Below are positions 1 to 64,000 of a DNA stretch of 64,000 nt, in pieces. Under the pieces are notes generated by a model. That model had not been told where the DNA came from, did not search any database, and was given only the letters and a program-made list of their open reading frames with translations. Source of the DNA: Klebsiella sp. BIGb0138 (GTDB lineage: Bacteria; Pseudomonadota; Gammaproteobacteria; Enterobacterales; Enterobacteriaceae); NCBI RefSeq assembly GCF_004342285.1, contig NZ_SMCV01000012.1:1-64000 (forward strand). The letters are read 5' to 3'. Numbering within the stretch: position 1 is the first letter of the stretch; every line of letters begins with the position of its first letter. Position numbers and translations under genes: made by a program.

Positions 1-45
1 CCATCTTATTATTCTGACTGGTGTTAAACATAGTTCCAAGACTAC

Positions 46-60
46 CTCTTATTTTAAGAG
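46..60. repeat. Short inverted repeat (CTCTTA-ttt-TAAGAG)
   Basis: A perfect 6-bp inverted repeat with a 3-nt loop lies in AT-rich DNA before the first gene. A second one, CTACCTGA with a 10-nt loop and TCAGGTAG, lies at 93-118. Either could be a terminator or RNA hairpin of a gene to the left of the window. No function can be assigned. Confidence 0.3.
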
Positions 61-237
61 AGGCGAAGTGTCTGGTGATCTATGGGGCTAATCTACCTGA
101 ATATTCCTTATCAGGTAGGCATCTCACTTCTTAAGCCCAGATGATACTTAACAATTAATTGCATAGTCTAAAATGTCTGACAGAAATACGATGAATAATC
201 AATCCTCTGTGTTCACACTTATGCCATAAGGTCAGTC

Positions 238-921
238 ATGAAATCAGTAAGTCTGCAAAACATGTATCTTTCTGCAAACGAGGACACCATCGCAATATGG
301 GCGAAAAATGCAGGCATCGGGGAGATCAGAGAAGAAAACTACTACGATCCGCTAAAACTCGCTCTTGCCGCAGGCATACAGCCTCCTGTACCCGTTTGTG
401 TCTCACGTCTTATTGGTGAATTGAAACGACTCACAAAGGATGATCCACTGGCCGATACTCTGCCAACCCAAGGTTTCCATTTTACTTTCTTACCCCTGAC
501 TCTGCCGCGGTATAAAGTGAACGAGCTATTGCCAGCGAAAGTGGATCAATTGACAAATATCTGGACTGGATTTCATGGGAAAAAAATTGTTATCAGGGAT
601 CTCCGGTTAGTTGCGTTGCCCAGTCAGTTGTTGCTTGCCGGGATCCCTGAGAGTCCTGCGATAGACATGCGTCAGTCATTTTGCGAAAAGGTTCTGAATT
701 CTCACTGGAAAAATGAGTTGCTGATGCGCCATACCGGCAGCCCTTTACCAGCCCCCTTCTGGCACAGCACGCTTCTGCGCTACAGCGCTGCTTTTTTACC
801 CGTAACCTTGCGGCAATTTTTTAGTGAACGTCAGGCCATTAATTTCGGAGATGTTACCGGAGAACTGACATTAGCGAAGATCAATTACAACTGGACAAAA
901 TGTTATCCATTAAAGATTTAA
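238..921 (+). CDS. 2H-phosphoesterase-like (LigT/2'-5' RNA ligase-like) protein
   Basis: This 227-residue protein carries two H-x-T/S-x motifs, HFTF near residue 81 and HSTL near residue 175, about 95 residues apart. That spacing fits the 2H phosphoesterase fold, whose members hydrolyse 2'-3' cyclic phosphates or 2'-5' linkages in RNA. The fold call rests on these motifs alone and the substrate is unknown. There is no signal peptide or membrane segment. The gene stands alone in DNA clearly more AT-rich than the genes to its right, which suggests acquisition by transfer. Only a weak ribosome binding site (AAGG) precedes the ATG. A generic hypothetical protein cannot be excluded. Confidence 0.55.
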   Translation: MKSVSLQNMYLSANEDTIAIWAKNAGIGEIREENYYDPLKLALAAGIQPPVPVCVSRLIGELKRLTKDDPLADTLPTQGFHFTFLPLTLPRYKVNELLPAKVDQLTNIWTGFHGKKIVIRDLRLVALPSQLLLAGIPESPAIDMRQSFCEKVLNSHWKNELLMRHTGSPLPAPFWHSTLLRYSAAFLPVTLRQFFSERQAINFGDVTGELTLAKINYNWTKCYPLKI

Positions 922-1429
922 CTACGGCGATGTGATTACATACCAAAAATAATACTGTATGTCCTCCACTGCGTGCACTGGCGTAAACGCCATCAAAGCC
1001 GAATGAATTTAAGTCCACTTCTTGCTCAGCGACAGCCCCAGGCGCCACATTTTCGCCTGCTTGCGCGTAATGACGATATTGCTTTCGCCGGGATTGTCGC
1101 CGGGCACAATTTCCATAATGGTTCAATTATCGTCAAGGAAAGGGAAGCAGGCGTATGCCGAAAAAGAGAATGTTCTCGCCGGGGAGTGAGGGAAATAATA
1201 TGGTTCTGACCTATTGTATTTCAGGTAATAATATTAAATTGTCGCGCTTTTCCCTACCATGCCAGCGAAGTCACCACGCCCAGAAAATGCAGCGCCGGCT
1301 TAGGTGAGAGGCCGCCCGCTAAGAACATGGATAGGCATTTACTCGAAAACGACACTCTGCCGCGGGATATTGCATGCCGGCCGGCGGCGCATGACCTGCG
1401 GAAAACCGCAGATCATGCGCCGGGGAGAA
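922..1429. other. Gene-poor stretch with possible gene remnants
   Basis: No convincing gene fills this 508-base stretch. Two short open minus-strand pieces could be tails of decayed genes. One, about 1007-1117, gives 36 residues starting MEIVPGDNP and ending SLSKKWT. The other, around 1261-1335, is hydrophobic and ends SLAW. A near-perfect inverted repeat, CATGACCTGCGG-aaaa-CCGCAGATCATG (1388-1415), lies just past the stop of the minus-strand gene to the right. It has no T-run but could still end that transcript. Confidence 0.3.
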
Positions 1430-2512
1430 TTATTGCAATGCCGCCAGCTCATCCGCGGTTAACGCTAAGGTTTGCCGGGTGCCGGATTGCGCAGACTGTA
1501 CCGCCGCTTCTAATACCGCCATCACGGCCAGCGCTTGTAACGGTGATACCGGGTTATCAATTTTGCCGGTTAACGCATCGCGCACGTTAATATAGTACTG
1601 CCGCTGGTCGCCCGGCGGGGCGGGGATTGCCCGCGGCTGTGAGCTGGCATCAAACACCACGAGGCTATCGTCGTCATGACCCCAGCTATCGCTACCGGGG
1701 ATCACCCCCGCCAGCAGCTGACTTTCCTGCTGGTCGGCTTTCTGTTTCACCACGCTACCTTTGTCCCCGTGGACCGTAAAGCGCGATACGCCGCCGGCCA
1801 CCAGCATACTGCAATGCAGAATCACCTTATGCTGCGGGTAGTTTAAGACCACGTGCGCCCAGTCATTGATTTCCGCGCCCTGGCGCAGGGTAGCAATATT
1901 GCCCTGCACCGATTGCGGCAGGCCGAACAGCTGTAGCGCCTGGTCAATCAGGTGCGGCCCTAAATCAAACCATAATCCGCTGCCCGGGACATTTTGTTCT
2001 CTCCAGCGGACGCGAACCTCCGGGCGGAAACGATCAAAATGCGACTCAAAGTGCTTAACATTACCGATAAGCCCCTGGTCAATAGCCTGTTTAATCCCGA
2101 GGAAATCGCTGTCCCAGCGGCGATTGTGGAATACGGAGAGCAGCAGCTGTTTCTCTTCCGCCAGCGCAATCAGCTCGCGGGCTTCCTGCATATCCAGCGT
2201 AAACGGCTTATCGACCACCACGTGTTTCCCGGCGTTCAGGGCCAGTTTGGCTAACGGCGCATGGGTGGCGTTCGGGGAGGCGATCACCACCAGATCGATA
2301 TCCGGATGCTGAATCGCCGCTTCTGGCGAAGCGATAACCGTGACATCCGCAATATCACGCTTCACCTTCTCTTCGTCGCCGGAGGCGACCACCGCCAGCT
2401 TCAGTCCTTCAACCGAGCGGATGAGCGGCGCATGGAATGTTTTGCCAACGAAACCATAACCGATCAGCGCAATATTGATGTTCTTACCATCACCCGCGAT
2501 TACTTTGTTCAT
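1430..2512 (-). CDS. ydgJ: Gfo/Idh/MocA-family NAD(P)-dependent oxidoreductase, YdgJ-type
   Basis: The 360-residue product starts with a Rossmann nucleotide-binding fold: a GYGFVG glycine motif about 20 residues from the start. It then has the VVDKPF motif (E/D-K-P) around residue 108 and the C-terminal alpha/beta domain of the Gfo/Idh/MocA family. Members oxidise or reduce sugars, inositols or related compounds; the substrate of YdgJ is not settled. The ATG at 2512 is chosen because GGAGAGGG lies just upstream and the E. coli orthologue is of similar length; an in-frame ATG 16 codons earlier lies inside the upstream gene. It follows a DeoR-type regulator by 13 bp, so the two form an operon and the regulator probably controls it. 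Confidence 0.85.
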   Translation of the reverse strand: MNKVIAGDGKNINIALIGYGFVGKTFHAPLIRSVEGLKLAVVASGDEEKVKRDIADVTVIASPEAAIQHPDIDLVVIASPNATHAPLAKLALNAGKHVVVDKPFTLDMQEARELIALAEEKQLLLSVFHNRRWDSDFLGIKQAIDQGLIGNVKHFESHFDRFRPEVRVRWREQNVPGSGLWFDLGPHLIDQALQLFGLPQSVQGNIATLRQGAEINDWAHVVLNYPQHKVILHCSMLVAGGVSRFTVHGDKGSVVKQKADQQESQLLAGVIPGSDSWGHDDDSLVVFDASSQPRAIPAPPGDQRQYYINVRDALTGKIDNPVSPLQALAVMAVLEAAVQSAQSGTRQTLALTADELAALQ

Positions 2513-2525
2513 TACCCTCTCCACG

Positions 2526-3272
2526 TTATTGAGCGTCAACAATATTGACCTGCAGTGCACTATTTTCCCCGAGCTCTTCCCAGGGGCGGTCTAAAAACAG
2601 CCGATCGATTTCGGCTAACCCGGCCACCAGATGCGGCTCGCAATGGTTTAATTTCATATGATCGGCGACCAGCCAGCGTTCGGTGCTGGCCGCCAGCATG
2701 GCGCGCTTGGTTTCGGCATCGGCCTCCTGGCTGGCGCTTAAACCGAGTTGCGCATGAATGGCGCAGGCGCCGAGGATGGCGATATCGGCGCGATAGCGTG
2801 CCAGCAGGGCCAGCGTGGCGCTGCCGGCAAACAGACGCTGCTGCATATCCCATGTCCCCCCCAGCACAATCAGCTGGATATCCGCCCGGGCGCTGAAGTG
2901 CTGCGCGATGTCCAGAGAGGGGGTGATGACCGTCATCGGTCCTGTTATCTGCCTGGCGACGGCCAGCACGGTGCTGCCGGCGTCTAAAAACAGCGTCGAC
3001 CCGCCGGGAATTTTGCCGGCCACCAGCTGGCCTAAGCGCTGTTTGGTCTGCGGCAGCAGAACGTTTCTGCTCTGGCGATTCATGGCGGAAAGGTTAAGGG
3101 CGATCGCGCCGCCGTGGTTCTTCTGCGCCAGGCCCTGTTTTTCCAGATCGGTCAGATCCCGACGAATGGTATCGGCGGAAACCTGCAGCTTTTCCACCAG
3201 CTCGCTGATACTGACCTGGCCATTTTCGCTGATGAGATCGAGCAGGTACTTCTGCCTCGCGGTTTTATGCAT
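2526..3272 (-). CDS. DeoR/GlpR-family transcriptional regulator
   Basis: The 248-residue protein has an N-terminal DeoR winged helix with the family signature ELVEKLQVSADTIRRDL at residues 21-37. The rest matches the sugar-phosphate-sensing DeoR C-terminal domain (TLFLDAGSTVLAVA, then AILGACAIH). These regulators usually repress a nearby sugar catabolic operon and release DNA when a phosphorylated sugar binds. The ATG at 3272 starts directly before the helix-turn-helix; the 40 extra in-frame residues upstream look unlike protein. The downstream ydgJ-like oxidoreductase is the obvious target, together with autoregulation. The inducer cannot be read from the sequence. Confidence 0.85.
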   Translation of the reverse strand: MHKTARQKYLLDLISENGQVSISELVEKLQVSADTIRRDLTDLEKQGLAQKNHGGAIALNLSAMNRQSRNVLLPQTKQRLGQLVAGKIPGGSTLFLDAGSTVLAVARQITGPMTVITPSLDIAQHFSARADIQLIVLGGTWDMQQRLFAGSATLALLARYRADIAILGACAIHAQLGLSASQEADAETKRAMLAASTERWLVADHMKLNHCEPHLVAGLAEIDRLFLDRPWEELGENSALQVNIVDAQ

Positions 3273-3447
3273 CGAATGTAACTCCGCAAAATGCTGCAAT
3301 AAATCGCATAATACAGCAAATTGCGGCAAAAGGAATCCCTGCTGCCGGCAGTATCGGGCACAACGGAAGAGGGAACGGTAGCTGAAGGTCACGCTGGAAA
3401 AATGACCAGAGTGGGAGAGGTTTCCCTCTCCGCGCGCAGAGAAGAGA

Positions 3448-4533
3448 TTAGTTCAGCGTGATGCGGGCCACGCTATCCGGGCCTTTGGTGGAGTTGTCTT
3501 CGTTAAAATCCTGCTTGAGGGTGACAAAAAGCGTCTCACCGTCAGGGGACAACTGCAGGCTGTTCGGATGGCTGGCGAACGACCAGCTGTGCTTGACGGC
3601 ATAGCTGCCGGCGTCCAGTTGCAGTACCTTCCTCGATTCACGCTGGCTGATGTAAATTTCATTGCGTTTAGCGTTGAATTTAATCCCCAGCGCATCGCCG
3701 GCAAGCCGTTTGATCACTTTACCGCTACGTTCATCAAAGACTAACGTCGTTTTGGCCTGGGAATCATCGGTGACAAACAGCCGCCCGGTGGCCGGATCTT
3801 CCGCCAGGTTAAGGAACAGATATGACTGGCCATCACCCGGCGTCCAGCGTTGTTCGATGCGGTAGGTCGTCGGATTAATCACCAGGATTTCGCCGCTACC
3901 GTTAGCCGCATAGATCCGCTGGGTCAGAGGAGAGTAGATCAGCCCGGTGACCCATTTCCCGGCGTTCTCGATGTGGGTTTTCAGCGTCATCGTCTTCGCA
4001 TCGACCACGGTAATAAAACCAGGGTCGGCGACACGGCCGATAAACAGCTGATTATTGTGGAACAGGACCTCACGCGCGCCAATAGGGTCGCCATCTTTGT
4101 CGGTGCCTGTAAACAGCACCCGCTGCAGGACTTTGCCGCTGTGCGCATCGACTTTCGAAACGCCGCCGTCCAGCGAGTTGGTGGTGTAAAACACCTTCCC
4201 GTCATCATCCACGGCCATACCGAAGTTTTTTAAATCCGTGTGCGTTTCCGCTTTAGTCGCCAGGGTGGCGGGATCCAGCCGGTAGATCATTCCGCCGTTG
4301 ACCGCTTTGAATCCCTGGGCGCTGGCGACATACAGCGCGCCTTCCGCGGGTAGATAGGCCATTTCATATAAGCCATCACCAAGGACGCGTTGCGTCACGG
4401 AGGCGGTGTTCTGCGCAGTGGCGGCCTGCGCGGCCGGGGGATTCGCCGCCGAAGCCTGGAAACCCGTCAGGGCCAATGCCGCGGCAAACGCAGCAACAAG
4501 CGCCGTTTTACGCGGGGTGAGCAACACTTTCAT
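3448..4533 (-). CDS. yncE: YncE-like periplasmic beta-propeller protein
   Basis: This 361-residue protein has a Sec signal peptide (basic start, hydrophobic core, cleavage after FQASA near residue 29). A seven-bladed YVTN-type propeller follows, with repeated SPDG/DPATG/VVDA elements. It matches E. coli YncE in length and in motifs such as GxYEMAY, MIYRLDPATL and SHPNSLQLSPDGETLFV. YncE is secreted to the periplasm, is induced by iron limitation and binds single-stranded DNA in vitro; its role is unclear. The ATG at 4533 has GGAG seven bases upstream. It is divergent from a TonB-dependent receptor, as yncE is from yncD in E. coli. A Fur-box-like sequence (4604-4622) sits in its promoter region. 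Confidence 0.88.
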   Translation of the reverse strand: MKVLLTPRKTALVAAFAAALALTGFQASAANPPAAQAATAQNTASVTQRVLGDGLYEMAYLPAEGALYVASAQGFKAVNGGMIYRLDPATLATKAETHTDLKNFGMAVDDDGKVFYTTNSLDGGVSKVDAHSGKVLQRVLFTGTDKDGDPIGAREVLFHNNQLFIGRVADPGFITVVDAKTMTLKTHIENAGKWVTGLIYSPLTQRIYAANGSGEILVINPTTYRIEQRWTPGDGQSYLFLNLAEDPATGRLFVTDDSQAKTTLVFDERSGKVIKRLAGDALGIKFNAKRNEIYISQRESRKVLQLDAGSYAVKHSWSFASHPNSLQLSPDGETLFVTLKQDFNEDNSTKGPDSVARITLN

Positions 4534-4603
4534 TCTCGACTCCATCATTGGATAAATGCTTCCCGGCAGGTCAGCGCTGCCCGGGAAAAGGCAAAACAAG
4601 AAT

Positions 4604-4622
4604 GAGAATAATAATCATTTGT
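4604..4622 (-). promoter_or_regulatory. Probable Fur box upstream of yncE
   Basis: The 19-base site GAGAATAATAATCATTTGT agrees with the Fur consensus GATAATGATAATCATTATC at 14 positions by direct comparison. It lies about 70 bp upstream of the yncE start and would repress it when iron is sufficient. The same intergenic region serves the divergent siderophore receptor. Confidence 0.6.
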
Positions 4623-4828
4623 CCGGATTGCGCAAACGTGGTGCGCCGGTCTGAGATGGCGCGAGAGGGGATTCCGCCGATTCCACCGGCATAAATTGGC
4701 GTCTGGGGTGGGCTTTTCACTCTCCTCCCGGCCGTCTGTTAGCGGGATGTGCGCTCAACGTATTGATTTACTGAATATATACATTTACTTACATATAACT
4801 TACAAAACAGACTGCGCACAATAAGGCA

Positions 4829-4847
4829 AATAATTATCATTAACATT
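4829..4847 (+). promoter_or_regulatory. Possible second Fur box before the siderophore receptor
   Basis: The sequence AATAATTATCATTAACATT agrees with the 19-base Fur consensus at 12 positions and with the NATWAT hexamer pattern. It is about 120 bp before the receptor ATG. It is weaker than the site at 4604-4622, but its position before an iron-uptake receptor makes it plausible. Confidence 0.45.
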
Positions 4848-4965
4848 CTCATTGGCTGCCGTTTCCCGTTTTTGCGACGCGAAGGCTCATGGAACAGAGC
4901 GTTATTTCATCTGCGCTGCGGGCGAAGCGGCGACACCCACAATTATTATTCCTGATGGAAAAGAT

Positions 4966-7146
4966 ATGTTTCTCAATGGCAGGGGAAGGTGCGGGCAGCT
5001 AGCCGCAACGAGCGTAAAAATACCGTTTACCGTTTCGCTACTGGCGCTGGCGGTTCACATCCTGGCCCAGCCTGCGCGGGCGGCCGAGGAGAGTAAGGAT
5101 ACCGATTCCCGGCAAGAGATGGTGGTCTATGGCGACGCGGGAAAGCGTGCCGATGAAGCGCAGGATTACGCGGTCAAAACCACCCGCGCGGGAACCAAAA
5201 TGCTGCTGGCCCCGCGGGATATTCCGCAGTCGGTCAGTGTGGTGACCGGGCAGCGGATGAAGGATCAGGATCTCCAGACCGTCGATCGGGTCCTGGCCAA
5301 CGCGACCGGTGTTTCCGCACAGCAGATTGATAGCGAACGTTCGCAGTACTTTTCCCGCGGATTCGAAATCACCAGTTTCTCCTACGACGATATTCCCACC
5401 TCGATGGGCGACGCCTGGAACTACGGCGACGCGGCGGAAGACACGGCGATATACGATCGTATCGAAGTGGTGCGCGGCGCGACCGGTTTGATGACCGGCG
5501 CAGGCGACCCCGGTGCGACGGTGAATATGGTGCGTAAAAAAGCGGACAGCAAAACCTTAACCGGGAATATCAGCGCCAGCTACGGGAGCTGGAACAAACA
5601 GCGCTATGTGGGCGATATCTCGGGGCCGCTGAACGGCGACGGCAGCGTACGCGGACGGGCGATCGCCGGCTATCAGGACCAGGATAGCTGGCTCGACCGA
5701 TACCACAAAATCAGGAAGTTTTTGTATGGCGTGGTCGATGCCGATCTCAGCGATCGGACAACGGTTTCCCTCGGCTGGGACTATCAAAAGTCCACTACCG
5801 GCAATCCGACATGGGGCGGGCTGCCGAGTCTGTATAGCGACGGCTCGCGGACCCATTACCAGCGCAGCACCAGCACCTCCGCCGACTGGACGCATTATGC
5901 GATTGAGTCGCGCAAAATATTCGCAAATCTGACCCATGAGTGGGACAACGGCTGGTCGTTGCGCCTGAACGGCACGCACGGCGAGCAGACCCTGAACGAT
6001 ACGCTGCTATATATCATGGGTAATCCGGATGCGAATAGCGGAGAAGGGGCCACCGGTTGGGGGAGTAAAGATTGGGGTGAACGGACCCTCGACTCGTATG
6101 ATGCGTATGCCAGCGGGCCGTTTGACCTGCTTGGGCGGCAGCACCAGCTGATGGCCGGCGCCAGCTATAGCCGCCAGCATAACGCGAGCCACAGTCAGGA
6201 TGGCCCGATGGATAGCGACCAGCTGGGGATCTTTGACAACCGCTGGAACGGGCGCGTCGCGGAACCGGAATGGGGCGACTGGTATCTGAACGCGGATGAT
6301 ATTGTGCGGCAGAAATCCGCCTATACCGCCGCGCGCTTGTCGCTGGCCGACCCGCTGTCGCTGATTATTGGCGCGCGCTACACGCAGTACAGTACCAGCG
6401 GCAGCAGCGGCGAGATGCGCAAATACAACATCACGCCGTATGGCGGGCTGGTCTATGACATCACCGAGAGTTTGTCAGGCTATGCCAGCTACACCTCCAT
6501 CTTCTCGCCGCAAACCAAACGCTCGGCGGGCGGCGGCTGGCTGGCGCCGGTGACCGGGAAAAACTATGAGACCGGGCTGAAAGCGGACTGGATGGAAGGC
6601 CGCCTGACAAGCAACCTCGCTATCTTCCGTATTGAGCAGGAGAATGCGGCGGAAGCCGTCAGCGGCGAGTTTGTCAATGGCTCCAGTGAGCAGGCCTATC
6701 GCGCCACGAAAGGGGCGGTCAGTAAGGGGGCGGAGTTTGAAGTCAATGGCGCGGTGACCGACAATATGCAGCTGACCTTTAGCGCCACCCGCTATGTCGC
6801 CACCGACAGCGGCGGGCGGTACAACAGCTTTGCGCCGCAGACGCAGTTGAAGCTCTTCACACGCTACCGACTACCGGTATTACCAGAGCTGACCGTCGGC
6901 GGCGGCGCAACCTGGCAAAACCGGGTGTATCAGGACGTCAGCGGGCCGGATGGCGACACGCAACGTCTGTACCAGGGCAGCTACCCGCTGGTGGACCTGT
7001 TTGCGCAATATCAGGTGACGAAGCAGCTGGCGGTGCAGGCAAACGTCACCAACCTGTTTGACCGCGAATATTACTCCTACCTTGATGATTCGGCGGTGTA
7101 CGGCGAACCGCGCAACGTCTCGGTGAGCATGAGTTACACCTTCTGA
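4966..7146 (+). CDS. FhuE-like TonB-dependent ferric siderophore receptor
   Basis: The 726-residue outer-membrane receptor has a signal peptide ending ARA near residue 36 and a TonB-box-like EMVVYG about ten residues later. A plug domain follows (RDIPQSVSVVTGQRM, VVRGATGLMTGAGDPGATVNMVRK), then a 22-strand barrel that ends in a terminal Phe. Many segments match E. coli FhuE, the coprogen/rhodotorulic acid receptor (YGSWNKQRYV, TWGGLP, GRQHQLMAGASYSRQ, LPVLPELTVGGG). It probably takes up a hydroxamate-type siderophore using TonB-ExbBD energy, but the ligand is inferred. The ATG at 4966 is preferred because it leads straight into the signal peptide; a TTG at 4852 would add 38 residues. Placement next to yncE takes the position of yncD in E. 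coli. Confidence 0.88.
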   Translation: MFLNGRGRCGQLAATSVKIPFTVSLLALAVHILAQPARAAEESKDTDSRQEMVVYGDAGKRADEAQDYAVKTTRAGTKMLLAPRDIPQSVSVVTGQRMKDQDLQTVDRVLANATGVSAQQIDSERSQYFSRGFEITSFSYDDIPTSMGDAWNYGDAAEDTAIYDRIEVVRGATGLMTGAGDPGATVNMVRKKADSKTLTGNISASYGSWNKQRYVGDISGPLNGDGSVRGRAIAGYQDQDSWLDRYHKIRKFLYGVVDADLSDRTTVSLGWDYQKSTTGNPTWGGLPSLYSDGSRTHYQRSTSTSADWTHYAIESRKIFANLTHEWDNGWSLRLNGTHGEQTLNDTLLYIMGNPDANSGEGATGWGSKDWGERTLDSYDAYASGPFDLLGRQHQLMAGASYSRQHNASHSQDGPMDSDQLGIFDNRWNGRVAEPEWGDWYLNADDIVRQKSAYTAARLSLADPLSLIIGARYTQYSTSGSSGEMRKYNITPYGGLVYDITESLSGYASYTSIFSPQTKRSAGGGWLAPVTGKNYETGLKADWMEGRLTSNLAIFRIEQENAAEAVSGEFVNGSSEQAYRATKGAVSKGAEFEVNGAVTDNMQLTFSATRYVATDSGGRYNSFAPQTQLKLFTRYRLPVLPELTVGGGATWQNRVYQDVSGPDGDTQRLYQGSYPLVDLFAQYQVTKQLAVQANVTNLFDREYYSYLDDSAVYGEPRNVSVSMSYTF

Positions 7147-7152
7147 TGCGTA

Positions 7153-7182
7153 CGGTTCCCCTGGCGTATCGCGGGGGAACCG
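7153..7182. terminator. Hairpin between convergent genes
   Basis: The arms CGGTTCCCC and GGGGGAACCG enclose about ten bases just after the receptor stop, between convergent genes. No T-run follows on either strand, so it is a weak terminator candidate. Confidence 0.4.
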
Positions 7183-7197
7183 ACGAAATAGTGCTAT

Positions 7198-8160
7198 CTA
7201 TTGCCCGGCGCCATAGATTTTGCGATACACCGTCGGCGTTAAGCCGGTGACTTTAATAAAGGCCCGGCGCAGGACGTCGCTGCTGCGATAACCGCAGCGG
7301 AAAGCCACCGTCTTAAGCGGCACCTGAGCGCTCAGCAGTTCCCGCGCCCGCGCCATTCTTACCCCTTCCAGCCATTCGCCGGTACTCATGCCCATCTCCT
7401 GATGAAACAGCCGGTTAAGATGGCGGGTGCTAAGGTTGATATGCTCCGCCATCGTTTTGATTCCGCCGACCTGTTCCAGATGAGTGAGCGTCCAGCGCTG
7501 GAGATCCTGCAGTGCGCTTCTACCGTTGAGCGACGCCTGGCGCTTGCGGATGTAATGCCCCTGGCCCACGGGGCGGCGGAAAAACATCACCAGATTAGCC
7601 GCCACGTCAAGGGCTACCTCCCGCCCCAGATCCTCTTCGATAAAGCGCAGCGCCAGATCCATCCCGGAGGTGACGCCCGCCGCCGTGCGCACCGGGCCAT
7701 CCGCGACGTACAGCGCATCGGCATCGACCTGGATGCCGGGATTCGCCGCGGCAAGAGCGTCGGCAACGGACCAGTGGGTGGTGACCCGACGCTTTTCCAG
7801 CAGCCCGGTTTGTGCCAGCAGCAGGGCGCCGGTGCAGACCGAGCCGTAACGCCAGCTGGCGCCACAGAGCTGGGTGACGGAGGCGATTTGCCGTACGGTT
7901 AGCCGCTGCTGCCCGATGTCGGGGGCGCCGGCGATCAGGAAGGTCATATTGTCGGGGGGCGGGCTCTCTCCCAGCCGGGCGTCGGCGGCCAGGGTCACGC
8001 CCGAGGAGGCGCTCACGGTCTCACCGTACAGCGCGAGGATCTGCGGGCGATAAACCGGGCGGCACAGCAGACGGTTGGCTTCGGCGAAGGCATCCAGCGG
8101 CCCGGCGACATCCAGCAGCTGTACGCCGGGAACCGCCAGAATCACAATGTGGTGCTGCAT
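7198..8160 (-). CDS. GlxA-type transcriptional regulator (DJ-1/PfpI + AraC HTH)
   Basis: The 320-residue protein has a DJ-1/PfpI-like domain at residues 1-190, including the nucleophile-elbow-like GSVCTGALLLAQTG segment. An AraC-type double helix-turn-helix covers about residues 215-315 (MAEHINLSTRHLNRLFHQEMG, then VAFRCGYRSSDVLRRAFIKVTG). This is the GlxA/FtrA architecture, in which the first domain probably senses a ligand and the second binds DNA. It is divergent from an HD-domain hydrolase gene 115 bp away, the likely target. The ligand is unknown. Confidence 0.85.
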   Translation of the reverse strand: MQHHIVILAVPGVQLLDVAGPLDAFAEANRLLCRPVYRPQILALYGETVSASSGVTLAADARLGESPPPDNMTFLIAGAPDIGQQRLTVRQIASVTQLCGASWRYGSVCTGALLLAQTGLLEKRRVTTHWSVADALAAANPGIQVDADALYVADGPVRTAAGVTSGMDLALRFIEEDLGREVALDVAANLVMFFRRPVGQGHYIRKRQASLNGRSALQDLQRWTLTHLEQVGGIKTMAEHINLSTRHLNRLFHQEMGMSTGEWLEGVRMARARELLSAQVPLKTVAFRCGYRSSDVLRRAFIKVTGLTPTVYRKIYGAGQ

Positions 8161-8275
8161 TTATTCTCTCCAGGTCCCGATTTGACGTAATGTCCGATAT
8201 CGTCTGTTTAATACCATTTAAGACAGACGTTGTCTCTACCACAATAGCGCTTACACCCACCTGAGGAGACATCAG

Positions 8276-8917
8276 ATGACTTTTACCGTACAGGGCATCA
8301 CCATTCCGGACAGCCAGATGGCGCGCGATACCACGGCGTTTATTCGCGATAGCGAATCGGATCTGCTTTTCCACCATTCCAGCCGGGTTTATTACTGGGC
8401 CGCGCTTGCCGCCCGGCAGCAGGCGATTAAGGTTGACCATGAATTATTGTACGTCGGCTGTATGTTTCATGATATCGGCTTGACCCACGAACACTGCAGC
8501 TGCGATCGGCGCTTCGAGGTGGATGGGGCCAACGCCGCCCGCGAATTTATGCAGGGTTATGGCGTGAATCAAAACGATATCGATAAGGTATGGACGGCCA
8601 TTGCCCTGCATACTACGCCGGGCATTCCGCAGTTTATGGCGGCGGAAATTGCGCTGGTGACCGCCGGCGTGGAGATGGACGTGCTGGGAATGGGCTACGA
8701 CGCCTTTAGCGAGGAGGAGCGTACCGCCGTCGTCGGGCAGCATCCGCGCCCGCCGCAGTTTAAGGAGGCGATAATCCAGGCCTTCTATGACGGCATCAAA
8801 CATAAACCGGCCACTACCTTCGGCAATGTCAAAGCCGACGTCTTGCGCGACAAGGCTCCGGCATTTACGCCGCTCAACTTCTGTCACATTATTCGCGCGT
8901 CGCGCTGGCAGGGCTGA
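8276..8917 (+). CDS. HD-domain hydrolase, cyanamide-hydratase-like
   Basis: This 213-residue protein has the HD metal-binding pattern: H33 in LLFHHSSR, H65-D66 in CMFHDIGL, and a later IALHTT histidine. The HH...FHDIGLTHEH arrangement resembles cyanamide-hydratase-like HD proteins rather than the nucleotide-cleaving HD-GYP or dGTPase groups. It is cytosolic, with no signal peptide. GAGGAG precedes the ATG. It is divergent from a GlxA-type regulator that probably controls it. The substrate is not known; a phosphohydrolase role is the alternative. Confidence 0.7.
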   Translation: MTFTVQGITIPDSQMARDTTAFIRDSESDLLFHHSSRVYYWAALAARQQAIKVDHELLYVGCMFHDIGLTHEHCSCDRRFEVDGANAAREFMQGYGVNQNDIDKVWTAIALHTTPGIPQFMAAEIALVTAGVEMDVLGMGYDAFSEEERTAVVGQHPRPPQFKEAIIQAFYDGIKHKPATTFGNVKADVLRDKAPAFTPLNFCHIIRASRWQG

Positions 8918-8924
8918 GGTAAAA

Positions 8925-8963
8925 CGCCTCCGGCGATCGCTGTAATCACCATCGCCGGAGGCG
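8925..8963 (+). terminator. Large hairpin after the HD-domain gene
   Basis: The 13-bp arms CGCCTCCGGCGAT and ATCGCCGGAGGCG enclose 13 bases seven bases past the stop codon. No clear T-run follows. It is a likely transcript end or 3' stability structure. Confidence 0.55.
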
Positions 8964-9125
8964 GCTAGCGCATACTCCGCGCCGATCTCATCCTGCCCGG
9001 CGGGCGGGTTCTTTTTTCTGCCGCCGCTTTTCATCAGCGAATTCAGCACCCTGCTTGCTTTAACTCTTGATTAACCGATGTGGCAGGCTAGACTACGAAA
9101 ATTAGCATTCATTGACGGAGGTTGG

Positions 9126-10109
9126 GTGGACGCCATTAAGGGAGCGGAATTGAACGTAGCGGATGCCGTTTTTGCATGGCAATTCGACGGGCAGGGCGGC
9201 GTGAAGCCGCTGACCGACAGCGACACTATCGATAAGGATCACCCTTGCTGGTTGCATCTGAACTACACCCATGCCGATAGCGCCGAATGGCTGGCATCGA
9301 CGCCGCTGTTGCCCAATAGCGTGCGCGATGCCTTAGCGGGGGAGAGTACCCGGCCGCGGGTGACGCGCATCGGCGACGGGACGTTAATTACGTTGCGCTG
9401 TATCAACGGCAGTACCGATGAACGCCCGGATCAGCTGGTGGCCATGCGCCTGTATATGGATGCGCGTTTAATTGTCTCCACCCGGCAGCGGCGGGTGCTG
9501 GCGCTGGACGATGTCCTCGGCGATCTGCGGGAAGGCACCGGGCCGACGGACTGCGGCGGCTGGCTGGTGGATATCTGCGATGCGCTGACCGATCACGCCA
9601 GCGAATTTATCGAGCAGCTACACGACCGGATTATCGACCTCGAAGACAATTTGCTGGATCAGCAGGTGCCGCCGCGCGGTTTCCTGGCGCTGCTGCGTAA
9701 ACAGCTGATTGTGATGCGTCGCTATATGTCCCCGCAGCGCGATGTGTACTCGCGCCTGGCCAGTGAACGCCTGCCGTGGATGAATGACGATCATCGTCGG
9801 CGCATGCAGGATATTGCCGACCGGCTGGGGCGCGGCCTCGATGAGATTGATAGCTGTATTTCCCGCACGGCGATCATGAGCGATGAAATCGCGCAGATTA
9901 TGCAGGAGGGGCTATCGCGGCGAACCTATACTATGTCCCTGATGGCGATGGTTTTTCTGCCCAGCACCTTTTTAACCGGCCTGTTTGGCGTCAACCTTGG
10001 CGGCATTCCCGGCAATGCGTGGCATTTAGGTTTTTCCATCTTTTGCATAATGTTAGTTGTTCTCATTGGTGGTGTTGCATGGTGGTTACACCGTAGTAAA
10101 TGGCTGTAA
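9126..10109 (+). CDS. zntB: Zinc transporter ZntB (CorA family)
   Basis: ZntB is an inner-membrane pentamer of the CorA metal-transporter family that moves zinc. The 327-residue product equals the E. coli length when started at the GTG at 9126, which follows GGAGG. It has a large cytoplasmic funnel domain ([21 protein letters not shown] and the long helix [19 protein letters not shown]). Two C-terminal membrane helices follow, with the GVNLGG form of the CorA GxN selectivity motif between them. It stands alone, followed by the fnrS sRNA gene. Confidence 0.95.
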
Positions 10110-10155
10110 ATAATCGCCTTTTATCGGCGTTCGGATGGGGAAAATCCGGCAATGT

Positions 10156-10169
10156 TTGAGCGAAATCAA
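10156..10169 (+). promoter_or_regulatory. FNR box controlling fnrS
   Basis: TTGAG-CGAA-ATCAA matches the FNR consensus TTGAT-N4-ATCAA with one change. Its centre is about 42 bp upstream of the expected fnrS start at 10205, the usual distance for activation by FNR. Confidence 0.85.
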
Positions 10170-10204
10170 TAAACCCTCTCCCCGTTCGGGGCAATATCTC
10201 TCTC

Positions 10205-10327
10205 GCAGGTGAATGCAACGTCAAGCGATGGGCGTTGCGCTCCATATTGTCTTACTTCCTTTTTTTGAATTACTGCATAGCACAATTGATTCGTACGACG
10301 CCGACTTGATTAAGTCGGCTTTTTTTT
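10205..10327 (+). ncRNA. fnrS: FnrS small RNA
   Basis: FnrS is an Hfq-dependent small RNA induced by FNR and ArcA without oxygen; it represses genes of aerobic metabolism. Recognition rests on position between zntB and dbpA and near identity to the E. coli RNA as I remember it. The RNA begins GCAGGTGAATGC, contains the seed-like GGCGTTGCGCTCC, and ends in the hairpin GCCGACTT-gatt-AAGTCGGC followed by eight T (10298-10327). The coordinates come from that match. Confidence 0.93.
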
Positions 10328-10389
10328 GCTCTCTGCTCGCCAGCTTCTACGCTTAACAGATGCACCCGCTCATAACCGGGAGAGTCAAC

Positions 10390-10575
10390 ATGCGATATCA
10401 GCCCTTAACGTCAATACCCATCTCACCTGAACCTAACGAGCCGACGCCGGTGCCCGATCCGCGTCCGCGCCCACACCCGTTGCCGGACCCGCCGGCGGAT
10501 GATGAACCGATTAAATTGTCGCATCAGAGGCGCAGATCTGCGAGGATACGCGCCTGCCAACCGTGCGCCCTTTAA
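10390..10575 (+). CDS. Proline-rich small protein, unknown function
   Basis: This 61-residue reading frame starts with ATG nine bases after GGGAG, a good ribosome binding site. Residues 5-37 are dominated by Pro, Asp, Glu and Arg (TPVPDPRPRPHPLPDP). The tail is basic and Cys-containing. No domain or membrane segment is visible. It lies between fnrS and dbpA and ends 14 bp before the dbpA start, so it may be a leader or translationally coupled partner of dbpA. It may be a real gene or a chance frame. Confidence 0.45.
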   Translation: MRYQPLTSIPISPEPNEPTPVPDPRPRPHPLPDPPADDEPIKLSHQRRRSARIRACQPCAL

Positions 10576-10589
10576 TTCGAGAAAAAATT

Positions 10590-11963
10590 GTGACCGCTTT
10601 TTCAACCCTGAACGTTTTGCCCGCCGCCCAGCTCGCTAACCTGAATGAGCTGGGTTATCTCACGATGACCCCTGTCCAGGCAGCCGCCTTGCCCGCCATT
10701 CTGGCCGGTAAGGATGTGCGCGTGCAGGCAAAAACCGGCAGCGGTAAAACGGCGGCGTTTGGCCTGGGGTTGCTTCAGCAGATTGATGCGACCCTGTTCC
10801 AGACGCAATCCCTGGTACTGTGCCCGACCCGTGAGCTGGCGGATCAGGTTGCTGGCGAACTGCGTCGCCTGGCGCGTTTTTTGCCGAACACAAAAATTCT
10901 GACGCTGTGCGGCGGGCAGCCATTCGGCGCTCAGCGTGATTCGCTGCAGCATGCGCCGCATATTATTGTCGCCACGCCGGGCCGTTTGCTCGATCACCTG
11001 CAGAAAGGCACCGTGTCGTTAGATGCCCTGCAGACGCTGGTGATGGACGAGGCCGACCGGATGCTGGATATGGGCTTCAGCGAGGCCATTGATGAGGTGA
11101 TCCGCTTTGCCCCGTCCAGTCGTCAGACGCTGCTGTTTTCCGCCACCTGGCCGGAAGCCATCGCCGCAATCAGCGGGCGGGTGCAGAATGACCCGCAGAC
11201 GATTGAAATCGATGCCGTAGATGCGCTGCCGGCGATTGAGCAGCAGTTCTTCGAAACCTCTCAGCGCGGGAAGATCCCGCTGCTGCAAAAATTGCTCAGC
11301 CAGCATCAGCCGGCCTCCTGCGTGGTGTTCTGTAACACCAAAAAAGATTGCCAGGCGGTGTGCGATTCGCTGAACGCTTCAGGGCAGAGCGCGCTGTCGC
11401 TGCATGGCGATCTTGAACAACGCGATCGCGATCAGACGCTGGTGCGTTTTGCCAACGGCAGCTCGCGCGTTCTGGTGGCAACCGACGTTGCCGCGCGCGG
11501 TCTGGATATTAAATCGCTGGAGCTGGTGGTTAACTATGAGCTGGCGTGGGATCCGGAAGTTCACGTGCATCGTATCGGACGTACCGCCCGCGCCGGGGAG
11601 AGCGGTCTGGCTATTAGCCTGTGCGCGCCGGAAGAGGCGCAGCGCGCCAATATTCTTGCGGAAATGCTGCAGCTGAAGCTGAACTGGATGGCGGCGCCGG
11701 CAAACGGCGCCATCACGCCGCTTCACGCGGAAATGGCGACGCTGTGCATCGATGGCGGCAAGAAGGCTAAAATGCGCGCCGGCGATGTGCTTGGTGCCCT
11801 GACCGGCGATATGGGTTTTGACGGCGCGGACATCGGCAAGATTAACGTCCATCCGGCCCACGTCTATGTCGCTATACGTCAGGGCGTAGCGCAGAAAGCC
11901 TATAAGCAGTTACAGAACGGTAAAATCAAAGGCAAAAATTGCCGCGTCCGCCTGCTGAAATAG
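10590..11963 (+). CDS. dbpA: ATP-dependent RNA helicase DbpA
   Basis: DbpA is the DEAD-box helicase that helps assemble the 50S ribosomal subunit and is stimulated by hairpin 92 of 23S rRNA. All motifs are visible: Q motif, AKTGSGKT (Walker A), PTRELA, TPGRLLDH, DEAD, SAT, VATDVAARGLDI and HRIGRTARAG. A C-terminal RNA-binding domain (GALTGDMGFDGADIGKI) confers rRNA specificity. Started at the GTG at 10590 it is 457 residues, the E. coli length. It converges on ttcA across a shared palindrome. Confidence 0.96.
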   Translation: MTAFSTLNVLPAAQLANLNELGYLTMTPVQAAALPAILAGKDVRVQAKTGSGKTAAFGLGLLQQIDATLFQTQSLVLCPTRELADQVAGELRRLARFLPNTKILTLCGGQPFGAQRDSLQHAPHIIVATPGRLLDHLQKGTVSLDALQTLVMDEADRMLDMGFSEAIDEVIRFAPSSRQTLLFSATWPEAIAAISGRVQNDPQTIEIDAVDALPAIEQQFFETSQRGKIPLLQKLLSQHQPASCVVFCNTKKDCQAVCDSLNASGQSALSLHGDLEQRDRDQTLVRFANGSSRVLVATDVAARGLDIKSLELVVNYELAWDPEVHVHRIGRTARAGESGLAISLCAPEEAQRANILAEMLQLKLNWMAAPANGAITPLHAEMATLCIDGGKKAKMRAGDVLGALTGDMGFDGADIGKINVHPAHVYVAIRQGVAQKAYKQLQNGKIKGKNCRVRLLK

Positions 11964-11973
11964 AGCCTTAAAA

Positions 11974-12001
11974 GGCGTCCCGGAGCGCGCTCCGGGACGC
12001 C
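11974..12001. terminator. Terminator between dbpA and ttcA
   Basis: A perfect 28-bp palindrome (half-site GGCGTCCCGGAGCG) lies between the convergent stops. On the minus strand it is followed by TTTT, so it is a good terminator for ttcA and may also stop dbpA transcripts. Confidence 0.75.
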
Positions 12002-12007
12002 GGGGGT

Positions 12008-12943
12008 TTACTTCACTTCCACCACGTTCAGGCGCAGTTCATCCAGCGGTGTGCTCTCATCTTCCGGCTGCCAGCCCGCAGGCTGTAGCGGGATCTCTTC
12101 ACGGTCAAATGCCAGATCGCCACCGTCAACCACTTCAGAGTGGTGGTTAATGCCTTTAAAGTCGAACAGATTAACGTCGCTAAGATGGGATGGCACCACG
12201 TTCTGCATGGCGCTGAACATGGTTTCGATGCGGCCGGGGTAACGTTTATCCCAGTCGCGCAGCATGTCGGCAATCACCTGGCGTTGCAGGTTAGGCTGTG
12301 AACCGCAGAGGTTGCATGGAATGATCGGGAAACCTTTGGCCTGCGAAAAGCGCTCGATGTCTTTTTCACGGCAGTAGGCCAGCGGACGAATCACGATATG
12401 CTTGCCGTCATCGCTCATCAGTTTCGGCGGCATGCCTTTCATTTTTCCGCCGTAGAACATGTTCAGGAACAGCGTTTGTAAAATGTCGTCACGGTGGTGG
12501 CCGAGAGCAATTTTGGTTGCCCCTAACTCGCTCGCGGTGCGATAGAGGATGCCGCGGCGCAGACGTGAGCAGAGTGAGCAGGTGGTTTTGCCTTCTGGGA
12601 TCTTCTCTTTCACAATACCGTAGGTATTTTCTTCGACAATTTTATACTCGACGCCGAGCTGCTGCAGATATTCCGGCAGAATGTGCTCAGGAAAACCCGG
12701 CTGTTTCTGGTCGAGGTTAACCGCCACCAGCGAGAACGAAATCGGCGCGCTTTTCTGCAGATTGCGCAGGATTTCCAGCATGGTGTAGCTGTCTTTACCG
12801 CCGGAAAGGCAAACCATAATCCGGTCGCCTTCTTCAATCATGTTGAAGTCGGCAATTGCTTCTCCGACGTTACGACGCAGGCGTTTTTGCAATTTATCGA
12901 GGTTATATTTCTCTTTTTTAGTAAGCTCTTGATTTTCTTGCAT
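12008..12943 (-). CDS. ttcA: tRNA 2-thiocytidine(32) synthetase TtcA
   Basis: TtcA makes 2-thiocytidine at position 32 of certain tRNAs, using ATP and an iron-sulfur cluster. The 311-residue product has the PP-loop SGGKDS at 47-52, the cysteine pair C122/C125 (CSLC), and C210/C213 (CNLC), one of which completes the cluster. Length equals that of E. coli. The ATG at 12943 is chosen over one three codons earlier because it matches the known start MQEN. The prophage begins just upstream; the first codons are intact, so the integrated phage supplies or preserves a working 5' end. Its native promoter is probably displaced. Confidence 0.95.
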
Positions 12944-12990
12944 TATTAACATTCTCTAAATCTTAAAGGGGCATATAGGGGGCAAAATGT
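12893..12990. other. Left attachment region of the prophage (attL, approximate)
   Basis: A Rac-type integrase ends at 12992, 48 bp from the ttcA start, so the left junction lies here. In Rac the recombination core covers ttcA codons about 8-16; the same codons here (KKEKYNLDK) are at 12896-12922. The exact core needs the right end of the prophage, outside this window. Confidence 0.65.
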
Positions 12991-12991
12991 T

Positions 12992-14230
12992 TTAAAGCCC
13001 AAGCCGGGAGTTCAACATAGAAACCTGGTCGCCGTTCATCTCTTCTATCCATGTACTATAAACGTCGTACACCATTTGCGCGTTTTCATGCCCCATCTGA
13101 TTGGCTATAAAAGACGGGTTTGCGCCAGCCGTCAGGAGCCAGCAGGCAAAAGTATGCCGCGTATGGTACGGATTCCTGCGGCGAATGCCAGCGCGTTTTA
13201 CTGCAGCTTCCCATCTGCTGCCTATGCTACTGTGCGAGTAGCAGGGTTTTTGCTCGCCTTTCCTTCTCCGCGGCATGAAAACGAATCGCAATTCCTGTTC
13301 CTCGCTTGAACCATATTCCCTGTGGTGAAACGTAATAGTGGATACCGGATGACCAGCCGTCAGTTCATGCTGCGCTTTCAGCGCGTCCAGCGCAGGGCCG
13401 AGCAGTTGAATCGTCCGGTTTCCTGCTGCTGTTTTTGGTGGGCCGAACATGCCGTTCGCTGTCAGATTCCGTCTAACGTGTATCACGCCCTTATCCAGAT
13501 CGACATCCTCCCATGCCAGTGCCGCCAGCTCACCATGCCGCACACCAGAATAGACGGCGAATTTCCACATATTCTGGCTTTGACCACGTTCACTGGCCAT
13601 GAGGGTTGCAAACTCTTCTCTTGTGAGTGGATCCGGCTTAACCCTGGTTTTGCGCAGGCTTTTTACGCCCTCAAACGGTTTATGCTGGATAAAACCGGAT
13701 ATATACGCAAAACTCAAAATAGAACACAGCAAAGAAACATAATTATTGACAGTTGAAACCGTTCTGCCATTTTTATTTTTACGTTTGTTTTTTGAATAAA
13801 AAGTTTCTCCAGTGAGTAATTCATTTCTACAATTAAGTATGTCGCTGTATCCTATAACGTTAAGCATAGTATTTCCGTTCATAATTTTTATTAGCGTATC
13901 AACCTGGGATTTTGTTTTCTTTAAGGTATTGGCGCTGATTTCAGTTTCTTTAAGTTTTAGCCATAGTTCGCACAGTTCAAAAAATGTGCTCACCTGTAGA
14001 GTAGTGTTTATCGCTGCCGCCTTTTTGGATGACGGGAATCGACGACCGTAATCAAACTCTCCCATGCTTATTTCGCTGGTAATTACCGCTCTTAAATTAC
14101 CAGCTTTTTTAATATTGGCGGGGCTTACAATCCACCCCTTTAACACCTCGCGGCAGCGCTTACCTTTATACATAAACCAGACGCATATTCTGTTACCACG
14201 AATCTCTACGCCTGTAGGAAGTGTTGCCAT
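12992..14230 (-). CDS. Prophage integrase, tyrosine recombinase (Rac IntR type)
   Basis: This 412-residue recombinase inserts and excises the prophage at the ttcA site. The catalytic set is visible: R231 (SGVRHGEL), H356 and R358 in HTRHTF, H381 in MGHENAQ, and Tyr388 or Tyr391 as nucleophile. The N-terminal arm-binding domain starts LPTGVEIRG, and much of the sequence matches Rac IntR, including RRRNPYHTRHTFACWLLTAGANP. It is last in the leftward operon, two bases after xis. The N-terminal half is visibly more AT-rich than the host. Confidence 0.95.
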   Translation of the reverse strand: MATLPTGVEIRGNRICVWFMYKGKRCREVLKGWIVSPANIKKAGNLRAVITSEISMGEFDYGRRFPSSKKAAAINTTLQVSTFFELCELWLKLKETEISANTLKKTKSQVDTLIKIMNGNTMLNVIGYSDILNCRNELLTGETFYSKNKRKNKNGRTVSTVNNYVSLLCSILSFAYISGFIQHKPFEGVKSLRKTRVKPDPLTREEFATLMASERGQSQNMWKFAVYSGVRHGELAALAWEDVDLDKGVIHVRRNLTANGMFGPPKTAAGNRTIQLLGPALDALKAQHELTAGHPVSTITFHHREYGSSEEQELRFVFMPRRRKGEQKPCYSHSSIGSRWEAAVKRAGIRRRNPYHTRHTFACWLLTAGANPSFIANQMGHENAQMVYDVYSTWIEEMNGDQVSMLNSRLGL

Positions 14231-14231
14231 T

Positions 14232-14748
<517 letters not shown>

Positions 14749-14755
14749 GCTCACC

Positions 14756-15064
14756 TCACACAAAAACGTCGACAGGGTCACCGGCGGCGCGTGCGTTATC
14801 ATTCGCTTCACGACGGAGTCCCAGCACATAGCCAACCGGATCCCAACTGGAAAGAATGGCGTTGAGCTCTTTCTGGCTATGCCAGGAAGTCAGACGTTTT
14901 TTCAGCTCAGTGGCGCAAGCGCGCACATTCGCCCGAGTGGGGCCGGCCATCTTCATGCACAAGCACAAAGTCAGAAGCAGATCCGAATATTCGTCGGCGG
15001 CAGCGCGCAATGCGACCGGGTCAATGCTGGCCTCGAGTTCAGGTAAACGGTGTTTAAGGCTCAT
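14756..15064 (-). CDS. Prophage hypothetical protein
   Basis: The 102-residue, mainly helical protein (ALRAAADEYSDLLLTLCLCMKMAG, ACATELKKRLTSWHSQKELNAIL) has no recognised domain and no signal peptide. It sits in the tight leftward operon, 12 bp after the upstream gene. Confidence 0.7.
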   Translation of the reverse strand: MSLKHRLPELEASIDPVALRAAADEYSDLLLTLCLCMKMAGPTRANVRACATELKKRLTSWHSQKELNAILSSWDPVGYVLGLRREANDNARAAGDPVDVFV

Positions 15065-15076
15065 GCTGCACCGCCT

Positions 15077-15334
15077 TTACGTCGCATACGCGTCGTACCA
15101 TGCTGAGAACTCTGGAGACCAGTCATGCCTATCACCTACATCAGCGAAAAAATCATGCATTGCGTTGTTGTAGGCCATGTTTTCAACCATGCTGGCGGCC
15201 GTGGTCAGAGCCGCTTCCCGGATATACCCGCGCAGGTCACGCTTGCGCCAGTACGGGCTATATTTCGAATCGCAGCGACCTTTGAATTCAACTTCCCAGC
15301 GGCGGATACAACGTGCATTTAATGATTTGCTCAT
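15077..15334 (-). CDS. Prophage hypothetical protein
   Basis: The 85-residue protein has a basic, aromatic N-terminus (RRWEVEFKGRCDSKYSPYWRKRDLRGYIREA) and an acidic aromatic tail (HDWSPEFSAWYDAY). It might bind nucleic acid. No family is recognised. It follows recT in the same direction. Confidence 0.65.
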   Translation of the reverse strand: MSKSLNARCIRRWEVEFKGRCDSKYSPYWRKRDLRGYIREAALTTAASMVENMAYNNAMHDFFADVGDRHDWSPEFSAWYDAYAT

Positions 15335-15343
15335 AGCATTACC

Positions 15344-15361
15344 GGGAGGGCGAACCCTCCC
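15344..15361. repeat. Perfect hairpin GGGAGGG-cgaa-CCCTCCC
   Basis: A 7-bp stem with a GNRA-like tetraloop lies between recT and the next gene. No T-run follows, so it is more likely a 3' mRNA stability element or attenuator than a full terminator. Confidence 0.5.
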
Positions 15362-15368
15362 GCCTCCC

Positions 15369-16457
15369 TTAGCTCACGTATTCCGGTTTCATGTCGTCCA
15401 GGGTGATGCGGAACTGGTCGTACAGTTCATCGCCCAGGTAACGTTTGGCGGTATTGAGAACACCTTCGGCTTTAGCAAACAATTCTGCGGCTTCCGGATC
15501 GCCAGGACTTGGCAGTGAATTGATAGCCGCTTCCACCCGGTTACGGTGATCAGCCAGGTGATATTGACGAACGGCTTTATTTTTCAGTTCCGTGTATAGC
15601 GCGGTACCAAGTGTGGGTTTTTGGGTTTCGATGTCGCCACGGATTGCGCTTGCCTGGTCGACTGTCACAGCTTTTTCAATGCGGTCACGCAAATCGTCGG
15701 CTAACTGATCGATGTTTTTGGTTGATTCCTGTGCACTGGCTGATGTTCCCGCACTGCTGGCAATCTCATCAATGGTGACCCTTTCAACAGACGAGGGGTT
15801 GATCACCTTCTCCTCACGCTCATCAATTTCATCGGGGGTATAGACACCGAGGATCACATCTGGGCAGTACAACCGCGCCCAACGTTTAACGGCAAGATAG
15901 GCCAGCTGCTGACGCGGATCGGTTGCCCACAGCGTTGAGTTGCGTACCTGTGCCTGTGAAAGCATCAGGACCAGCTCGCGAGGTTCTGATTCTCCTTTGA
16001 GCGTTGCCCAGGCGCGGACGCCCACGCCAGCTTCATCTTTCAAATCCCAGCCTGGAGCGATGTATTTCTTGTTCTGGCTGCTTGTCTTCTCCACGAAGCG
16101 CCCAACGATATTTTCCCATGCACCAAACCATTCAAAATGGATCCGGTCTTTGGTTGGGGCCATGGTGTTAATTACCGCATTCACCAGTTGTGCCTCATAA
16201 CCAAGCACACCTGAGTTACCCACGATGAAGGTTTTCTGTGCCACTGCAAACGGATCCATACCCCAGCGCGCTGCCTGCATCACTACAGCCATGCACGCAT
16301 CTGGTTTACCGCGGTAATGCTCAGGGACGAAATTTCCACTGTTGGCCATTACTTCAGAAAGCGTGCGCAGGCGGTTGAACAATTCACCGTTCGTCAGAAT
16401 AGAAACGTTGTCGATCTTCTGGGTCTGGTTTTCAGTAGTTGCGACTAAATTGGACAT
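15369..16457 (-). CDS. recT: RecT-family single-strand annealing protein
   Basis: RecT-family proteins coat and anneal single-stranded DNA made by the RecE exonuclease. The 362-residue product has the RecT core: AVVMQAARWGMDPFAVAQKTF, VLGYEAQLVNAVI, GVRAWATLKG, DPRQQLAYLAVKRWARLYCPDVILG. A charged C-terminal extension follows from about residue 225. It is clearly different from the 269-residue E. coli Rac RecT, so this is family membership, not orthology. It follows recE by 11 bp, the usual nuclease-annealase pair. Confidence 0.85.
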   Translation of the reverse strand: MSNLVATTENQTQKIDNVSILTNGELFNRLRTLSEVMANSGNFVPEHYRGKPDACMAVVMQAARWGMDPFAVAQKTFIVGNSGVLGYEAQLVNAVINTMAPTKDRIHFEWFGAWENIVGRFVEKTSSQNKKYIAPGWDLKDEAGVGVRAWATLKGESEPRELVLMLSQAQVRNSTLWATDPRQQLAYLAVKRWARLYCPDVILGVYTPDEIDEREEKVINPSSVERVTIDEIASSAGTSASAQESTKNIDQLADDLRDRIEKAVTVDQASAIRGDIETQKPTLGTALYTELKNKAVRQYHLADHRNRVEAAINSLPSPGDPEAAELFAKAEGVLNTAKRYLGDELYDQFRITLDDMKPEYVS

Positions 16458-16468
16458 TGTTATTCCCC

Positions 16469-19462
16469 TTATGCCTGTACGCGCAGCGCTTCGAGACGGC
16501 GCACATCAAAATCGTTAAGTTCTTCGGCGTAGTCTTCAGTGATCGGCGCTGGCCATTCGCCGGTATCGAAACCGTGCGCTATGGCGCGCATCGCTTTGCG
16601 GTATTCCAGCATGCCCAGTTCCAGCAGTTCTTCGGATGCCTCGATAATGGCGATCCAGTGGTAGTTCTCGTCTTTGTTGACGAAAATCCAGAAGAACTGA
16701 TCGAGGGCTGCGGTCTCGCAGTACATTGCCGCGCTCAGGTGATAATCGCGCTCGATGATTTCCCGGTGCAGCTTCGCGCGCAGGCCTTCCTGTTTGACGT
16801 TCCACATGCTGATTGTCTTCAGGTCAGCGCCGATGCGCAGGCCGCCCATATCGATCTCAAGGTCTGGGCGCACGCGAATTTCCAGACCAGTTTCTTCATC
16901 AATACCGAAATAGCTCACCTCGACGGCCCGGCTCGGGTGCTGGAGCAACTTACCGGCGGTAGGGTGTTTCAACAGTGCTTTCTGAATGGCTAACGCCGTA
17001 GCCAACTGTTGACGGGTGACCAGCACTTCTCCTTCCGGGTTCTCGCGCCATGCATCCAGCAGTTCGTCAGCAAACACGGCATCCGGCCTAACCGATTTCA
17101 CAACCTGAATAAGGTCCGTTTTGGTACCGGAAACTTTCAGTGGCTGAGGCTTCTGGACTTCCTGTGCAACGAGATCAGGGTTGATGATTGCCAACTGTTC
17201 AAGCAGCGCATCACGGCTGCCGCTGGTTTTAACCGGCGCGGGCAGGGTGGCGTTGTATTCTTTGATGCAGGCCTTCATTGCTGCCGCGGTAAAGTTTTTA
17301 TCGTCACCAACGATTCGTTTGAACTCGTCAGGTAATTCCAGGTACGCAATGCCAATTGCATCTTTGTCGCCGCCCAGGGATACAGGCGCGGGCAGTGTGG
17401 CGTTATGTGCCTCAAGCAATGCTTTGATATCGTCACTGCTCAGTTGTGCTGGCAGCGTGGTGTTGTACTCATCGATAAAAGAGCGGATCGTCGCGGTGGT
17501 GGTGAACGCACCTTCAGGGATTTCGGGCTCGACGCTGAACTCTTTGTCCATGTCGTCCGGCTGCAGCGCCAGTGCATGCACAAGGTTGCCCATATCCAAT
17601 ACCGGGGAGCGCACTTTCTGAATGGTTTTGGAAACGTGGCGTGCGTCGAAATACATCAGCGATACACGGGCATCTTTCACCATCGTCGAGCTGATACCGT
17701 TGGCGGCGTGATAAACCTCGTTCGGCAGGCCTTCATAACGACCCGGCTCGAAATATTCCGGCCATGCCGGTTTAACATCTGGCTCGCTTTCTGCGATAAC
17801 TGGCTCATTCCGGGTTACAGAATCGACATTTTGGTTTACATCACTGGGTAAAGTGCTAACGACAACTTCAGCATCTGAAGGTTTTAATTTCTGGTCATTC
17901 AGCACCGCCGCGGTAAGGTCGGGGCAACGCTCGGCCAGAATTTCACGCATATTTACGGCATCTGTTTGCGCAGCAGCTGCATCAGCGCTTTCGCCTGCTG
18001 ATATCGCATTATCAACTTCGTCTTTGATCGGCTGAGCCGCTTCCATCTGCACATTGCTGGTAGCCTCTTCTTTAGGGCTTGTTGGGGCAGGAGAGGCCAT
18101 CAGGCCTTCAATCGAGAACACACCGGCGCCAAGGTTGGCAACTTCAGGCTGTTTGGTTTTGGCTTCTTTCACCAGTTCGGCACCAACCACCTGGTAATCA
18201 GTGGAAAGGTTTTCCAGATTAGGTTCGCCTGCTTCACCGTCCATTGCTTTTTTCACCGCTTCCAGCGCGACGGTAGCAGAGGATATATGGCCTGCCTTCT
18301 TCAGCGTTTCAGCGCTTGGAACATCATGTTTATGCTCTGTTAAATTCGCGTTGATGTAACCGCGTAAACGATCTTGGAAGGGAGTTATGCCGATAGAAGC
18401 ATCTCTAATAAGGGCAAAAATAGCTGCCCTGGAATAATCAAGGATGCCTGCTGTGCTGCGCAGAGCCGCCGACCATTCTTTGAATGGGCTTTCTTTTTTC
18501 TGGACGATTTCTTTCGCGCGCCGATGGATTGAGACCGGGAAATTATAGATATCAAAATCCATCGGTAGGGTTGCCAGGGCTATCTCAACGTCAAGCGTAT
18601 CGAGGGTGTGCGTGTAATCCGGATTACGATCTGTCTGGTTACCGCCTCCGGCAGTTGTGCCGGTATCAGTGCGCTGCACTGAGGTAATACGATGGCCAGC
18701 AGCCCATTCTTTTACCAGGATCCCGCGGTCAAGATGTGGGGTCTCCAGCCATAAATTCAGGAAATTAAGCATCACGCCGAGCTCAGTGCGCTTATCGGTA
18801 GGGAATACTTTCTTCACAGCATCTGTAAGTTTCCACAGATTAGCCGTGGTGAGTTTGTCGATTTCAGGAAGGCTCTGCGCCGCCAGCAACAGGTTCTGGA
18901 TGTAGTAGTTGTCGGTATCCATCTCCATTGTGCCGATTTGGATCCGTTGCTCCTGGGAGACATGGTGCGTCAGGGTATCGCTGAGAAACTGCGAGATGAT
19001 GCGCTGTGGTTTACGGAGCTTTACCACCGGGTAGAGCGTGTTCTGATCATCGTCCGCGGTGATATCAATACCGTCAGTGCCGGGGTATTCATCCAAAATC
19101 TCACCCGTAGTGATATCGACACCATCAACGATAGAGGTACCAGAATCGTCTTCAACGTTGATGTTATCGGACGGCAACGTTACCTCTGGAATTTGCTCCC
19201 ATGTCATCCCATCTTCACGCAGGCGATAATAATCACAGAAGGTAAAACTAATCTCACCTTCTTCAGGAAGTTCATTAACTACCGGGAAGTTTGTCGCAAC
19301 GGCTTTGAAATAATCTTTCAGTTTTTTACCTGCTTTAATCAGCAAGTAATCCAGCGTGGCATTCGCCGTTTCATAATCATCGCTGCACCACAAAACCGCT
19401 TCGGGTTGGTTAGATTGTTTTTTTGCCCTGCGATACAGGAAAATCGGTTTAACTTCACTCAT
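16469..19462 (-). CDS. recE: RecE-type 5'-3' exonuclease (exonuclease VIII)
   Basis: RecE degrades the 5' strand of duplex ends to give single strands for RecT. The C-terminal third matches Rac RecE closely, with the PD-(D/E)xK nuclease residues in RVRPDLEID and GADLKT and the helix HREIIERDYHLSAAMYCE. The insert with repeated N-A/T-TLPA units is also present in Rac RecE. The 997-residue product is longer than the 866-residue E. coli protein because of a larger N-terminal and linker region. The ATG at 19462 (MSEVKPIFLYRR) is the likely start, as 31 further upstream residues look non-coding. Confidence 0.9.
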   Translation of the reverse strand: MSEVKPIFLYRRAKKQSNQPEAVLWCSDDYETANATLDYLLIKAGKKLKDYFKAVATNFPVVNELPEEGEISFTFCDYYRLREDGMTWEQIPEVTLPSDNINVEDDSGTSIVDGVDITTGEILDEYPGTDGIDITADDDQNTLYPVVKLRKPQRIISQFLSDTLTHHVSQEQRIQIGTMEMDTDNYYIQNLLLAAQSLPEIDKLTTANLWKLTDAVKKVFPTDKRTELGVMLNFLNLWLETPHLDRGILVKEWAAGHRITSVQRTDTGTTAGGGNQTDRNPDYTHTLDTLDVEIALATLPMDFDIYNFPVSIHRRAKEIVQKKESPFKEWSAALRSTAGILDYSRAAIFALIRDASIGITPFQDRLRGYINANLTEHKHDVPSAETLKKAGHISSATVALEAVKKAMDGEAGEPNLENLSTDYQVVGAELVKEAKTKQPEVANLGAGVFSIEGLMASPAPTSPKEEATSNVQMEAAQPIKDEVDNAISAGESADAAAAQTDAVNMREILAERCPDLTAAVLNDQKLKPSDAEVVVSTLPSDVNQNVDSVTRNEPVIAESEPDVKPAWPEYFEPGRYEGLPNEVYHAANGISSTMVKDARVSLMYFDARHVSKTIQKVRSPVLDMGNLVHALALQPDDMDKEFSVEPEIPEGAFTTTATIRSFIDEYNTTLPAQLSSDDIKALLEAHNATLPAPVSLGGDKDAIGIAYLELPDEFKRIVGDDKNFTAAAMKACIKEYNATLPAPVKTSGSRDALLEQLAIINPDLVAQEVQKPQPLKVSGTKTDLIQVVKSVRPDAVFADELLDAWRENPEGEVLVTRQQLATALAIQKALLKHPTAGKLLQHPSRAVEVSYFGIDEETGLEIRVRPDLEIDMGGLRIGADLKTISMWNVKQEGLRAKLHREIIERDYHLSAAMYCETAALDQFFWIFVNKDENYHWIAIIEASEELLELGMLEYRKAMRAIAHGFDTGEWPAPITEDYAEELNDFDVRRLEALRVQA

Positions 19463-19562
19463 GACATCTAATCCTCTAATCGTTAGAATGGAGGCGCCCT
19501 GGAGGCACCTCGGTTTCAACCAGGTGATGTCCGGTGTAACTTTGGTCGGTGCCACCGGACGG

Positions 19563-19586
19563 AAGGCCCACCCTGTGTGGGCTTTC
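19563..19586. terminator. GC-rich hairpin before recE
   Basis: GCCCAC-cctgt-GTGGGC lies between the upstream small gene and recE. Only TTT follows on the plus strand and none on the minus. It may attenuate the leftward operon ahead of recE. Confidence 0.35.
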
Positions 19587-19588
19587 GC

Positions 19589-19876
19589 TTAATGGAAGGT
19601 CTGGAAAACCCTTTCGCTGTAATCGCGTTTGTAATCCCGGTAATTGCCAGAGCCTGTTTTTTCGTAATCAGCAATTTTTACAGCCAATAATGAAATGGCT
19701 TTAATTGCACACATCTGGCAGTGAAATTCACCAAGTACATAACCACCATCGAGAATGACCGTTGTTTCATTTTTATCAGAAACATGGATAACGCCAGACA
19801 GTGATTTTTGGCATTTAAACAAAGCGATAGATTTATTCAGTGGGCTTAAATCGAATTCAATTTGAAATACGTTCAT
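19589..19876 (-). CDS. Prophage hypothetical protein, leftward operon
   Basis: The 95-residue product has a good ribosome binding site (GGGAG) before its ATG. One segment contains a C-x2-C pair (EFHCQMCAIKAISLLAV) in a hydrophobic stretch. No family is recognised. It is more AT-rich than recE. Confidence 0.65.
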   Translation of the reverse strand: MNVFQIEFDLSPLNKSIALFKCQKSLSGVIHVSDKNETTVILDGGYVLGEFHCQMCAIKAISLLAVKIADYEKTGSGNYRDYKRDYSERVFQTFH

Positions 19877-19961
19877 AATTACTCCCGGAATATATTTAGG
19901 TTGTAAGTATCCCCGCCAGTTAAACGGCGTAGGACATAAGGTAATATTTGAATCGTTCTAA

Positions 19962-20120
19962 TCAGGGTTCGTTAGCCATGGCGTCATAATCGCCACAACG
20001 TTTCGAGCAATACGTTCTTTCTCGTCGTACCTGCTGCGCGCCGTGAATGATGAGGATGGTCATTTTTACTTCTTCCCGTTCCTCAATCGGTTTGCGGCAG
20101 TACGCACATTTCTTCTGCAT
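19962..20120 (-). CDS. Small zinc-ribbon protein (YdaE-like)
   Basis: This 52-residue protein has two cysteine pairs, CAYC at 5-8 and CSKRC at about 39-43, which probably bind zinc as a treble-clef or ribbon. AGGAGGAG directly precedes the ATG. Rac carries a comparable zinc-binding protein, YdaE, in the same operon, so the resemblance is both positional and structural. The role is unknown. Confidence 0.7.
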   Translation of the reverse strand: MQKKCAYCRKPIEEREEVKMTILIIHGAQQVRRERTYCSKRCGDYDAMANEP

Positions 20121-20128
20121 TACTCCTC

Positions 20129-20320
20129 CTACATCTGCGCCGTGAATCCGGCAGGGTGCTCTTCCAGCAGTCCTTTAAGTGGGTAACACTCACCTTTTAC
20201 GTCCTGCTCAGCTGCTGCGCTCTGACAGGCCTTCTCACTCTCATACACACCAAGTAAAACTTCCTGCGTACCTCCAACTGTCATGCTGATGGAAAGCACC
20301 AGGGCGAACAGCGAACTCAT
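20129..20320 (-). CDS. DUF1482-like small prophage protein
   Basis: The 63-residue product has a hydrophobic start (SSLFALVLSISMTVGG), then GVYESEKACQSAAAEQ and GECYPL. This pattern fits the DUF1482 family of lambdoid phages (recalled, not searched). The hydrophobic start may be a signal or anchor. Its ATG overlaps the stop of the upstream mini-gene (ATGA), showing translational coupling, and supports this start over an in-frame one 11 codons earlier. Confidence 0.7.
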   Translation of the reverse strand: MSSLFALVLSISMTVGGTQEVLLGVYESEKACQSAAAEQDVKGECYPLKGLLEEHPAGFTAQM

Positions 20321-20430
20321 GACGGGTCGCCTTTCTGTGCGAGCAGATAGCACATCCGGCGGATGAACGCGGTCACTGGGCCTAGTCTGACGGCCTGCTG
20401 ACGAGCGGGTTTGCGTGCGAAATCAATCAT
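20317..20430 (-). CDS. 37-residue basic mini-protein
   Basis: The frame (MIDFARKPARQQ...) is flanked by stop/start overlaps on both sides: its ATG lies within the end of the upstream mini-gene and its stop overlaps the next ATG. The product is basic with an amphipathic middle. The overlaps are the main reason to believe it is translated. Function unknown. Confidence 0.6.
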   Translation of the reverse strand: MIDFARKPARQQAVRLGPVTAFIRRMCYLLAQKGDPS

Positions 20431-20524
20431 TGAAATAACCCCATAGTTCGATGACTAGCACAGTCCAGATTAAGAGCCCGATAAATGCCGAAATGATCAG
20501 GGCTTTGATGCCGTTCTTACTCAT
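20423..20524 (-). CDS. 33-residue single-pass membrane mini-protein, first gene of the PL operon
   Basis: After MSKNGIK, residues 8-30 (ALIISAFIGLLIWTVLVIELWGY) form one membrane helix. GAGG six bases before the ATG at 20524 supports this start over an ATG five codons upstream that has no ribosome binding site. It is the first gene after the leftward early promoter, about 130 nt downstream. Such early mini-proteins in lambdoid phages often act on host functions; that is inference here. Confidence 0.6.
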   Translation of the reverse strand: MSKNGIKALIISAFIGLLIWTVLVIELWGYFND

Positions 20525-20662
20525 TTCAACCTCAGCCATTACGTGGCCAGCGGAACGTTTGAACCTACTGCGCGTTGATAAATCCACCTCATCCCGGTCT
20601 TCGTATGCGCCGGGCCGCTACTTCGTGGGCGTCCTGCCTGGGTGGTTTGTTGTTACAGGATA

Positions 20663-20691
20663 ATTAAACACTTTGTTTATTATCATGTCAA
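20663..20691 (-). promoter_or_regulatory. Leftward early promoter PL
   Basis: On the minus strand TTGACA (20686-20691), a 17-base spacer and TTTAAT (20663-20668) form a strong sigma-70 promoter. The -35, spacer length and -10 are the same as in the rightward promoter at 23242-23270. An operator (20665-20679) covers the -10. It would drive the mini-genes, recE, recT, xis and int. Confidence 0.85.
20665..20679. promoter_or_regulatory. Operator OL1 (TAAAC-ACTTT-GTTTA)
   Basis: A TAAAC-N5-GTTTA inverted repeat overlaps the -10 element of PL. The same pattern occurs at 20711, 23207 and 23254, that is, only in the two control regions. It is the likely binding site of the repressor at 22799-23194 and/or the Cro-like protein. 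Confidence 0.8.
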
Positions 20692-20710
20692 CTAAATGAG
20701 CTTTTAAATA

Positions 20711-20725
20711 TAAACAAAAAGTTTA
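20711..20725. promoter_or_regulatory. Operator OL2 (TAAAC-AAAAA-GTTTA)
   Basis: A second perfect TAAAC-N5-GTTTA site lies 20 bp upstream of the PL -35 element and 46 bp from OL1 start to start. It could allow cooperative or looped binding with the sites near 23207-23268, as between lambda OL and OR. Confidence 0.75.
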
Positions 20726-20802
20726 ATTTTTTGGGGCGTACAAACCTTGGCTGCATCTTTTTAAAGCAGAGAGCGGCTATAAAACCATCAGATAGGGGCG
20801 GA

Positions 20803-20871
20803 CATGGATTACGATGAGGATAAGGCGGGGCTAAAACTCAATGCGTTGGAGCTTCTGTGGTGGATCTGGTA
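20803..20871 (+). CDS. Possible 22-residue peptide
   Basis: A short frame (MDYDEDKAG...LLWWIW) points rightward between the PL operators and the terminator of the minus-strand pair. No clear promoter is seen and the ribosome binding site is weak. It is probably chance and is listed because nothing else occupies about 20730-20930. Confidence 0.15.
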
Positions 20872-20932
20872 GTGGATGATCACTTGGTCGAACAACATAT
20901 GGGAAGTCGGGAACGTCATGGGGAAGAGGGCA

Positions 20933-20960
20933 TAAAAAAACCCGGCACGGTGGCCGGGTT
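20933..20960 (-). terminator. Intrinsic terminator of the DUF3037/HipA-like pair
   Basis: On the minus strand AACCCGGC, a 6-nt loop, GCCGGGTT and then a run of T form a strong terminator 17 bp past the stop at 20977. It separates this lysogenic transcript from the PL control region. Confidence 0.88.
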
Positions 20961-20976
20961 GGATTCATAAACTAAA

Positions 20977-21783
20977 TTACTGAAGCATTGACGCAGCGTT
21001 TAACATCTTTTCATAATAAAAATTCATATCTTCTTTACTGTACGCATTTATAAGGTTATCTGCATGTTTTTCAAGAAGATTTATTTGCTGTTTTGCGGTT
21101 TTTTCTTGTGCTGTAGTTTCAGCTGCATAAATAACAAATGAGTCGATATTATATTTGTAAATTTCACATGCTTTTGAGATTGTTAAAGCACTCACAGCAG
21201 CCTCACCCATTTGTTTTTTAATATTTTCAGAACGGAAATCTAAAGTTTCAGTGAGATGGTATTTGCCATTCTTTAGCAAGAAATCGGCAACTAAGCCTTC
21301 GTCATCGCTTATAGGATAGTTAGCAACAATCTTGTGCTGATAAAGGTCTTCAGAGTATTTGCTAAAGATTCCGTGCTGCATGAAGGTTGACTTTATTTCA
21401 AAGAAAACTTTTCTTTTCAGTTGCTTGTGAGATTGCTTCTGTGGATTTACTAATCTGTTCATCAAATCAGTAATTTTTGTTTCGTAATTATCATTACTTT
21501 GAATGGTAAACATACCAAAAGAAGATAATGATAACGATCCCTTAAAAAGGCACGGAAGAAGTTCAACGTCGTTTATTTTGTGTGACAAATCAAAAAGTGA
21601 GCTAGAAAGATCTTCCAAGTAATTTTGTGAAAGACCTTTATCAATTGCTTTAAGCTTTGAAACTGAATTAAGCATGCGTACGTCTATGTCGGAGTCATGG
21701 TAAACGATCAAGCCAACGTTAATCGTTTCACCTTTCTCAAGATTCGGCGTAACTCTGATTAAGCTGTATTTGAAAGTTTTCAA
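20977..21783 (-). CDS. DUF3037-like protein, partner of a HipA-like kinase
   Basis: The 268-residue protein begins with KYSLIRVTPNLEKGETINVGLIVYH, the hallmark N-terminus of DUF3037 proteins (recalled). The rest is charged and helical, with no membrane segment. Its ATG overlaps the stop of the HipA-like gene by four bases, so the two are translationally coupled. DUF3037 genes are known next to HipA-family kinase genes; no biochemical role is known to me. The codons are much more AT-rich than the flanking phage genes. It sits between repressor and PL in repressor orientation, the place of lambda rexB/rexA, so expression in the lysogen is likely. Confidence 0.75.
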   Translation of the reverse strand: MKTFKYSLIRVTPNLEKGETINVGLIVYHDSDIDVRMLNSVSKLKAIDKGLSQNYLEDLSSSLFDLSHKINDVELLPCLFKGSLSLSSFGMFTIQSNDNYETKITDLMNRLVNPQKQSHKQLKRKVFFEIKSTFMQHGIFSKYSEDLYQHKIVANYPISDDEGLVADFLLKNGKYHLTETLDFRSENIKKQMGEAAVSALTISKACEIYKYNIDSFVIYAAETTAQEKTAKQQINLLEKHADNLINAYSKEDMNFYYEKMLNAASMLQ

Positions 21784-22628
21784 GAGTTTATCTCCAGTCT
21801 TATAGCGTTTATTCGCTCAATTCTTTCCTCACTATCCCACCATTTCAGAAAATATTCTTTATGCATTGGTGGCATCCATGCGACAGGCATAGATTCCAGT
21901 ATATCAGAGATGGTAGCAACTCCAATTTTCTCAATCTTGTCAAGTACTGACAATGCGCACATTCTTAATTCTGGTGTATCGCCGACAAATTGCTTAGCTA
22001 TAGACCAGTTTGTTGATGTGCTTGAATCTGTAGGAAGTGTGTGCGGGGTGCTACGTGGCCAACCGATAACAAAAGAGCTCAAGCTAAAATCGAACGTTTT
22101 TACTATGATGTGACCGCGCGTATTTTCCATGTAAAGGTAATTATTGAGATGGCGATCAATGTTGTACACGAATTGGTCAAAAGCATAAATTGCCCATAGC
22201 TGTTTTTTCAATGACTCAGAGGCGTTCGCCAGCAAATTGATCCATTGCGGGCCGTTAAGTCCTGACTTCCATGCAGAAAACTCAATACGAGAGCCAAATA
22301 CATACTCGCCATCAGCGATACACTTAAGAACCTTACAAACAGGTGTTGCGATCCCACATCTTTCAGCCAAATTTGTGCAAAACCACTCTGCAGCTGGTAC
22401 TTGAGTGGGGTTTTGTACAGGGAAAGGAGGTGCGGCTTTCATGCTTTTAACCGCATACTCCATCTCATCAGTGGCAATAGCAAAGCCAGAAAGATGCACT
22501 GTACCCAAGTTTGACGGAGTATATTCATTGAATTCTAATTCAAATAAACTTCCTTGTTCCGGGTCTGGTTCGCTATTGTTTGGATCTTGTTCTTCTGCCA
22601 TCTGCTTTTTACCCCACAAAGAAGACAT
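21780..22628 (-). CDS. HipA-like protein kinase
   Basis: The 282-residue protein has HipA-type kinase motifs: N156-x-D158-R-H160-x2-N in the catalytic loop (FVYNIDRHLNN) and FDFSLS at 179-184 as the metal-binding DFG equivalent. Lysine 61 in EYAVKSMK may bind ATP. It lacks the N-terminal subdomain of classical HipA (about 440 residues) and fits the short HipA-family group found with DUF3037. HipA kinases phosphorylate proteins, such as aminoacyl-tRNA synthetases, and stop growth; the target here is unknown. GAGG precedes the ATG. A -10-like TATAAA lies about 25 bp upstream, so it may have its own promoter besides read-through from the repressor gene. It is strongly AT-rich. Confidence 0.75.
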   Translation of the reverse strand: MSSLWGKKQMAEEQDPNNSEPDPEQGSLFELEFNEYTPSNLGTVHLSGFAIATDEMEYAVKSMKAAPPFPVQNPTQVPAAEWFCTNLAERCGIATPVCKVLKCIADGEYVFGSRIEFSAWKSGLNGPQWINLLANASESLKKQLWAIYAFDQFVYNIDRHLNNYLYMENTRGHIIVKTFDFSLSSFVIGWPRSTPHTLPTDSSTSTNWSIAKQFVGDTPELRMCALSVLDKIEKIGVATISDILESMPVAWMPPMHKEYFLKWWDSEERIERINAIRLEINS

Positions 22629-22710
22629 ATAAACCTCATGAAATTAAAGTAACTTTATAATATTATTAGCTTTTTCTATTCCAGTCTCTCATGGCGAGCA
22701 TAGCCAAGTT

Positions 22711-22744
22711 ATCTCCCCACGCTTCATGTGCGTAAGCAGGGGAG
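22711..22744. repeat. Long imperfect hairpin between repressor and kinase gene
   Basis: TCTCCCC-ACGC and GCGT-AAGCA-GGGGAGA can pair around a short loop. It lies between the repressor stop and the kinase gene and may attenuate read-through from the repressor promoter. No T-run follows. Confidence 0.4.
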
Positions 22745-22798
22745 AGCTAGTTTGTTAGGTTTCGAAATGTGTGGTCGAGCAGAGCCTAACTAGGGTAG

Positions 22799-23194
22799 TT
22801 ACTCCGAATCACCCTTAATTCGCCGCCCCATGTACTTCGCGTACAGCTCGTCGAGCTCTTTCAGGCGTAGTGACACGACCCGCAACATGTTCTGTTGTTC
22901 TTCCTCGTTCGGCAATTGGTTGTAGAGCTCCAGTAGGCGACGTTCGTCTGGTCTTAACCCGTCTTTAGGATCCACATCCTGACCTAAAACCCACTCAAGG
23001 CTGACCCCAAGCGCATCGGCGAGTTTTATCGCGGAGCTTTTACCTATCGCACCCCGGACAAACCAGTTGTTAACAGATTGCGAGCTCACACCGCAGATCC
23101 TCGCTATATCCGCTTTAGATATGCGCTTTTGCTCGATGATTTCGTTAAGCCGCTGTACCTGCGGGTTATCTGCTTGGTGCGTATTTTTTCTCAT
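22799..23194 (-). CDS. Prophage repressor (XRE-type HTH, no peptidase domain)
   Basis: The 131-residue product has a helix-turn-helix at about residues 21-65 (KADIARICGVSSQSVNNWFVRGAIGKSSAIKLADALGVSLEWVLG). A short helical tail follows. There is no S24 peptidase domain, so it cannot be inactivated by RecA-stimulated self-cleavage as lambda CI is. It corresponds to RacR of Rac by position and size class. It probably binds the TAAAC-N5-GTTTA operators. The candidate promoter (23203-23230) places the transcript start within a few bases of the ATG, which has no ribosome binding site, so the mRNA may be leaderless. Confidence 0.85.
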   Translation of the reverse strand: MRKNTHQADNPQVQRLNEIIEQKRISKADIARICGVSSQSVNNWFVRGAIGKSSAIKLADALGVSLEWVLGQDVDPKDGLRPDERRLLELYNQLPNEEEQQNMLRVVSLRLKELDELYAKYMGRRIKGDSE

Positions 23195-23202
23195 ATATCA
23201 CG

Positions 23203-23230
23203 ATTTTAAACTAAATGTTTACCATCTCAA
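23203..23230 (-). promoter_or_regulatory. Repressor promoter (PRM-like)
   Basis: On the minus strand TTGAGA (23225-23230), 16 bases and TAAAAT (23203-23208) form a reasonable promoter with the operator at 23207-23221 filling the spacer. Transcription would start near 23196, only about two bases before the repressor ATG. Confidence 0.6.
23207..23221. promoter_or_regulatory. Operator OR (TAAAC-TAAAT-GTTTA) over the repressor promoter
   Basis: A third TAAAC-N5-GTTTA site lies between the -10 and -35 of the repressor promoter. Binding here would shut off repressor synthesis, a natural task for the Cro-like protein or for autoregulation. Confidence 0.8.
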
Positions 23231-23241
23231 CATTCATAAAG

Positions 23242-23270
23242 TTGACATTAAAATAAACATAATGTTTAAT
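23242..23270 (+). promoter_or_regulatory. Rightward early promoter PR
   Basis: TTGACA (23242-23247), 17 bases and TTTAAT (23265-23270) mirror the PL promoter. An operator (23254-23268) overlaps spacer and -10. It drives the ydaS/ydaT-like genes and the replication genes. Confidence 0.87.
23254..23268. promoter_or_regulatory. Operator OR (TAAAC-ATAAT-GTTTA) over PR
   Basis: The fourth TAAAC-N5-GTTTA site covers the downstream half of PR, in the same relation to the -10 as OL1 at PL. Occupancy by the repressor would block early rightward transcription. Confidence 0.82.
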
Positions 23271-23297
23271 TTACGGGCAACCTTAATGGAGTGGTTT

Positions 23298-23531
23298 ATG
23301 AACGCACTTGAAAAAGCCATACATATCGCCGGAGACGCAACAAAGCTGGCGGAAAAATTAGATGTTTCGTCAATGACAGTTAGTCATTGGAAACATCGTC
23401 ATGCCGGTGTTGTGCCGCAAGGGCGGGTTTTCCCGATTTTTCACGCAACAGGCGTCACCCCGCACGAACTTCGCCCGGATCTCTATCCGAATCCCAATGA
23501 TGGTTTGTCTTCGCAAGAGTTGGGAGGCTGA
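23298..23531 (+). CDS. Cro-like regulator, YdaS type
   Basis: The 77-residue protein (MNALEKAIHIAGDATKLAEKLDVSSMTVSHWKHR...) has the YdaS-type helix-turn-helix. Proteins of this family act as Cro at the start of the PR operon in Rac-like prophages. The ATG at 23298 has GGAG seven bases upstream; an in-frame ATG four codons earlier lacks one. It is divergent from the repressor gene across the operator region. It probably binds the same operators. Confidence 0.85.
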   Translation: MNALEKAIHIAGDATKLAEKLDVSSMTVSHWKHRHAGVVPQGRVFPIFHATGVTPHELRPDLYPNPNDGLSSQELGG

Positions 23532-23533
23532 CC

Positions 23534-24070
23534 ATGCACACTCTTTCTTTTCAACAAAGTACCGGATTCAACGCCGGCTCTCTGATAAAGCTAAATCAGC
23601 CGAGAGTGGCTGAGCATGACAATATTCGCTCTGCCGTTCGTGCCTGGGCATCGGTCGCAGGACAGGATGTTGTCTCCGCATACATCATCGAAGAATGGCG
23701 CCAGCAGGGCGGCGAGGGCATCGATTTTCCTGAAGACCTCAGCCGTGCTCGTCAGAAACTCTTTCGCTATCTGGATAACCCGGCCGAATCGGAAAAGTAC
23801 CGCGAGTATACACGCCAACTGACGCCCGCAATCATGGCCGTTCTTCCTCTGGAATACCGTCACCGCCTTCTACCCGAAGACAATTTTATGTCTCGTCTGG
23901 CTCGTTTGGAGAAAGAAACTAGCGAAGCAAAGGTGGCTGTTGCTATGGGTGCTCCGCGCCATCAAAAACTGAAAGAGCTCAGTGAGGGAATTGTTGAGAT
24001 GTTCCGGGTTGATCCGGAGTTGACGGCGCCACTGATGGCCATTGTGACTTCGATGTTGGGGGGCATGTAA
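23534..24070 (+). CDS. YdaT-like regulator (CII counterpart)
   Basis: The 178-residue product contains the YdaT pattern: a helical DNA-binding N-terminus, EEWRQQGG, then FRYLDNPAESEKYREYTRQLTPAIMAVLPLEYRHRLL. A helical C-terminus likely oligomerises. In Rac-like prophages YdaT follows YdaS and overproduction is toxic; it is considered the CII analogue. It starts two bases after the cro-like stop. Confidence 0.8.
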   Translation: MHTLSFQQSTGFNAGSLIKLNQPRVAEHDNIRSAVRAWASVAGQDVVSAYIIEEWRQQGGEGIDFPEDLSRARQKLFRYLDNPAESEKYREYTRQLTPAIMAVLPLEYRHRLLPEDNFMSRLARLEKETSEAKVAVAMGAPRHQKLKELSEGIVEMFRVDPELTAPLMAIVTSMLGGM

Positions 24071-24156
24071 TGCGTAAGGCCAAAAAAGACGAAAGCCGCG
24101 GTGCTGTAACACCAACGGCTCTCAGGTGCAAAAACGAAGAGGTAATTGCGAGGTAA
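24070..24156 (+). CDS. Possible 28-residue coupled mini-gene
   Basis: A basic, polar frame (MRKAKKDESRG...) starts at an ATG overlapping the ydaT-like stop (TAATG) and ends two bases before the next start. The tight fit between two real genes suggests translation; the sequence gives no functional hint. Confidence 0.4.
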   Translation: MRKAKKDESRGAVTPTALRCKNEEVIAR

Positions 24157-24158
24157 GT

Positions 24159-24347
24159 ATGTCAGGAACCAATGTTGAGGTAAACATCCAGCCAACTCAC
24201 AGGTGTTCTTTCTGCGGGATGACCAACATCGAGGTTGCGGGAGTTCTAATAGCTGGACCCGGAGTCTCTATCTGTCAGAAATGCGTCTTTATGTGCGTCG
24301 ATATGGTTTTTAAACACGCCGAAAAGACCGATAAGCCAACGTCATAA
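24159..24347 (+). CDS. Stand-alone ClpX-type zinc-binding protein
   Basis: The 62-residue product is almost entirely a C4 zinc finger of the kind at the N-terminus of ClpX: CSFCG at about residues 17-21 and ICQKCVFMC about 23 residues later, followed by a helix. In ClpX this domain dimerises and binds adaptors and some substrates, including lambda O. A free copy could compete with or redirect host ClpX; that is inference. It lies 14 bp before the replication initiator gene. It lacks any AAA+ domain. Confidence 0.75.
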   Translation: MSGTNVEVNIQPTHRCSFCGMTNIEVAGVLIAGPGVSICQKCVFMCVDMVFKHAEKTDKPTS

Positions 24348-24361
24348 GTTCAGGAGTATCT

Positions 24362-25276
24362 ATGCGTGACTATGCAACAGTCGCACCGCAATTCTGGCTA
24401 GGGAAAACCGGCCGTGAACTGCGGAAAAAAGGCGCTGAAGCGCAGGTGGTCTCGTTCTATCTGATGACCTCGCCACACGCAAACATGCTCGGATTGTATT
24501 ACCTGCCAATTCTCTATATCGCCCATGAAACAGGATTGGGCTTAGAAGGGGCTTCGAAGGGGCTTAAAAGCTCCATAGAAGCGGGGTTTTGTAGCTATGA
24601 CGAGGACACAGAGATGGTCTGGGTGCATGAAATGGCCGCCTATCAGGTAGGCAAGGCATTAAAACCAGGTGATAACCGCTGCGCAGGGGTCAGGAGCGAG
24701 TATGCGTCACTTACTGAAAACTCTTTCCTTTCATCATTTTATGAGCGTTATAAAAATGATTTTCATCTGAATATCAAGCGTGAAACGCACCAAATTTCAG
24801 AAGGGGCTTCGAAGGGGCTACGAAGCCAAGATCAGGAACAGGAACAGGATCAGGAACAAGATAAAGATAAACATATTTCGGGGCATGGCGTCGCCACTCC
24901 CCCAGACGATGAATCTTCCGATGATGTTCCAGCCGAAAAGCCTAAAAGCAGTTACTCGGAAGAATTTGAACTGGCTTGGAGGGAATACCCAAAACGCGCC
25001 GGAGGCAATAGCAAGGCCGACGCGTTCAAAGCCTGGACTGCCCGAATTAAATCAGGCGCAACAGTGCAGGAACTTACCGATGGCGTTCGACGATATGCGG
25101 GTTACGTCGCTGCTGCCGGAAAACTCAATACCGAGTACGTGAAACAGGCATCCACGTTTTTTGGCCCCTCAAAGCACTACGAGGAGCAGTGGAGCTTTGA
25201 AGCACCAATTGGAAAACGGGATCCGAACACAGTGTCCCAGCCTGGCAAGACAATCCCTAATGGGTTCAGGGGGTAG
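24362..25276 (+). CDS. Phage replication initiator, O-like (YdaU type)
   Basis: The 304-residue protein has an N-terminal winged-helix-like part (LRKKGAEAQVVSFYLMTSPHANMLGLYYLPILYI) typical of lambdoid O-type and YdaU-type initiators. A Gln/Asp/Glu/Lys linker (DQEQEQDQEQDKDK, about 157-170) follows, then a C-terminal domain (EEFELAWREYPKRAGGNSKADAFKAW) like those that contact the helicase loader. CAGGAG precedes the ATG. It lies just before a DnaC-like loader. As in lambda O, direct repeats inside the gene (24545-24566 and 24800-24821) suggest that the origin lies within it. Confidence 0.8.
   Translation: MRDYATVAPQFWLGKTGRELRKKGAEAQVVSFYLMTSPHANMLGLYYLPILYIAHETGLGLEGASKGLKSSIEAGFCSYDEDTEMVWVHEMAAYQVGKALKPGDNRCAGVRSEYASLTENSFLSSFYERYKNDFHLNIKRETHQISEGASKGLRSQDQEQEQDQEQDKDKHISGHGVATPPDDESSDDVPAEKPKSSYSEEFELAWREYPKRAGGNSKADAFKAWTARIKSGATVQELTDGVRRYAGYVAAAGKLNTEYVKQASTFFGPSKHYEEQWSFEAPIGKRDPNTVSQPGKTIPNGFRG
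24545..24566. repeat. Iteron pair A inside the initiator gene (candidate origin)
   Basis: Two tandem 11-base units GAAGGGGCTTC and GAAGGGGCTTA. Each is close to a palindrome (GAAG...CTTC). The same 20-base pair recurs at 24800. Repeats inside an O-like gene are typical initiator-binding sites. Confidence 0.5.
24800..24821. repeat. Iteron pair B inside the initiator gene (candidate origin)
   Basis: Two tandem units GAAGGGGCTTC and GAAGGGGCTAC, identical to pair A over 20 bases and 255 bp from it. A short AG-rich tandem array (CAGGAACAGGAACAGGATCAGGAACAAG and onward, 24833-24872, trending AT-rich) follows and could be the unwinding region. Confidence 0.5.
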
Positions 25277-25278
25277 CG

Positions 25279-26025
25279 ATGAAAAATATTGGAACCGGCG
25301 GTGTGATGGCCCGCCTGCAAAAAATTATTCCAGCAGGGGTTCAGCCAAAATTCGGCAGCGTCGATGAGTGGCGAACCTGGCAGGCCGAGGAAGGGCGTAA
25401 ACGTTGCGAGGAACTGGACAAGCAGAACCAGCGGGCGCGTGCTGAGAAAATATTCGGACGTGCTGGGATTCAGGATCTGCACCGCAACTGTACGTTCGCA
25501 AATTATCAGGTGGCAGGCGATGGGCAGCGCAGAGCGCTCTCAATGGCGAAAAGCTATGCGCAGAACTTTGGATCTGGATTTGCCAGCTTCGTGTTCAGCG
25601 GCGCGCCGGGTACCGGTAAAAATCATCTGGCGGCGGCAGTCGGTAATCACCTTCTTGCTGGTGGTCACTCTGTGCTGGTGGTGACAATCCCAGACCTGAT
25701 GCTGCGTGTTCGCGAGTGTTATGACGACGGGCAGTCGGAGGCTTCGCTTCTGGACGACCTTTGCCGGGTAGATTTGCTCATCCTGGACGAAGTGGGCATT
25801 CAGCGCGGCAGCAGTGGCGAAAAGGTCATCCTGAACCAGGTTATCGACCGCCGATTGTCCTCCATGCGCCCGGTCGGGATCCTGACAAACCTGAACTACG
25901 AGTCCCTCACTGAAACACTCGGCGTACGGATCCTCGACCGTCTCCAGATGGATGGCGGTATGTGGGTGAATTTTGACTGGGATAGCTACCGCAAAAATGT
26001 GCGCCATTTGCGCATCGTGAAGTGA
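25279..26025 (+). CDS. DnaC-like helicase loader (YdaV type)
   Basis: The 248-residue AAA+ ATPase matches E. coli DnaC along its whole length (245 residues). Visible parts are the helicase-binding N-terminus, Walker A GAPGTGKN at 108-115, Walker B LLILDE at 166-171, and LDRLQM and WDSYRKNVR near the end. It loads host DnaB at the phage origin, in place of lambda P. It begins two bases after the initiator stop. Confidence 0.93.
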   Translation: MKNIGTGGVMARLQKIIPAGVQPKFGSVDEWRTWQAEEGRKRCEELDKQNQRARAEKIFGRAGIQDLHRNCTFANYQVAGDGQRRALSMAKSYAQNFGSGFASFVFSGAPGTGKNHLAAAVGNHLLAGGHSVLVVTIPDLMLRVRECYDDGQSEASLLDDLCRVDLLILDEVGIQRGSSGEKVILNQVIDRRLSSMRPVGILTNLNYESLTETLGVRILDRLQMDGGMWVNFDWDSYRKNVRHLRIVK

Positions 26026-26032
26026 GGAAACC

Positions 26033-26368
26033 ATGGCCAGAGCATTATCAGTTGCAGAGCGTCGGGAGTACGTCCGTGCGGTTATTAGGATCACCAGACA
26101 TCAGGGGCGTCTGACAGCCAACGACGCAATGAAAAAACTGGGCCTGTGCCGCAGCACTGTCCAGAAATACTTCCTCGATGCGGAAGCTACCGGCGAAGTA
26201 GTTCGCCACGGGCGGCTGGGCTTATTCCGCGATCAGCGCGCCATCATCGACTTTGACATGAAGCGTTTTGGCCTGGTGCCGAAAGTTGCTGTTGGGATGA
26301 ATTACAGCCTGCTTGGCAGTCCTGTTTTTCAGCGAGTTTTAGATGTTCAGGAGGCTATTCATGGCTAA
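26033..26368 (+). CDS. DUF977-like winged-helix protein
   Basis: The 111-residue protein has a helix-turn-helix in ITRHQGRLTANDAMKKLGLCRSTVQKYFLDAEATGEVVRHGRLGLF, typical of the DUF977 phage family as I recall it. It probably binds DNA. It starts seven bases after the loader gene and its end overlaps the next gene by eight bases. Confidence 0.75.
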   Translation: MARALSVAERREYVRAVIRITRHQGRLTANDAMKKLGLCRSTVQKYFLDAEATGEVVRHGRLGLFRDQRAIIDFDMKRFGLVPKVAVGMNYSLLGSPVFQRVLDVQEAIHG

Positions 26369-27146
26369 GAATTCAATCGATGTATACGGTGCCAGCGGCA
26401 AAACAAACGTGCTCAATTTCGAGCCTGAAAACCTGCACCTGGTCACCGATAAGACCCACCCACTTTACGATGAGCGTGTACACCTGCCTATCGAGGAAGG
26501 GATGGTACTGAACATTGCGGAGCTGGGTGTACTGGAGCCGATCATCGTCTGGAAAGACCCCGAATTGGGGCTCACCTGCGTAGTTGTTGGCCGTCAGCGC
26601 GTTAAACATACCCTGGAGGCAAATAAACTCCGTCTGAAAGAAGGCAAAGACCCACTGCTTGTACCTGGAGTCGTTAAGCGCGGATCAGCAAATCAGATGG
26701 CTAAATACATGGTCAGTGAAAACGAAATTCGCCGACCTGATACACCGCTTGGCCGGGCTAAAAAAATGTCAGACGCGCTCGACCGCGGGCTCGATGAGGA
26801 CGACATTGCGGTGTTGTTTGGCTGCAGCGTTCAGACCGTTCGAGCAACGCTCTCCCTTCTCGATGCCACTCAGGCCGTCAGGGAAGCGGTAGAGGCTGGC
26901 ACAGTTACCGTTACCCAGGCACGTCAGCTGGCATCACTGAAACCCGAAGAGCAGCGGGAAAAAGTGAAAGAGATTGAATCTGCGACCGCTGGGACTACCG
27001 GCCATGAAAAAGCCAAGCGTCAGCGCGCCGTGCTTGGCGAAACTAAGTCTCGTCTCAAATCACGCAAAGAAATCACAAAAGCCCTTGAAGCTGCCAGTGG
27101 TGAATACGCTGATGCACTGCGCTGGGTGCTCGGGGAGGTTGTATGA
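26361..27146 (+). CDS. ParB/Spo0J-like domain protein
   Basis: The 261-residue protein has a ParB-like N-terminal domain (NIAELGVLEPIIVWKDP, VVVGRQRVKHTLEAN) with the GRQR form of the G-E/R-x-R nucleotide-binding motif. A helix-turn-helix follows (DDIAVLFGCSVQTVRATLSLLDA). Such proteins bind DNA and some hydrolyse CTP or nick DNA. The ATG at 26361 follows CAGGAGG. No ParA partner is seen, so a partition role is unlikely; a replication or regulatory role is more plausible. Confidence 0.78.
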   Translation: MAKNSIDVYGASGKTNVLNFEPENLHLVTDKTHPLYDERVHLPIEEGMVLNIAELGVLEPIIVWKDPELGLTCVVVGRQRVKHTLEANKLRLKEGKDPLLVPGVVKRGSANQMAKYMVSENEIRRPDTPLGRAKKMSDALDRGLDEDDIAVLFGCSVQTVRATLSLLDATQAVREAVEAGTVTVTQARQLASLKPEEQREKVKEIESATAGTTGHEKAKRQRAVLGETKSRLKSRKEITKALEAASGEYADALRWVLGEVV

Positions 27147-27436
27147 GCAAACAACGTAAATGGCGTTTCGTCGCTGAAGGCGCTGAAAAACAACAGGGAG
27201 GCTCTTATAGCGGACAGCGCACAGGGTTCTTTCAAGTCTGGTATGTCACTGGCGGTGATGGTGTGAAGTTCCGCCGTTGCCCTTATACGCCTGGCGGCTG
27301 GAAGGTCCAGAAAAACCGCACAACGTATGACGATCAACCTGTTGAATATGCCGTCAAAAATCCTGAAGACATTTCAGCCCTTGATGCATTTGTTGGAGAA
27401 AAAACATATCCGGGATACGGGAGAGTTCAGGCATGA
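27143..27436 (+). CDS. Phage early-region hypothetical protein
   Basis: The 97-residue protein starts at an ATG overlapping the previous stop (ATGA). It is rich in Gly, Tyr and basic residues (RKWRFVAEGAEKQQGGSYSG, VWYVTGGDGVKFRRCPYTPGGW), as in small beta-barrel folds. No family is recognised. Confidence 0.7.
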   Translation: MSKQRKWRFVAEGAEKQQGGSYSGQRTGFFQVWYVTGGDGVKFRRCPYTPGGWKVQKNRTTYDDQPVEYAVKNPEDISALDAFVGEKTYPGYGRVQA

Positions 27437-27654
27437 AAATCAAATGCATAAAAGACACCGAGGGATACTGGACTGAGGGCGAAATGTACCCTGCCCGCAT
27501 TGTTACTGGCGGTTTTGTTCAAGTTGGTGACGATGACGATCCCAAAGGGGAAGGCTGGAGCGCTGCACCGATGGAATATCGGGAAGATGGTTCGATCGTT
27601 TATCAGGTCGGTGGGATTGAAGGCGAAGTTCTGTTTGAGGAGAGTGCAGTGTGA
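27433..27654 (+). CDS. Phage early-region hypothetical protein
   Basis: The 73-residue acidic protein (MKIKCIKDTEGYWTEGEMYPARIV...) overlaps its neighbours on both sides by four and four bases. The pattern suggests a small SH3-like beta barrel, seen in several phage early proteins. Function unknown. Confidence 0.7.
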   Translation: MKIKCIKDTEGYWTEGEMYPARIVTGGFVQVGDDDDPKGEGWSAAPMEYREDGSIVYQVGGIEGEVLFEESAV

Positions 27655-28121
27655 AATTTTCTAAATTCTCTGAGCTGATGACCCGTATCTGGTCTAACCC
27701 ACTGACGCAACGCCGTGACCCTGCAATTACGATCATCATCCATTCGCCAGGCGGTATCGGAGCAACACCTTCCGTCGAGGTTGAGTCTATTCAGGCTGGC
27801 TTCGACTGGGACGCCGGGCAGGTGCTGATTTGCCCGGTGCAGCCTCTGACCACGCTGACGCCTGAACAAGTTGCGGATATCACTGCCAGCGTGCGCCGAG
27901 GCCAGTCCTGGCATGCCTTTGAAGCGTACAAAAAACACAAAGCCCAGCTTGAGAATGCAGCGATTGAGAATGCGAAAGTTGCTGGGCAACGCGACGACCT
28001 GCTTGCGGCTCTGGTTTCTCTGTCCGCTGTCGCTCGCCGCTATCTGCCTGACTATGACGAACATCCTGAGGTACAGAAGGCCGACGCGGCCATCGCCCGG
28101 ATTGAAGTGGAGGTAAGGTAG
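27651..28121 (+). CDS. Phage early-region hypothetical protein with coiled coil
   Basis: The 156-residue protein starts with GTG overlapping the previous stop (GTGTGA). The N-terminal half is mixed (AITIIIHSPGGIGATPSVEVESIQAG). Residues 75-155 form helices with a coiled-coil-like segment (EAYKKHKAQLENAAIENAKVAG). No family is recognised. Confidence 0.65.
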   Translation: MKFSKFSELMTRIWSNPLTQRRDPAITIIIHSPGGIGATPSVEVESIQAGFDWDAGQVLICPVQPLTTLTPEQVADITASVRRGQSWHAFEAYKKHKAQLENAAIENAKVAGQRDDLLAALVSLSAVARRYLPDYDEHPEVQKADAAIARIEVEVR

Positions 28122-28378
28122 TGGAGCCTTCACTGGAATATGCCTGCAAACGCATTCAGGAATTGGAAAGCCTACTGCTGGTGGACGTGCCTGAAACTGT
28201 ATGGCCAGCTGAAGTAGCGATGGTCCTGTCAGAAGTAGAAAACGCCGGGGAACTCCCGGCACACCACCAGCGCCGCCTGCAGCACCACATCAACCGGATG
28301 TGGCTGGAAAAAATGCCAGTACCGTCAATTATCGCCGCGGCTCGTTCGCTGGCCTGCGCCATGGAGAAATACGCGTGA
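28121..28378 (+). CDS. Phage early-region small helical protein
   Basis: The 85-residue protein begins with GTG overlapping the previous stop (TAGTG). It is helical with several His (PAHHQRRLQHHINRMWLEKM). Its stop overlaps the GTG of the methyltransferase gene. Function unknown. Confidence 0.6.
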   Translation: MEPSLEYACKRIQELESLLLVDVPETVWPAEVAMVLSEVENAGELPAHHQRRLQHHINRMWLEKMPVPSIIAAARSLACAMEKYA

Positions 28379-30453
28379 GAGAGAGCGAAATCATCGTTGA
28401 TAACTTTGCTGGCGGCGGCGGCGCCTCAACGGGAATCGAGCTGGCGATAGGGCGCAGCGTGGATATTGCTATAAACCACGATCCCAATGCTGTCGCGATG
28501 CACACCACTAATCACCCCGACACGCTGCATTACTGCGAGTCGGTTTATTCGGTTCGTCCGAAAGTTGCGACCGCCGGCCGCCGGGTTGGGCTGGCATGGT
28601 TTTCACCAGACTGCCGTCACTTTTCAAAGGCGAAAGGGGCCAAGCCGGTAGAAAAGGCGATTCGTGGGCTGGCGTGGATCGTTATCCGCTGGGCGCTTGA
28701 TGTTGGCCCGCGGGTAATGATGCTGGAAAATGTCGAAGAGTTTAAAACTTGGGGGCCGCTTCTGGCGGCAGAAATGCGCCCAGATCCAGACCGCGTCGGC
28801 GAAACATTCCTGGCATTTGTCGGCATGCTGACAACCGGGATCCCGGCGAACCATCCGGCGCTGGCCGAATGCTGCGAATTTCTGAATATTTCGCTGGATA
28901 GCGAGGATGCAGCACGGTTGGTAAAAGGTCTGGGATATATCGTTGAGTATCGCGAACTGCGCGCATGCGATTATGGTGCGCCGACCATCCGTAAGCGGTT
29001 CTTCATGGTGATGCGCCGGGACGGGAAACCGATAGTCTGGCCGGAAGCCACCCATGGGGATCCGAAGTCTGCCGACGTGCAGGCGGGCAAGCTGTCACCG
29101 TGGCGAACAGCTGCGGAATGTATAGACTGGTCTATCCCCGCGCCGAGCATATTCGACCGTAAAAAGCCGTTGGCAGAGAACACGCTCAAACGCATTGCCC
29201 GCGGCATACAGCGGTTCGTTATCGACAGCGCTTCGCCGTTCATCGTGAAGTGCAACCACACAACGACCAAAGGAAAATATGACTGTTTCCGGGGGCAGTC
29301 GCTGGCGGATCCGCTGCAGACGATTACCAAAACCCACGGCTTTGGGGTGGCGGTGCCGCACCTGACAAAATTCCGCACCGGCGCCACCGGGCAGCCAGTC
29401 ACCGAACCGGTACCGACAGTGACCGCCGGCACGTCAAAACGCCCGGGTGGTAATGGGCATGCACTGGGTATTGTTGAGGCAGCTCTGGCTCCGTTCCTGG
29501 CTGGCAATGGCGGCAGCGAGTACCAGGCAAAACCGCGCCCTATGGATAAGCCCGCTCACACTATCCTGAAGCAATCGCGAGCCTGTTTAGTTGCGCCAGT
29601 GATTGCACGTCAGTTCGGCGCCAGCGTAGGGCATCGGGCGGATGAGCCTAGCGCAACAATCACCGCGGGCGGCGGCGGTAAATCACAGCTGGTTGTGCCG
29701 ACGCTCATTCAAATGGGATACGGAGAACGGCCCGGCCAGGCACCTCGCGTGCCAGGACTGGATAAGCCTCTGGGAACTGTCGTTGCTGGAGGCGGAAAGC
29801 ATGCCGTTGTCGGGGCGTTCCTGGTGAAACACTACGGCGGGAATTATCAGGGCGCCGGCGTGGGGCTGGATGAGCCAACTCACTCGGTGACGACGGTTGA
29901 TCATCATGCGGTCGTAGCGGCACACCTTATGGTAAACAACACAGGCCATCCCGGCGGTTCTGTAGAGTCCCCGGCGCATACTGTTACGACAGGCAATCAC
30001 CACGCGGTTGTTGCTTCTCACCTGGTCAAGCTGCGTGGAACCTGCCGTGACGGCCAACGCGCTGACGAACCTATGCCGACCATCACCGCCGGCGGCCAGC
30101 ATGTGGGAGAGGTTAAAACGACACTGGCGGTCGAGGACTACGACGAAGAGCGCGCTCAGCAGGTGCTGGCATTTCTGCGGGAATACTGCGGGGAAGACTG
30201 CACCGGGCTGGTGGATATTGACGGAGTGACGTTCCGAATTGTTGATATTGGGATGCGCATGCTGCAACCGCATGAGCTCTATCGCGCGCAGGGCTTCCCT
30301 GAATGGTACATCATCGACCGGGACTACCGAGGCGTGAAGTACGCCAAGGATAAGCAGGTAGCGCGCTGTGGTAACGCCGTCCCACCGCCATTTGCTGAGG
30401 CGTTGGTGAGAGCTAATTTGCCGGAGATGTGCCAGGCGAGGGAGGCTGCATAA
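28375..30453 (+). CDS. DNA cytosine-5 methyltransferase with internal repeats
   Basis: This 692-residue enzyme transfers a methyl group from S-adenosylmethionine to cytosine C5. Visible motifs: I (DNFAGGGGASTGIE, near 9-22), IV (FSPDCRHFS, catalytic Cys near 80), VI (ENV, 118-120), VIII (IRKRFFMV, about 205) and X (GNAVP, about 666). It is about 300 residues longer than common bacterial enzymes because residues 312-590 hold eight repeats of the type D-E/K-P-x-x-T-I/V-T. The GTG at 28375 overlaps the previous stop (GTGA) and starts right before motif I. In phages such enzymes protect DNA against host restriction. No cognate endonuclease is nearby. Confidence 0.88.
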   Translation: MRESEIIVDNFAGGGGASTGIELAIGRSVDIAINHDPNAVAMHTTNHPDTLHYCESVYSVRPKVATAGRRVGLAWFSPDCRHFSKAKGAKPVEKAIRGLAWIVIRWALDVGPRVMMLENVEEFKTWGPLLAAEMRPDPDRVGETFLAFVGMLTTGIPANHPALAECCEFLNISLDSEDAARLVKGLGYIVEYRELRACDYGAPTIRKRFFMVMRRDGKPIVWPEATHGDPKSADVQAGKLSPWRTAAECIDWSIPAPSIFDRKKPLAENTLKRIARGIQRFVIDSASPFIVKCNHTTTKGKYDCFRGQSLADPLQTITKTHGFGVAVPHLTKFRTGATGQPVTEPVPTVTAGTSKRPGGNGHALGIVEAALAPFLAGNGGSEYQAKPRPMDKPAHTILKQSRACLVAPVIARQFGASVGHRADEPSATITAGGGGKSQLVVPTLIQMGYGERPGQAPRVPGLDKPLGTVVAGGGKHAVVGAFLVKHYGGNYQGAGVGLDEPTHSVTTVDHHAVVAAHLMVNNTGHPGGSVESPAHTVTTGNHHAVVASHLVKLRGTCRDGQRADEPMPTITAGGQHVGEVKTTLAVEDYDEERAQQVLAFLREYCGEDCTGLVDIDGVTFRIVDIGMRMLQPHELYRAQGFPEWYIIDRDYRGVKYAKDKQVARCGNAVPPPFAEALVRANLPEMCQAREAA

Positions 30454-30497
30454 TGTCTGAATTGCGTTCAGGATGGGGTTACAAAGGGGAGCGGTAG
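30453..30497 (+). pseudogene. 14-residue stub after the methyltransferase
   Basis: A frame MSELRSGWGYKGER begins at an ATG overlapping the methyltransferase stop (TAATG) and ends after 14 codons. The coupled start suggests the 5' end of a gene whose remainder was lost or replaced; the alternative is chance. Confidence 0.3.
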
Positions 30498-30553
30498 AAT
30501 CTTAGGTTCACCTATAATCGCATATTAAGCTCGAATAGAGGCAAGGAGATGAT

Positions 30554-30820
30554 ATGTTAGGAAAAACTCTTCGTTTTCTCAATAGTTATAGATGGTGGGT
30601 CTACCTGTTATGGATAATCCCGACATTTTTTCTTTGGAGTTATCTGGGGTACTATGCCTGGCAAGAAGATCTGGATGCGCCGGGCATGTTATATCTATTT
30701 CCTGCATGGGTTATCTGGTTTGTCTTGCATATATGTACGGCAATAATACTTGCTATTGTGCTGGCATTCTGGAGATTCCGGCAAGCTCGATCTGACAAAG
30801 CTACGCAGCTAGCCCGCTAG
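30554..30820 (+). CDS. Small two-helix membrane protein
   Basis: The 88-residue protein has two hydrophobic segments, about 15-36 (WVYLLWIIPTFFLWSYLGYYAW) and 48-74 (LFPAWVIWFVLHICTAIILAIVLAFW). AAGGAG precedes the ATG. A TATAAT at 30513-30518 could be a promoter -10, but its -35 is poor. The gene is more AT-rich than its neighbours. It could alter the membrane in early infection or the lysogen; no family is recognised. Confidence 0.65.
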   Translation: MLGKTLRFLNSYRWWVYLLWIIPTFFLWSYLGYYAWQEDLDAPGMLYLFPAWVIWFVLHICTAIILAIVLAFWRFRQARSDKATQLAR

Positions 30821-30828
30821 TACTATAT

Positions 30829-30856
30829 AATCCCCTCCAAATTAGAGGGGATTTTT
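30829..30856 (+). terminator. Terminator hairpin that contains the next gene's ribosome binding site
   Basis: AATCCCCTC, a 7-nt loop, GAGGGGATT and TTT form an intrinsic terminator after the membrane protein gene. The GAGGGG of its right arm lies seven bases before the ATG at 30857 and is the only ribosome binding site for that gene. Folding would both end transcription and hide the start. Confidence 0.7.
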
Positions 30857-31039
30857 ATGTCAAATGAAGAAATGACTCCCGCCGAAAAATACAAAGCATC
30901 AAGGAAGCGGTATAAAAAACGATGGCTTGAGTCGGATATTGCCAACGCAAGGCGCTTTGATGAGAAAGAGGTCGCTTCTGTTGACGGCTACAGGTCGCCC
31001 TATGACACGCGGAAGAAAAGAGGGAGAACAGCAGATTGA
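30857..31039 (+). CDS. Small basic phage protein
   Basis: The 60-residue, highly charged protein ([28 protein letters not shown]) has no recognised domain and could bind nucleic acid. Its ribosome binding site is part of the terminator hairpin just upstream. Confidence 0.6.
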
Positions 31040-31299
31040 CACATTCAAAATGGAACATTGCAGCCAAACCGAAAGACGAACAGGACAAGGTCAATGTTGA
31101 CCTTGCGGCTTCCGGCGTCGCGTACAAAGAGCGCATGAACATGCCTGTTGTCGCTGAGATGATCGCAAGAGAACAGCCAGAACACCTTCGCGAGTATTTC
31201 ATGGAGCGCGTGCGATATTACCGCGAGCAGAGTATCCAGTTGCCTCGGGCATCCGATCCGCGTTACATCGAGATGGCAGAGCAAAACCAAAAAAAGTAA
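31036..31299 (+). CDS. Small helical phage protein
   Basis: The 87-residue protein starts at TTG overlapping the previous stop (TTGA); GGGAG lies upstream. It is charged and helical ([37 protein letters not shown]). No family is recognised. If TTG is not used, the first ATG is 34 codons later and would remove much of the protein. Confidence 0.6.
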
Positions 31300-31312
31300 A
31301 TCACGATAAATC

Positions 31313-31337
31313 AACCCGCTACGGCGGGTTTTTATTT
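31313..31337 (+). terminator. Intrinsic terminator
   Basis: AACCCGC-tacg-GCGGGTT followed by TTTATTT, 13 bases after the stop at 31299. It isolates the SOS-controlled dinI-like gene from early read-through. Confidence 0.88.
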
Positions 31338-31401
31338 AGCCTGCTAATAAAAAATTAACGTTTTGTGCTGTTAAGATATTGATAAAATCCCGGCATCGGT
31401 G

Positions 31402-31421
31402 TACTGTTTATTTATACAGTA
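31402..31421. promoter_or_regulatory. LexA (SOS) box of the dinI-like gene
   Basis: TACTGTTTATTTATACAGTA matches the LexA consensus (TACTGTATATATATACAGTA) at all but two positions and has perfect CTGT and ACAG ends. It lies 16 bp before the dinI-like ATG, so it overlaps the promoter or early transcript. Confidence 0.93.
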
Positions 31422-31437
31422 TTGTGGCGGGGTAGTT

Positions 31438-31671
31438 ATGAAAGTTGAAATCACGATCGACCGTAAGAAAAAATTGCCTGATGGAGCTGAGCCTGCTTTA
31501 GAGGCTGAGTTGCTGCGACGATTAAATCAAAAATATGACAACTGCAAATTGACGATCCGCCGTACAGGGGCTGATGGGCTCAGTGTGTTCGGTGGCATGG
31601 CCGGCGATAAAGAAACTATCGAAGAGATCCTCCAGGAGACGTGGGAAAGCGCTGACGACTGGTTTTACTAA
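31438..31671 (+). CDS. DinI-like SOS modulator
   Basis: The 77-residue protein matches DinI (81 residues) in length and motifs: MKVEITIDRKKKLPDGAEPALEAEL at the start and ILQETWESADDWF at the end, nearly identical to E. coli DinI. DinI binds RecA filaments and tunes RecA's coprotease activity. The ATG at 31438 follows GGGG. A LexA box just upstream gives SOS induction. Since the repressor lacks a peptidase domain, this is the clearest link of the phage to the SOS response. Confidence 0.93.
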   Translation: MKVEITIDRKKKLPDGAEPALEAELLRRLNQKYDNCKLTIRRTGADGLSVFGGMAGDKETIEEILQETWESADDWFY

Positions 31672-31779
31672 TTCACCTTTTTTGGTGGCTGGCATTTTGC
31701 AAAGTATCGCAGTAAGCGTGTCCCTTTGATGCTGTCGCCGGACTTAATTTTTGCGTCTGTATGTCGCTCAGGGGGTAAT

Positions 31780-32028
31780 GTGAGTGATGGTATTGAGGTT
31801 CCTGCTGATCATTCCTGGTACGACGTTGTTAGGAGATCAGACGGTGCCATTATTTGTAGCTTCCCGGCCGAAGGAAGGCATCTGGTTTACAGGGTTAATG
31901 GCATAATTTCGATGCGCCCATTATTGCCAGATGAAGAGATTTTTACGCTGAATGGATTTATGAAGTTTGCTCAACGACTTGGCTACCGAGTTTTGCCACC
32001 TTCTGATAATATGAAATCAACGGCCTGA
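31780..32028 (+). CDS. Phage hypothetical protein
   Basis: With a GTG start at 31780 (preceded by AGGGGG) the product has 82 residues; an ATG at 31729 would add 17 residues but has no ribosome binding site. The sequence (DHSWYDVVRRSDGAIICSFPAEGRHLVYRVNG) looks like a small alpha/beta fold. No family is recognised. Confidence 0.6.
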   Translation: MSDGIEVPADHSWYDVVRRSDGAIICSFPAEGRHLVYRVNGIISMRPLLPDEEIFTLNGFMKFAQRLGYRVLPPSDNMKSTA

Positions 32029-32063
32029 ACAACCGTTAACCTACTGCGCCACCGGAGATAACG

Positions 32064-32663
32064 ATGGCGCAGCAATTACACCTAATAAAGCAGTCTCAAG
32101 GCATACTGATCCCTGCCACGCAGGAGAACAGCGATTTTCTTCAATCAAAATGCAAGCTCGGCGCCGTCCTGGAAGCCGACTACAAACTCGTCCGCAATCC
32201 GGCTTTTCATCGCCGTTACTTTGCTTTACTCAATCTCGGATTCGAATACTGGGAGCCTACCGGCGGGGCGATCTCATCCAATGAACGCCGACTGGTGACC
32301 GGGTATGCAAAATACCTGGCAGCGTATGGCGGCAATGAATCAGCGTTACTCGATGCCGCCGAGCAATACCTCGACCGGATAGCAGAGAAACGCGCAGGCA
32401 GCATCAGCATTTGCAAATCTTTCGACGCCTATCGGGCGTGGGTCATTGTCGAAGCCGGTCACTATGACGCCATACAGCTGCCGGACGGCACCCTTAAAAA
32501 ACACCCTCGCAGCATTTCTTTCGCCAGCATGGACGAATGCGAATTTCAGGATTTGTATAAAGCATCGCTGGATGTTCTCTGGCGGTGGATCCTCTCCCGT
32601 TCATTCAACAGCCCATTGGAAGCAGAGAACGCCGCAAACCAGTTGCTGAGCTTCGCGGGGTGA
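32064..32663 (+). CDS. DUF1367-like phage protein
   Basis: The 199-residue protein begins MAQQLHLIKQSQGILIPATQENSDFLQSKCKLGAVLEADYKLVRNPAFHRRYFALLNLGFEYW in outline. It fits DUF1367 of the nin-like region of lambdoid phages, as remembered; only parts are quoted here and function is unknown. GGAG precedes the ATG. It opens a tight operon ending with rusA and the Q gene. Confidence 0.75.
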   Translation: MAQQLHLIKQSQGILIPATQENSDFLQSKCKLGAVLEADYKLVRNPAFHRRYFALLNLGFEYWEPTGGAISSNERRLVTGYAKYLAAYGGNESALLDAAEQYLDRIAEKRAGSISICKSFDAYRAWVIVEAGHYDAIQLPDGTLKKHPRSISFASMDECEFQDLYKASLDVLWRWILSRSFNSPLEAENAANQLLSFAG

Positions 32664-32869
32664 TGGCTATGACTATTTCATGGTTTCATCACCCGGAATG
32701 CACAACTCTGCAGGCCGATGAACTGGTGGCTAAATACCGTCAGCGAGGGATAAAGGTTGAACGCAGTTTAAACCCTGACCTCCTTACCTGGACCGTCAGC
32801 GTGCAGCTGGAGGAGGACAAGAACCCTCCGCGCCCGGATTCCCGCTGGCGTAACCGGATGTGGGGGTGA
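32663..32869 (+). CDS. Small nin-region protein
   Basis: Starting at the ATG overlapping the previous stop (TGATG), or at the ATG two codons later, the product has 66-68 residues (MTISWFHHPECTTLQADELVAKYRQRG...). No function is known to me. It lies between a DUF1367-like gene and a ybcO-like gene, a common order in lambdoid prophages. Confidence 0.7.
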   Translation: MAMTISWFHHPECTTLQADELVAKYRQRGIKVERSLNPDLLTWTVSVQLEEDKNPPRPDSRWRNRMWG

Positions 32870-32871
32870 TT

Positions 32872-33168
32872 ATGGCGAACCTACGCAAAGCGGCGCGTGG
32901 CCGCGAATGTACCGTGCGGATCCCCGGGCACTGCAACGGCAACCCGGAAACCAGCGTGCTGGCACATTACCGACTGGCAGGGACGTGCGGTACTGGATGT
33001 AAGCCGGACGACACCCAGGCAGCCATAGCATGCAACGGGTGCCATGACGTGATCGACGGCCGAGCCAAAACCACCGATTTCACCTATGACGAATTGCGCC
33101 TGATGCACGCTGAGGGGGTAATGCGCACCCTGGAAATCTGGCGGAAAGAGGGACTTATCAAATCATGA
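32872..33168 (+). CDS. YbcO-like protein (DUF1364 nuclease-like)
   Basis: The 98-residue product matches E. coli YbcO of prophage DLP12: LRKAARGRECTVRIPGHCNGNPETSVLAH, then GTGCKPDDTQAAIACNGCHDVIDGR. The Cys/His pattern suggests zinc binding and an HNH-like fold; nuclease activity is presumed. The ATG at 32872 follows GGGGG. It lies directly before rusA, consistent with a role in recombination or DNA processing. Confidence 0.88.
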   Translation: MANLRKAARGRECTVRIPGHCNGNPETSVLAHYRLAGTCGTGCKPDDTQAAIACNGCHDVIDGRAKTTDFTYDELRLMHAEGVMRTLEIWRKEGLIKS

Positions 33169-33521
33169 AAATCTACGATATCACGCCAATCGGCAAACCC
33201 AGGATGACCAGAGCTGATAAGTGGAAGCAGCGTCCAGCAGTAATGCGTTACCGGGCATTCTGTGATGAAGCTCGTCTTCGCAACATTTACCTGCCAGAGT
33301 CCGGCGCTCACGTCACGTTCGTCATGCCTATGCCGCAAAGCTGGAGTCAGAAAAAGAGGGCGCAATACGCAGGACGTCCACATCAGTCAAAGCCCGACTG
33401 CGACAATATGCTGAAAGCCCTAATGGACGCCCTCTATGACGATGATTCACACGTCTGGGATTGCCGCATCACCAAAATATGGGGCGAGAAAGGGCAGATC
33501 ATCATTGGGGAATCTCTATGA
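33165..33521 (+). CDS. rusA: RusA Holliday-junction resolvase
   Basis: RusA cuts four-way DNA junctions as a dimer, preferring sites 5' of CC. The 118-residue product matches E. coli RusA in length (120) and holds the catalytic acids D78 and D80 (KPDCDN) and the D92-D94 cluster (LYDDDSHVWD). It overlaps the ybcO-like gene by four bases. Confidence 0.94.
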   Translation: MKIYDITPIGKPRMTRADKWKQRPAVMRYRAFCDEARLRNIYLPESGAHVTFVMPMPQSWSQKKRAQYAGRPHQSKPDCDNMLKALMDALYDDDSHVWDCRITKIWGEKGQIIIGESL

Positions 33522-33640
33522 CCCTCGATCACTTCATGCAGTACCAAACCGAGAGCGTTAAGCGCGCCAGTATGCCGCCAGTAGCGAAACATAGCCGTAC
33601 CAAAACCAATCAGCCACAGAAAGCAGGGGAATCATTGTGA
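33518..33640 (+). CDS. 40-residue linker gene between rusA and Q
   Basis: The frame (MTLDHFMQYQTESVKRASMPP...) has its ATG overlapping the rusA stop and its stop overlapping the GTG of the Q gene. Coupling on both sides supports real translation. The product is basic and probably disordered. Function unknown. Confidence 0.6.
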   Translation: MTLDHFMQYQTESVKRASMPPVAKHSRTKTNQPQKAGESL

Positions 33641-34434
33641 AACTTGAAGCATTACCGAAATTTTTCTCGCCAAAGTCGATGATGCCCGGCGCTGTACCAT
33701 GTGGGATCACCGCTGAAACACTGTCGATTACCGATGTTATGGCAGCTCTTGGTTTGGCAACTTCAAAATCAGCGATAGGCATCGAGCTCTACCTGGCAAA
33801 AGCGGGCGTTCTTCATACGGACAACATCCTCGCCTTTATCTATGAGCTTGCCACTCAACGCGCCAGCCGGAACCGCGCGCTGCAGGCCATGCCGGAACAA
33901 CAGCGAGAAGCATTCCTGCTCATTCTGGCCCAATACGTTTTTCGGGATTACTCGCTTAGCGCCGCAAGCAGGGTGACTTGCAGTAGTTGCGGCGGGGCCG
34001 GGTTCATTGACGCGGAGGTATTCACCAACAAAGTGACCTACCCAGATGGCAAGCCACCGAAATGGGTCAAAGTTACGAAGGGGATCTCCCCATCAGACTG
34101 GGAGGAAGTTAAAACCATTCGTGAGCAGGTAAGGGTAATCTGCAAAGCTTGCAACGGGAAGGGAAGCACAAAGAACGAATGCCGCTGCCGTGGACGTGGC
34201 GAGGTTTTGGATAAAAAAAAATCTGAGCTGCAGGGGCTTCCCGTTTTTAAGCAATGTCCTCGTTGCAGCGGGCGTGGCTACCCGCGATTGAAAGACACGG
34301 AGGTATTCAAAGCGCTGGGCGTTACTGAAACGAGCTGGCGCAGAAACTTCAAATTGTTCTTCGATCGACTGGTGGAGTATTGCCACGTTGAAGAGTCCTT
34401 TGCAGAAAAGATTCTCGAAAAGGTAACGAGGTGA
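33637..34434 (+). CDS. Late antiterminator Q (phage 82/DLP12 type)
   Basis: Q-type proteins load on RNA polymerase at the late promoter and let it pass terminators into the lysis and structural genes. The 265-residue product has four DnaJ-like Cys pairs: CSSC (115/118), CKAC (169/172), CRC (182/184) and CPRC (207/210), with G-rich spacers as in the 82-type Q family. The helical C-terminus (FKALGVTETSWRRNFKLFFDRLVEY) may bind DNA. GTG start. A candidate late promoter lies 16 bp downstream. Confidence 0.88.
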   Translation: MKLEALPKFFSPKSMMPGAVPCGITAETLSITDVMAALGLATSKSAIGIELYLAKAGVLHTDNILAFIYELATQRASRNRALQAMPEQQREAFLLILAQYVFRDYSLSAASRVTCSSCGGAGFIDAEVFTNKVTYPDGKPPKWVKVTKGISPSDWEEVKTIREQVRVICKACNGKGSTKNECRCRGRGEVLDKKKSELQGLPVFKQCPRCSGRGYPRLKDTEVFKALGVTETSWRRNFKLFFDRLVEYCHVEESFAEKILEKVTR

Positions 34435-34449
34435 TTTTTCAGCAGGCTA

Positions 34450-34478
34450 TTGCAAACGTGGCGGAAATTGGCTAATCT
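34450..34478 (+). promoter_or_regulatory. Candidate late promoter PR'
   Basis: TTGCAA (34450-34455), 17 bases and TAATCT (34473-34478) lie right after the Q gene. Transcription would start near 34485 and meet the terminator at 34522-34545, giving a RNA of about 60 nt unless Q acts. This matches the lambda PR'-tR' logic. Confidence 0.6.
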
Positions 34479-34521
34479 CATTTCAACGATGGGATATTTC
34501 GCCCACGTTAAAGACGTTTAG

Positions 34522-34545
34522 ACCTCGCCTCGGCGGGGTTTTTGC
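34522..34545 (+). terminator. First late terminator (tR'-like)
   Basis: CCTCGCC-tc-GGCGGGG followed by TTTTTGCTTTT. It lies about 40 bp after the predicted PR' start and would need Q to be read through. Confidence 0.85.
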
Positions 34546-34552
34546 TTTTCTG

Positions 34553-34574
34553 GGCTCGCATCTGCGGGCCTTTT
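34553..34574 (+). terminator. Second late terminator
   Basis: GGCTCGCA-tc-TGCGGGCC followed by TTTT. The motif, including the following ATTTGTG, recurs in similar form at 34930-34954. Confidence 0.8.
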
Positions 34575-34929
34575 CTATTTGTGACGTGCTCAAGCGAGCT
34601 GCAACGTAGGCCACCGCAAAGACCTGTGAATCGGCTGGGCCGCAGTTGCTGGCGGTTAATACCAAAACTGAGCGGCAGGAAGTAAGCAGGTGTAGCGGCC
34701 TGGTGTCACAACCCTATCCCTTACCTTAGGGCTTAACCGGGAGAAAGCCGCCGGATAAACGTAACCGGCACATATAGGCAGCGGGGCCAGCGTCTGAAGC
34801 GAATCCCGATCGCGATGCGAAACCTACATGTCCCAGTTGACCGCAAAGCGACTCCAAAACAGGGCCACAATTTGAATCTGAGCAAACTGCAGTTGAGCTC
34901 CCCGTACCAGTAAGCGGGCAAAATTTTTA
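34575..34929. other. Non-coding leader of the late operon
   Basis: No convincing gene, tRNA or SD-led reading frame is seen in these 355 bases or in 34955-35151. The stretch is GC-balanced and bounded by similar terminators, so it may be an untranslated leader or encode a small RNA. A weak hairpin CCCT...AGGG lies near 34710-34730. Confidence 0.4.
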
Positions 34930-34954
34930 GGCTGCGCATTTGCGTGGCCTTTTT
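34930..34954 (+). terminator. Third late terminator
   Basis: GGCTGCGCA-tt-TGCGTGGCC followed by TTTTT, with the same downstream word ATTTGTG as the terminator at 34553. The pair suggests a duplicated terminator cassette. Confidence 0.75.
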
Positions 34955-35151
34955 CATTTGTGCCGCCAGAACGTCACTCGCTCTGTGCTTTGTCGTAAAT
35001 CCATCTGGCGGCCTTTCAAATAGGCCCACTGTCTGACGGGCTCATAACCCAATCCGGGCAGGTTAAACGCATAGCGCCAACTATGCGTTAACAGGGCCGC
35101 CCATTCCTTTCCCCTCTTCAGAGAGGAACTCACAGCAATAAAGAGGGGCAT

Positions 35152-35547
35152 ATGTCCGCAGAACCTATTTCTGGCACCGCAGTTGCGTCGGCGGGGCTTG
35201 CTGGCGCCAGTGTGTTTGGCCTGGCGACAGGCATTGATTACGGCGTCGTGTTTGGTGCCTTTGCTGGTTCCGTTTTTTATGTGGTAACCGCGGCAGATAT
35301 TAGCCGAATCAGGCTGGCTGGATATTTCCTGACATCGTTTATCGTGGGCGTGCTTGGCGCCGGGCTGGCGGGTTCAAAGTTGAATTCACTAACCCATTAC
35401 GATAAACCGCTGGATGCACTGGGTGCTGTTATTTTTTCAGCTTTATGCATAAAGGTGCTTACCTTCCTCGACAGTCAGGATCTGAAAGGCCTGTTTGGAA
35501 TACTTTCCCGAATATGGGGAGGAGGTTCAAATGGTAATAGCAAATGA
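35152..35547 (+). CDS. Putative holin (glycine-rich membrane protein)
   Basis: The 131-residue protein has three or four hydrophobic segments (ASAGLAGASVFGLATGI, VVFGAFAGSVFYVVTA, GYFLTSFIVGVLGAGLAG, LGAVIFSALCIKVLTF) and a short polar tail. It is first in the lysis cassette, where holins lie, and probably makes the membrane hole that releases endolysin. The family is not identified with certainty. It overlaps the next gene by 17 bases. Confidence 0.7.
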   Translation: MSAEPISGTAVASAGLAGASVFGLATGIDYGVVFGAFAGSVFYVVTAADISRIRLAGYFLTSFIVGVLGAGLAGSKLNSLTHYDKPLDALGAVIFSALCIKVLTFLDSQDLKGLFGILSRIWGGGSNGNSK

Positions 35548-35863
35548 TCCGGTAATGATGCTCGGCCAGATGGTTAACGCTGTTCTGATAAGTGATACCA
35601 CGGCAAAGGTGAATTCGATCCTCTGTCTGCTGATAATCGGAGCGTTAATGTTCTATCAGCGTCGAGGCGCAAGACACCGGCCAGCAATATCGTTTCTGGC
35701 TTACCTGACAATTCTGGTGTACGCCACCATCCCCTTAAAACTAATTTTCGGTCTGTACCCTCAGTCACACTGGCTGGTGGTTCTGGCAAACATCCTTATT
35801 TGCGCCGCCGTGCTGTGGGCTCGGGGTAACGTGGCGCGTCTGGTAGATACTTTGAGGCACTAA
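35531..35863 (+). CDS. Second holin/antiholin-like membrane protein
   Basis: The 110-residue protein has three membrane helices (VNSILCLLIIGALMFY, FLAYLTILVYATIPLKLIFGL, WLVVLANILICAAVLWA), the layout of the class I phage holin family 3. GGAGG precedes the ATG at 35531. Together with the previous gene it may form a holin/antiholin pair; which is which cannot be told. Confidence 0.75.
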   Translation: MVIANDPVMMLGQMVNAVLISDTTAKVNSILCLLIIGALMFYQRRGARHRPAISFLAYLTILVYATIPLKLIFGLYPQSHWLVVLANILICAAVLWARGNVARLVDTLRH

Positions 35864-35922
35864 TGAATCAATCACAGTTTCAGGTGGCGGCTGGTATCAG
35901 CGCCGGGTTAGTTGCGCGCTGA
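35863..35922 (+). pseudogene. N-terminal remnant of a GH19-type endolysin
   Basis: A 19-codon frame (MNQSQFQVAAGISAGLVAR) starts at an ATG overlapping the holin stop (TAATG). Its sequence resembles the usual first residues of chitinase-like GH19 phage lysozymes, recalled from related phages. It then meets a stop, and an unrelated GH108 endolysin starts 31 bp further on. This reads as the scar of an endolysin module exchange. Confidence 0.5.
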
Positions 35923-35952
35923 CAAAGACAGAGACAATAACAAGGCATAATC

Positions 35953-36495
35953 ATGGCAACAGCAGATCAAGTCATCGAGGGCATCCTCGGAAAAGAAGGC
36001 GGCTATGTCGATCATCCGTCAGATAAAGGCGGGCCGACCCGCTGGGGCATCACCCAAACCACCGCCCGCGCACATGGGTATACCGGCGACATGCGAAACC
36101 TTCCGCGGGAAACCGCAAAGCAAATCCTACTTAATGACTACTGGTCAGGTCCTCGCTTTGACCAGGTGGCGAGTCTGTCAACGGTTCTGGCGGACGAGCT
36201 TTGTGACACTGGCGTGAACATGGGACCCAGCGTCGCCAGTAAGTTCTTTCAGCGCTGGCTGACAGCAATGAATATGCGTGGGAAGCTTTATCCTGACCTT
36301 ATCCCGGATGGCGCGATTGGACCCCGAACCATCACCGCTCTGAAGGGGTATCTTTCTGCCCGCGGGAAAGAAGGCGAGCAGGTGCTACTTAGAGCACTGA
36401 ATTGCAGCCAGGGTGCCAGGTATCTCGAACTGGCTGAAGGGCGCGAGGCAAACGAGGACTTTCTCTACGGCTGGGTGAAGGAGCGTGTGTTATGA
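35953..36495 (+). CDS. GH108 endolysin
   Basis: The 180-residue muramidase-type enzyme degrades peptidoglycan at lysis. It has the GH108 start: EGILGKEGGYVDHPSDKGGPTRWGIT, with catalytic Glu15 in KEGGY. The C-terminal half is the matching peptidoglycan-binding domain (DGAIGPRTITALKGYL). There is no signal peptide or anchor, so it needs the holin. It replaces an earlier endolysin whose first codons survive just upstream. Confidence 0.93.
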   Translation: MATADQVIEGILGKEGGYVDHPSDKGGPTRWGITQTTARAHGYTGDMRNLPRETAKQILLNDYWSGPRFDQVASLSTVLADELCDTGVNMGPSVASKFFQRWLTAMNMRGKLYPDLIPDGAIGPRTITALKGYLSARGKEGEQVLLRALNCSQGARYLELAEGREANEDFLYGWVKERVL

Positions 36496-36839
36496 AGATG
36501 CTGATTTTCTTCCTGCTGGCGCTGGTGGCCGTGCTGGTCCTGTTGCTACTGCGCAAATACACGCGCCTGGAGTTTGTTGTCCATGCCCGCCTGTTGCTGA
36601 AAACGTGGTCTGTGAGGCTGGGTGCTGCCGGCGCGCTGATTGGAGTTTGGGCGCAGTCGTTCCCGGATGCAGCTCTTCACGCCTGGGCGCTGCTACCGCC
36701 GGACATTAAAGGCATTCTGCCGCCCAATATCGTGGCGATGATTAGTCCCGCGTTGGTAGTTCTGGCGGTGCTATCGCAATACGTAAGGCAGCCGGCGCTG
36801 AAAGAAAAGGCCGACGAACTGAAGGGATCGCCGCAATGA
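36492..36839 (+). CDS. Small membrane protein of the lysis cassette
   Basis: The 115-residue protein has an N-terminal membrane helix (MLIFFLLALVAVLVLLLL), a second near 44-58 and a third near 78-96 (IVAMISPALVVLAVLSQYV). It sits between endolysin and spanins with four-base overlaps on both sides. It may be another holin-related or pinholin-like protein; no function is known to me. Confidence 0.7.
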   Translation: MKMLIFFLLALVAVLVLLLLRKYTRLEFVVHARLLLKTWSVRLGAAGALIGVWAQSFPDAALHAWALLPPDIKGILPPNIVAMISPALVVLAVLSQYVRQPALKEKADELKGSPQ

Positions 36840-37111
36840 GCTTTGAAATAATCGCCGGGTTGGTGGTTGTGATACTGGGAGCTATCGCCGGCGCGTTCGG
36901 TATCGGTCACGCCCGCGGCACCAGTAAAGCCGAAGCAAAGGCAGAGCAGCAACGCACCGAAGAAAACGCCGCTGCTACTGTCGCCGCGGCAGAACGCCGT
37001 GCTGAAGTCACGAAAGGGGCCAGTGATGTACAGGAAGACGTTAAGCGTATGGGCGATGACGATGTTGATCGCGAGCTGCGCGAAAAATTTACCCGCCCCA
37101 GTGGTAGTTGA
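36836..37111 (+). CDS. Inner-membrane spanin (Rz-like)
   Basis: The 91-residue protein has one N-terminal membrane helix (about 5-24) and a periplasmic Ala/Glu/Lys-rich coiled coil (SKAEAKAEQQRTEENAAATVAAAERRAE). This is the i-spanin layout. With the o-spanin encoded in the overlapping frame it bridges the periplasm and fuses the two membranes at the end of lysis. Confidence 0.85.
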   Translation: MSFEIIAGLVVVILGAIAGAFGIGHARGTSKAEAKAEQQRTEENAAATVAAAERRAEVTKGASDVQEDVKRMGDDDVDRELREKFTRPSGS

Positions 37112-37259
37112 TACCACCTGCAGCTGGGTGCGGATCATCTACCTGACCGACCACGATATTGATGTGCTGGACACGCAGACCAAGCGTGACATTCTGACGC
37201 ATAACAAAATGGTGCAGATTATCTGTGCTAAGTATATGAATGCTAAAAGTGCAAGTTAA
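37026..37259 (+). CDS. Outer-membrane spanin lipoprotein (Rz1-like)
   Basis: The 77-residue product starts inside the Rz-like gene in another frame (ATG 37026) and has a lipoprotein signal ending LIAS-C, Cys near residue 18. After cleavage and lipidation it would sit in the outer membrane. The overlap of 86 bases with Rz is the classic nested-to-overlapping spanin arrangement. The mature part is longer than lambda Rz1 and less proline-rich. Confidence 0.85.
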   Translation: MYRKTLSVWAMTMLIASCAKNLPAPVVVDTTCSWVRIIYLTDHDIDVLDTQTKRDILTHNKMVQIICAKYMNAKSAS

Positions 37260-37299
37260 CAAGTTATGGGAGCGGTAAATAGTTGAGAGCAAATTGGTG

Positions 37300-37327
37300 T
37301 TCACAATAAAAATTTTTTTGCTATATT
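37300..37327 (+). promoter_or_regulatory. Promoter of the AT-rich cassette
   Basis: TTCACA (37300-37305), a 16-base AT-rich spacer and TATATT (37322-37327) lie about 85 bp before the first cassette gene. It would allow expression independent of late transcription, hence in the lysogen. Confidence 0.55.
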
Positions 37328-37413
37328 GCTGATGATGCCAGCAACAAATGTAAGTTTCTAACTATCAATCAATAACGTGTTGGCAGATTTTTTGACTACA
37401 CGGGATGATTTTT

Positions 37414-37836
37414 ATGTCAGAAGCCGCAGCAGAAGTTTTTCAGGATGCATGGCCTGAATTTTTTCCTAAAGGCGTACCACCGAAGGCAGCCGAAGATGCT
37501 GAGGGGGAATTTTTTCGGTTAGTTCGTGTAAGTCCCCCTTCTGCACAATGTTTTCTCTCGACGCATGAAGAGTACCCGAATCGCCATAAAAAATGTAAAG
37601 GTGAGGCTTTAATATGTATTTTTGGAACCTCTTTCTTTTCTGAAATGAGAGGTGCCAATGATGCTAAAGCCAAATTTCCTGAAGCATTGGGCGACCGTTT
37701 GGTTGCTAAAGGTCAGGTAACCCCATTAATGGGTGTTATGAAAAAAACTTTTGCAGATCCTGCTCATTACACAATTTGGCTTAGAACTAATAGCCATGTA
37801 CATGAACACTTCGAATGTGTGGGAGAAGGCGAATGA
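37414..37836 (+). CDS. Accessory cassette gene 1, unknown function
   Basis: The 140-residue protein starts MSEAAAEVFQDAWPEFFP; an ATG three codons earlier is also possible. It has a compact alpha/beta look (FFRLVRVSPPSAQCFLSTHEEYPN, ALICIFGTSFFSEM, HYTIWLRTNSHVHEHFEC), with several Cys and His near the ends that might bind metal. No signal peptide or membrane segment is visible. Its stop overlaps the start of the next gene (ATGA), so both products are made together. Codon use and base composition are far more AT-rich than the phage backbone. I do not recognise the family. Confidence 0.7.
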   Translation: MSEAAAEVFQDAWPEFFPKGVPPKAAEDAEGEFFRLVRVSPPSAQCFLSTHEEYPNRHKKCKGEALICIFGTSFFSEMRGANDAKAKFPEALGDRLVAKGQVTPLMGVMKKTFADPAHYTIWLRTNSHVHEHFECVGEGE

Positions 37837-39125
37837 GTAATATCTTCCTCCCCAAAACTATGATGGGAACATTAGTTTATAAAAGAGTCTATGAATTCTT
37901 TGAAGAGCCTCGTTTCTTTTCAGTAGAAAATGAAGTTGGCTCTTTATACGTAGTGTATTGGATCTCTGAAGATGAAAATTCAGATAGTTGGTTTATCATA
38001 CCGGTATCCCCAACTAAACTTGAGCTAATTGAAAGAAAGAGAATAGATATTCACTCGGCTCTAACTGCGCATGAGCAAAGTTTTTTTTACAAGGTACAGG
38101 CTCCTTACAATAGAGATGAGACTCCCGCTTGGGATGTTTTGTATGCAGAAGACTTAAATAATTATAAATTACCTGCTAGTGGATTATTCATTAGTTCGGT
38201 TGTTCCCGTTCTTGGTAATGGACGAATTGGCGCACCAATAAAATACTCCACGCATGAAATACATTTGGAAAAAAGCGCTAGGAAAAGTGAAAGTAATCTT
38301 GTTTTAGGCAATGTTTCAAGCGTATGCGACAGATTTAGCGATCTATACAACAGTCTTTTGGATTTTGGCGGCCTTAAAGACAAATTACGTCCAGTTGATG
38401 CTCGCCCAGGGTCGTTCATAATCTCATTTCAGGCAGAGAAGCTTTCTTTGTTTGAAGAATTGTTAAAATCTTTAAGCTCTTTGATAGAAGCAAGAGCTAA
38501 TGTAATTGATTTCATTAATGAAAAAGGGATTGATATTCAGTCACTATCAAACCTTTTTCAGGCAGTTGTTTCTTCCGGTACAAACATGGAGCTCAGAAGC
38601 AACGAGACTGGTGAATTGATTTTTGTATTGACAAAGGCTGGGGCTGATTTTTATCTAAAAGATATCAATAAGTTATCAATGTTATCTGTTAGCGGTCACC
38701 AGATACCGCAAGCCGATACCTTAGAGCGAGTTTTTAATATCGTTGAAGTAAAATGGCGTGGCGAACCTTGCAGTGAGTTCAATACAGGTCTGCAGGAGCG
38801 CCACATATATTATTATATTCATGCTGCTAAGGTATTAGGATTCCTTGATAATAATAGTAAGGTAACATCAGTTGGTCAGCAGTTAATTCAATCAGAAGAC
38901 GATGTTAAACTTAAGATTGCGGCGAGATGTTTTGAAACCAGTCATATAGGTTGGGCTTGGATAAATTGGGCGGGTGTTGAAAATCTCTCTCAGTTAGAAC
39001 CGGAAACTGCAGAAGGCTTTCTTTTAGAGCAATGCCATTCTTTAAGTGCCGAAACCGTGTCTAGGAGGTCTAGAACCATAAGACATTGGTGTAAGGTGCT
39101 AAAAGGGCATTACACGCCCCTTTAA
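37833..39125 (+). CDS. Accessory cassette gene 2, DUF6575-like protein
   Basis: The 430-residue protein starts with GTLVYKRVYEFFEEPRFFSVENEVGSLYVVYWISEDE in outline, which resembles the N-terminal domain named DUF6575 (from memory, not searched). The middle is helical (about 155-240). The C-terminal part (RHIYYYIHAAKVLGFLDNNSKVTSVGQQLI) looks like a winged helix seen in restriction- or defence-linked proteins. No catalytic motif is evident. It is cytosolic by prediction. With gene 1 it forms a self-contained AT-rich pair between the lysis and packaging genes, the typical place for moron or anti-phage genes. Confidence 0.7.
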   Translation: MSNIFLPKTMMGTLVYKRVYEFFEEPRFFSVENEVGSLYVVYWISEDENSDSWFIIPVSPTKLELIERKRIDIHSALTAHEQSFFYKVQAPYNRDETPAWDVLYAEDLNNYKLPASGLFISSVVPVLGNGRIGAPIKYSTHEIHLEKSARKSESNLVLGNVSSVCDRFSDLYNSLLDFGGLKDKLRPVDARPGSFIISFQAEKLSLFEELLKSLSSLIEARANVIDFINEKGIDIQSLSNLFQAVVSSGTNMELRSNETGELIFVLTKAGADFYLKDINKLSMLSVSGHQIPQADTLERVFNIVEVKWRGEPCSEFNTGLQERHIYYYIHAAKVLGFLDNNSKVTSVGQQLIQSEDDVKLKIAARCFETSHIGWAWINWAGVENLSQLEPETAEGFLLEQCHSLSAETVSRRSRTIRHWCKVLKGHYTPL

Positions 39126-39150
39126 GTTCAGTCGATGAATACTATTTTTT

Positions 39151-39180
39151 AAGCCTCGCACCTGCGAGGCTTTTATATTT
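39151..39180 (+). terminator. Terminator closing the AT-rich cassette
   Basis: AAGCCTCGC-acct-GCGAGGCTT followed by TTATATTT, 26 bases after the stop. It resembles the late terminators at 34553 and 34930. Confidence 0.88.
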
Positions 39181-39202
39181 GCAAGAACTGCAGAGGTAAA
39201 AA

Positions 39203-39442
39203 ATGGCAGAAATCACCGCAGAAGAGCAAATTCGGCTCAACCTGCTTTCCACCCTGAACTACGACACAGCAGCCGCTGCTAAGGCGATTTCATTCGTCCA
39301 GGATAGTCAGCTGAAGTATCAGATCTTTATCCAGCAATACAGCCGCGTGACGACTGAATCCGAATTGGTCGCCAAGACCATCAAAGCGATTCAGGAAGCG
39401 ACCGAAGCACTGGCGCTTTTCGACACAGACCTATCCAGCTAA
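39203..39442 (+). CDS. Small helical late-region protein
   Basis: The 79-residue product (MAEITAEEQIRLNLLSTLNYD...) is helical and acidic; GAGG precedes its ATG. It lies between the accessory cassette and the packaging genes. No family is recognised. Confidence 0.65.
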   Translation: MAEITAEEQIRLNLLSTLNYDTAAAAKAISFVQDSQLKYQIFIQQYSRVTTESELVAKTIKAIQEATEALALFDTDLSS

Positions 39443-39551
39443 GGCATTACAGCAGGCATTCACTGAGTGCCTGTGATAATGGGTAGTTGAAAATTTAAGC
39501 ATTTCGCTCCTATCCTGATACTGCAGATAATCTGCGAAAAAGGAGAATGAA

Positions 39552-39776
39552 ATGCTTGATGGATATTTTGGTTTGCCGGACCCTGGAGTCACCATTGAAA
39601 ATCACCAGCGCTTACTTGCAGTTAAAGCTGCACTGGAAGTAGCTAAGGCATCTGCTGCCTCTGCAGCTGGTGATTCATCTGGCGGAAAGATGTATCAAGA
39701 CTTGGATTTTGCTACTAGCAAAATTGCTGAACTTGCTGATGCGATTCAGGATGCTTTAGATACAGACAGCGAGTGA
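39552..39776 (+). CDS. Small acidic late-region protein
   Basis: The 74-residue product (MLDGYFGLPDPGVTIENHQRLLAV...) is Ala-rich, helical and acidic, with AAGGAG before the ATG. It is followed by a bidirectional terminator and may be an independent unit. Function unknown. Confidence 0.65.
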   Translation: MLDGYFGLPDPGVTIENHQRLLAVKAALEVAKASAASAAGDSSGGKMYQDLDFATSKIAELADAIQDALDTDSE

Positions 39777-39815
39777 TTTTTATATAATCGATCCAATTAG
39801 ATGATTGCTAACACT

Positions 39816-39853
39816 ATTACAAAAGCCACCTCTAACAGGGTGGCTTTTGTAAT
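39816..39853. terminator. Bidirectional terminator
   Basis: A perfect 15-bp inverted repeat, ATTACAAAAGCCACC and GGTGGCTTTTGTAAT around an 8-nt loop, gives a stem followed by T-rich DNA on both strands. Confidence 0.85.
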
Positions 39854-39877
39854 GGCTTTAATCAAGGGAATTTAGGT

Positions 39878-40378
39878 ATGACGACAGTCGCATGGGATGG
39901 GCGCACGCTAGCCTTTGATAGCCAGGCGAGTGCAGGTGATGCCGTCTGTACACTGAGAGAGCAAAAACTATTCTATCCTCGCGATAATGAAGAATGGGCA
40001 GTCAATGGCGAGAGAATACTTGCGATCGGCTATTCCGGAGACTGCGGTGCAGAGTTTGAGGTTCAGGACACGATGCGTTCAGGTCTTACCTACGCTTCGA
40101 CCTTTAACCCGGAAAGTGAATTCAGCGCACTGGCTGTGGCTGGAACTGGTCGGGCGTGGATTATCAGTAAAGGTACCGATAAAACGCATGCCTCAATATC
40201 CCTGCAGCTTGACCCCTACGCAATGGGAAGCGGTGGCATGATTGCCAGAGCGGCTATGTATTGCGGGAAGAATGCTATTGAAGCCGTGCGTATAGCCACC
40301 GAAATGGATGTGTATAGCGGTGGCAAGGTTCAGTCATTCACGACGAGCGCAGAAGTCCAAAACATCAAACAGGATTAA
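39878..40378 (+). CDS. Ntn-hydrolase (proteasome/HslV-like) protein
   Basis: The 166-residue protein begins MTTVAWDGRTLAFDSQAS. Removing Met would expose Thr2, the N-terminal nucleophile of proteasome-type Ntn hydrolases, and the D-G-x-x-A-x-D-S pattern fits their start. LAIGYSGDCGAEFEV and YAMGSGGMIARAAMYCGKNAIEAV match the family's glycine turns. It might be a peptidase or a degenerate relative. It lies directly before the small terminase gene; whether it works in head maturation is unknown. No ATPase partner gene is nearby. Confidence 0.75.
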   Translation: MTTVAWDGRTLAFDSQASAGDAVCTLREQKLFYPRDNEEWAVNGERILAIGYSGDCGAEFEVQDTMRSGLTYASTFNPESEFSALAVAGTGRAWIISKGTDKTHASISLQLDPYAMGSGGMIARAAMYCGKNAIEAVRIATEMDVYSGGKVQSFTTSAEVQNIKQD

Positions 40379-40381
40379 CTC

Positions 40382-41371
40382 ATGGCAAAACCGGACTGGG
40401 GCGAGCTTCAGCAACGGTTCCTGTCCGAACATGCCGCAACCGGCGTATCACCGAAGGATTGGTGTGAAGCGCAGGGACTGAACTACGCTACCGCCCGTCG
40501 ATATATCAAAAAACCTTCTGCGCAAATTGCGCAAAAACCTGCGCAGAAGAAATTGCGCACTGCGCAAAAGGAAAAGTGCGCAGAAGAGCTGGTGGATAGC
40601 AAACTCAGTCCAAAGGTAAAGCGCTTTATTGCCGAATACCTCAAGGACCAGAACGCCACTTCTGCCGCTGAGCGTGCGGGCTATAGTGACCCAAATTACG
40701 GGCGGCAGCTCCTAACGAATCCTAACGTTGCGCAGGCCATTGCGCAGCAGCAGAAAGCGTCCATCGTGCGCACGCTCGGCAGCGCCGATGAAGTTCTTGA
40801 GCAGATGTGGCAACTGGCCACCTTCGATGCCAACCAGCTTTCACAGTATCGCCGCGGGAGCTGTCGATACTGCTGGGGCTTCGGCCATCAGTATCAATGG
40901 CGCGATGCGGTTGAGTACGAAGAGAAACGACTCGAAGCGCTTGAGCGTAAACGTCGCGAGCCTTTGGATGATGGCGGCTATGGTTACGACCACACCAGCG
41001 CGCCTAATCCTGAATGCCCCCGCTGCAATGGCGACGGCATCGGCCAGCCGTTCTTCGCTGATACGCGCAAACTAGCCCCGGATGCTGCGCTTGCCTATTC
41101 CGGCGTGAAACTCGGTAAGAATGGTGTTGAGATAACCGCCATTAGCCGCGAACGAATGTACGAGGCTGTGATGAAACGCCTCGGGCTGGCTGATAGTGAA
41201 TTTGCCCAGCGTCTGCAGCAGATTGAAATCGAGCGCCGGCAGCTGGAGGTCGAAAAATTACGGAAAGAGCTTCAGGATCCGGACGATGACGAACCGACGC
41301 CGGTAGCAATCAATATCAACGTCGTGGATGCAAGAGTGAGGGAAGAGGATGGCGATAGCACCGACGCTTAA
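40382..41371 (+). CDS. Terminase small subunit
   Basis: The small terminase recognises phage DNA for packaging. The 329-residue protein has an N-terminal helix-turn-helix (SPKDWCEAQGLNYATARRYIKK) and the Terminase_2 core (LSPKVKRFIAEYLKDQNATSAAERAGYSDPNYGRQLLTNPNVAQAI). An insert follows with two zinc-knuckle-like CxxC pairs (CRYC, CPRC) and a charged coiled-coil tail. It is about twice the usual length because of those additions. The coding region contains many TGCGCA palindromes, which may be its own binding site. It overlaps terL by 23 bases. Confidence 0.88.
   Translation: MAKPDWGELQQRFLSEHAATGVSPKDWCEAQGLNYATARRYIKKPSAQIAQKPAQKKLRTAQKEKCAEELVDSKLSPKVKRFIAEYLKDQNATSAAERAGYSDPNYGRQLLTNPNVAQAIAQQQKASIVRTLGSADEVLEQMWQLATFDANQLSQYRRGSCRYCWGFGHQYQWRDAVEYEEKRLEALERKRREPLDDGGYGYDHTSAPNPECPRCNGDGIGQPFFADTRKLAPDAALAYSGVKLGKNGVEITAISRERMYEAVMKRLGLADSEFAQRLQQIEIERRQLEVEKLRKELQDPDDDEPTPVAININVVDARVREEDGDSTDA
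40519..40582. repeat. TGCGCA array inside terS (candidate packaging site)
   Basis: Six copies of the palindrome TGCGCA start at 40519, 40528, 40540, 40554, 40561 and 40577; three more occur at 40729, 40741 and 40767. A random 6-mer would be expected once in about 4 kb. Several phages package from a site inside terS, so this is a candidate pac or terminase-binding site. Confidence 0.5.
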
Positions 41372-42653
41372 CATCCCTCAGGCACGATTTCTTGCAATGC
41401 AGCACAAATTTAAAGCCTACGTGGCCGGGTTTGGTTCCGGTAAGACGTGGGTCGGCTGCGGCGGTATCTGCAAGGGGATGTGGGAACACCCTAAAATCAA
41501 CCAGGGCTACTTTGCACCAACTTATCCGCAGATCCGCGACATCTTTTATCCCACGGTTGAAGAGGTGGCCTTTGACTGGGGGCTGAATGTCAAAATCAAC
41601 GAGAGTAATAAAGAGGTTCACTTCTACGCCGGGCGCCAGTATCGAGGAACGACAATCTGCCGCTCAATGGAGAAGCCGCAAACCATCGTGGGTTTTAAAA
41701 TCGGCAATGCGCTGATTGATGAGCTAGACGTAATGCCCGCCAAAAAGGCAGAGTTAGCCTGGCGAAAAATCATTGCCCGTATGCGTTACAAAGTGCCGGG
41801 TTTGCGTAACGGAATAGATGTCACCACGACGCCGGAAGGGTTTAAATTCGTTTATCAGCAGTTCGCAAAAGCTGTACGCGATAAGCCTTCGCTCTCAACG
41901 CTGTACGGCCTGGTGCAGGCATCGACGTTTGACAACGAAAAAAACCTGCCGGAGGACTACATCCCGTCCCTGATGGAGTCTTATCCGCCGGAGCTGATTA
42001 AAGCGTACCTGCGCGGCCAGTTTACCAACCTGACTAGCGGGACGATTTACCACCAGTTCGACCGCAAGCTTAATAACTGCAAAGAAGAAGAGCAGCCGGG
42101 TGAGCCGCTTTATATCGGTATGGATTTCAACGTGGGGAAAATGGCCGGGATTGTTCACGTTCTCCGCCTCGGGCTCCCCTTTGCCGTAACGGAAATTATC
42201 AAGGCTTACGACACTACGGACATGATTCGCATCATCAAAGAGCGATTCTGGCTGTATGACGGCCATGACTACCGAAAGGTGCGGGAAATCTACATTTACC
42301 CAGACGCTTCTGGCGATTCCCGGAAATCAGCTCATGCCAGCACTACGGATATCGCCCAGCTTAAGCAGGCTGGTTTCAATGTGATCGTGAACAATTCAAA
42401 CCCGCCGGTAAAAGACCGTATCAATTCGATGAATGCCATGTTCTGTAACGGCAACGGCGAGAGGCGTTACAAAGTGAACGTGCAACGCTGCCCGGTATAC
42501 ACCGAATCGCTCGAACAGCAAGTATGGAGCGAGAACGGGGAGCCGGATAAATCGGCGGATAACGATCACCCCAACGATGCCGGCGGCTATTTCATCGTGA
42601 AACAGTTCCCGATCATCAAACCGACAGGCAAAACAACACCACTTCGGATGTAA
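41349..42653 (+). CDS. Terminase large subunit
   Basis: The 434-residue motor-nuclease has Walker A GFGSGKT at 27-33, a Walker B-like ALIDELD near 121, TTTPEG as coupling motif, and a C-terminal RNase-H-type nuclease with acids in YIGMDFNVGKMAGIV and YIYPDASGDSRKSAH. It pumps DNA into the prohead and cuts it. The pairing with a DUF4055 portal and P22-like coat is common in siphophages. Confidence 0.94.
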   Translation: MAIAPTLNIPQARFLAMQHKFKAYVAGFGSGKTWVGCGGICKGMWEHPKINQGYFAPTYPQIRDIFYPTVEEVAFDWGLNVKINESNKEVHFYAGRQYRGTTICRSMEKPQTIVGFKIGNALIDELDVMPAKKAELAWRKIIARMRYKVPGLRNGIDVTTTPEGFKFVYQQFAKAVRDKPSLSTLYGLVQASTFDNEKNLPEDYIPSLMESYPPELIKAYLRGQFTNLTSGTIYHQFDRKLNNCKEEEQPGEPLYIGMDFNVGKMAGIVHVLRLGLPFAVTEIIKAYDTTDMIRIIKERFWLYDGHDYRKVREIYIYPDASGDSRKSAHASTTDIAQLKQAGFNVIVNNSNPPVKDRINSMNAMFCNGNGERRYKVNVQRCPVYTESLEQQVWSENGEPDKSADNDHPNDAGGYFIVKQFPIIKPTGKTTPLRM

Positions 42654-42657
42654 AACC

Positions 42658-44046
42658 ATGCCAGATATTTCAACACCCAATCTCGACTACAACGACATGA
42701 TAGAGGCGTGGGATATCAACGATGCGCTGATGGGCGGGACGCTGGAAATGCGACGTCAGGGGGCGACGTATCTCCCTAAGTGGCCTAACGAGGACCCCGA
42801 CAGCTACAAGGAGCGTTTAGCAACAGCAACGCTTCTCCCGGCCTATGAGGAAGCCATCAAACAGAACATCGGGAGGGTGTTTGCTGAGCCGACGGTGTTG
42901 AGTGAGGACACGCCTGAACTCATACAGGAGCTGGCACCCGATATTGATATGGAAGGGAACCGGCTCGATGTCTGGGCACAGCAATTTTTCAGCATCGGAT
43001 TTCAATATGGTCTGGTGCATGCGCTGGTGGATTTCCCGAAAATTGACACGGGGGCGGTAAAAACAAAAGCTGACGAAAAAGCCGCAGGTTCTCGCCCGTA
43101 TGCCACGATGCTTAACCCCCGCCAGGTCATAGGGTGGAAATCGAAAGTGGTCAAAGGGAAGGTGGCATTGACCGACCTGCGCATCAAAGAGGTGATCATT
43201 GTCGATGGTGATGATTACGGGCAGACAAAGGTGGAGCAAATACGCCATATCATGCCGCGCAAGGTTGAAATTTACCGCCGTAACAAGGGGGATAACGGTG
43301 AAAGCCAGTGGCAGATTTACGACGAGTGGGAAACCAGCCGTGATGATATTCCTCTGGTGACGCTCTACACGAAGCGCACCGGATTTATGCGCGGCTCTCC
43401 GCCGCTGCTGAATCTGGCGTTGCTGAATATCAAGCACTGGCAGAGTCAGAGCGAGCAGGACAACATCCTGCATGTCGCGCGTGTTCCGCTGCTGGTGGCT
43501 TACGGCCTGGCTGATGGCGAATCGTTGACGATCGGCTCTTCTACTGCGACCCGCTTCGAGGACAGGCAGCGGCAGGGTCTGGAATATGTCGAGCATTCTG
43601 GCGCAGCTATCGGTGCCGGGAAAATCTCGCTGGAAGACCTGGAAAACCAGATGCGCCAGGCAGGGGCAAAACTGCTGCGTGCAGAAAACACGTCCACCAA
43701 ATCAGTAGACCAAACCAATGAAGAACGCATGCAGGAGAATTCACCGCTATATACGATGGCGAGTTCTCTGGAGGACGCTCTCGATAACATCCTTCAAATC
43801 ATGGCGGAATGGCTGGGCGAAAAAGAGGGAGGCAATGTCGATGTACGCACTGAGTTGGATGTTTCGGCGCAGACCTATGATGCGACCGCGGCGACAGCAG
43901 TTCAGTCATTACGGCAGGGTGGAGATATTCGCCAGATTGATGCCGTTCGTGCGCTGCAGGCGTTGAAATTCATCGACCCGGACGCGGATCCGGAAGAGGT
44001 GATCGACGAGCTGAAAAATTCGCCAGTAAACTTTGCAGGCGGTTGA
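42658..44046 (+). CDS. Portal protein (DUF4055 type)
   Basis: The 462-residue protein matches the DUF4055 portal family: a helical N-terminus, RPYATMLNPRQVIGWKSKVVKG, and the channel-forming middle (TRTGFMRGSPPLLNLALLNIKHW-like segment). Twelve copies form the DNA gate of the head. It lies between terL and the head morphogenesis gene, in the usual order. Confidence 0.88.
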   Translation: MPDISTPNLDYNDMIEAWDINDALMGGTLEMRRQGATYLPKWPNEDPDSYKERLATATLLPAYEEAIKQNIGRVFAEPTVLSEDTPELIQELAPDIDMEGNRLDVWAQQFFSIGFQYGLVHALVDFPKIDTGAVKTKADEKAAGSRPYATMLNPRQVIGWKSKVVKGKVALTDLRIKEVIIVDGDDYGQTKVEQIRHIMPRKVEIYRRNKGDNGESQWQIYDEWETSRDDIPLVTLYTKRTGFMRGSPPLLNLALLNIKHWQSQSEQDNILHVARVPLLVAYGLADGESLTIGSSTATRFEDRQRQGLEYVEHSGAAIGAGKISLEDLENQMRQAGAKLLRAENTSTKSVDQTNEERMQENSPLYTMASSLEDALDNILQIMAEWLGEKEGGNVDVRTELDVSAQTYDATAATAVQSLRQGGDIRQIDAVRALQALKFIDPDADPEEVIDELKNSPVNFAGG

Positions 44047-44047
44047 G

Positions 44048-45160
44048 ATGGCAACAGCAAATGAAAAACTCGGCGACGAAAGTCTGGCTCATGCAATTTG
44101 GGTGAGTCAGTACAGTACCGGCGTTGCGAACAGGATGATAAAAATCCTGAATGATAGCGATGCGGAACTGACGGCCCGGCTGCTGGTGGCGATGGATACC
44201 TTCGATGCGGAGAGCTTTACTGTGTCGCGGCTGGAAGCTTTGCTGGTCAGCGTCAGGGCGCTAAATCGTGATGTGGTGCAGTCGATGAGCGAAAGCCTCG
44301 CCGGCGAGCTGCAGGAGCTGGCGCAGCATGAGGCAGGATTTCAGTTAAGCCTATTTCAGTTCGCGATCCCTGATGATGTGCTGGCGCTTCATCCGCTGGT
44401 GGGCATTTCCCCGGACGCCGTTTATGCCGCAGCTATGGCTCGACCTTTTCAGGGGCGGTTACTGAGCGAGTGGGCGAGCAGCCTTGAAGCCGATCGCATG
44501 ACGCGCATCACCAATACCGTTCGGCAGGGTTTCCTGCTGGGCGATACAACGGAACAGATTGCGCGTAAAGTTCGCGGCCACGCTAACCGCGGCTACCAGG
44601 ACGGCGCGCTGCAAATGAGCCGCTCAAACGCCGGTAGTATTGCCAAAACAGCCGTAGGACACCTTGCGCAGACAGCGCGCCAGAGTTTTGCGACGGCGAA
44701 CGACGACATTCTGAAGGGTAAGCAGTGGCTATCCACTTTGGATAATCGGACATCAAAAGATTGCCGGATTCGTGACCGGCTCAAATACACCCTGGATAAC
44801 AAACCCATCGGGCACAAAATCCCCTACCTGCAGGGCCCAGGGAAAATTCATTTCTGCTGCCGCAGCACCGAAACCTACATACTCAAATCGGCGGATGAGC
44901 TCGGTATTGCTGTGGGGCAAATATCGGATAGCTCCCGTGCCAGCATGGACGGTCAGGTGCCTGCGGATACCGATTATCAGGGTTGGTTCTCGCGACAGTC
45001 ATTCACGCGGCAGTCCCAGATTGTCGGTGTGACGCGTGCCAGGCTGATTCGTGATGGCGGCATGTCTCCTGATGAGTTCTACAACGACAGGGGCGAGTGG
45101 TTGACGCTGGACCAACTCCGCAACCGTGACACGCAGGCGTTCACGAATGCAGGGATGTGA
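44048..45160 (+). CDS. Head morphogenesis protein (Mu gpF/SPP1 gp7 type)
   Basis: The 370-residue protein contains the Mu F-like domain: RSNAGSIAKTAVGHLAQTARQSFA, then WLSTLDNRTSKDCRIRDRL and IHFCCRSTE. It joins the prohead in small amounts and helps DNA entry or head assembly. The ATG at 44048 is next to the portal stop. No protease motif is seen. Confidence 0.86.
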   Translation: MATANEKLGDESLAHAIWVSQYSTGVANRMIKILNDSDAELTARLLVAMDTFDAESFTVSRLEALLVSVRALNRDVVQSMSESLAGELQELAQHEAGFQLSLFQFAIPDDVLALHPLVGISPDAVYAAAMARPFQGRLLSEWASSLEADRMTRITNTVRQGFLLGDTTEQIARKVRGHANRGYQDGALQMSRSNAGSIAKTAVGHLAQTARQSFATANDDILKGKQWLSTLDNRTSKDCRIRDRLKYTLDNKPIGHKIPYLQGPGKIHFCCRSTETYILKSADELGIAVGQISDSSRASMDGQVPADTDYQGWFSRQSFTRQSQIVGVTRARLIRDGGMSPDEFYNDRGEWLTLDQLRNRDTQAFTNAGM

Positions 45161-45194
45161 TATTCTGTATAAAACATCTTCACTTGAGGTCAGC

Positions 45195-45374
45195 ATGGGC
45201 GAAAACCAATCGGATGTAATGAAAATTATTGTTGATGGGAAAGATGTCTTTGTACCGTGTCAGGTGGAAGTATCCATTGGCGGTTATCGAAAAAAGGTCC
45301 CGTTAATTGACGAAAGCAATTTGATTGAAGTTACGACGCTCGGGAGTGATGTCCCAGAATTCATTAGCTATTAA
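45195..45374 (+). CDS. Small head-region protein
   Basis: The 59-residue protein (MGENQSDVMKIIVDGKDVFVPCQVEV...) looks like a small beta fold; TTGAGG precedes the ATG. Located between head morphogenesis and scaffold genes. No family is recognised. Confidence 0.65.
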   Translation: MGENQSDVMKIIVDGKDVFVPCQVEVSIGGYRKKVPLIDESNLIEVTTLGSDVPEFISY

Positions 45375-45415
45375 CGTTGAGATGACTGTTTAAAGGTCGC
45401 TAGGGTGAGATTGTT

Positions 45416-45628
45416 ATGACGGTATTACTGATAGGTGGGCCGCACAATGGACGGGAACTAAAAGATACGGATATCTGCCCTGACAACAATGCAAGCGAAG
45501 GGCCTGTCAGGGTTCTCAACGTTGAATCTAAAAGTTACAGTAACGCTGTTGATACATACACATTTCTTGGTGAAAAGGAATCTGGAGTAACTGAGTTCCT
45601 CTACCATAGTAGTAGCAAATTAAGCTGA
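45416..45628 (+). CDS. Small head-region protein
   Basis: The 70-residue protein begins MTVLLIGGPHNGRELKDTD, a pattern often seen in short phage proteins of unknown function. Two terminators follow immediately. Confidence 0.65.
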   Translation: MTVLLIGGPHNGRELKDTDICPDNNASEGPVRVLNVESKSYSNAVDTYTFLGEKESGVTEFLYHSSSKLS

Positions 45629-45636
45629 TTACATAG

Positions 45637-45660
45637 GGTCGCCTCGGCGGCCTTTTTTAT
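45637..45660 (+). terminator. Intrinsic terminator before the scaffold gene (1)
   Basis: GGTCGCC-tc-GGCGGCC followed by TTTTTTAT. Confidence 0.8.
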
Positions 45661-45677
45661 TATCTGAAATTCACAAC

Positions 45678-45704
45678 AGGCTGCCTTCGGGCGGCCTTTT
45701 TTAT
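45678..45704 (+). terminator. Intrinsic terminator before the scaffold gene (2)
   Basis: AGGCTGCC-ttcg-GGCGGCCT followed by TTTTTA, 18 bases after the previous one. Two tandem terminators inside the late operon only make sense if late polymerase is antiterminated by Q or if a separate promoter drives the head genes. Confidence 0.8.
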
Positions 45705-45762
45705 TGCCGTAATCCGGATGGTGAGCGGTGCAACGGTCGGATAACCCCGAAAAGGTATCAAC

Positions 45763-46527
45763 ATGAAACTGAAAACAGCAGAAGTAAACGGCAAACAGTA
45801 TGCAGAAATTGACGCGAACGGTCTGCCCGTCTACGTCCACGGCGATGGACAGGAGGTCGGTTTTGATGCTGTGCAGGCGGTTGGGAAAATTTCCGCGCTG
45901 AATGGCGAAGCAAAATCTCATCGTGAAGCCAAAGAAGCTGCTGAAGCCAACCTGGCTAAATTTGCCAAAATTGGTGACCCGACGAAGGCGCTCGAAGCGC
46001 TGGAGATGATGACCAAAATCGACCAGAAAAAGCTGATCGACGCGGGTGCTGTTGATCAGGTGAAAGCGGATATCACCAAATCGTTCCAGGCTCAGCTTGA
46101 TGAAGCCACTCAGCGCGCGACCACCCTGGAAGGTCAGCTTTATCAGGAAATGATCGGCGGCCGGTTCTCTGGCTCAAAATTCATCGCAGATAAAGTGGCT
46201 ATCCCGGCCGATATGCTGCAGGCGCGCTTTGGTCAGTCCTTCAAAGTTGAGGATGGCAAAGTCGTTGCCTACGACGGCTCCGGCAACAAAATTTATTCCC
46301 GCTCTAAACCTGGGGAACTGGCGGCCTTTGATGAGGCGCTGGAGTTTCTGGTGGAGCAGTATCCTCAAAAAGACCACATCCTGAAAGCCAGCGGCAATCA
46401 GGGCACCGGTTCGCGCCAGACGCAACATGCATCGGGACAAAAAACGATGAAACGTGACGCCTTCACCAGTCTGAGCCCGACTGATCAGCAATCGACCCTC
46501 AAAGACGGTATCACCATCGTCGATTAA
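45763..46527 (+). CDS. Scaffold protein
   Basis: The 254-residue protein is acidic with a long helical middle (AKSHREAKEAAEANLAKFAKIG, ALEALEMMTKIDQKKLIDAG, ITKSFQAQLDEATQRATTLEGQLYQEM) and a basic C-terminal tail. It lies directly before the coat gene. Scaffold proteins shape the prohead and then leave. The role follows from position and composition. Confidence 0.83.
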   Translation: MKLKTAEVNGKQYAEIDANGLPVYVHGDGQEVGFDAVQAVGKISALNGEAKSHREAKEAAEANLAKFAKIGDPTKALEALEMMTKIDQKKLIDAGAVDQVKADITKSFQAQLDEATQRATTLEGQLYQEMIGGRFSGSKFIADKVAIPADMLQARFGQSFKVEDGKVVAYDGSGNKIYSRSKPGELAAFDEALEFLVEQYPQKDHILKASGNQGTGSRQTQHASGQKTMKRDAFTSLSPTDQQSTLKDGITIVD

Positions 46528-46615
46528 TTCTTTTGCCAGTCGTCGGATGGCGGCTGGTGCCGGAGCTGGATAGCTCAACCAACCCTAAATTTTAATCTCG
46601 AAGGAATCCATATAA

Positions 46616-47752
46616 ATGGCTAACACGCTTACCGGGTTGATCCCGACTATCTTTACGGCTCTGGATACCGTATCGCGCGAGCAGGTCGGTTTTATCCCGG
46701 CCGTATCGCGCAATGCCAAAGCTGATGCGGCGGCGAAAGACCAGACAGTAACCGCTCCTGTTGCGCCACCGGCAACTACTGTCGATATTACGCCGGGAGC
46801 CACGGCGCCGAATGACGGCGACCAGACGATCGGCACCGTTGATGTCAAAATCACTAAATCCAAAATGGCTCCGGTCAAATGGAATGGTGAGGAACAGTTG
46901 GCGCTGGGGCCGGCAGGTACCTACAACACCATTCTGGCGGATCAGTTCAAACAGGCATTTCGCGCACTGGCGAATGAGATGGATGCAGATTTGGCCGCGT
47001 TGTATTACGCAACTTCCCGCGCCGTTGGCACTGCCGGCACCGCTCCATTCGGTATTGCGGGTGATTTGTCTGATGCGGCGAATGCGCGCCAGGTTCTTTC
47101 CGATAACGGCTCCCCGACTACGGATCTGCAAATGGCCCTCGGCTCTTCGGCTATTGCCAATCTTCGCGGCAAACAGTCTGTGCTGTTCAAAGTGAATGAG
47201 TCCGGTACTGATGCGCTACTGCGTGAAGGTGTGGTGGGTCGTCTGGAAGGTTTCAACATTCACGAATCCGCGCATGTCAAAAAACATGCTGCATCTGCTG
47301 CTGCCGGTTATCTGGTGAATGGAGCTAAAGCCGAAGGCGACATCCTGATCGCGATTGATACTGGTACAGGTGCTTTTGCAGCCGGTGACATCGTGACTTT
47401 TGACGGTGACAGCAATAAATACCTGGTTGCTGTTGCAACCGCCACGACTATCACACTGGCAGCTCCGGGCTTACGTCAGGCGCTGGCCGATAATGCCGCT
47501 ATTACTGCTGGTGGTTCCTACACCGCAAACATGGCGTTCGATCGCAATGCATTCCTGCTGGCGTCCCGAACCCCGGCAATGCCGCAGGGCGGCGACACCG
47601 CGGATGACGTGATGAACGTTACCGACCCGGTATCTGGCATTACTTACCAGGTGGCGCTGTACCGTCAGTACCGGCAGGTGCGTTACGAAGTCGGTTTGTC
47701 CTGGGGTGTTGCGTCGGTTAAGCCGGAACATTCAGTGTTGTTGCTGGGTTAG
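46616..47752 (+). CDS. Major capsid protein (P22 coat type)
   Basis: The 378-residue protein starts MANTLTGLIPTIFTALDTVSREQVGFIPAV, the pattern of the P22-type coat family, and has the long N-terminal region followed by HK97-like fold segments (KMAPVKWNGEEQLALG, AFRALANEMDADLAALYYATSRA). A part at about 240-300 (AAGDIVTFDGDSNKYLVAVATATTITLA) may be the inserted I-domain-like barrel. The ATG is well spaced from AAGGA. Confidence 0.88.
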   Translation: MANTLTGLIPTIFTALDTVSREQVGFIPAVSRNAKADAAAKDQTVTAPVAPPATTVDITPGATAPNDGDQTIGTVDVKITKSKMAPVKWNGEEQLALGPAGTYNTILADQFKQAFRALANEMDADLAALYYATSRAVGTAGTAPFGIAGDLSDAANARQVLSDNGSPTTDLQMALGSSAIANLRGKQSVLFKVNESGTDALLREGVVGRLEGFNIHESAHVKKHAASAAAGYLVNGAKAEGDILIAIDTGTGAFAAGDIVTFDGDSNKYLVAVATATTITLAAPGLRQALADNAAITAGGSYTANMAFDRNAFLLASRTPAMPQGGDTADDVMNVTDPVSGITYQVALYRQYRQVRYEVGLSWGVASVKPEHSVLLLG

Positions 47753-47757
47753 TGAAT

Positions 47758-47779
47758 AAGGGGCTTCGGCCCCTTTTTT
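47758..47779 (+). terminator. Intrinsic terminator after the coat gene
   Basis: AAGGGGC-ttcg-GCCCCTT with TTTTTT, eight bases after the coat stop. It would raise coat expression relative to the connector genes. Confidence 0.85.
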
Positions 47780-47791
47780 AATGGAGGACAA

Positions 47792-48004
47792 ATGGCCGGA
47801 TTAACCAAAGAACAGCGTGCTCAACGAGCTGCTGGGCAACTTGCATCTACGCAGGCTGATAACAATACTCCTGCACCGCAGGAACCGCAGCTGGTGGCGA
47901 TGGTTACCGATTTCCAGGCATTCCCAGGCGCGCCGACTACCGCTGATGTTCACCCTGACGAGGTGGAAAACTGGAAGGCACACGGCTGGAAAGAAATGGA
48001 GTGA
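47792..48004 (+). CDS. Small head-region protein after the coat
   Basis: The 70-residue protein has a polar, disordered N-terminus and a C-terminal part (VAMVTDFQAFPGAPTTADVHPDEVENWKAHGWKEM) that resembles short head-fibre or decoration-like proteins often found after coat genes. GGAGG precedes the ATG. The function is inferred only from position. Confidence 0.65.
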   Translation: MAGLTKEQRAQRAAGQLASTQADNNTPAPQEPQLVAMVTDFQAFPGAPTTADVHPDEVENWKAHGWKEME

Positions 48005-48007
48005 TGC

Positions 48008-48418
48008 ATGATTACCTTCATCACCGTTGAAGATGTTGATTCGATTCTTGGGGCATCCTGGACCGATGAAAGCAAAAAAGCTAAATCTGTCCTGATGGCT
48101 AACACCTGGATGAATGGCCTCAATCTGAAACTGCCATGCAATAAGGCAACTCACGAAACCATCATTCCTGACGATGTGAAACAGGCCGGAGCCTATGCAG
48201 CGCTAGCGGCCTCAAATGGCGGTCTTTATCAGCAGAAAACCGATTCTGGCGTGCTGCTAAGTAAGACAGTGGATGCCGACGATGTCTCTGTGTCAAAGAC
48301 GTTTGCCGAGCTTGCCACCAACAGTACCGCGTTGCTTGACCCTGATTTGCAACTGGCGCTGGCAATGCTAAAGCCATATGGCGTTAGTCAATCTCAGGTG
48401 CGGTTGGTGAGGGGGTGA
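48008..48418 (+). CDS. Head-tail connector (DnaT-like family)
   Basis: The 136-residue helical protein (VEDVDSILGASWTDESKKAKSVLMANTWMNGL) matches the phage family labelled DnaT-like single-strand binding protein; by position it is the adaptor that docks under the portal. It comes right after the coat group. Confidence 0.75.
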   Translation: MITFITVEDVDSILGASWTDESKKAKSVLMANTWMNGLNLKLPCNKATHETIIPDDVKQAGAYAALAASNGGLYQQKTDSGVLLSKTVDADDVSVSKTFAELATNSTALLDPDLQLALAMLKPYGVSQSQVRLVRG

Positions 48419-48419
48419 T

Positions 48420-48803
48420 GTGGGCATTCGTGACGAGCTGCAGGCCGAAGTCGCAGCGGCCTTTGATACCGACCTGAGCGATGCTGTTAATGAGTTCACC
48501 GGCAGTTACACCGTTCGTGGCACATGGGATCCGGTAACGGAAACCGGAAGCGAAACGCTGGTGAGCTATTCGGGGCGCGGGGTTCTGGCGCGGTACAAAC
48601 TACGCCGTATCGATGGCGTTAACATCCTGCATGGTGACCTGAAATTAACCGCCCTGGTTAACGAGGTGAGCGATAAGCCGGCGGTCGGACACTTCATCAC
48701 GGCGCCGGACCCCATTACCAAAGAGGTTCAGCGCTACGAGGTCATAACAGCCGCGGCTGATTCTGCCGGTGCTGCGTATTCCATCCAGTTACGGAGGGCG
48801 TGA
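48420..48803 (+). CDS. Head closure/stopper protein
   Basis: The 127-residue protein has a helical start and a beta-rich body (GRGVLARYKLRRIDGVNILHGDLKLTALV) like head-completion stoppers of siphophages. GTG start following GGGG. Assignment rests on position between adaptor and neck genes. Confidence 0.7.
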   Translation: MGIRDELQAEVAAAFDTDLSDAVNEFTGSYTVRGTWDPVTETGSETLVSYSGRGVLARYKLRRIDGVNILHGDLKLTALVNEVSDKPAVGHFITAPDPITKEVQRYEVITAAADSAGAAYSIQLRRA

Positions 48804-48804
48804 T

Positions 48805-49356
48805 ATGTCTAAGGGCTGGAGTATCGACCCGGCGGCGTTTGCCGGGCTGGTGGCCGATGATGTGAGGTTGCGGCAGCGAACCATCGCCATTCAACTGCTG
48901 AATGAAATCGTGCAACGGTCTCCGGTAGGGAACCCTGAGCTGTGGGCCATTAATGCCACTGCCGTTCAGTACAACAAAGCGGTAGGAGAGTGGAACGAGT
49001 CCCTCTATGCCGACCCTGCGAACCTGACGAAAACCGGGCGGCTCAGAAAAAAAGTGCAGGTTAATGACGGGATGGATATTAAACGCTCCGCTGGCTACCG
49101 TGCTGGCACCTTCAGGGCGTCACATTTCGTGAGTATTGGCGCGCCGGATTATTCAGTACCGGACGAACCTGACCCGCGGGGCACGATGACGTTTCTCAAC
49201 GGCAAAAACATCATCGACCAGGTGCAAGCCTATTCGGTGATTTATATCCAGTCAAACCTCCCGTACTCCGTGCCGCTGGAGAATGGACACTCAACACAGG
49301 CGCCAACAGGCGTTTATGCCGTCTCGTTTAATGGTGTGATTCAGGCCTACAAATGA
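48805..49356 (+). CDS. Neck/tail completion protein (HK97 gp10-like)
   Basis: The 183-residue protein resembles HK97 gp10-like tail completion proteins: RTIAIQLLNEIVQRSPVGNP, KTGRLRKK, then YIQSNLPYSVPLENGHSTQAP. GGAGG supports the ATG at 48805. It overlaps the next gene by four bases. Confidence 0.8.
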   Translation: MSKGWSIDPAAFAGLVADDVRLRQRTIAIQLLNEIVQRSPVGNPELWAINATAVQYNKAVGEWNESLYADPANLTKTGRLRKKVQVNDGMDIKRSAGYRAGTFRASHFVSIGAPDYSVPDEPDPRGTMTFLNGKNIIDQVQAYSVIYIQSNLPYSVPLENGHSTQAPTGVYAVSFNGVIQAYK

Positions 49357-49745
49357 CCCTCACAGAAATCAGACACGCTGTCATTTCCCGAATGGCGGCG
49401 CAGACCGCTATTGCCTCCGAGTCGGTGGACTATCCCAATGGCCCGGTATTCGACCCCAGCGGTCGCAGCATCTGGGCCCGTCTCACCAATATCTCAGGGC
49501 AGGCAGGTGCAACCGAAATCGGGGCGGGGCCGGTCGTCCACAGGACTGGCGTACTCATTATCCAGCTGTTCGTTCCGGTAGGCTCTGGAACGCTGCTGAT
49601 TTCCCAAACGGCGGATCGGTTAACCGAGCTTTTCGAGTTTCAGGACGACGGAAAACTGAGTTATTTCGCCGTCTCTGCTGTGCCGGCGGGTGAAACCGAT
49701 GGCTGGTCTCAACTCAATCTTCAAATCCCTTATCGCGCTCTGTAG
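49353..49745 (+). CDS. Tail terminator protein
   Basis: The 130-residue product matches the tail-terminator family (DUF4128-like, cf. lambda U): TEIRHAVISRMA at the start, GVLIIQLFVPVGSGTLLISQTADRLTELF in the middle. It caps the tail tube and joins tail to head. Confidence 0.82.
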   Translation: MTLTEIRHAVISRMAAQTAIASESVDYPNGPVFDPSGRSIWARLTNISGQAGATEIGAGPVVHRTGVLIIQLFVPVGSGTLLISQTADRLTELFEFQDDGKLSYFAVSAVPAGETDGWSQLNLQIPYRAL

Positions 49746-49768
49746 CGCACAAAAAACAGGAGGCTCCT

Positions 49769-50941
49769 GTGAGCTCAGGTGCAAAAGTAGTATCAGCGGT
49801 AATTCGCGAGACAACCCCCGGCATCACGCCTACTGTGGGCTCATGGAGCCTGCTACGCCGTACCTCGTTTGGTGTGAAGCCAACGCAGAATACTAACGAT
49901 AACGATGAAATCGCTGGTGACCGCATGGCGCAGGGCGTGTCTCGCGGCACGGTAGATGTCGGTGGCGATGTCGGCACGAGGTTTCGCTGGAATCAGCATG
50001 ATGATTTCCTTGCCAGTTGCTTCGGCGCTGAATGGGTAAACAACGTGCTGACAATGGGCAACGGGCGCATCACTTTTTCAGTGGCCACTTATGCCGATGA
50101 CGTGGGTATCGCTCAGATTGCTCGCGGCTGCCAGGTTGGTACTTTCCAGATGGAAATCCCGGGCGGCGGGGATATTACCGCGACCATCACGTTTGCTGGT
50201 CTGGACTGGGAAACGAAAGGTGACGATACCAGCTATTTCACCACGCCAGTGGATACCGCCGGCACGCTGCGATACTCATTCAAGGAAGTCACGAATATCC
50301 GGCTCAACGGCGTTGATGGCGGTACCGGGTTCTGTGTGGATTCGTTCAATATCCAGTTCGACAATAACATGCAGACCCAGCGCTGTATCGGTACCGGTTC
50401 CGCATTCGCCGGAGCAAATATCCCGACAACCTTCACGCCTTCTGGACAGGTCACGCTTTCATGGTCAAAAGCAGCCTGGGAGGTTTACAAAAAAACCTTC
50501 ACCGGCGAAACGGTACCTTTCAGTTTCACCCTGGAAAACACTGAAGGCGCCTATACCTTCGATTTCCCTGAGGTTCAGATTTCCGGCGACTGGCCGGACG
50601 CCGGCAACACCGATATTGTTCAGGTCCAACTCGATATCACGGCAGCTAATACGCCACCGACGATCACTCGCGTTCCGAGTATTCCCGCAACGGGCATCAG
50701 CGTAGCGCCGGCCACTTCATCGGGTGCGGTTGGTTCTACGGTTAACCTTACCGCTACGTTAACCCCCGCTGACTCCAGTGACACTGTTGTGTGGACCTCT
50801 TCGGACCCGGCGATTGCCAGCGTGGTCTCAACCGGCCAGAAAACAGCGAAAGTCACGCGTAATGCTGCGGGTATCGCCACTATTACCGGCAAAGCGCGAG
50901 CCTTTACCGCAACCTCAGAAATTACCGTCACGACCCCTTAA
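49769..50941 (+). CDS. Major tail tube protein with C-terminal Ig-like domain
   Basis: The 390-residue protein forms the tail tube. Residues 1-300 are the tube domain (VIRETTPGITPTVGSWSLLRRTSFGVKP; DVGTRFRWNQHDDFLASCFGAEW). Residues about 310-390 are a Big_2-type Ig domain (ISVAPATSSGAVGSTVNLTATLTPADSSDTVVWTSSDPAIASV), as in lambda gpV, which probably decorates the tail surface. GTG start with AGGAGG. Confidence 0.9.
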   Translation: MSSGAKVVSAVIRETTPGITPTVGSWSLLRRTSFGVKPTQNTNDNDEIAGDRMAQGVSRGTVDVGGDVGTRFRWNQHDDFLASCFGAEWVNNVLTMGNGRITFSVATYADDVGIAQIARGCQVGTFQMEIPGGGDITATITFAGLDWETKGDDTSYFTTPVDTAGTLRYSFKEVTNIRLNGVDGGTGFCVDSFNIQFDNNMQTQRCIGTGSAFAGANIPTTFTPSGQVTLSWSKAAWEVYKKTFTGETVPFSFTLENTEGAYTFDFPEVQISGDWPDAGNTDIVQVQLDITAANTPPTITRVPSIPATGISVAPATSSGAVGSTVNLTATLTPADSSDTVVWTSSDPAIASVVSTGQKTAKVTRNAAGIATITGKARAFTATSEITVTTP

Positions 50942-50996
50942 TTTTCCTGACCCGTTCCGCTGAGTATCGCGGTTCGGGCTTTTTCATGGAGTTTTT

Positions 50997-51479
50997 ATGC
51001 TGATCATCAACCCGAAAATTGACCTCAACGGCGAGCGCTGGTTTTTTCCATACAAAAAGCCTGAGGACAGCAAAAAGAAATTCACCCCTGAGGAGGAGTC
51101 GTTGTTTAAACTCCGCCTGCTGGTGGCCAGTAGCGAGAATCCTCAATATCGATCACGTAATGCGCTGGTTCGTCGCCATATTGATAAAATGGATGCTGGT
51201 TATCAGGTCGGTACCACGGATTTTGACCTCGCCAACGTGGGTGATATTGATTCCGTTGACGATCTCCTGATTGATAATTGTGCCCGTTACCTGCTGAAAG
51301 GGTGGGAAGGCGTGGGCGAACTGGTGGATGGTGTGGAGGTTGCGATCGATTACACACCTGAGCTCGGGGCTTTAATGTTGAAGCAGCACCCGGAACTTTA
51401 CTGGCAGATCATGGCTGAAGCCGCAAACATTGCTCAGGGTAAAGAGCTGCAGACTCAGGAGACCGTGGGAAAGCCTTAG
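50997..51479 (+). CDS. Tail assembly chaperone (gpG-like)
   Basis: The 160-residue protein corresponds to lambda gpG by position between tail tube and tape measure, by its acidic helical make-up, and by a slippery GGGAAAG at 51467-51473 just before its stop. It coats the tape measure during tail assembly. A share of ribosomes slip to make the longer GT form (next entry). Confidence 0.87.
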   Translation: MLIINPKIDLNGERWFFPYKKPEDSKKKFTPEEESLFKLRLLVASSENPQYRSRNALVRRHIDKMDAGYQVGTTDFDLANVGDIDSVDDLLIDNCARYLLKGWEGVGELVDGVEVAIDYTPELGALMLKQHPELYWQIMAEAANIAQGKELQTQETVGKP

Positions 51480-51814
51480 AGGCGCAGAAGTGGTTAAGTG
51501 AGTTTGGAGGGGAAAGGGGAGATAAAGCGAAGTGGAAACGCGAAAAACTTGGACTACCGGCTATCCCCGAACCTGAGATCGACGGTGTAACAGCAGAAAT
51601 TCTTAATGCCTACGCCATCATCTCCCGATCGCGGCAATACGTCGGCATGGCTGGCGTGCCATTGCCGCTTTCGCTGGGCGACATCGAACGCTACCTGGCT
51701 TCGCGTTCTATCCTGATTGACCGTACAGAGTTTGATGCTGCGATAATGGCGCTGGATGATGCCTGGCGCGACGTCTGGGCTGTTGAACAGAAGCGGCATA
51801 GCAACACCAAATAG
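50997..51814 (+). CDS. Tail assembly chaperone gpGT made by -1 frameshift
   Basis: At GGGAAAG the zero-frame codons are GGA-AAG, exactly X-XXY-YYZ. A shift to -1 at 51473 reads on without a stop through 51814, adding about 113 residues (ALEAQKWLSEFGG...; ending AVEQKRHSNTK) after the slip. The extension has no start codon of its own, good codon use and a gpT-like content. The shifted segment is 51474-51814. Lambda uses the same heptamer in G-T. In gpGT the T part recruits the tail tube protein. Confidence 0.9.
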
Positions 51815-51881
51815 TCGTAGCATTGCCCTACATAATTCATGTGTTAGGATGTTTCCGATTGCAATCTAAAGGAAACGAATA

Positions 51882-52211
51882 ATGAAAAAAACGGTAATGG
51901 TAGCTTTTGTTCTTCTTCTCGCTGGGTGTGCAACGAAGCAATATCCGCAAGCTCCTGCGGTAACCGGCGAAGAGTCAGCAGCATTAGACTGCACCGCGAT
52001 TAAGCAGGAAATTGCCAAAACTCACAGTATCCAGAGTGAGATCGAGACGACGGGGCAATTTGACGGTCGTACGGTACTTGGAGCCCTGGGAGATTTCGGG
52101 ATTGGTAATGGTATGGCTAAAGGTGAAGCGCGTAAAAAGGCCCAGGCCCGCCTTCAGCAACTTGAGTCCCTTAAAGCTGTTAAATGCTCAGATAACAGCG
52201 TTTCGGGTTAA
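51882..52211 (+). CDS. Outer-membrane-type lipoprotein, possible moron
   Basis: The 109-residue product has a lipobox (LLLAGC, Cys near residue 16) with Ala at +2, so it should go to the outer membrane. The mature part is small and helical (GEARKKAQARLQQLESLKAVKC) with two more Cys. It lies between the tail chaperone and the immI-like region with AAGGA before the ATG. Lipoproteins at such sites are often superinfection-exclusion or serum-resistance factors; that is inference. Confidence 0.7.
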   Translation: MKKTVMVAFVLLLAGCATKQYPQAPAVTGEESAALDCTAIKQEIAKTHSIQSEIETTGQFDGRTVLGALGDFGIGNGMAKGEARKKAQARLQQLESLKAVKCSDNSVSG

Positions 52212-52258
52212 TTCTGGTCGCCGCCTCCGGGTGGCTATTTGCTGATGGGGGTAGGGAT

Positions 52259-52726
52259 GTGAAAAAGGTTTTGGTAATCGGGCTTAGTTTAATGGCATTG
52301 TTGGGCTGTGATGACAAGTTTCAAATATCAAAGTTACTTCCCCCTAAAGATCCACTATCTGTTGCTGAGATGATTGCCACCGGTAAAGAGGAAATGACTT
52401 CCGAATGTAAAAAAGGTGATGTTTCTTTTAACTGCGAATTCCTCTCTGGCGATCTGACCGGGACAGGTAAATGGCATCACACTAAGTTGTACCTGCACAA
52501 CAGCGGGCGTGTAGATATGATTGTTGACGGTAATGTCTATTATCAAAGCGATATCAGTAATAGCAGCTTTGCTGGTCAGGAGACTACTTCTTTCACGATG
52601 AAAGGCGTTAGTGGAGATCACGGCGAAGTAAATCTTGTGAGATCGAATGAAGGAAAATCCTTAAATTTTGAGGCCTATAACAAAAGTGATAAACGGTTTG
52701 TTATGGGGGGGGTTAAGTTGCAGTAG
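52259..52726 (+). CDS. Inner-membrane-type lipoprotein, possible moron
   Basis: The 155-residue product starts with GTG after GGGG and has lipobox ALLGC followed by Asp-Asp. Asp at +2 is the Lol-avoidance signal, so it would stay in the inner membrane facing the periplasm. The mature part is beta-rich (WHHTKLYLHNSGRVDMIVDGNVYYQSD). No family is recognised. The DNA is more AT-rich than the tail genes. A terminator follows at once. Confidence 0.7.
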   Translation: MKKVLVIGLSLMALLGCDDKFQISKLLPPKDPLSVAEMIATGKEEMTSECKKGDVSFNCEFLSGDLTGTGKWHHTKLYLHNSGRVDMIVDGNVYYQSDISNSSFAGQETTSFTMKGVSGDHGEVNLVRSNEGKSLNFEAYNKSDKRFVMGGVKLQ

Positions 52727-52745
52727 CCCACTTAGGTGGGCTTTT
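52725..52745 (+). terminator. Terminator after the lipoprotein pair
   Basis: AGCCCAC-ttag-GTGGGCT followed by TTTTGC. It ends the transcript before the immI-like region. Confidence 0.8.
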
Positions 52746-52870
52746 GCATTTTGTGCTATTTGAATTCTCACTATCTATTCAAATTACCTTAGCGGTAATT
52801 TCTTCTTTTGTAAGCCTATCTTTGGGCGCTAACTGGCGGTTTAATCACTCCAGTAGATGCTCTTTAACAG

Positions 52871-53320
52871 TTAGGTGGGCTTATGGAATTCTTGAGGGAT
52901 GATGACCATAAAACCTGATACATCCCAAGTTGCATCCGGAATTTCATATCCGTTTTCTTTTAAACTATCAAAGGTAAGCTTAAATACTGCTTCAAAATCG
53001 TCGTCACTTAGGCCTTCAAGCTCAAGATCGCTCAGGTGAATGTGAAATGTTGTATGTCCTAGACGAGCTTTATTTATAATTTCCGTGTACGTCTTTTCAT
53101 AGACAATCTTGGATAGTTCATCCTTCGCTTTGTTGACGATTTTAATAGCATCTTGAACTGTCGGAAGCTCCGAAAAGGGGATTTCTTCGATAAAACTATG
53201 TTCCAATCTACTTACGATCTCAGCATTCATTGAACGCCTACGTTCTTTTGATGACTCTTCAATTTTCTCTTTAAGTTCAATAGGAAGCCTTATTCTAAGT
53301 TGGGGATCTTCTCTGCTCAT
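52871..53320 (-). CDS. Mnt-like ribbon-helix-helix repressor
   Basis: The 149-residue protein begins with SREDPQLRIRLPIELKEKIEESSKERRRSMNAEIVSRLE in outline, very like P22 Mnt (DDP..F.FRMP.EVREKL...GRSMNSEL). Mnt represses the antirepressor gene in the lysogen. Residues 50-149 add a C-terminal domain longer than that of Mnt. It is divergent from the arc-like gene over three CACGGTG operators. Confidence 0.85.
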   Translation of the reverse strand: MSREDPQLRIRLPIELKEKIEESSKERRRSMNAEIVSRLEHSFIEEIPFSELPTVQDAIKIVNKAKDELSKIVYEKTYTEIINKARLGHTTFHIHLSDLELEGLSDDDFEAVFKLTFDSLKENGYEIPDATWDVSGFMVIIPQEFHKPT

Positions 53321-53363
53321 GTTATGCATTTCGCCTACAAAAATTCACAATATGTAAATTATG

Positions 53364-53376
53364 CCCCACGGTGGGG
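53364..53376. promoter_or_regulatory. immI operator 1 (CCCCACGGTGGGG)
   Basis: A perfect 13-bp palindrome around CACGGTG. The same core is found at 53392-53398 and 53419-53425, spaced 25 and 27 bp. As I recall, the P22 Mnt operator has the same CACGGTG centre. TTGACA directly follows at 53377, so it overlaps the ant promoter. Confidence 0.75.
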
Positions 53377-53388
53377 TTGACATCAATG

Positions 53389-53401
53389 ACGCACGGTGTG
53401 A
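53389..53401. promoter_or_regulatory. immI operator 2 (degenerate)
   Basis: GCACGGTGT within a weaker palindrome; the CACGGTG core aligns with operator 1. It lies in the spacer of the rightward promoter whose -35 is TTGACA at 53377-53382. Confidence 0.55.
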
Positions 53402-53416
53402 CACTTTAATTTGTGT

Positions 53417-53428
53417 CTCACGGTGGGG
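53417..53428. promoter_or_regulatory. immI operator 3 (CTCACGGTGGGG)
   Basis: A near-palindrome with the same core, lying just before the ribosome binding site of the arc-like gene. Mnt-like or Arc-like protein may bind it. Confidence 0.6.
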
Positions 53429-53443
53429 CATTTAGGAGGGTAA

Positions 53444-53611
53444 ATGGAAAAGGCAAAAGATATGTATCAGCGCAAGGTGCGCTTCCCAGATGATGTCAAA
53501 CGTGCCATCGAGCGGAATGGTGAAGAAGAGTGTCGCCAGTTCAATACAGAGCTGATTTACCAACTGCGAAAGGCGTACGGCCTGATTGGAGAGAAAAGTG
53601 CTCAAGCATAA
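53444..53611 (+). CDS. Arc-like ribbon-helix-helix repressor
   Basis: The 55-residue protein (QRKVRFPDDVKRAIERNGEEECRQFNTELIYQLRKAYG) has the ribbon-helix-helix layout and size of P22 Arc (53 residues). Arc limits antirepressor expression early in infection. GGAGGG precedes its ATG. It lies 73 bp before ant in the same transcript. Confidence 0.85.
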   Translation: MEKAKDMYQRKVRFPDDVKRAIERNGEEECRQFNTELIYQLRKAYGLIGEKSAQA

Positions 53612-53620
53612 AAACGACGA

Positions 53621-53649
53621 AGCCCTAACTACTTGCGATAGTCAGGGCT
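53621..53649 (+). ncRNA. Hairpin between arc-like and ant-like genes (sar-like position)
   Basis: AGCCCT-a-ACTA and TAGT-c-AGGGCT form a stem with a 7-nt loop. In P22 the regulatory RNA sar arises between arc and ant and blocks ant translation. Here only the position and a hairpin are seen; it may equally be an attenuator. Confidence 0.35.
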
Positions 53650-53684
53650 CCTTATCGAACAAATCCCGCGAAGGAAATATCGAC

Positions 53685-54506
53685 ATGGTTAATTTAGCAA
53701 TAAAACCTACTGAATGCACTATCAACGTCCCGTTCTACGGCTCTGAGTTGTACGTGGTGAACCACAACGGCGAGCCGTATACCCCGATGAAACCGATTGT
53801 TGAGGGAATGGGAATGGATTGGGCGTCTCAATTTACCAAGCTAAAACAACGCTTTTCCAAAGGCATTGTGGAAATCGCAATACCTTCAACTGGCGGTATA
53901 CAAACAATGATTTGCCTTGCCCTTCGCAAATTGGCTGCATGGCTGAACACCATCAGCCCTAACAAAGTTCGCACAGAGTTCCGCGAGCGCGTGATTCGTT
54001 ATCAGGAAGAGTGCGACGACGTGCTTTATGACTACTGGACGAAGGGGCAGGCAGTTAACCCGCGCAAAGTGAAAAGATCCACCGCAAAGCAGTTAACGCC
54101 ACTGCGTCAAACCGCAGAGCGATTGATTGCTACCGGGCTCGGGAGGATTTACCCCGATATATGGAAACTGGTACATCAGCGTTTCGATGTTGAGCACATA
54201 CACCAACTGGAGCCAACACAGATTGGTGAGGCAATTGATTACCTAAATGCCCTTGAAGGCGAATTATTGCCCCGCGAGCCAGTGTTCACACCCGTTCCTG
54301 TGAGCTTTCCCCCGCGTAGCGCAAGTCGGGTCATGCTGTATCTGGATGAAAAGGGCGTAGTTCAGGGGACCTTGCCGCTGCAGGAGGATCAGGTCGTAAT
54401 GTCATTTGAAGGTTTCGTTAGTTATTTCAGGAAAAAGGGGTGGCTGGTAGCCCCGAAAGAGGAGGTAGCGAAAGGATTAATAGGAGCAATACAAAGTTTG
54501 CCATAG
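53685..54506 (+). CDS. Antirepressor (P22 Ant type)
   Basis: The 273-residue protein starts NLAIKPTECTINVPFYGSELYVVNHNGEPYTPMKPIVEGMGMDWASQ in outline, the P22_AR_N domain. It has a C-terminal domain ending RKKGWLVAPKEEV. Ant binds the primary repressor and induces or prevents lysogeny. Since the repressor of this prophage has no cleavage domain, Ant offers an alternative way of induction. The ATG at 53685 follows AAGGA. Confidence 0.88.
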   Translation: MVNLAIKPTECTINVPFYGSELYVVNHNGEPYTPMKPIVEGMGMDWASQFTKLKQRFSKGIVEIAIPSTGGIQTMICLALRKLAAWLNTISPNKVRTEFRERVIRYQEECDDVLYDYWTKGQAVNPRKVKRSTAKQLTPLRQTAERLIATGLGRIYPDIWKLVHQRFDVEHIHQLEPTQIGEAIDYLNALEGELLPREPVFTPVPVSFPPRSASRVMLYLDEKGVVQGTLPLQEDQVVMSFEGFVSYFRKKGWLVAPKEEVAKGLIGAIQSLP

Positions 54507-54519
54507 CGCAAAAAGAAAA

Positions 54520-54541
54520 ACCGCCAGTTGGCGCTGGCGGT
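54520..54541 (-). terminator. Leftward-oriented terminator
   Basis: ACCGCCAG-ttggcg-CTGGCGGT with an A-rich run on its left, so T-rich on the minus strand. It would stop transcripts coming from the right, although no minus-strand gene is seen there in the window. Confidence 0.55.
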
Positions 54542-54570
54542 CATCACTAACTAAGCAAAAGGTCCAAATA

Positions 54571-55347
54571 ATGCTTAAAGGTAATTTAGCAGTTCAAGTG
54601 CGAGATGTCGATCCCCATGCGTTCCCTGTTATCGAATGGGCTGGCGTACGCGTCGTAACCACCGAAACTCTGGCTAACGGTTATGGGACGGATGAGGTGA
54701 ATATTCGCAATAACCTTTCCAGAAATCTTGACCGCTTTGAGGATGGTAAGCATTACTTTCTTTTAACTGGTTCAGATTTAAGGGAATTTAAGAACAGAGT
54801 AACTGATAGTGGCTCTGTTGGGAAACATGCACGTTCACTTGCTCTCTGGACAGAAAAAGGCGCCGCTCGTATGTCCAAGATCATCGATACTGATGAAGCG
54901 TGGACCTTCTTTGAGAGGCTGGAGGATTCGTATTTTCGTCCTCAAGAAACCAGCGGACTACCAATGTCCTATGAGGCGGCCCTTGAAGACCTTTTGGTTA
55001 AGGTGAAAGAGAATCGTATCGTCACTGAACAGCGTGACCTGGCGATAAAGGAAAAGCTCTGGATCGCTGATAAACGTGAAGCCACGGCGATGGCAACAGC
55101 ATCAGCAGCTGTTCGCGCTAAAAACAAGTTGGCCGAACGGGTAGGGGAAGGAAAGAACTACGCCGCTATCATCCCGGTAGAGAAGAAACTTAACCAGAAG
55201 TTCCAATGGCAGCCACTTCGTAAATGGTGCCGGGAGAATGGCGTAGAGCCCCACGAAGTTGACGATTCGCGCTTTGGCACCGTTAAGTCGTGGCCGCGCG
55301 AAGCATGGCTTGCTGTTCACGGAGTGGATCTTCGTAAATTGTTCTAA
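54571..55347 (+). CDS. ORF6N-type antirepressor-like protein
   Basis: The 258-residue protein has an ORF6N/KilA-N-type start (VIEWAGVRVVTTETLANGYGTDEVNIRNNLSRNLDRFEDGKHYFLLTGSDLREF) and a charged helical middle. The C-terminal part (LRKWCRENGVEPHEVDDSRFGTVKSWPREAW) may bind DNA. Such proteins are often antirepressors or late regulators (Roi/Ant-like). It extends the immI-like region with a second regulator. Confidence 0.78.
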   Translation: MLKGNLAVQVRDVDPHAFPVIEWAGVRVVTTETLANGYGTDEVNIRNNLSRNLDRFEDGKHYFLLTGSDLREFKNRVTDSGSVGKHARSLALWTEKGAARMSKIIDTDEAWTFFERLEDSYFRPQETSGLPMSYEAALEDLLVKVKENRIVTEQRDLAIKEKLWIADKREATAMATASAAVRAKNKLAERVGEGKNYAAIIPVEKKLNQKFQWQPLRKWCRENGVEPHEVDDSRFGTVKSWPREAWLAVHGVDLRKLF

Positions 55348-55377
55348 CAACCAGCCCAAAAATGTAGACACTTACCA

Positions 55378-55401
55378 AACCCGCTTAACTGCGGGTTTTT
55401 T
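55378..55401 (+). terminator. Terminator before the tape measure gene
   Basis: AACCCGC-ttaact-GCGGGTT with TTTTTAT, closing the inserted regulatory block. Late transcription must read through it to reach the tape measure gene. Confidence 0.85.
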
Positions 55402-55419
55402 ATGCCCGGAGAAAGGTAA

Positions 55420-58400
55420 ATGACAGAACAAACATCCCGTCTGGCTATTATTATCGACAGCTCTGGGGCTGAAAAAAAAGCCGATAGTCTGGCTGTAGCT
55501 CTCGACAAAATGACCCAATCCGGGGATCAGGCTGTCGCCACCATCACCAAAGTATCCCGAGCTACCGATGAGGAAAAAGCGGCTCTTGATAAACTCCGGG
55601 CAGCCATTGATCCCGTTGGCGCTGCTATCAATACCGTGGGCCGTCGCTTTAGTGAACTAAAAAAATACTTCGATAAAGGACTAATTGACGAAGAAGAATT
55701 CCGGTCCCTGAAAAAGTTGCTTAACGAAACTACCGATGAATTGACTGGAGTTGCGAAGGCGCAACGTGAGGCTGAAAAGGCTGGGAAGTTGGCAGCTGCG
55801 CAACAGGAGGCACAAGCCCTAGCGTTCCAGCGCATGCGGGATAAATTAGATCCGGTTTCAAGTGGTTTAAGGTCGTTAAAAGAACAGCAGAAAGAGATCT
55901 ATCTGGCTGCCCAACGCGGTGATTTAAGCCTCGAACAATACGATGCCTACAGCAAAAAAATTGCGGAAGCTCGTCGTGAACTGACGGGGGAAGCTCAAGC
56001 CCAACGAGATGCGGAAAAAGCAGCAGCGGATGCAGTTAAGCAACAGGAGGCGCAAGCTCAGGCATTTCAGCGGATGCTTGACCGCATTGATCCCCTGTCG
56101 GCAGCGCTTCGCAATCTTGAACAGCAGCAAACTGAACTGAATACGGCTCTACAGTCAGGAAAAATTAATCCTGCGCAATATGACGCCTACAGCAAAAAAC
56201 TGCAGGAGACTCGCCGGGAGGTAACCGGAGAAGCCCAGGCCGAACGAGAAGCAGCAAAAGCTCATGATGAACAGGTTGCCGCTCTGCGACGCCTGGAGGC
56301 TCAGATAGATCCTGTAGGTGAAGCTTTTCGGCGCCTGAACGAACAGCAGCGGCAGTTGGATAGCGCCAAAGCTTCTGGGCTGCTATCGCCTTTGGCGTAT
56401 GATCGCCTGAACAGCAAACTTTCTGAAACCCGTAGTACGCTGGAGAAAACAGGGGCCCAACTCGATAGCACAAGTATGTCAGCAAAACAGACTGCCTGGG
56501 CTATGAGGATGATCCCCGCTCAGATGACGGATATCGTCGTCGGCCTGTCTACCGGGCAGTCACCGTTCATGGTGCTTATGCAGCAGGGTGGCCAGTTGAA
56601 GGATATGTTTGGTGGCATAGGGCCAGCAATTAAAGGTGTTGGCACCTACGTCATGGGGTTGGTTAACCCCTATAGCGTGGCTGCCGCTGCTGTTGGGTTG
56701 CTCACCTATGCCGTCTATCAGAACCGGCGGGAAATTGAAGCTGCAACTAAAATCGCTACGACATCACTCGGCGTGACCGGGGATGCGGCCGAACGACTGG
56801 CGCTTAATATGGTTGCCATCTCCGACAAAACCGGGCAGGCGATTGATGACGTCGGCAATATGTTCATCACTACGAATGACGGCGCCAGCGAGGCAATAAA
56901 CAAATTAATTGATGTCGGTTACAGTTACGACGAAGCACGGCAAAAAGTTGCTCAATACAAGAATTCTGCCAATTTTACAGCGCTGAACGCTGATATTGAC
57001 CAGCATCGCCGGGAGATCCTGAAAATAGGTGACTCCTGGACTGCGGCGGCAATCAAAGTCAAAAATTATTACACTGCAGCAGATAAAGGCAAACAGAACG
57101 TAGCACTTGGTGGGGTTGTAGACCCGACGATGAGGTTTATTGGCCAGGCTATCGAGCTGCGGGGGACCATGAATGATCTGACCATCCAGGGTAATAAGGC
57201 AGTTGCAGAATCAGTTGACTGGATAAATAAAGAGTATTTGTCCGCAGACAGAGTTGCCAGTGCAGAAGCTCGCCTAAAGGAGGCCAGAGCACAGTCCAGG
57301 AAAATAGCCTTTTCAGGAAATAAGGAGGCGATTGAACAGGCTAATGCCCTGATTGCTGTGCGCGAGAAGGAGCTTGTGCAGGCCAAAAAAAGCCAGCAAC
57401 CAAAAAAGAAAAAGGAGAAAGCCTACACTGAAGATGGAGCAACCCGACTCCTTGACCAGATAAACCAGCAGACCGCAGCAATGCAGTCTCAACTGGACGC
57501 CAGTGACAAGCTGAATAGCGCAACCCAGGCACGGGTTAAGTTCGAACAGCAGATCGCGGACCTTAAATCTAAAACGCAGCTCACAGCCGACCAGAAGTCG
57601 ATACTTTCCCGTTCTGATGAAATCCTGCAGGCCTACAAGCAGCAGGAGGCACTGCAAAACTCCGTTAAGACGTTGGACGACTACCGGAAAATGCAGGAGC
57701 AAATCGCGCCGAAGGAAGTTAAGCAAAACGACATTCTGCAAAAACGTCTGCAAATACTGCAGGAAATGGTGAGGCTAGGTAAGTTAAAAAAACCAGAAGC
57801 TAATAAGCAAGCATCTGACCTTATTGCCAGCATGCCATTGCCTGACTCCGTTATATCCGCAGTGAACAAATCAGGAGGAACGCTTACTTCTGGGGCCACT
57901 AGCCGCGATTTGTCCGGTCAGGGGCTAAATATGATTGGCCTACAGGTTGACCCGCAGCTTGAAATTATCGAAAAGCTAAAAAAAGCACAGATAGACTATG
58001 CCGAATGGATGAAGGTTCAGAATAAGTTAATTGCGCAGGACACCATTCTTACCGAGCAACAGAAGGCTGATCGGTTGCTGGAAATAAGGAATAACCAGCA
58101 AGCACTGGATGCAGCGCTTTATGTTGCCCTGGCTCAATCTGCGCAAAACTCTTTTTCCCTCATCACCGACTCAATGGGCACCATGTTCGGCGAGCAGTCT
58201 GCGATGTATAAAGCGGCCTTTGTAACACAGAAATCATTCGCTATCGCCCAAGCTGCTTTGCAACTCCCCATGGCGATGGGGCAGGCGCTGGCCGGGTTAC
58301 CGTTTCCGGCTAACCTGGCTGCCATTGCCCAAGTCATCGCTCTTATGTCCACAATCACTTCCAGCATAACGAGCGCAGCAGCCGTCGGCTTCTCCTCTGG

Positions 58401-58803
58401 CGGTTATACCGGACCGGGAGGGAAGTATCAGCCCGCAGGCGTCGTCCACAAGGGGGAATATATCTTTGACCAGGCATCCACGAACCGCATCGGGGTTTCA
58501 AACCTTGAAGCGCTACGAAACGGGCAACCGCTTGATGCTACGTTGGGCCGCTCTGGGTTCGGTACCGGAGTGCAGAACGTCAGCAATAATCAGCAAACGA
58601 CTGTAATCCAGCCTAACGTTACTGTGCCGCCAATAACCATTAACGGGAACCCGTCTGATGCGACTGTGATGCTTGTACAACGGGCCGCTCGCGATGGTGC
58701 CAAGCAAGGTTATCAGCAGGTAGCTAGCGATCTTGCTAAGGGGGTTGGGCAGGTACATAAGGCGCTAACTGGTGGTTATAACACTGGCAGGAGACAGGGA
58801 TAA
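55420..58803 (+). CDS. Tape measure protein
   Basis: The 1127-residue protein sets tail length. It has helical coiled-coil DNA-side repeats: four units of about 80 residues (ID/LDP at 63, 143, 223 and 297; LTG at 108, 188 and 268). A hydrophobic middle ([25 protein letters not shown]; later [30 protein letters not shown]) probably enters the host membrane during DNA ejection. The C-terminus ([25 protein letters not shown]) is the usual end of lambda H-like proteins. Confidence 0.93.
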
Positions 58804-59276
58804 TGCCTGATATCTACTACCCCCACGATTCTCTCCCCATGCCACTACAGGAGGGCTATGGGTTTCAGCCCGTTAGCCCCCTGAAACGTACTGATATGAG
58901 CACCGGCCGTGCTCGGCAACGACGGGCTTACACATCAACGCCAACCCAGGCAACCATTGCCTGGTTCATGGAAACAGATGCTCAGGGGCTGGCTTTTGAA
59001 GCATGGTACCGTGACTCACTTTCGGACGGCGCTGCCTGGTTCATGATGAAGCTGCAAACCCCCGCTGGCGTTAAGTTCTACAAATGTCGTTTTACGGATA
59101 TCTATCAGGGGCCGGTGCTGGTGGCCCCGATTTACTGGCGGTATTCGGCGACGCTGGAGCTGTGGGAGCGTCCGCTTATCCCAGCGCCGTGGGGTAATTA
59201 CCCAGAGTGGATTGTCGGGAGTTCATTGCTCGATATCGCTCTAAATAAGGAGTGGCCAAAACATGACGATTCTTAA
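58803..59276 (+). CDS. Minor tail protein (gpM-like)
   Basis: The 157-residue protein follows the tape measure with a one-base overlap and contains the aromatic beta-rich pattern of tail-tip M-type proteins (AWFMMKLQTPAGVKFYKCRFTDIYQGPVLV). It forms part of the baseplate ring at the tail tip. Confidence 0.82.
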   Translation: MPDIYYPHDSLPMPLQEGYGFQPVSPLKRTDMSTGRARQRRAYTSTPTQATIAWFMETDAQGLAFEAWYRDSLSDGAAWFMMKLQTPAGVKFYKCRFTDIYQGPVLVAPIYWRYSATLELWERPLIPAPWGNYPEWIVGSSLLDIALNKEWPKHDDS

Positions 59277-59745
59277 TCGGCTTTATGCCAGCAGCGGATC
59301 GGAGGTGATAATTGAAACGCTGCAAATCAATATTGGCGATACTGTTCATTATTTATGTAAGGGCTACGACGATATTACAGCCACGACCGAAAATGACGCT
59401 GTTATTACCTTCTCAGCCGCGGCTATCGATATCGCCATCCCGGCCAGAAACAGCGACGGTACACAGGATTTGCAGTTTGCGATCAGCAATATCGATGGTG
59501 AGGTGAGTACGGCTATTCGCCACGCCCTTGCAAATCTGGATAACGCCTCGTTGACGTATCGGCAGTACGTTTCAACAGACCTGAGTGCGCCGGCGACGGT
59601 TCCCTACACCCTTGCGATTAAATCGGGTTCATGGACGGCAATACAGGCGCAAATCACTGCTGGTTACATGAATGTACTTGATACGGCCTGGCCTCGCTTC
59701 CGCTACACGCTGAATGAATTCCCCGGTTTACGCTACATGAATTGA
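59263..59745 (+). CDS. Minor tail protein (gpL-like, DUF1833)
   Basis: The 160-residue protein matches the DUF1833 group of L-type tail-tip proteins: MTILNRLYASSGSEVIIETLQI, then ALANLDNASLTYRQYVSTDLSAPA. It overlaps gpM by 14 bases. Unlike lambda L, no four-cysteine cluster for iron-sulfur binding is seen. Confidence 0.82.
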   Translation: MTILNRLYASSGSEVIIETLQINIGDTVHYLCKGYDDITATTENDAVITFSAAAIDIAIPARNSDGTQDLQFAISNIDGEVSTAIRHALANLDNASLTYRQYVSTDLSAPATVPYTLAIKSGSWTAIQAQITAGYMNVLDTAWPRFRYTLNEFPGLRYMN

Positions 59746-59754
59746 GGTTCCTCC

Positions 59755-60135
59755 ATGTTCAATCCTGATAAATACCGTTCAGTCACTTGGCTGAAGGGGG
59801 GGCGCGCTTACCCTGAACTTGACTGTTTCGGCATCGTGAATGAAATCCGGCGGGACCTCGGGCTATCTGAATGGCCGGACTTCACAGGTGTCACGAAAGA
59901 CGGCGGGGGGCTCGACCGTGAGGCAAGAAAACTGATGCTGCGCCTTGAACGCTGCGAACCTTGCGAGGGGGCCGGGGTAGCTTGTTATTCCGGGTCTACC
60001 GTAAGCCATGTAGGGATTGTGGTGATGTTGAATAACCAGTTGCAGGTCGCGGAATGTAACCCTGGTTCAAACGTGACATTTATACCCGTTTGGCGCTTTA
60101 AACGTCGGTTTATCAAAGTGGAATTTTGGCGATGA
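59755..60135 (+). CDS. NlpC/P60-type tail peptidase (gpK-like)
   Basis: The 126-residue protein has catalytic Cys24 in ELDCFGIV and His85 in SHVGIVV, the NlpC/P60 pattern. K-type proteins are thought to open peptidoglycan during DNA entry or to act in tail assembly. It lacks the N-terminal JAB domain of lambda gpK. It overlaps the J-like gene by a few bases. Confidence 0.88.
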   Translation: MFNPDKYRSVTWLKGGRAYPELDCFGIVNEIRRDLGLSEWPDFTGVTKDGGGLDREARKLMLRLERCEPCEGAGVACYSGSTVSHVGIVVMLNNQLQVAECNPGSNVTFIPVWRFKRRFIKVEFWR

Positions 60136-63100
60136 CGATACGTATATATCCTTCGCGGCTGCCGGGTGAGCCGCTGGAGAAACATGAACATGGCTCGCTG
60201 ACATTGCATCAGTGGCTTACAGGTAATGTCAAAAACTACTGCATTGATGACCCACAGCCCATTGCTGTAGAGATTGATGATCGGTCTATTCCTCCATCTG
60301 AGTGGGCTTTGTGCCAGATCAGACCTGACAGCGATGTGAAGATTTACCCCGTCCCATATGCAGTTGGGTTTGCTATTGCCAGTCTTGTGATTGCAGTGGC
60401 TTCAGCTGCTTATTCAATCTACATGATGAATAATATTGATACCGGTGGTTACACCTCTTCCAACGGTATCGGACTTGACCTAAACCCAGCGAAGGCAAAT
60501 AACGCCCGTCTTGGCGATCCTATTCGTGAGTTATTCGGTCGCTATCGCTTTTACCCTGATTACGTTGTGCAACCGGTAACGCGGTTTGACCCGGATGACC
60601 CGACCCGCATGACAGTTGAAATGCTGATTTGCCTGGGTGTCGGCGATATTGCATTCACAAATGGAGATATCCGTGTCGGTTCGAGTCCTGTCACAGCACT
60701 TGGTAGCAAGTTTACCTACAACGTCTTTCCACCCGGCGCAGACGTGTCAGATGACCGTCGTAGTGAAAATTGGTTTAACAGTACAGAGGTTGGCGGGACA
60801 TCGAGTGGATCGGGGCTGGATATGGCCCAGACGTCGCCTGATTCCACGGATATCACCGCGGATAGCATGACAGTTTCTGGCGCATCGGTAACGTTTTCTG
60901 GTCTTCATGACGACAACAATGACGATGAAGAGGATGCATTACCTGAATCCTGGGTGGAAGGGGCGCTGGTGACGATAACAGCCCCGGCCAATTTTGCTGT
61001 TTCTACCTCATCAGGGTTTAGTGTGCTGGCGAGTGACACCCTCGTGGAGCTCAACCCTTCGGTGGGAATGCCGGTAACGTTGGAAATCAACGGATCGGAA
61101 TATGGCCTGTTCATAGCCACTTACATCCCTGGTCAGGCTGCTGTGCCGGGCGTGGGTGGAACTGCCGCAGTGTTGCGCGGGAATGCAGCGCCGACCACCT
61201 ACGATTTCTCAGTAACGGGACAGACGTTTACCCTGACGTGGCATGCGACCACGTATACCGTTTCGCTGGTGGCGGACTACGGAACTATGTCCGGGTTGCT
61301 CGCGGCGATTAACGGCGGGCTGACCGGGTCGGGGTTGGTCGCCCATGATGACGGCGGCGTGGTGCGCATCGTGGAGTTTTCGAGCCCTTGGCGCGGAGGG
61401 TCCATCACAACGTCATCACTTCCGGTTTCCGTTTTTGGAGATGCCCCGGAATTTACCGCTGGCACGGCATCCAGTGGCGGTACGCCGGCGATTACAGCAA
61501 ATGTCACCCTGGCCTATGGTAGCGCCGCCGGGGCCGCTTTCTCAGGTATCCCTGAAGGGACGCAACGGCTGGCACTGTCACATCGCGGTAATGAGTACCG
61601 TATTGCAGAAGCCGATGGCACGACGGCAACTGTTCAGCGGATAATTGATGGCGCCGTTGACGCATACTGGCCCGGTTTTTCACCGCGCACGATGATCGAC
61701 TATGCGGCTACCGGCATCAATGACAATAACACCTGGATGGGGCCTTTCCTGGCCTGCCCCGAAAATGAAGTGGTGGACGCATTCGAGGTGAATTTTTCGT
61801 TTCCTTCGGGTATCTGCGGTTTCGACAGCAAAGGGAAAAAACGGATCCGTCATTGCGAGTGGGAAATTCAGTACCGGGTTTACGGCTCCGGCAGCGGCTG
61901 GACAAGCAGGCAGGGTGTTTATGCTCTGCAGAACGTCAATGGTCTGGGTTTTACCGAGCGGTTTAATCTTGACGTGGTGGGCCTGGTAGAGGTCCGCTGC
62001 CGCCGGCGTAACGAGCAGGGTTCGAACAACGCCAGGGATTCGATGTTCTGGCATGCTCTCCGGGGGCGGTTGCTGGCGCGGCCGTCATCATATGCTGGTG
62101 TGACGCTTATGGCGGCCACGGTTGAAACCGGCGGGGTGCTGGCGGCTCAGTCAGACAGGCGCGTCAGTGTTGTTGGCACGCGCATTTATGAAACAGGCGC
62201 AGCGCGGAGCATCTCCGGTGCGCTGTATCACGTAGGCCATTCGCTGGGGCTGGCAATGGATGCCGAGGCGATCGATGTGCTGGAATCCACATACTGGACG
62301 CCAGGTAGTGAGTATTTTGACTACGCCACTGGCGATAGTATTTCATCCCTCGAAATGCTGCAAAAAATCGCCAATGCGGGGAAATCGTATTTCCTGCTGA
62401 GTGATGGGCTGGCATCGGTTGGCCGGGAAGGGGTCAAAAACTGGTCCGGCATTATCAGCCCTCATGAAATGACAGAGGAGCTGCAAACTACGTTCTCTGC
62501 GCCGTCGGCTGATGATTACGATGGCGTCGATGTGACGTATATCAATGGCACGACATGGGCGGAGGAAACGGTGCAATGCCGGACGCCAGACAACCCAACG
62601 CCGAGGAAGGTGGAGAAATATACGCTTGATGGCGTTCTCGATCAGGATCGGGCTTATCGGATTGGCATGCGGCGCCTGATGAAATATCTGCATCAGCGAC
62701 TTGGTCACACAACCAGCACGGAGCTTGATGCGCTGGTCTATCAGTTCGGCGATCGCATATTGCTCACCGATGATATTCCGGGCAATAAAACGGTTAGCTC
62801 TCTTGTCGTCGATATGACCACTACTGGTGGACAGACCACGTTTTTAGTAACAGAACCGCTCGACTGGTCGTTTGAAAATCCCCGGGCGATTTTGCGTTAT
62901 CAGGATGGTTCTGCCTCCGGTTTACTGGTGGCCACGCGGGTAGGGGATTACGAACTTTCGGTTCCCTGGCAGCCGGCCTTTGATGACATCCTTCTGGACG
63001 ATCCGTGCATCGAACCGCCACGGTTGATTTTCTGTAGCTCCACACGCAGTTATTACGACGCTATTTTTGACGAAATAGGATCCCCGTCAGACGGCACCTG

Positions 63101-63176
63101 CGCGATAACTGCTCGCCAATATTCCGACATTTTCTATCAGTACGACGACGCTACCTACCCCGGCAACGTCGCTTAA
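60132..63176 (+). CDS. Host-specificity protein J-like central tail protein
   Basis: The 1014-residue protein ends the tail tip and contacts the host. The N-terminus is a ubiquitin-like part (MTIRIYPSRLPGEP) followed by a membrane-like helix (AVGFAIASLVIAVASAAYSIYMM), which looks like an I-type region fused to J. The J core follows (GDPIRELFGRYRFYPDYVVQP). The beta-rich middle holds loop and Ig-like parts; the C-terminal region has tail-tip motifs (QFGDRILLTDDIPG). No separate I gene is seen, which supports the fusion. Its C-terminus is shorter than that of lambda J, in line with receptor binding by the next gene. Confidence 0.86.
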   Translation: MTIRIYPSRLPGEPLEKHEHGSLTLHQWLTGNVKNYCIDDPQPIAVEIDDRSIPPSEWALCQIRPDSDVKIYPVPYAVGFAIASLVIAVASAAYSIYMMNNIDTGGYTSSNGIGLDLNPAKANNARLGDPIRELFGRYRFYPDYVVQPVTRFDPDDPTRMTVEMLICLGVGDIAFTNGDIRVGSSPVTALGSKFTYNVFPPGADVSDDRRSENWFNSTEVGGTSSGSGLDMAQTSPDSTDITADSMTVSGASVTFSGLHDDNNDDEEDALPESWVEGALVTITAPANFAVSTSSGFSVLASDTLVELNPSVGMPVTLEINGSEYGLFIATYIPGQAAVPGVGGTAAVLRGNAAPTTYDFSVTGQTFTLTWHATTYTVSLVADYGTMSGLLAAINGGLTGSGLVAHDDGGVVRIVEFSSPWRGGSITTSSLPVSVFGDAPEFTAGTASSGGTPAITANVTLAYGSAAGAAFSGIPEGTQRLALSHRGNEYRIAEADGTTATVQRIIDGAVDAYWPGFSPRTMIDYAATGINDNNTWMGPFLACPENEVVDAFEVNFSFPSGICGFDSKGKKRIRHCEWEIQYRVYGSGSGWTSRQGVYALQNVNGLGFTERFNLDVVGLVEVRCRRRNEQGSNNARDSMFWHALRGRLLARPSSYAGVTLMAATVETGGVLAAQSDRRVSVVGTRIYETGAARSISGALYHVGHSLGLAMDAEAIDVLESTYWTPGSEYFDYATGDSISSLEMLQKIANAGKSYFLLSDGLASVGREGVKNWSGIISPHEMTEELQTTFSAPSADDYDGVDVTYINGTTWAEETVQCRTPDNPTPRKVEKYTLDGVLDQDRAYRIGMRRLMKYLHQRLGHTTSTELDALVYQFGDRILLTDDIPGNKTVSSLVVDMTTTGGQTTFLVTEPLDWSFENPRAILRYQDGSASGLLVATRVGDYELSVPWQPAFDDILLDDPCIEPPRLIFCSSTRSYYDAIFDEIGSPSDGTCAITARQYSDIFYQYDDATYPGNVA

Positions 63177-63252
63177 AACCCCTTTAAATCCCCGATTAAC
63201 TTTTTTCGCTTAAACCCTCGTTTAGGCGAACGCTATTTTTTGGAGCAAAAAC

Positions 63253-64000
63253 ATGGCCTATGTTCCACCCGTGGGGCAGACAACAGACCCCGATATTTTC
63301 CTGGAGAACGTGAAACGCGCCGATGAACTGGTGAACGGGCCGCCGGCCACCATTCCCGACCGTGGCGGGGAACCTCTTTATACCTGGCGACTTCAGCAAC
63401 AAAAAATGGAAGATACGCTCGATAACTTCCAGGAAAACGGCGGCGCTCTGGGGTTTGGCTCGCGTGATGAATTGCTGGCCTATACGCCGGATAAACCAAA
63501 CGTCCTAGCGGTCGATACCAGCACCGGAGAGCAATATCTCTGGACAGGCACAGAATGGGTTTCTTCGGAATACCAGGCCAACGAGAAAATCAAAATGCTG
63601 AACGAAACCATTCAGAAAGGTAACGCCAGCGAATTAATTTTCAAGGTTGTCGATCTTCTTGGCTGGCGCCAGTTTTACGCGCTGACAAGCGGGGAGTTTG
63701 GGACAAAACTCACCCGCATAAAACCTGACGGAATAGAATTATCTGAGTTCAATCTGAAATTCTCCGAAGAGGCTGGATTTTACTTTCAAAACTTTATTGG
63801 GCAACGCTTGACGGTCATTGATGAAAATGGCGTTGTTGCTCCGAAGAGTCTGCGCGCGACAGCTGCCGGGGCTTTCGGAACGGATGCTGCGAGACTGGCC
63901 CGGAATGGGATTGTGTTTGACGGCGGTAATGCCCGGATCGATATCTCTGGCCCTGAGTTTATCAAGGCGGCCGATATCATTGGCAGAACTAAAACTGTTG
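63253..64000 (+). CDS. Tail fibre or tailspike, N-terminal part (cut by window end)
   Basis: The frame stays open from the ATG at 63253 to the window end (249 codons). It begins MAYVPPVGQTTDPDIFLENVKRADELVNGPPATIPDRGGEP in outline, an anchor segment typical of Klebsiella phage fibres and capsule depolymerases. Further on, VIDENGVVAPKSLRATAAGAFG and FDGGNARIDISGPEFIKAADII suggest the start of a beta-helix or receptor-binding part. Ribosome binding site GGAG. The enzyme part, if any, lies outside the window, so depolymerase activity cannot be judged. Confidence 0.8.
   Translation, partial: MAYVPPVGQTTDPDIFLENVKRADELVNGPPATIPDRGGEPLYTWRLQQQKMEDTLDNFQENGGALGFGSRDELLAYTPDKPNVLAVDTSTGEQYLWTGTEWVSSEYQANEKIKMLNETIQKGNASELIFKVVDLLGWRQFYALTSGEFGTKLTRIKPDGIELSEFNLKFSEEAGFYFQNFIGQRLTVIDENGVVAPKSLRATAAGAFGTDAARLARNGIVFDGGNARIDISGPEFIKAADIIGRTKTV

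Follow-up and report, generated by a model that had tools for sequence, protein, structure and literature searches.

A divergent HipA-DUF3037 gene pair in the rexAB position of a Klebsiella prophage, a probable relative of known phage defence systems

Pairs of a HipA-like kinase and a DUF3037 protein are already known as phage defence systems, and the slot behind a phage repressor is already known as a hotspot of mosaic diversity. In Retron-Sda1, loss of the HipA gene is reported to remove defence against Bas51, and loss of the DUF3037 gene to be toxic (PMC12548924). A catalytic mutant of DS-6A lost defence, and a DS-6A/B complex was predicted by AlphaFold3, according to the text of PMC13092281; HipAD stems, to judge by the title, from a study of prophage defence (Brenes and Laub 2025), and PADLOC lists the pair type as PDC-M66. 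A defence gene lies downstream of the repressor in phage lambda (RexAB) and in Salmonella phage BTP1 (BstA), and the cI-n region is described there as a hotspot of mosaic diversity (PMC8585504, citing Degnan 2007); in Pseudomonas putida, too, a CI-like repressor is followed by a RexAB-type system (PMC12894663). Here we report a gene pair of this kind from a stretch of 64,000 nucleotides of Klebsiella sp. BIGb0138 (contig NZ_SMCV01000012.1; hereafter the window), which is probably a divergent HipA-DUF3037 (PDC-M66/HipAD-type) defence relative. It occupies the rexAB position of a prophage and is likely to act as a toxin-antitoxin system of abortive infection. Judged by sequence comparison, the new elements are a divergent branch in the rex slot, whose kinase falls below the Pfam cut-offs and is labelled 'hypothetical' in E. 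coli, and the prediction that the DUF3037 protein has in its C-terminal half a PD-(D/E)XK-like fold that lacks the usual catalytic lysine.

The element in the window was identified as a prophage by ORF scans, which recognised an integrase and, in a separate scan of ten ORFs, recombination (exonuclease VIII and RecT-like), terminase, portal, head and tail genes; one of the ten (37815-39122) was without a match at 1e-10. The integrase adjoins a ttcA-like gene (12008-14230 for both; ttcA read from its ORF), an arrangement reminiscent of the Rac attachment site. The integrated prophage also carries a ParB-like partition protein (phrog_1033, 26343-27146) and, at 28300-30453, an ORF of 717 amino acids which, on reading, resembles a cytosine-5 DNA methyltransferase whose middle segments are repeated. 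The features of the immunity region are listed in Table 1.

Table 1. Coordinates of the integrase and of the immunity region in the window.
Feature	Position	Strand	Basis
Integrase	12992-14230		profile match
Operator, left, overlapping PL	20665..20679	.	palindrome
Operator, left, second copy	20711..20725	.	palindrome
PL promoter TTGACA-N17-TTTAAT, reads away from pair	20663..20691	-	
Predicted terminator of repressor-kinase-DUF3037 unit	20939..20960	-	hairpin + T-run
DUF3037 protein, 268 aa, TTG start (phrog_5137), likely antitoxin, perhaps sensor	20977..21783	-	
HipA-like kinase, 282 aa, ATG start (phrog_3162), likely toxin/effector	21780..22628	-	
CI/DicA-like phage repressor, 131 aa	22799..23194	-	HTH_3, Phage_CI_repr; phrog_8, phrog_4; DicA-like match below cut-off
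PRM-like promoter TTGAGA-16-TAAAAT, predicted to drive repressor and pair	23203..23230	-	10/12 matches
Operator, right, inside PRM-like promoter	23207..23221	.	palindrome
PR promoter TTGACA-N17-TTTAAT	23242..23270	+	
Operator, right, overlapping PR	23254..23268	.	palindrome
Cro/YdaS-like regulator, divergent from repressor	23298..23531	+	YdaS_toxin 3e-13; phrog_35; P22_Cro 1.6e-4, below cut-off; scanned from second codon onward

The initial annotation had described two overlapping AT-rich genes between repressor and PL, on the repressor strand and with a terminator of their own, and the ORFs, base composition, hairpin and palindromes all agree with it. The kinase stop and the DUF3037 start share the four bases TTGA, and the G + C content is 0.423 for the kinase gene and 0.338 for the DUF3037 gene against 0.522 for the window. 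The hairpin behind the pair has 8 base pairs, 6 of them G-C, followed by a T-run (the terminator scan overall gave 8 sites, where shuffled sequence averaged 5.6, sd 2.5), and Rfam gave zero matches at gathering scores over 20000-23500. The palindrome TAAACNNNNNGTTTA occurs in four exact copies in the window (0.02 expected), two on either side, which enclose the repressor and the kinase-DUF3037 pair. The promoter motif TTGACA-N17-TTTAAT occurs only twice in the window and never in 100 shuffles, each time overlapping one palindrome, and we read these sites as PL/OL and PR/OR. The -10 element of the PRM-like promoter lies 8 bases from the repressor start, and within the 170 bases that separate repressor and kinase no promoter site was found on the repressor strand, by a scan whose overall yield was at chance level (9 sites against 8.7 in shuffles). 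With repressor, pair and predicted terminator inside these operator and promoter brackets, the pair by its sequence context occupies the rexAB position of lambda, as had been proposed. The likeness shown to RexAB and BstA is one of position; the effectors differ, and neither protein had a RexA or RexB family among its Pfam, PHROG, NCBIfam or PADLOC matches, in libraries that may lack such models.

The same palindrome was present in exactly four copies in 7 of the 15 related loci examined (L005, L012, L013, L015, L021, L025 and L033) and absent from the other eight (L014, L027, L023, L034, L039, L128, L001 and L003). All seven share the HTH head of the window's repressor, as assigned by reading the sequences, and have two palindromes ahead of the repressor and two past the pair. 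The four palindromes track same-head repressors, and the pair thus sits within the operator brackets and remains there when immunity is switched. A scan for shared palindromes at six loci with other heads, with arms of only 5-6 bases and without a chance control, found a different palindrome common to both sides in L014 and L027 and a shared site with 5-base arms in L034, and none in L023.

The kinase carries the HipA-type motifs NxDRHxxN and FDFS that the initial annotation had noted, as N156-I-D158-R-H160-L-N-N163 and F179-D-F-S182, and residues K61, E81, D158, N163, D180 and S182 are identical in 33 of 33 aligned sequences; by sequence, the active site is intact. Its Pfam matches are sub-threshold (HipA_2 24.9 bits, cut-off 27; HipA_C 24.5, cut-off 30.5), its best PADLOC match is PDC-M03A (1.5e-5), with PDC-M66A weaker (0.0027), and in E. 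coli the kinase of this branch is annotated 'hypothetical protein'. NCBIfam gave no relevant match for either protein, and a sequence search for solved relatives returned nothing useful for the kinase, the kinase profile or the DUF3037 protein; the kinase was placed by fold comparison alone. Profile-profile comparison with the classical kinases gave 97.2% and an E-value of 4.6e-11. HipA/HipB, HipBST and CtkA differ from the window pair: the partner here is a DUF3037 protein, and no HipB- or HipS-type partner was found with the window kinase. HipBA has an HTH antitoxin, whereas the HTH gene upstream of the window kinase is the phage repressor, whose head varies while the pair stays constant.

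The identity of the partner as a DUF3037 protein, suspected from its start, was borne out by Pfam (33.0 bits, cut-off 22.6) and by the PADLOC profile PDC-M66B (8.4e-8). Both genes look to be under purifying selection, with dN/dS values of 0.008 (kinase) and 0.018 (DUF3037) against L005 and, with dS near saturation, 0.025 and 0.039 against L001. The C-terminal half of the DUF3037 protein (residues 124-267) is predicted to have a PD-(D/E)XK-like fold with the alpha-beta-beta-beta-alpha-beta core present; the fold comparison barely covered residues 1-123. D/E167 is conserved in 33 of 33 sequences and E179 in 32 of 33, and the catalytic motif is incomplete, with L, I or V at the lysine position in all 33. 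Pfam found no HTH domain in the protein and, at E 0.1, no DUF1829 in any of the 33 DUF3037 proteins of the branch. In the literature covered, which was that outside subscription, we found no mention of a nuclease-like fold for DUF3037, without claiming that either this fold or the branch itself is new to print; 'endonuclease' has no occurrence in the main text of PMC12548924. One alternative built on this fold would make the DUF3037 protein the effector, which would cut or bind DNA through its PD-(D/E)XK-like domain and be switched by the kinase; we regard this as unlikely, and DUF3037 as the toxin is disfavoured.

Among the described systems, DS-6/HipAD resembles the window pair in being two genes for a HipA-like kinase and a DUF3037 protein, and was found in an E. 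coli collection; DS-6B carries DUF1829, unlike the DUF3037 proteins of the window branch, and DS-6 is likened here by its published description (PMC13092281). The pair in Retron-Sda1 (PDC-M66) is the same gene pair, again by description, but sits beside a retron (PMC12548924). The initial annotation, which knew of no function for such a pair, is out of date with the description of PDC-M66, DS-6/HipAD and Retron-Sda1; its reading as a defence or toxin system draws support from the kinase-dependent defence that the papers on DS-6/HipAD and Retron-Sda1 report. The classical E. coli pair (WP_000389051.1 and WP_000210934.1) has the same order and the same slot as the window-type pair, and shares only 28% (kinase) and 20% (DUF3037) identity with the window-branch E. 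coli copy L001, with kinase motifs ADRTLT and IDHN against DRHxxN and FDFS. The DUF3037 profiles of the two branches align only across residues 4-138 in profile comparison, which leaves room for a different role of the C-terminal half.

The co-occurrence survey that had been proposed as a check came out strongly in favour of co-occurrence. Of 49 viral DUF3037 loci, 47 had an intact HipA gene as their immediate upstream neighbour, and each of 36 viral HipA loci (36/36) was followed directly by DUF3037; the two sets overlap (35 of the 36 HipA contigs are also among the 49 loci). The kinase query, whose patterns contain the catalytic motif, was confined to intact kinases, and within that scope no intact kinase without DUF3037 was met. 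The kinase was also present at 7 of 7 loci on genome contigs. Natural breakage speaks for the toxin-antitoxin reading, on three cases: L050 (copy at 3986-4289) lacks the middle of the kinase; L046 (copy at 6851-7971) has an element that reads like IS3 between the repressor and a DUF3037 gene lacking its start, so that in both the kinase is lost and DUF3037 mostly or fully retained; and protein P0007 has a changed catalytic-loop arginine, with DUF3037 out of frame further on.

Protein searches at E <= 0.001 gave 53 kinase and 45 DUF3037 proteins, from Gammaproteobacteria where a name was shown. Among 392 genomes of the window's family, 13 had DUF3037 over the Pfam cut-off, each (13/13) with a HipA-like ORF upstream; at one of them, L110, the kinase frame is short (profile positions 1-205 of 240) and ends about 90 bases before DUF3037. 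Ten of the family loci lie outside the window's branch, and HipA_2 is above its cut-off in nine of these, the tenth, L113, reaching 25.3 against 27 bits. The window-branch kinase is rare, with 3 of the 392 genomes including its own, and the branch's DUF3037 profile matched five, two of them weakly. Six weak DUF3037 matches in genomes of 400-700 kb were rejected (frames of 135-156 aa, below the Pfam cut-off). Neither protein matched at 1e-5 among 50,697 phage genomes; in L004, which of the phage records comes closest at the repressor, IS1 and other ORFs take the place expected for the pair, and three plasmid records carry a distant kinase of 31-41% identity. Read from ORFs, the wider context of ten loci (the window and nine others) is an immunity region in the window, L123, L127, L128 and L130, a late or end region of other phages in L125 and L129, and chromosomal in L122, L124 and L126. 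L122 and L124 are classical pairs on the chromosomes of two genomes of the same genus, with the same neighbours, and adjoin what look, from their ORFs, like genes of anaerobic ribonucleotide reductase.

A phage repressor lay upstream of the pair in 44 of the 49 viral DUF3037 loci, mostly within 350 bases of the next gene (453-693 in L056, L060 and L050). The repressor ORFs were picked by eye from all frames, and the 38 loci scanned stand for the 44; they matched phrog_4 in 38, HTH_3 in 35 and Peptidase_S24 in 24 of 38 cases. The pair adjoins the repressor and is probably co-transcribed with it, and a published prophage kinase-phosphatase module is described as governing both lysogeny and defence (PMC11341870), which would fit a kinase that acts on lysogeny by phosphorylating the prophage's repressor or antirepressor. 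This reading is very improbable: in six compared locus pairs, kinases and DUF3037 proteins are 96-100% identical beside repressors that share 35-57% over their first 70 residues, and five viral loci (L028, L030, L032, L048 and L051) have no upstream repressor. L005 and L014, for example, are 99% identical in the pair and 48% in the first 70 repressor residues, and L036 and L043 are 96-98% identical in the repressor and 51-60% in the pair. When 44 distinct pairs were thinned to 33 loci with <95% kinase identity, the identity matrices of the two proteins correlated at r = 0.953, a value that none of 2000 permutations reached. Because shared ancestry alone can give such a value, the contrast with the repressor matters: over 30 chosen loci the correlation was 0.963 for kinase and DUF3037, 0.32 for repressor and kinase and 0.33 for repressor and DUF3037. 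The sequences thus show a pair that moves as a unit, independent of immunity type.

The window-type pair was found in 24 and the classical pair in 283 of 5426 E. coli genomes, and the DNA that follows the pair, ahead of kil-gam-bet-exo, in 965. In a survey of 17 hand-picked places (L001-L003, L131-L144), six different cargoes stood behind the identical repressor WP_001295669.1: the window-type pair (L001, L002), a classical HipA kinase with the longer DUF3037 protein WP_250880567.1 (L132), two small ORFs (L137), three ORFs (L138), an MqsA-family antitoxin with SecB and a third ORF (L141), and a DUF6932 pair (L144). The cargoes behind other repressors included an ASCH protein plus one more gene (L136) and RuvC with a Ser/Thr kinase (L139). 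Over L131-L144 the stretch from repressor to kil-gam-bet-exo is a cassette site: 10 of the 14 places hold non-HipA cargo of eight kinds, some with toxin-antitoxin or kinase names, and the remaining four the classical pair. This exchange bears on the proposal that the pair is an addiction module retaining the prophage without effect on other phages. Toxin-antitoxin logic with repressor co-expression would punish prophage loss, and the genes overlap, by four bases in 38 of 54 loci; we nonetheless consider it quite unlikely, since the same slot holds unrelated cargo, including that with toxin-antitoxin or kinase names, and the tested relatives defend against phages, as their texts report (PMC12548924, PMC13092281).

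The preferred reading remains a toxin-antitoxin defence pair. In the lysogen, repressor and pair would be transcribed from PRM, with DUF3037 translation coupled to that of the kinase through the overlap. The kinase would be growth-arresting and toxic, and DUF3037 would hold it in check until a second phage infects. Superinfection might then free the kinase, perhaps through binding of foreign DNA by the predicted PD-(D/E)XK-like domain or, alternatively, through loss of the shared transcript, and the arresting step would be phosphorylation of a host or phage protein. By analogy with the relatives, we expect with reasonable confidence that defence depends on the kinase and that the kinase is toxic without DUF3037. 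The toxicity of the DUF3037 deletion described for Sda1 makes DUF3037 most likely a neutralising partner, by the same analogy, and not a kinase substrate, one of the three roles that had been suggested. That it combines antitoxin and DNA sensor, with a noncatalytic nuclease-fold domain that recognises invading phage DNA and frees the HipA kinase, is a tentative idea with a modest chance of being right; if true, the prophage would carry a sensor-effector alarm of the RexAB kind, and its own repressor promoter would set the dose.

These results suggest a function for PHROG families 3162 and 5137, which are listed as unknown, and indicate that one branch of HipA-DUF3037 defence escapes current annotation. 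One repressor with six cargoes, and one cargo with many repressors, form a natural series on retention in the rex slot, which also bears on how a prophage whose immunity operon includes a toxin comes through its own induction, and the nuclease-like fold predicted for DUF3037 points to a testable way in which the system may sense phage.
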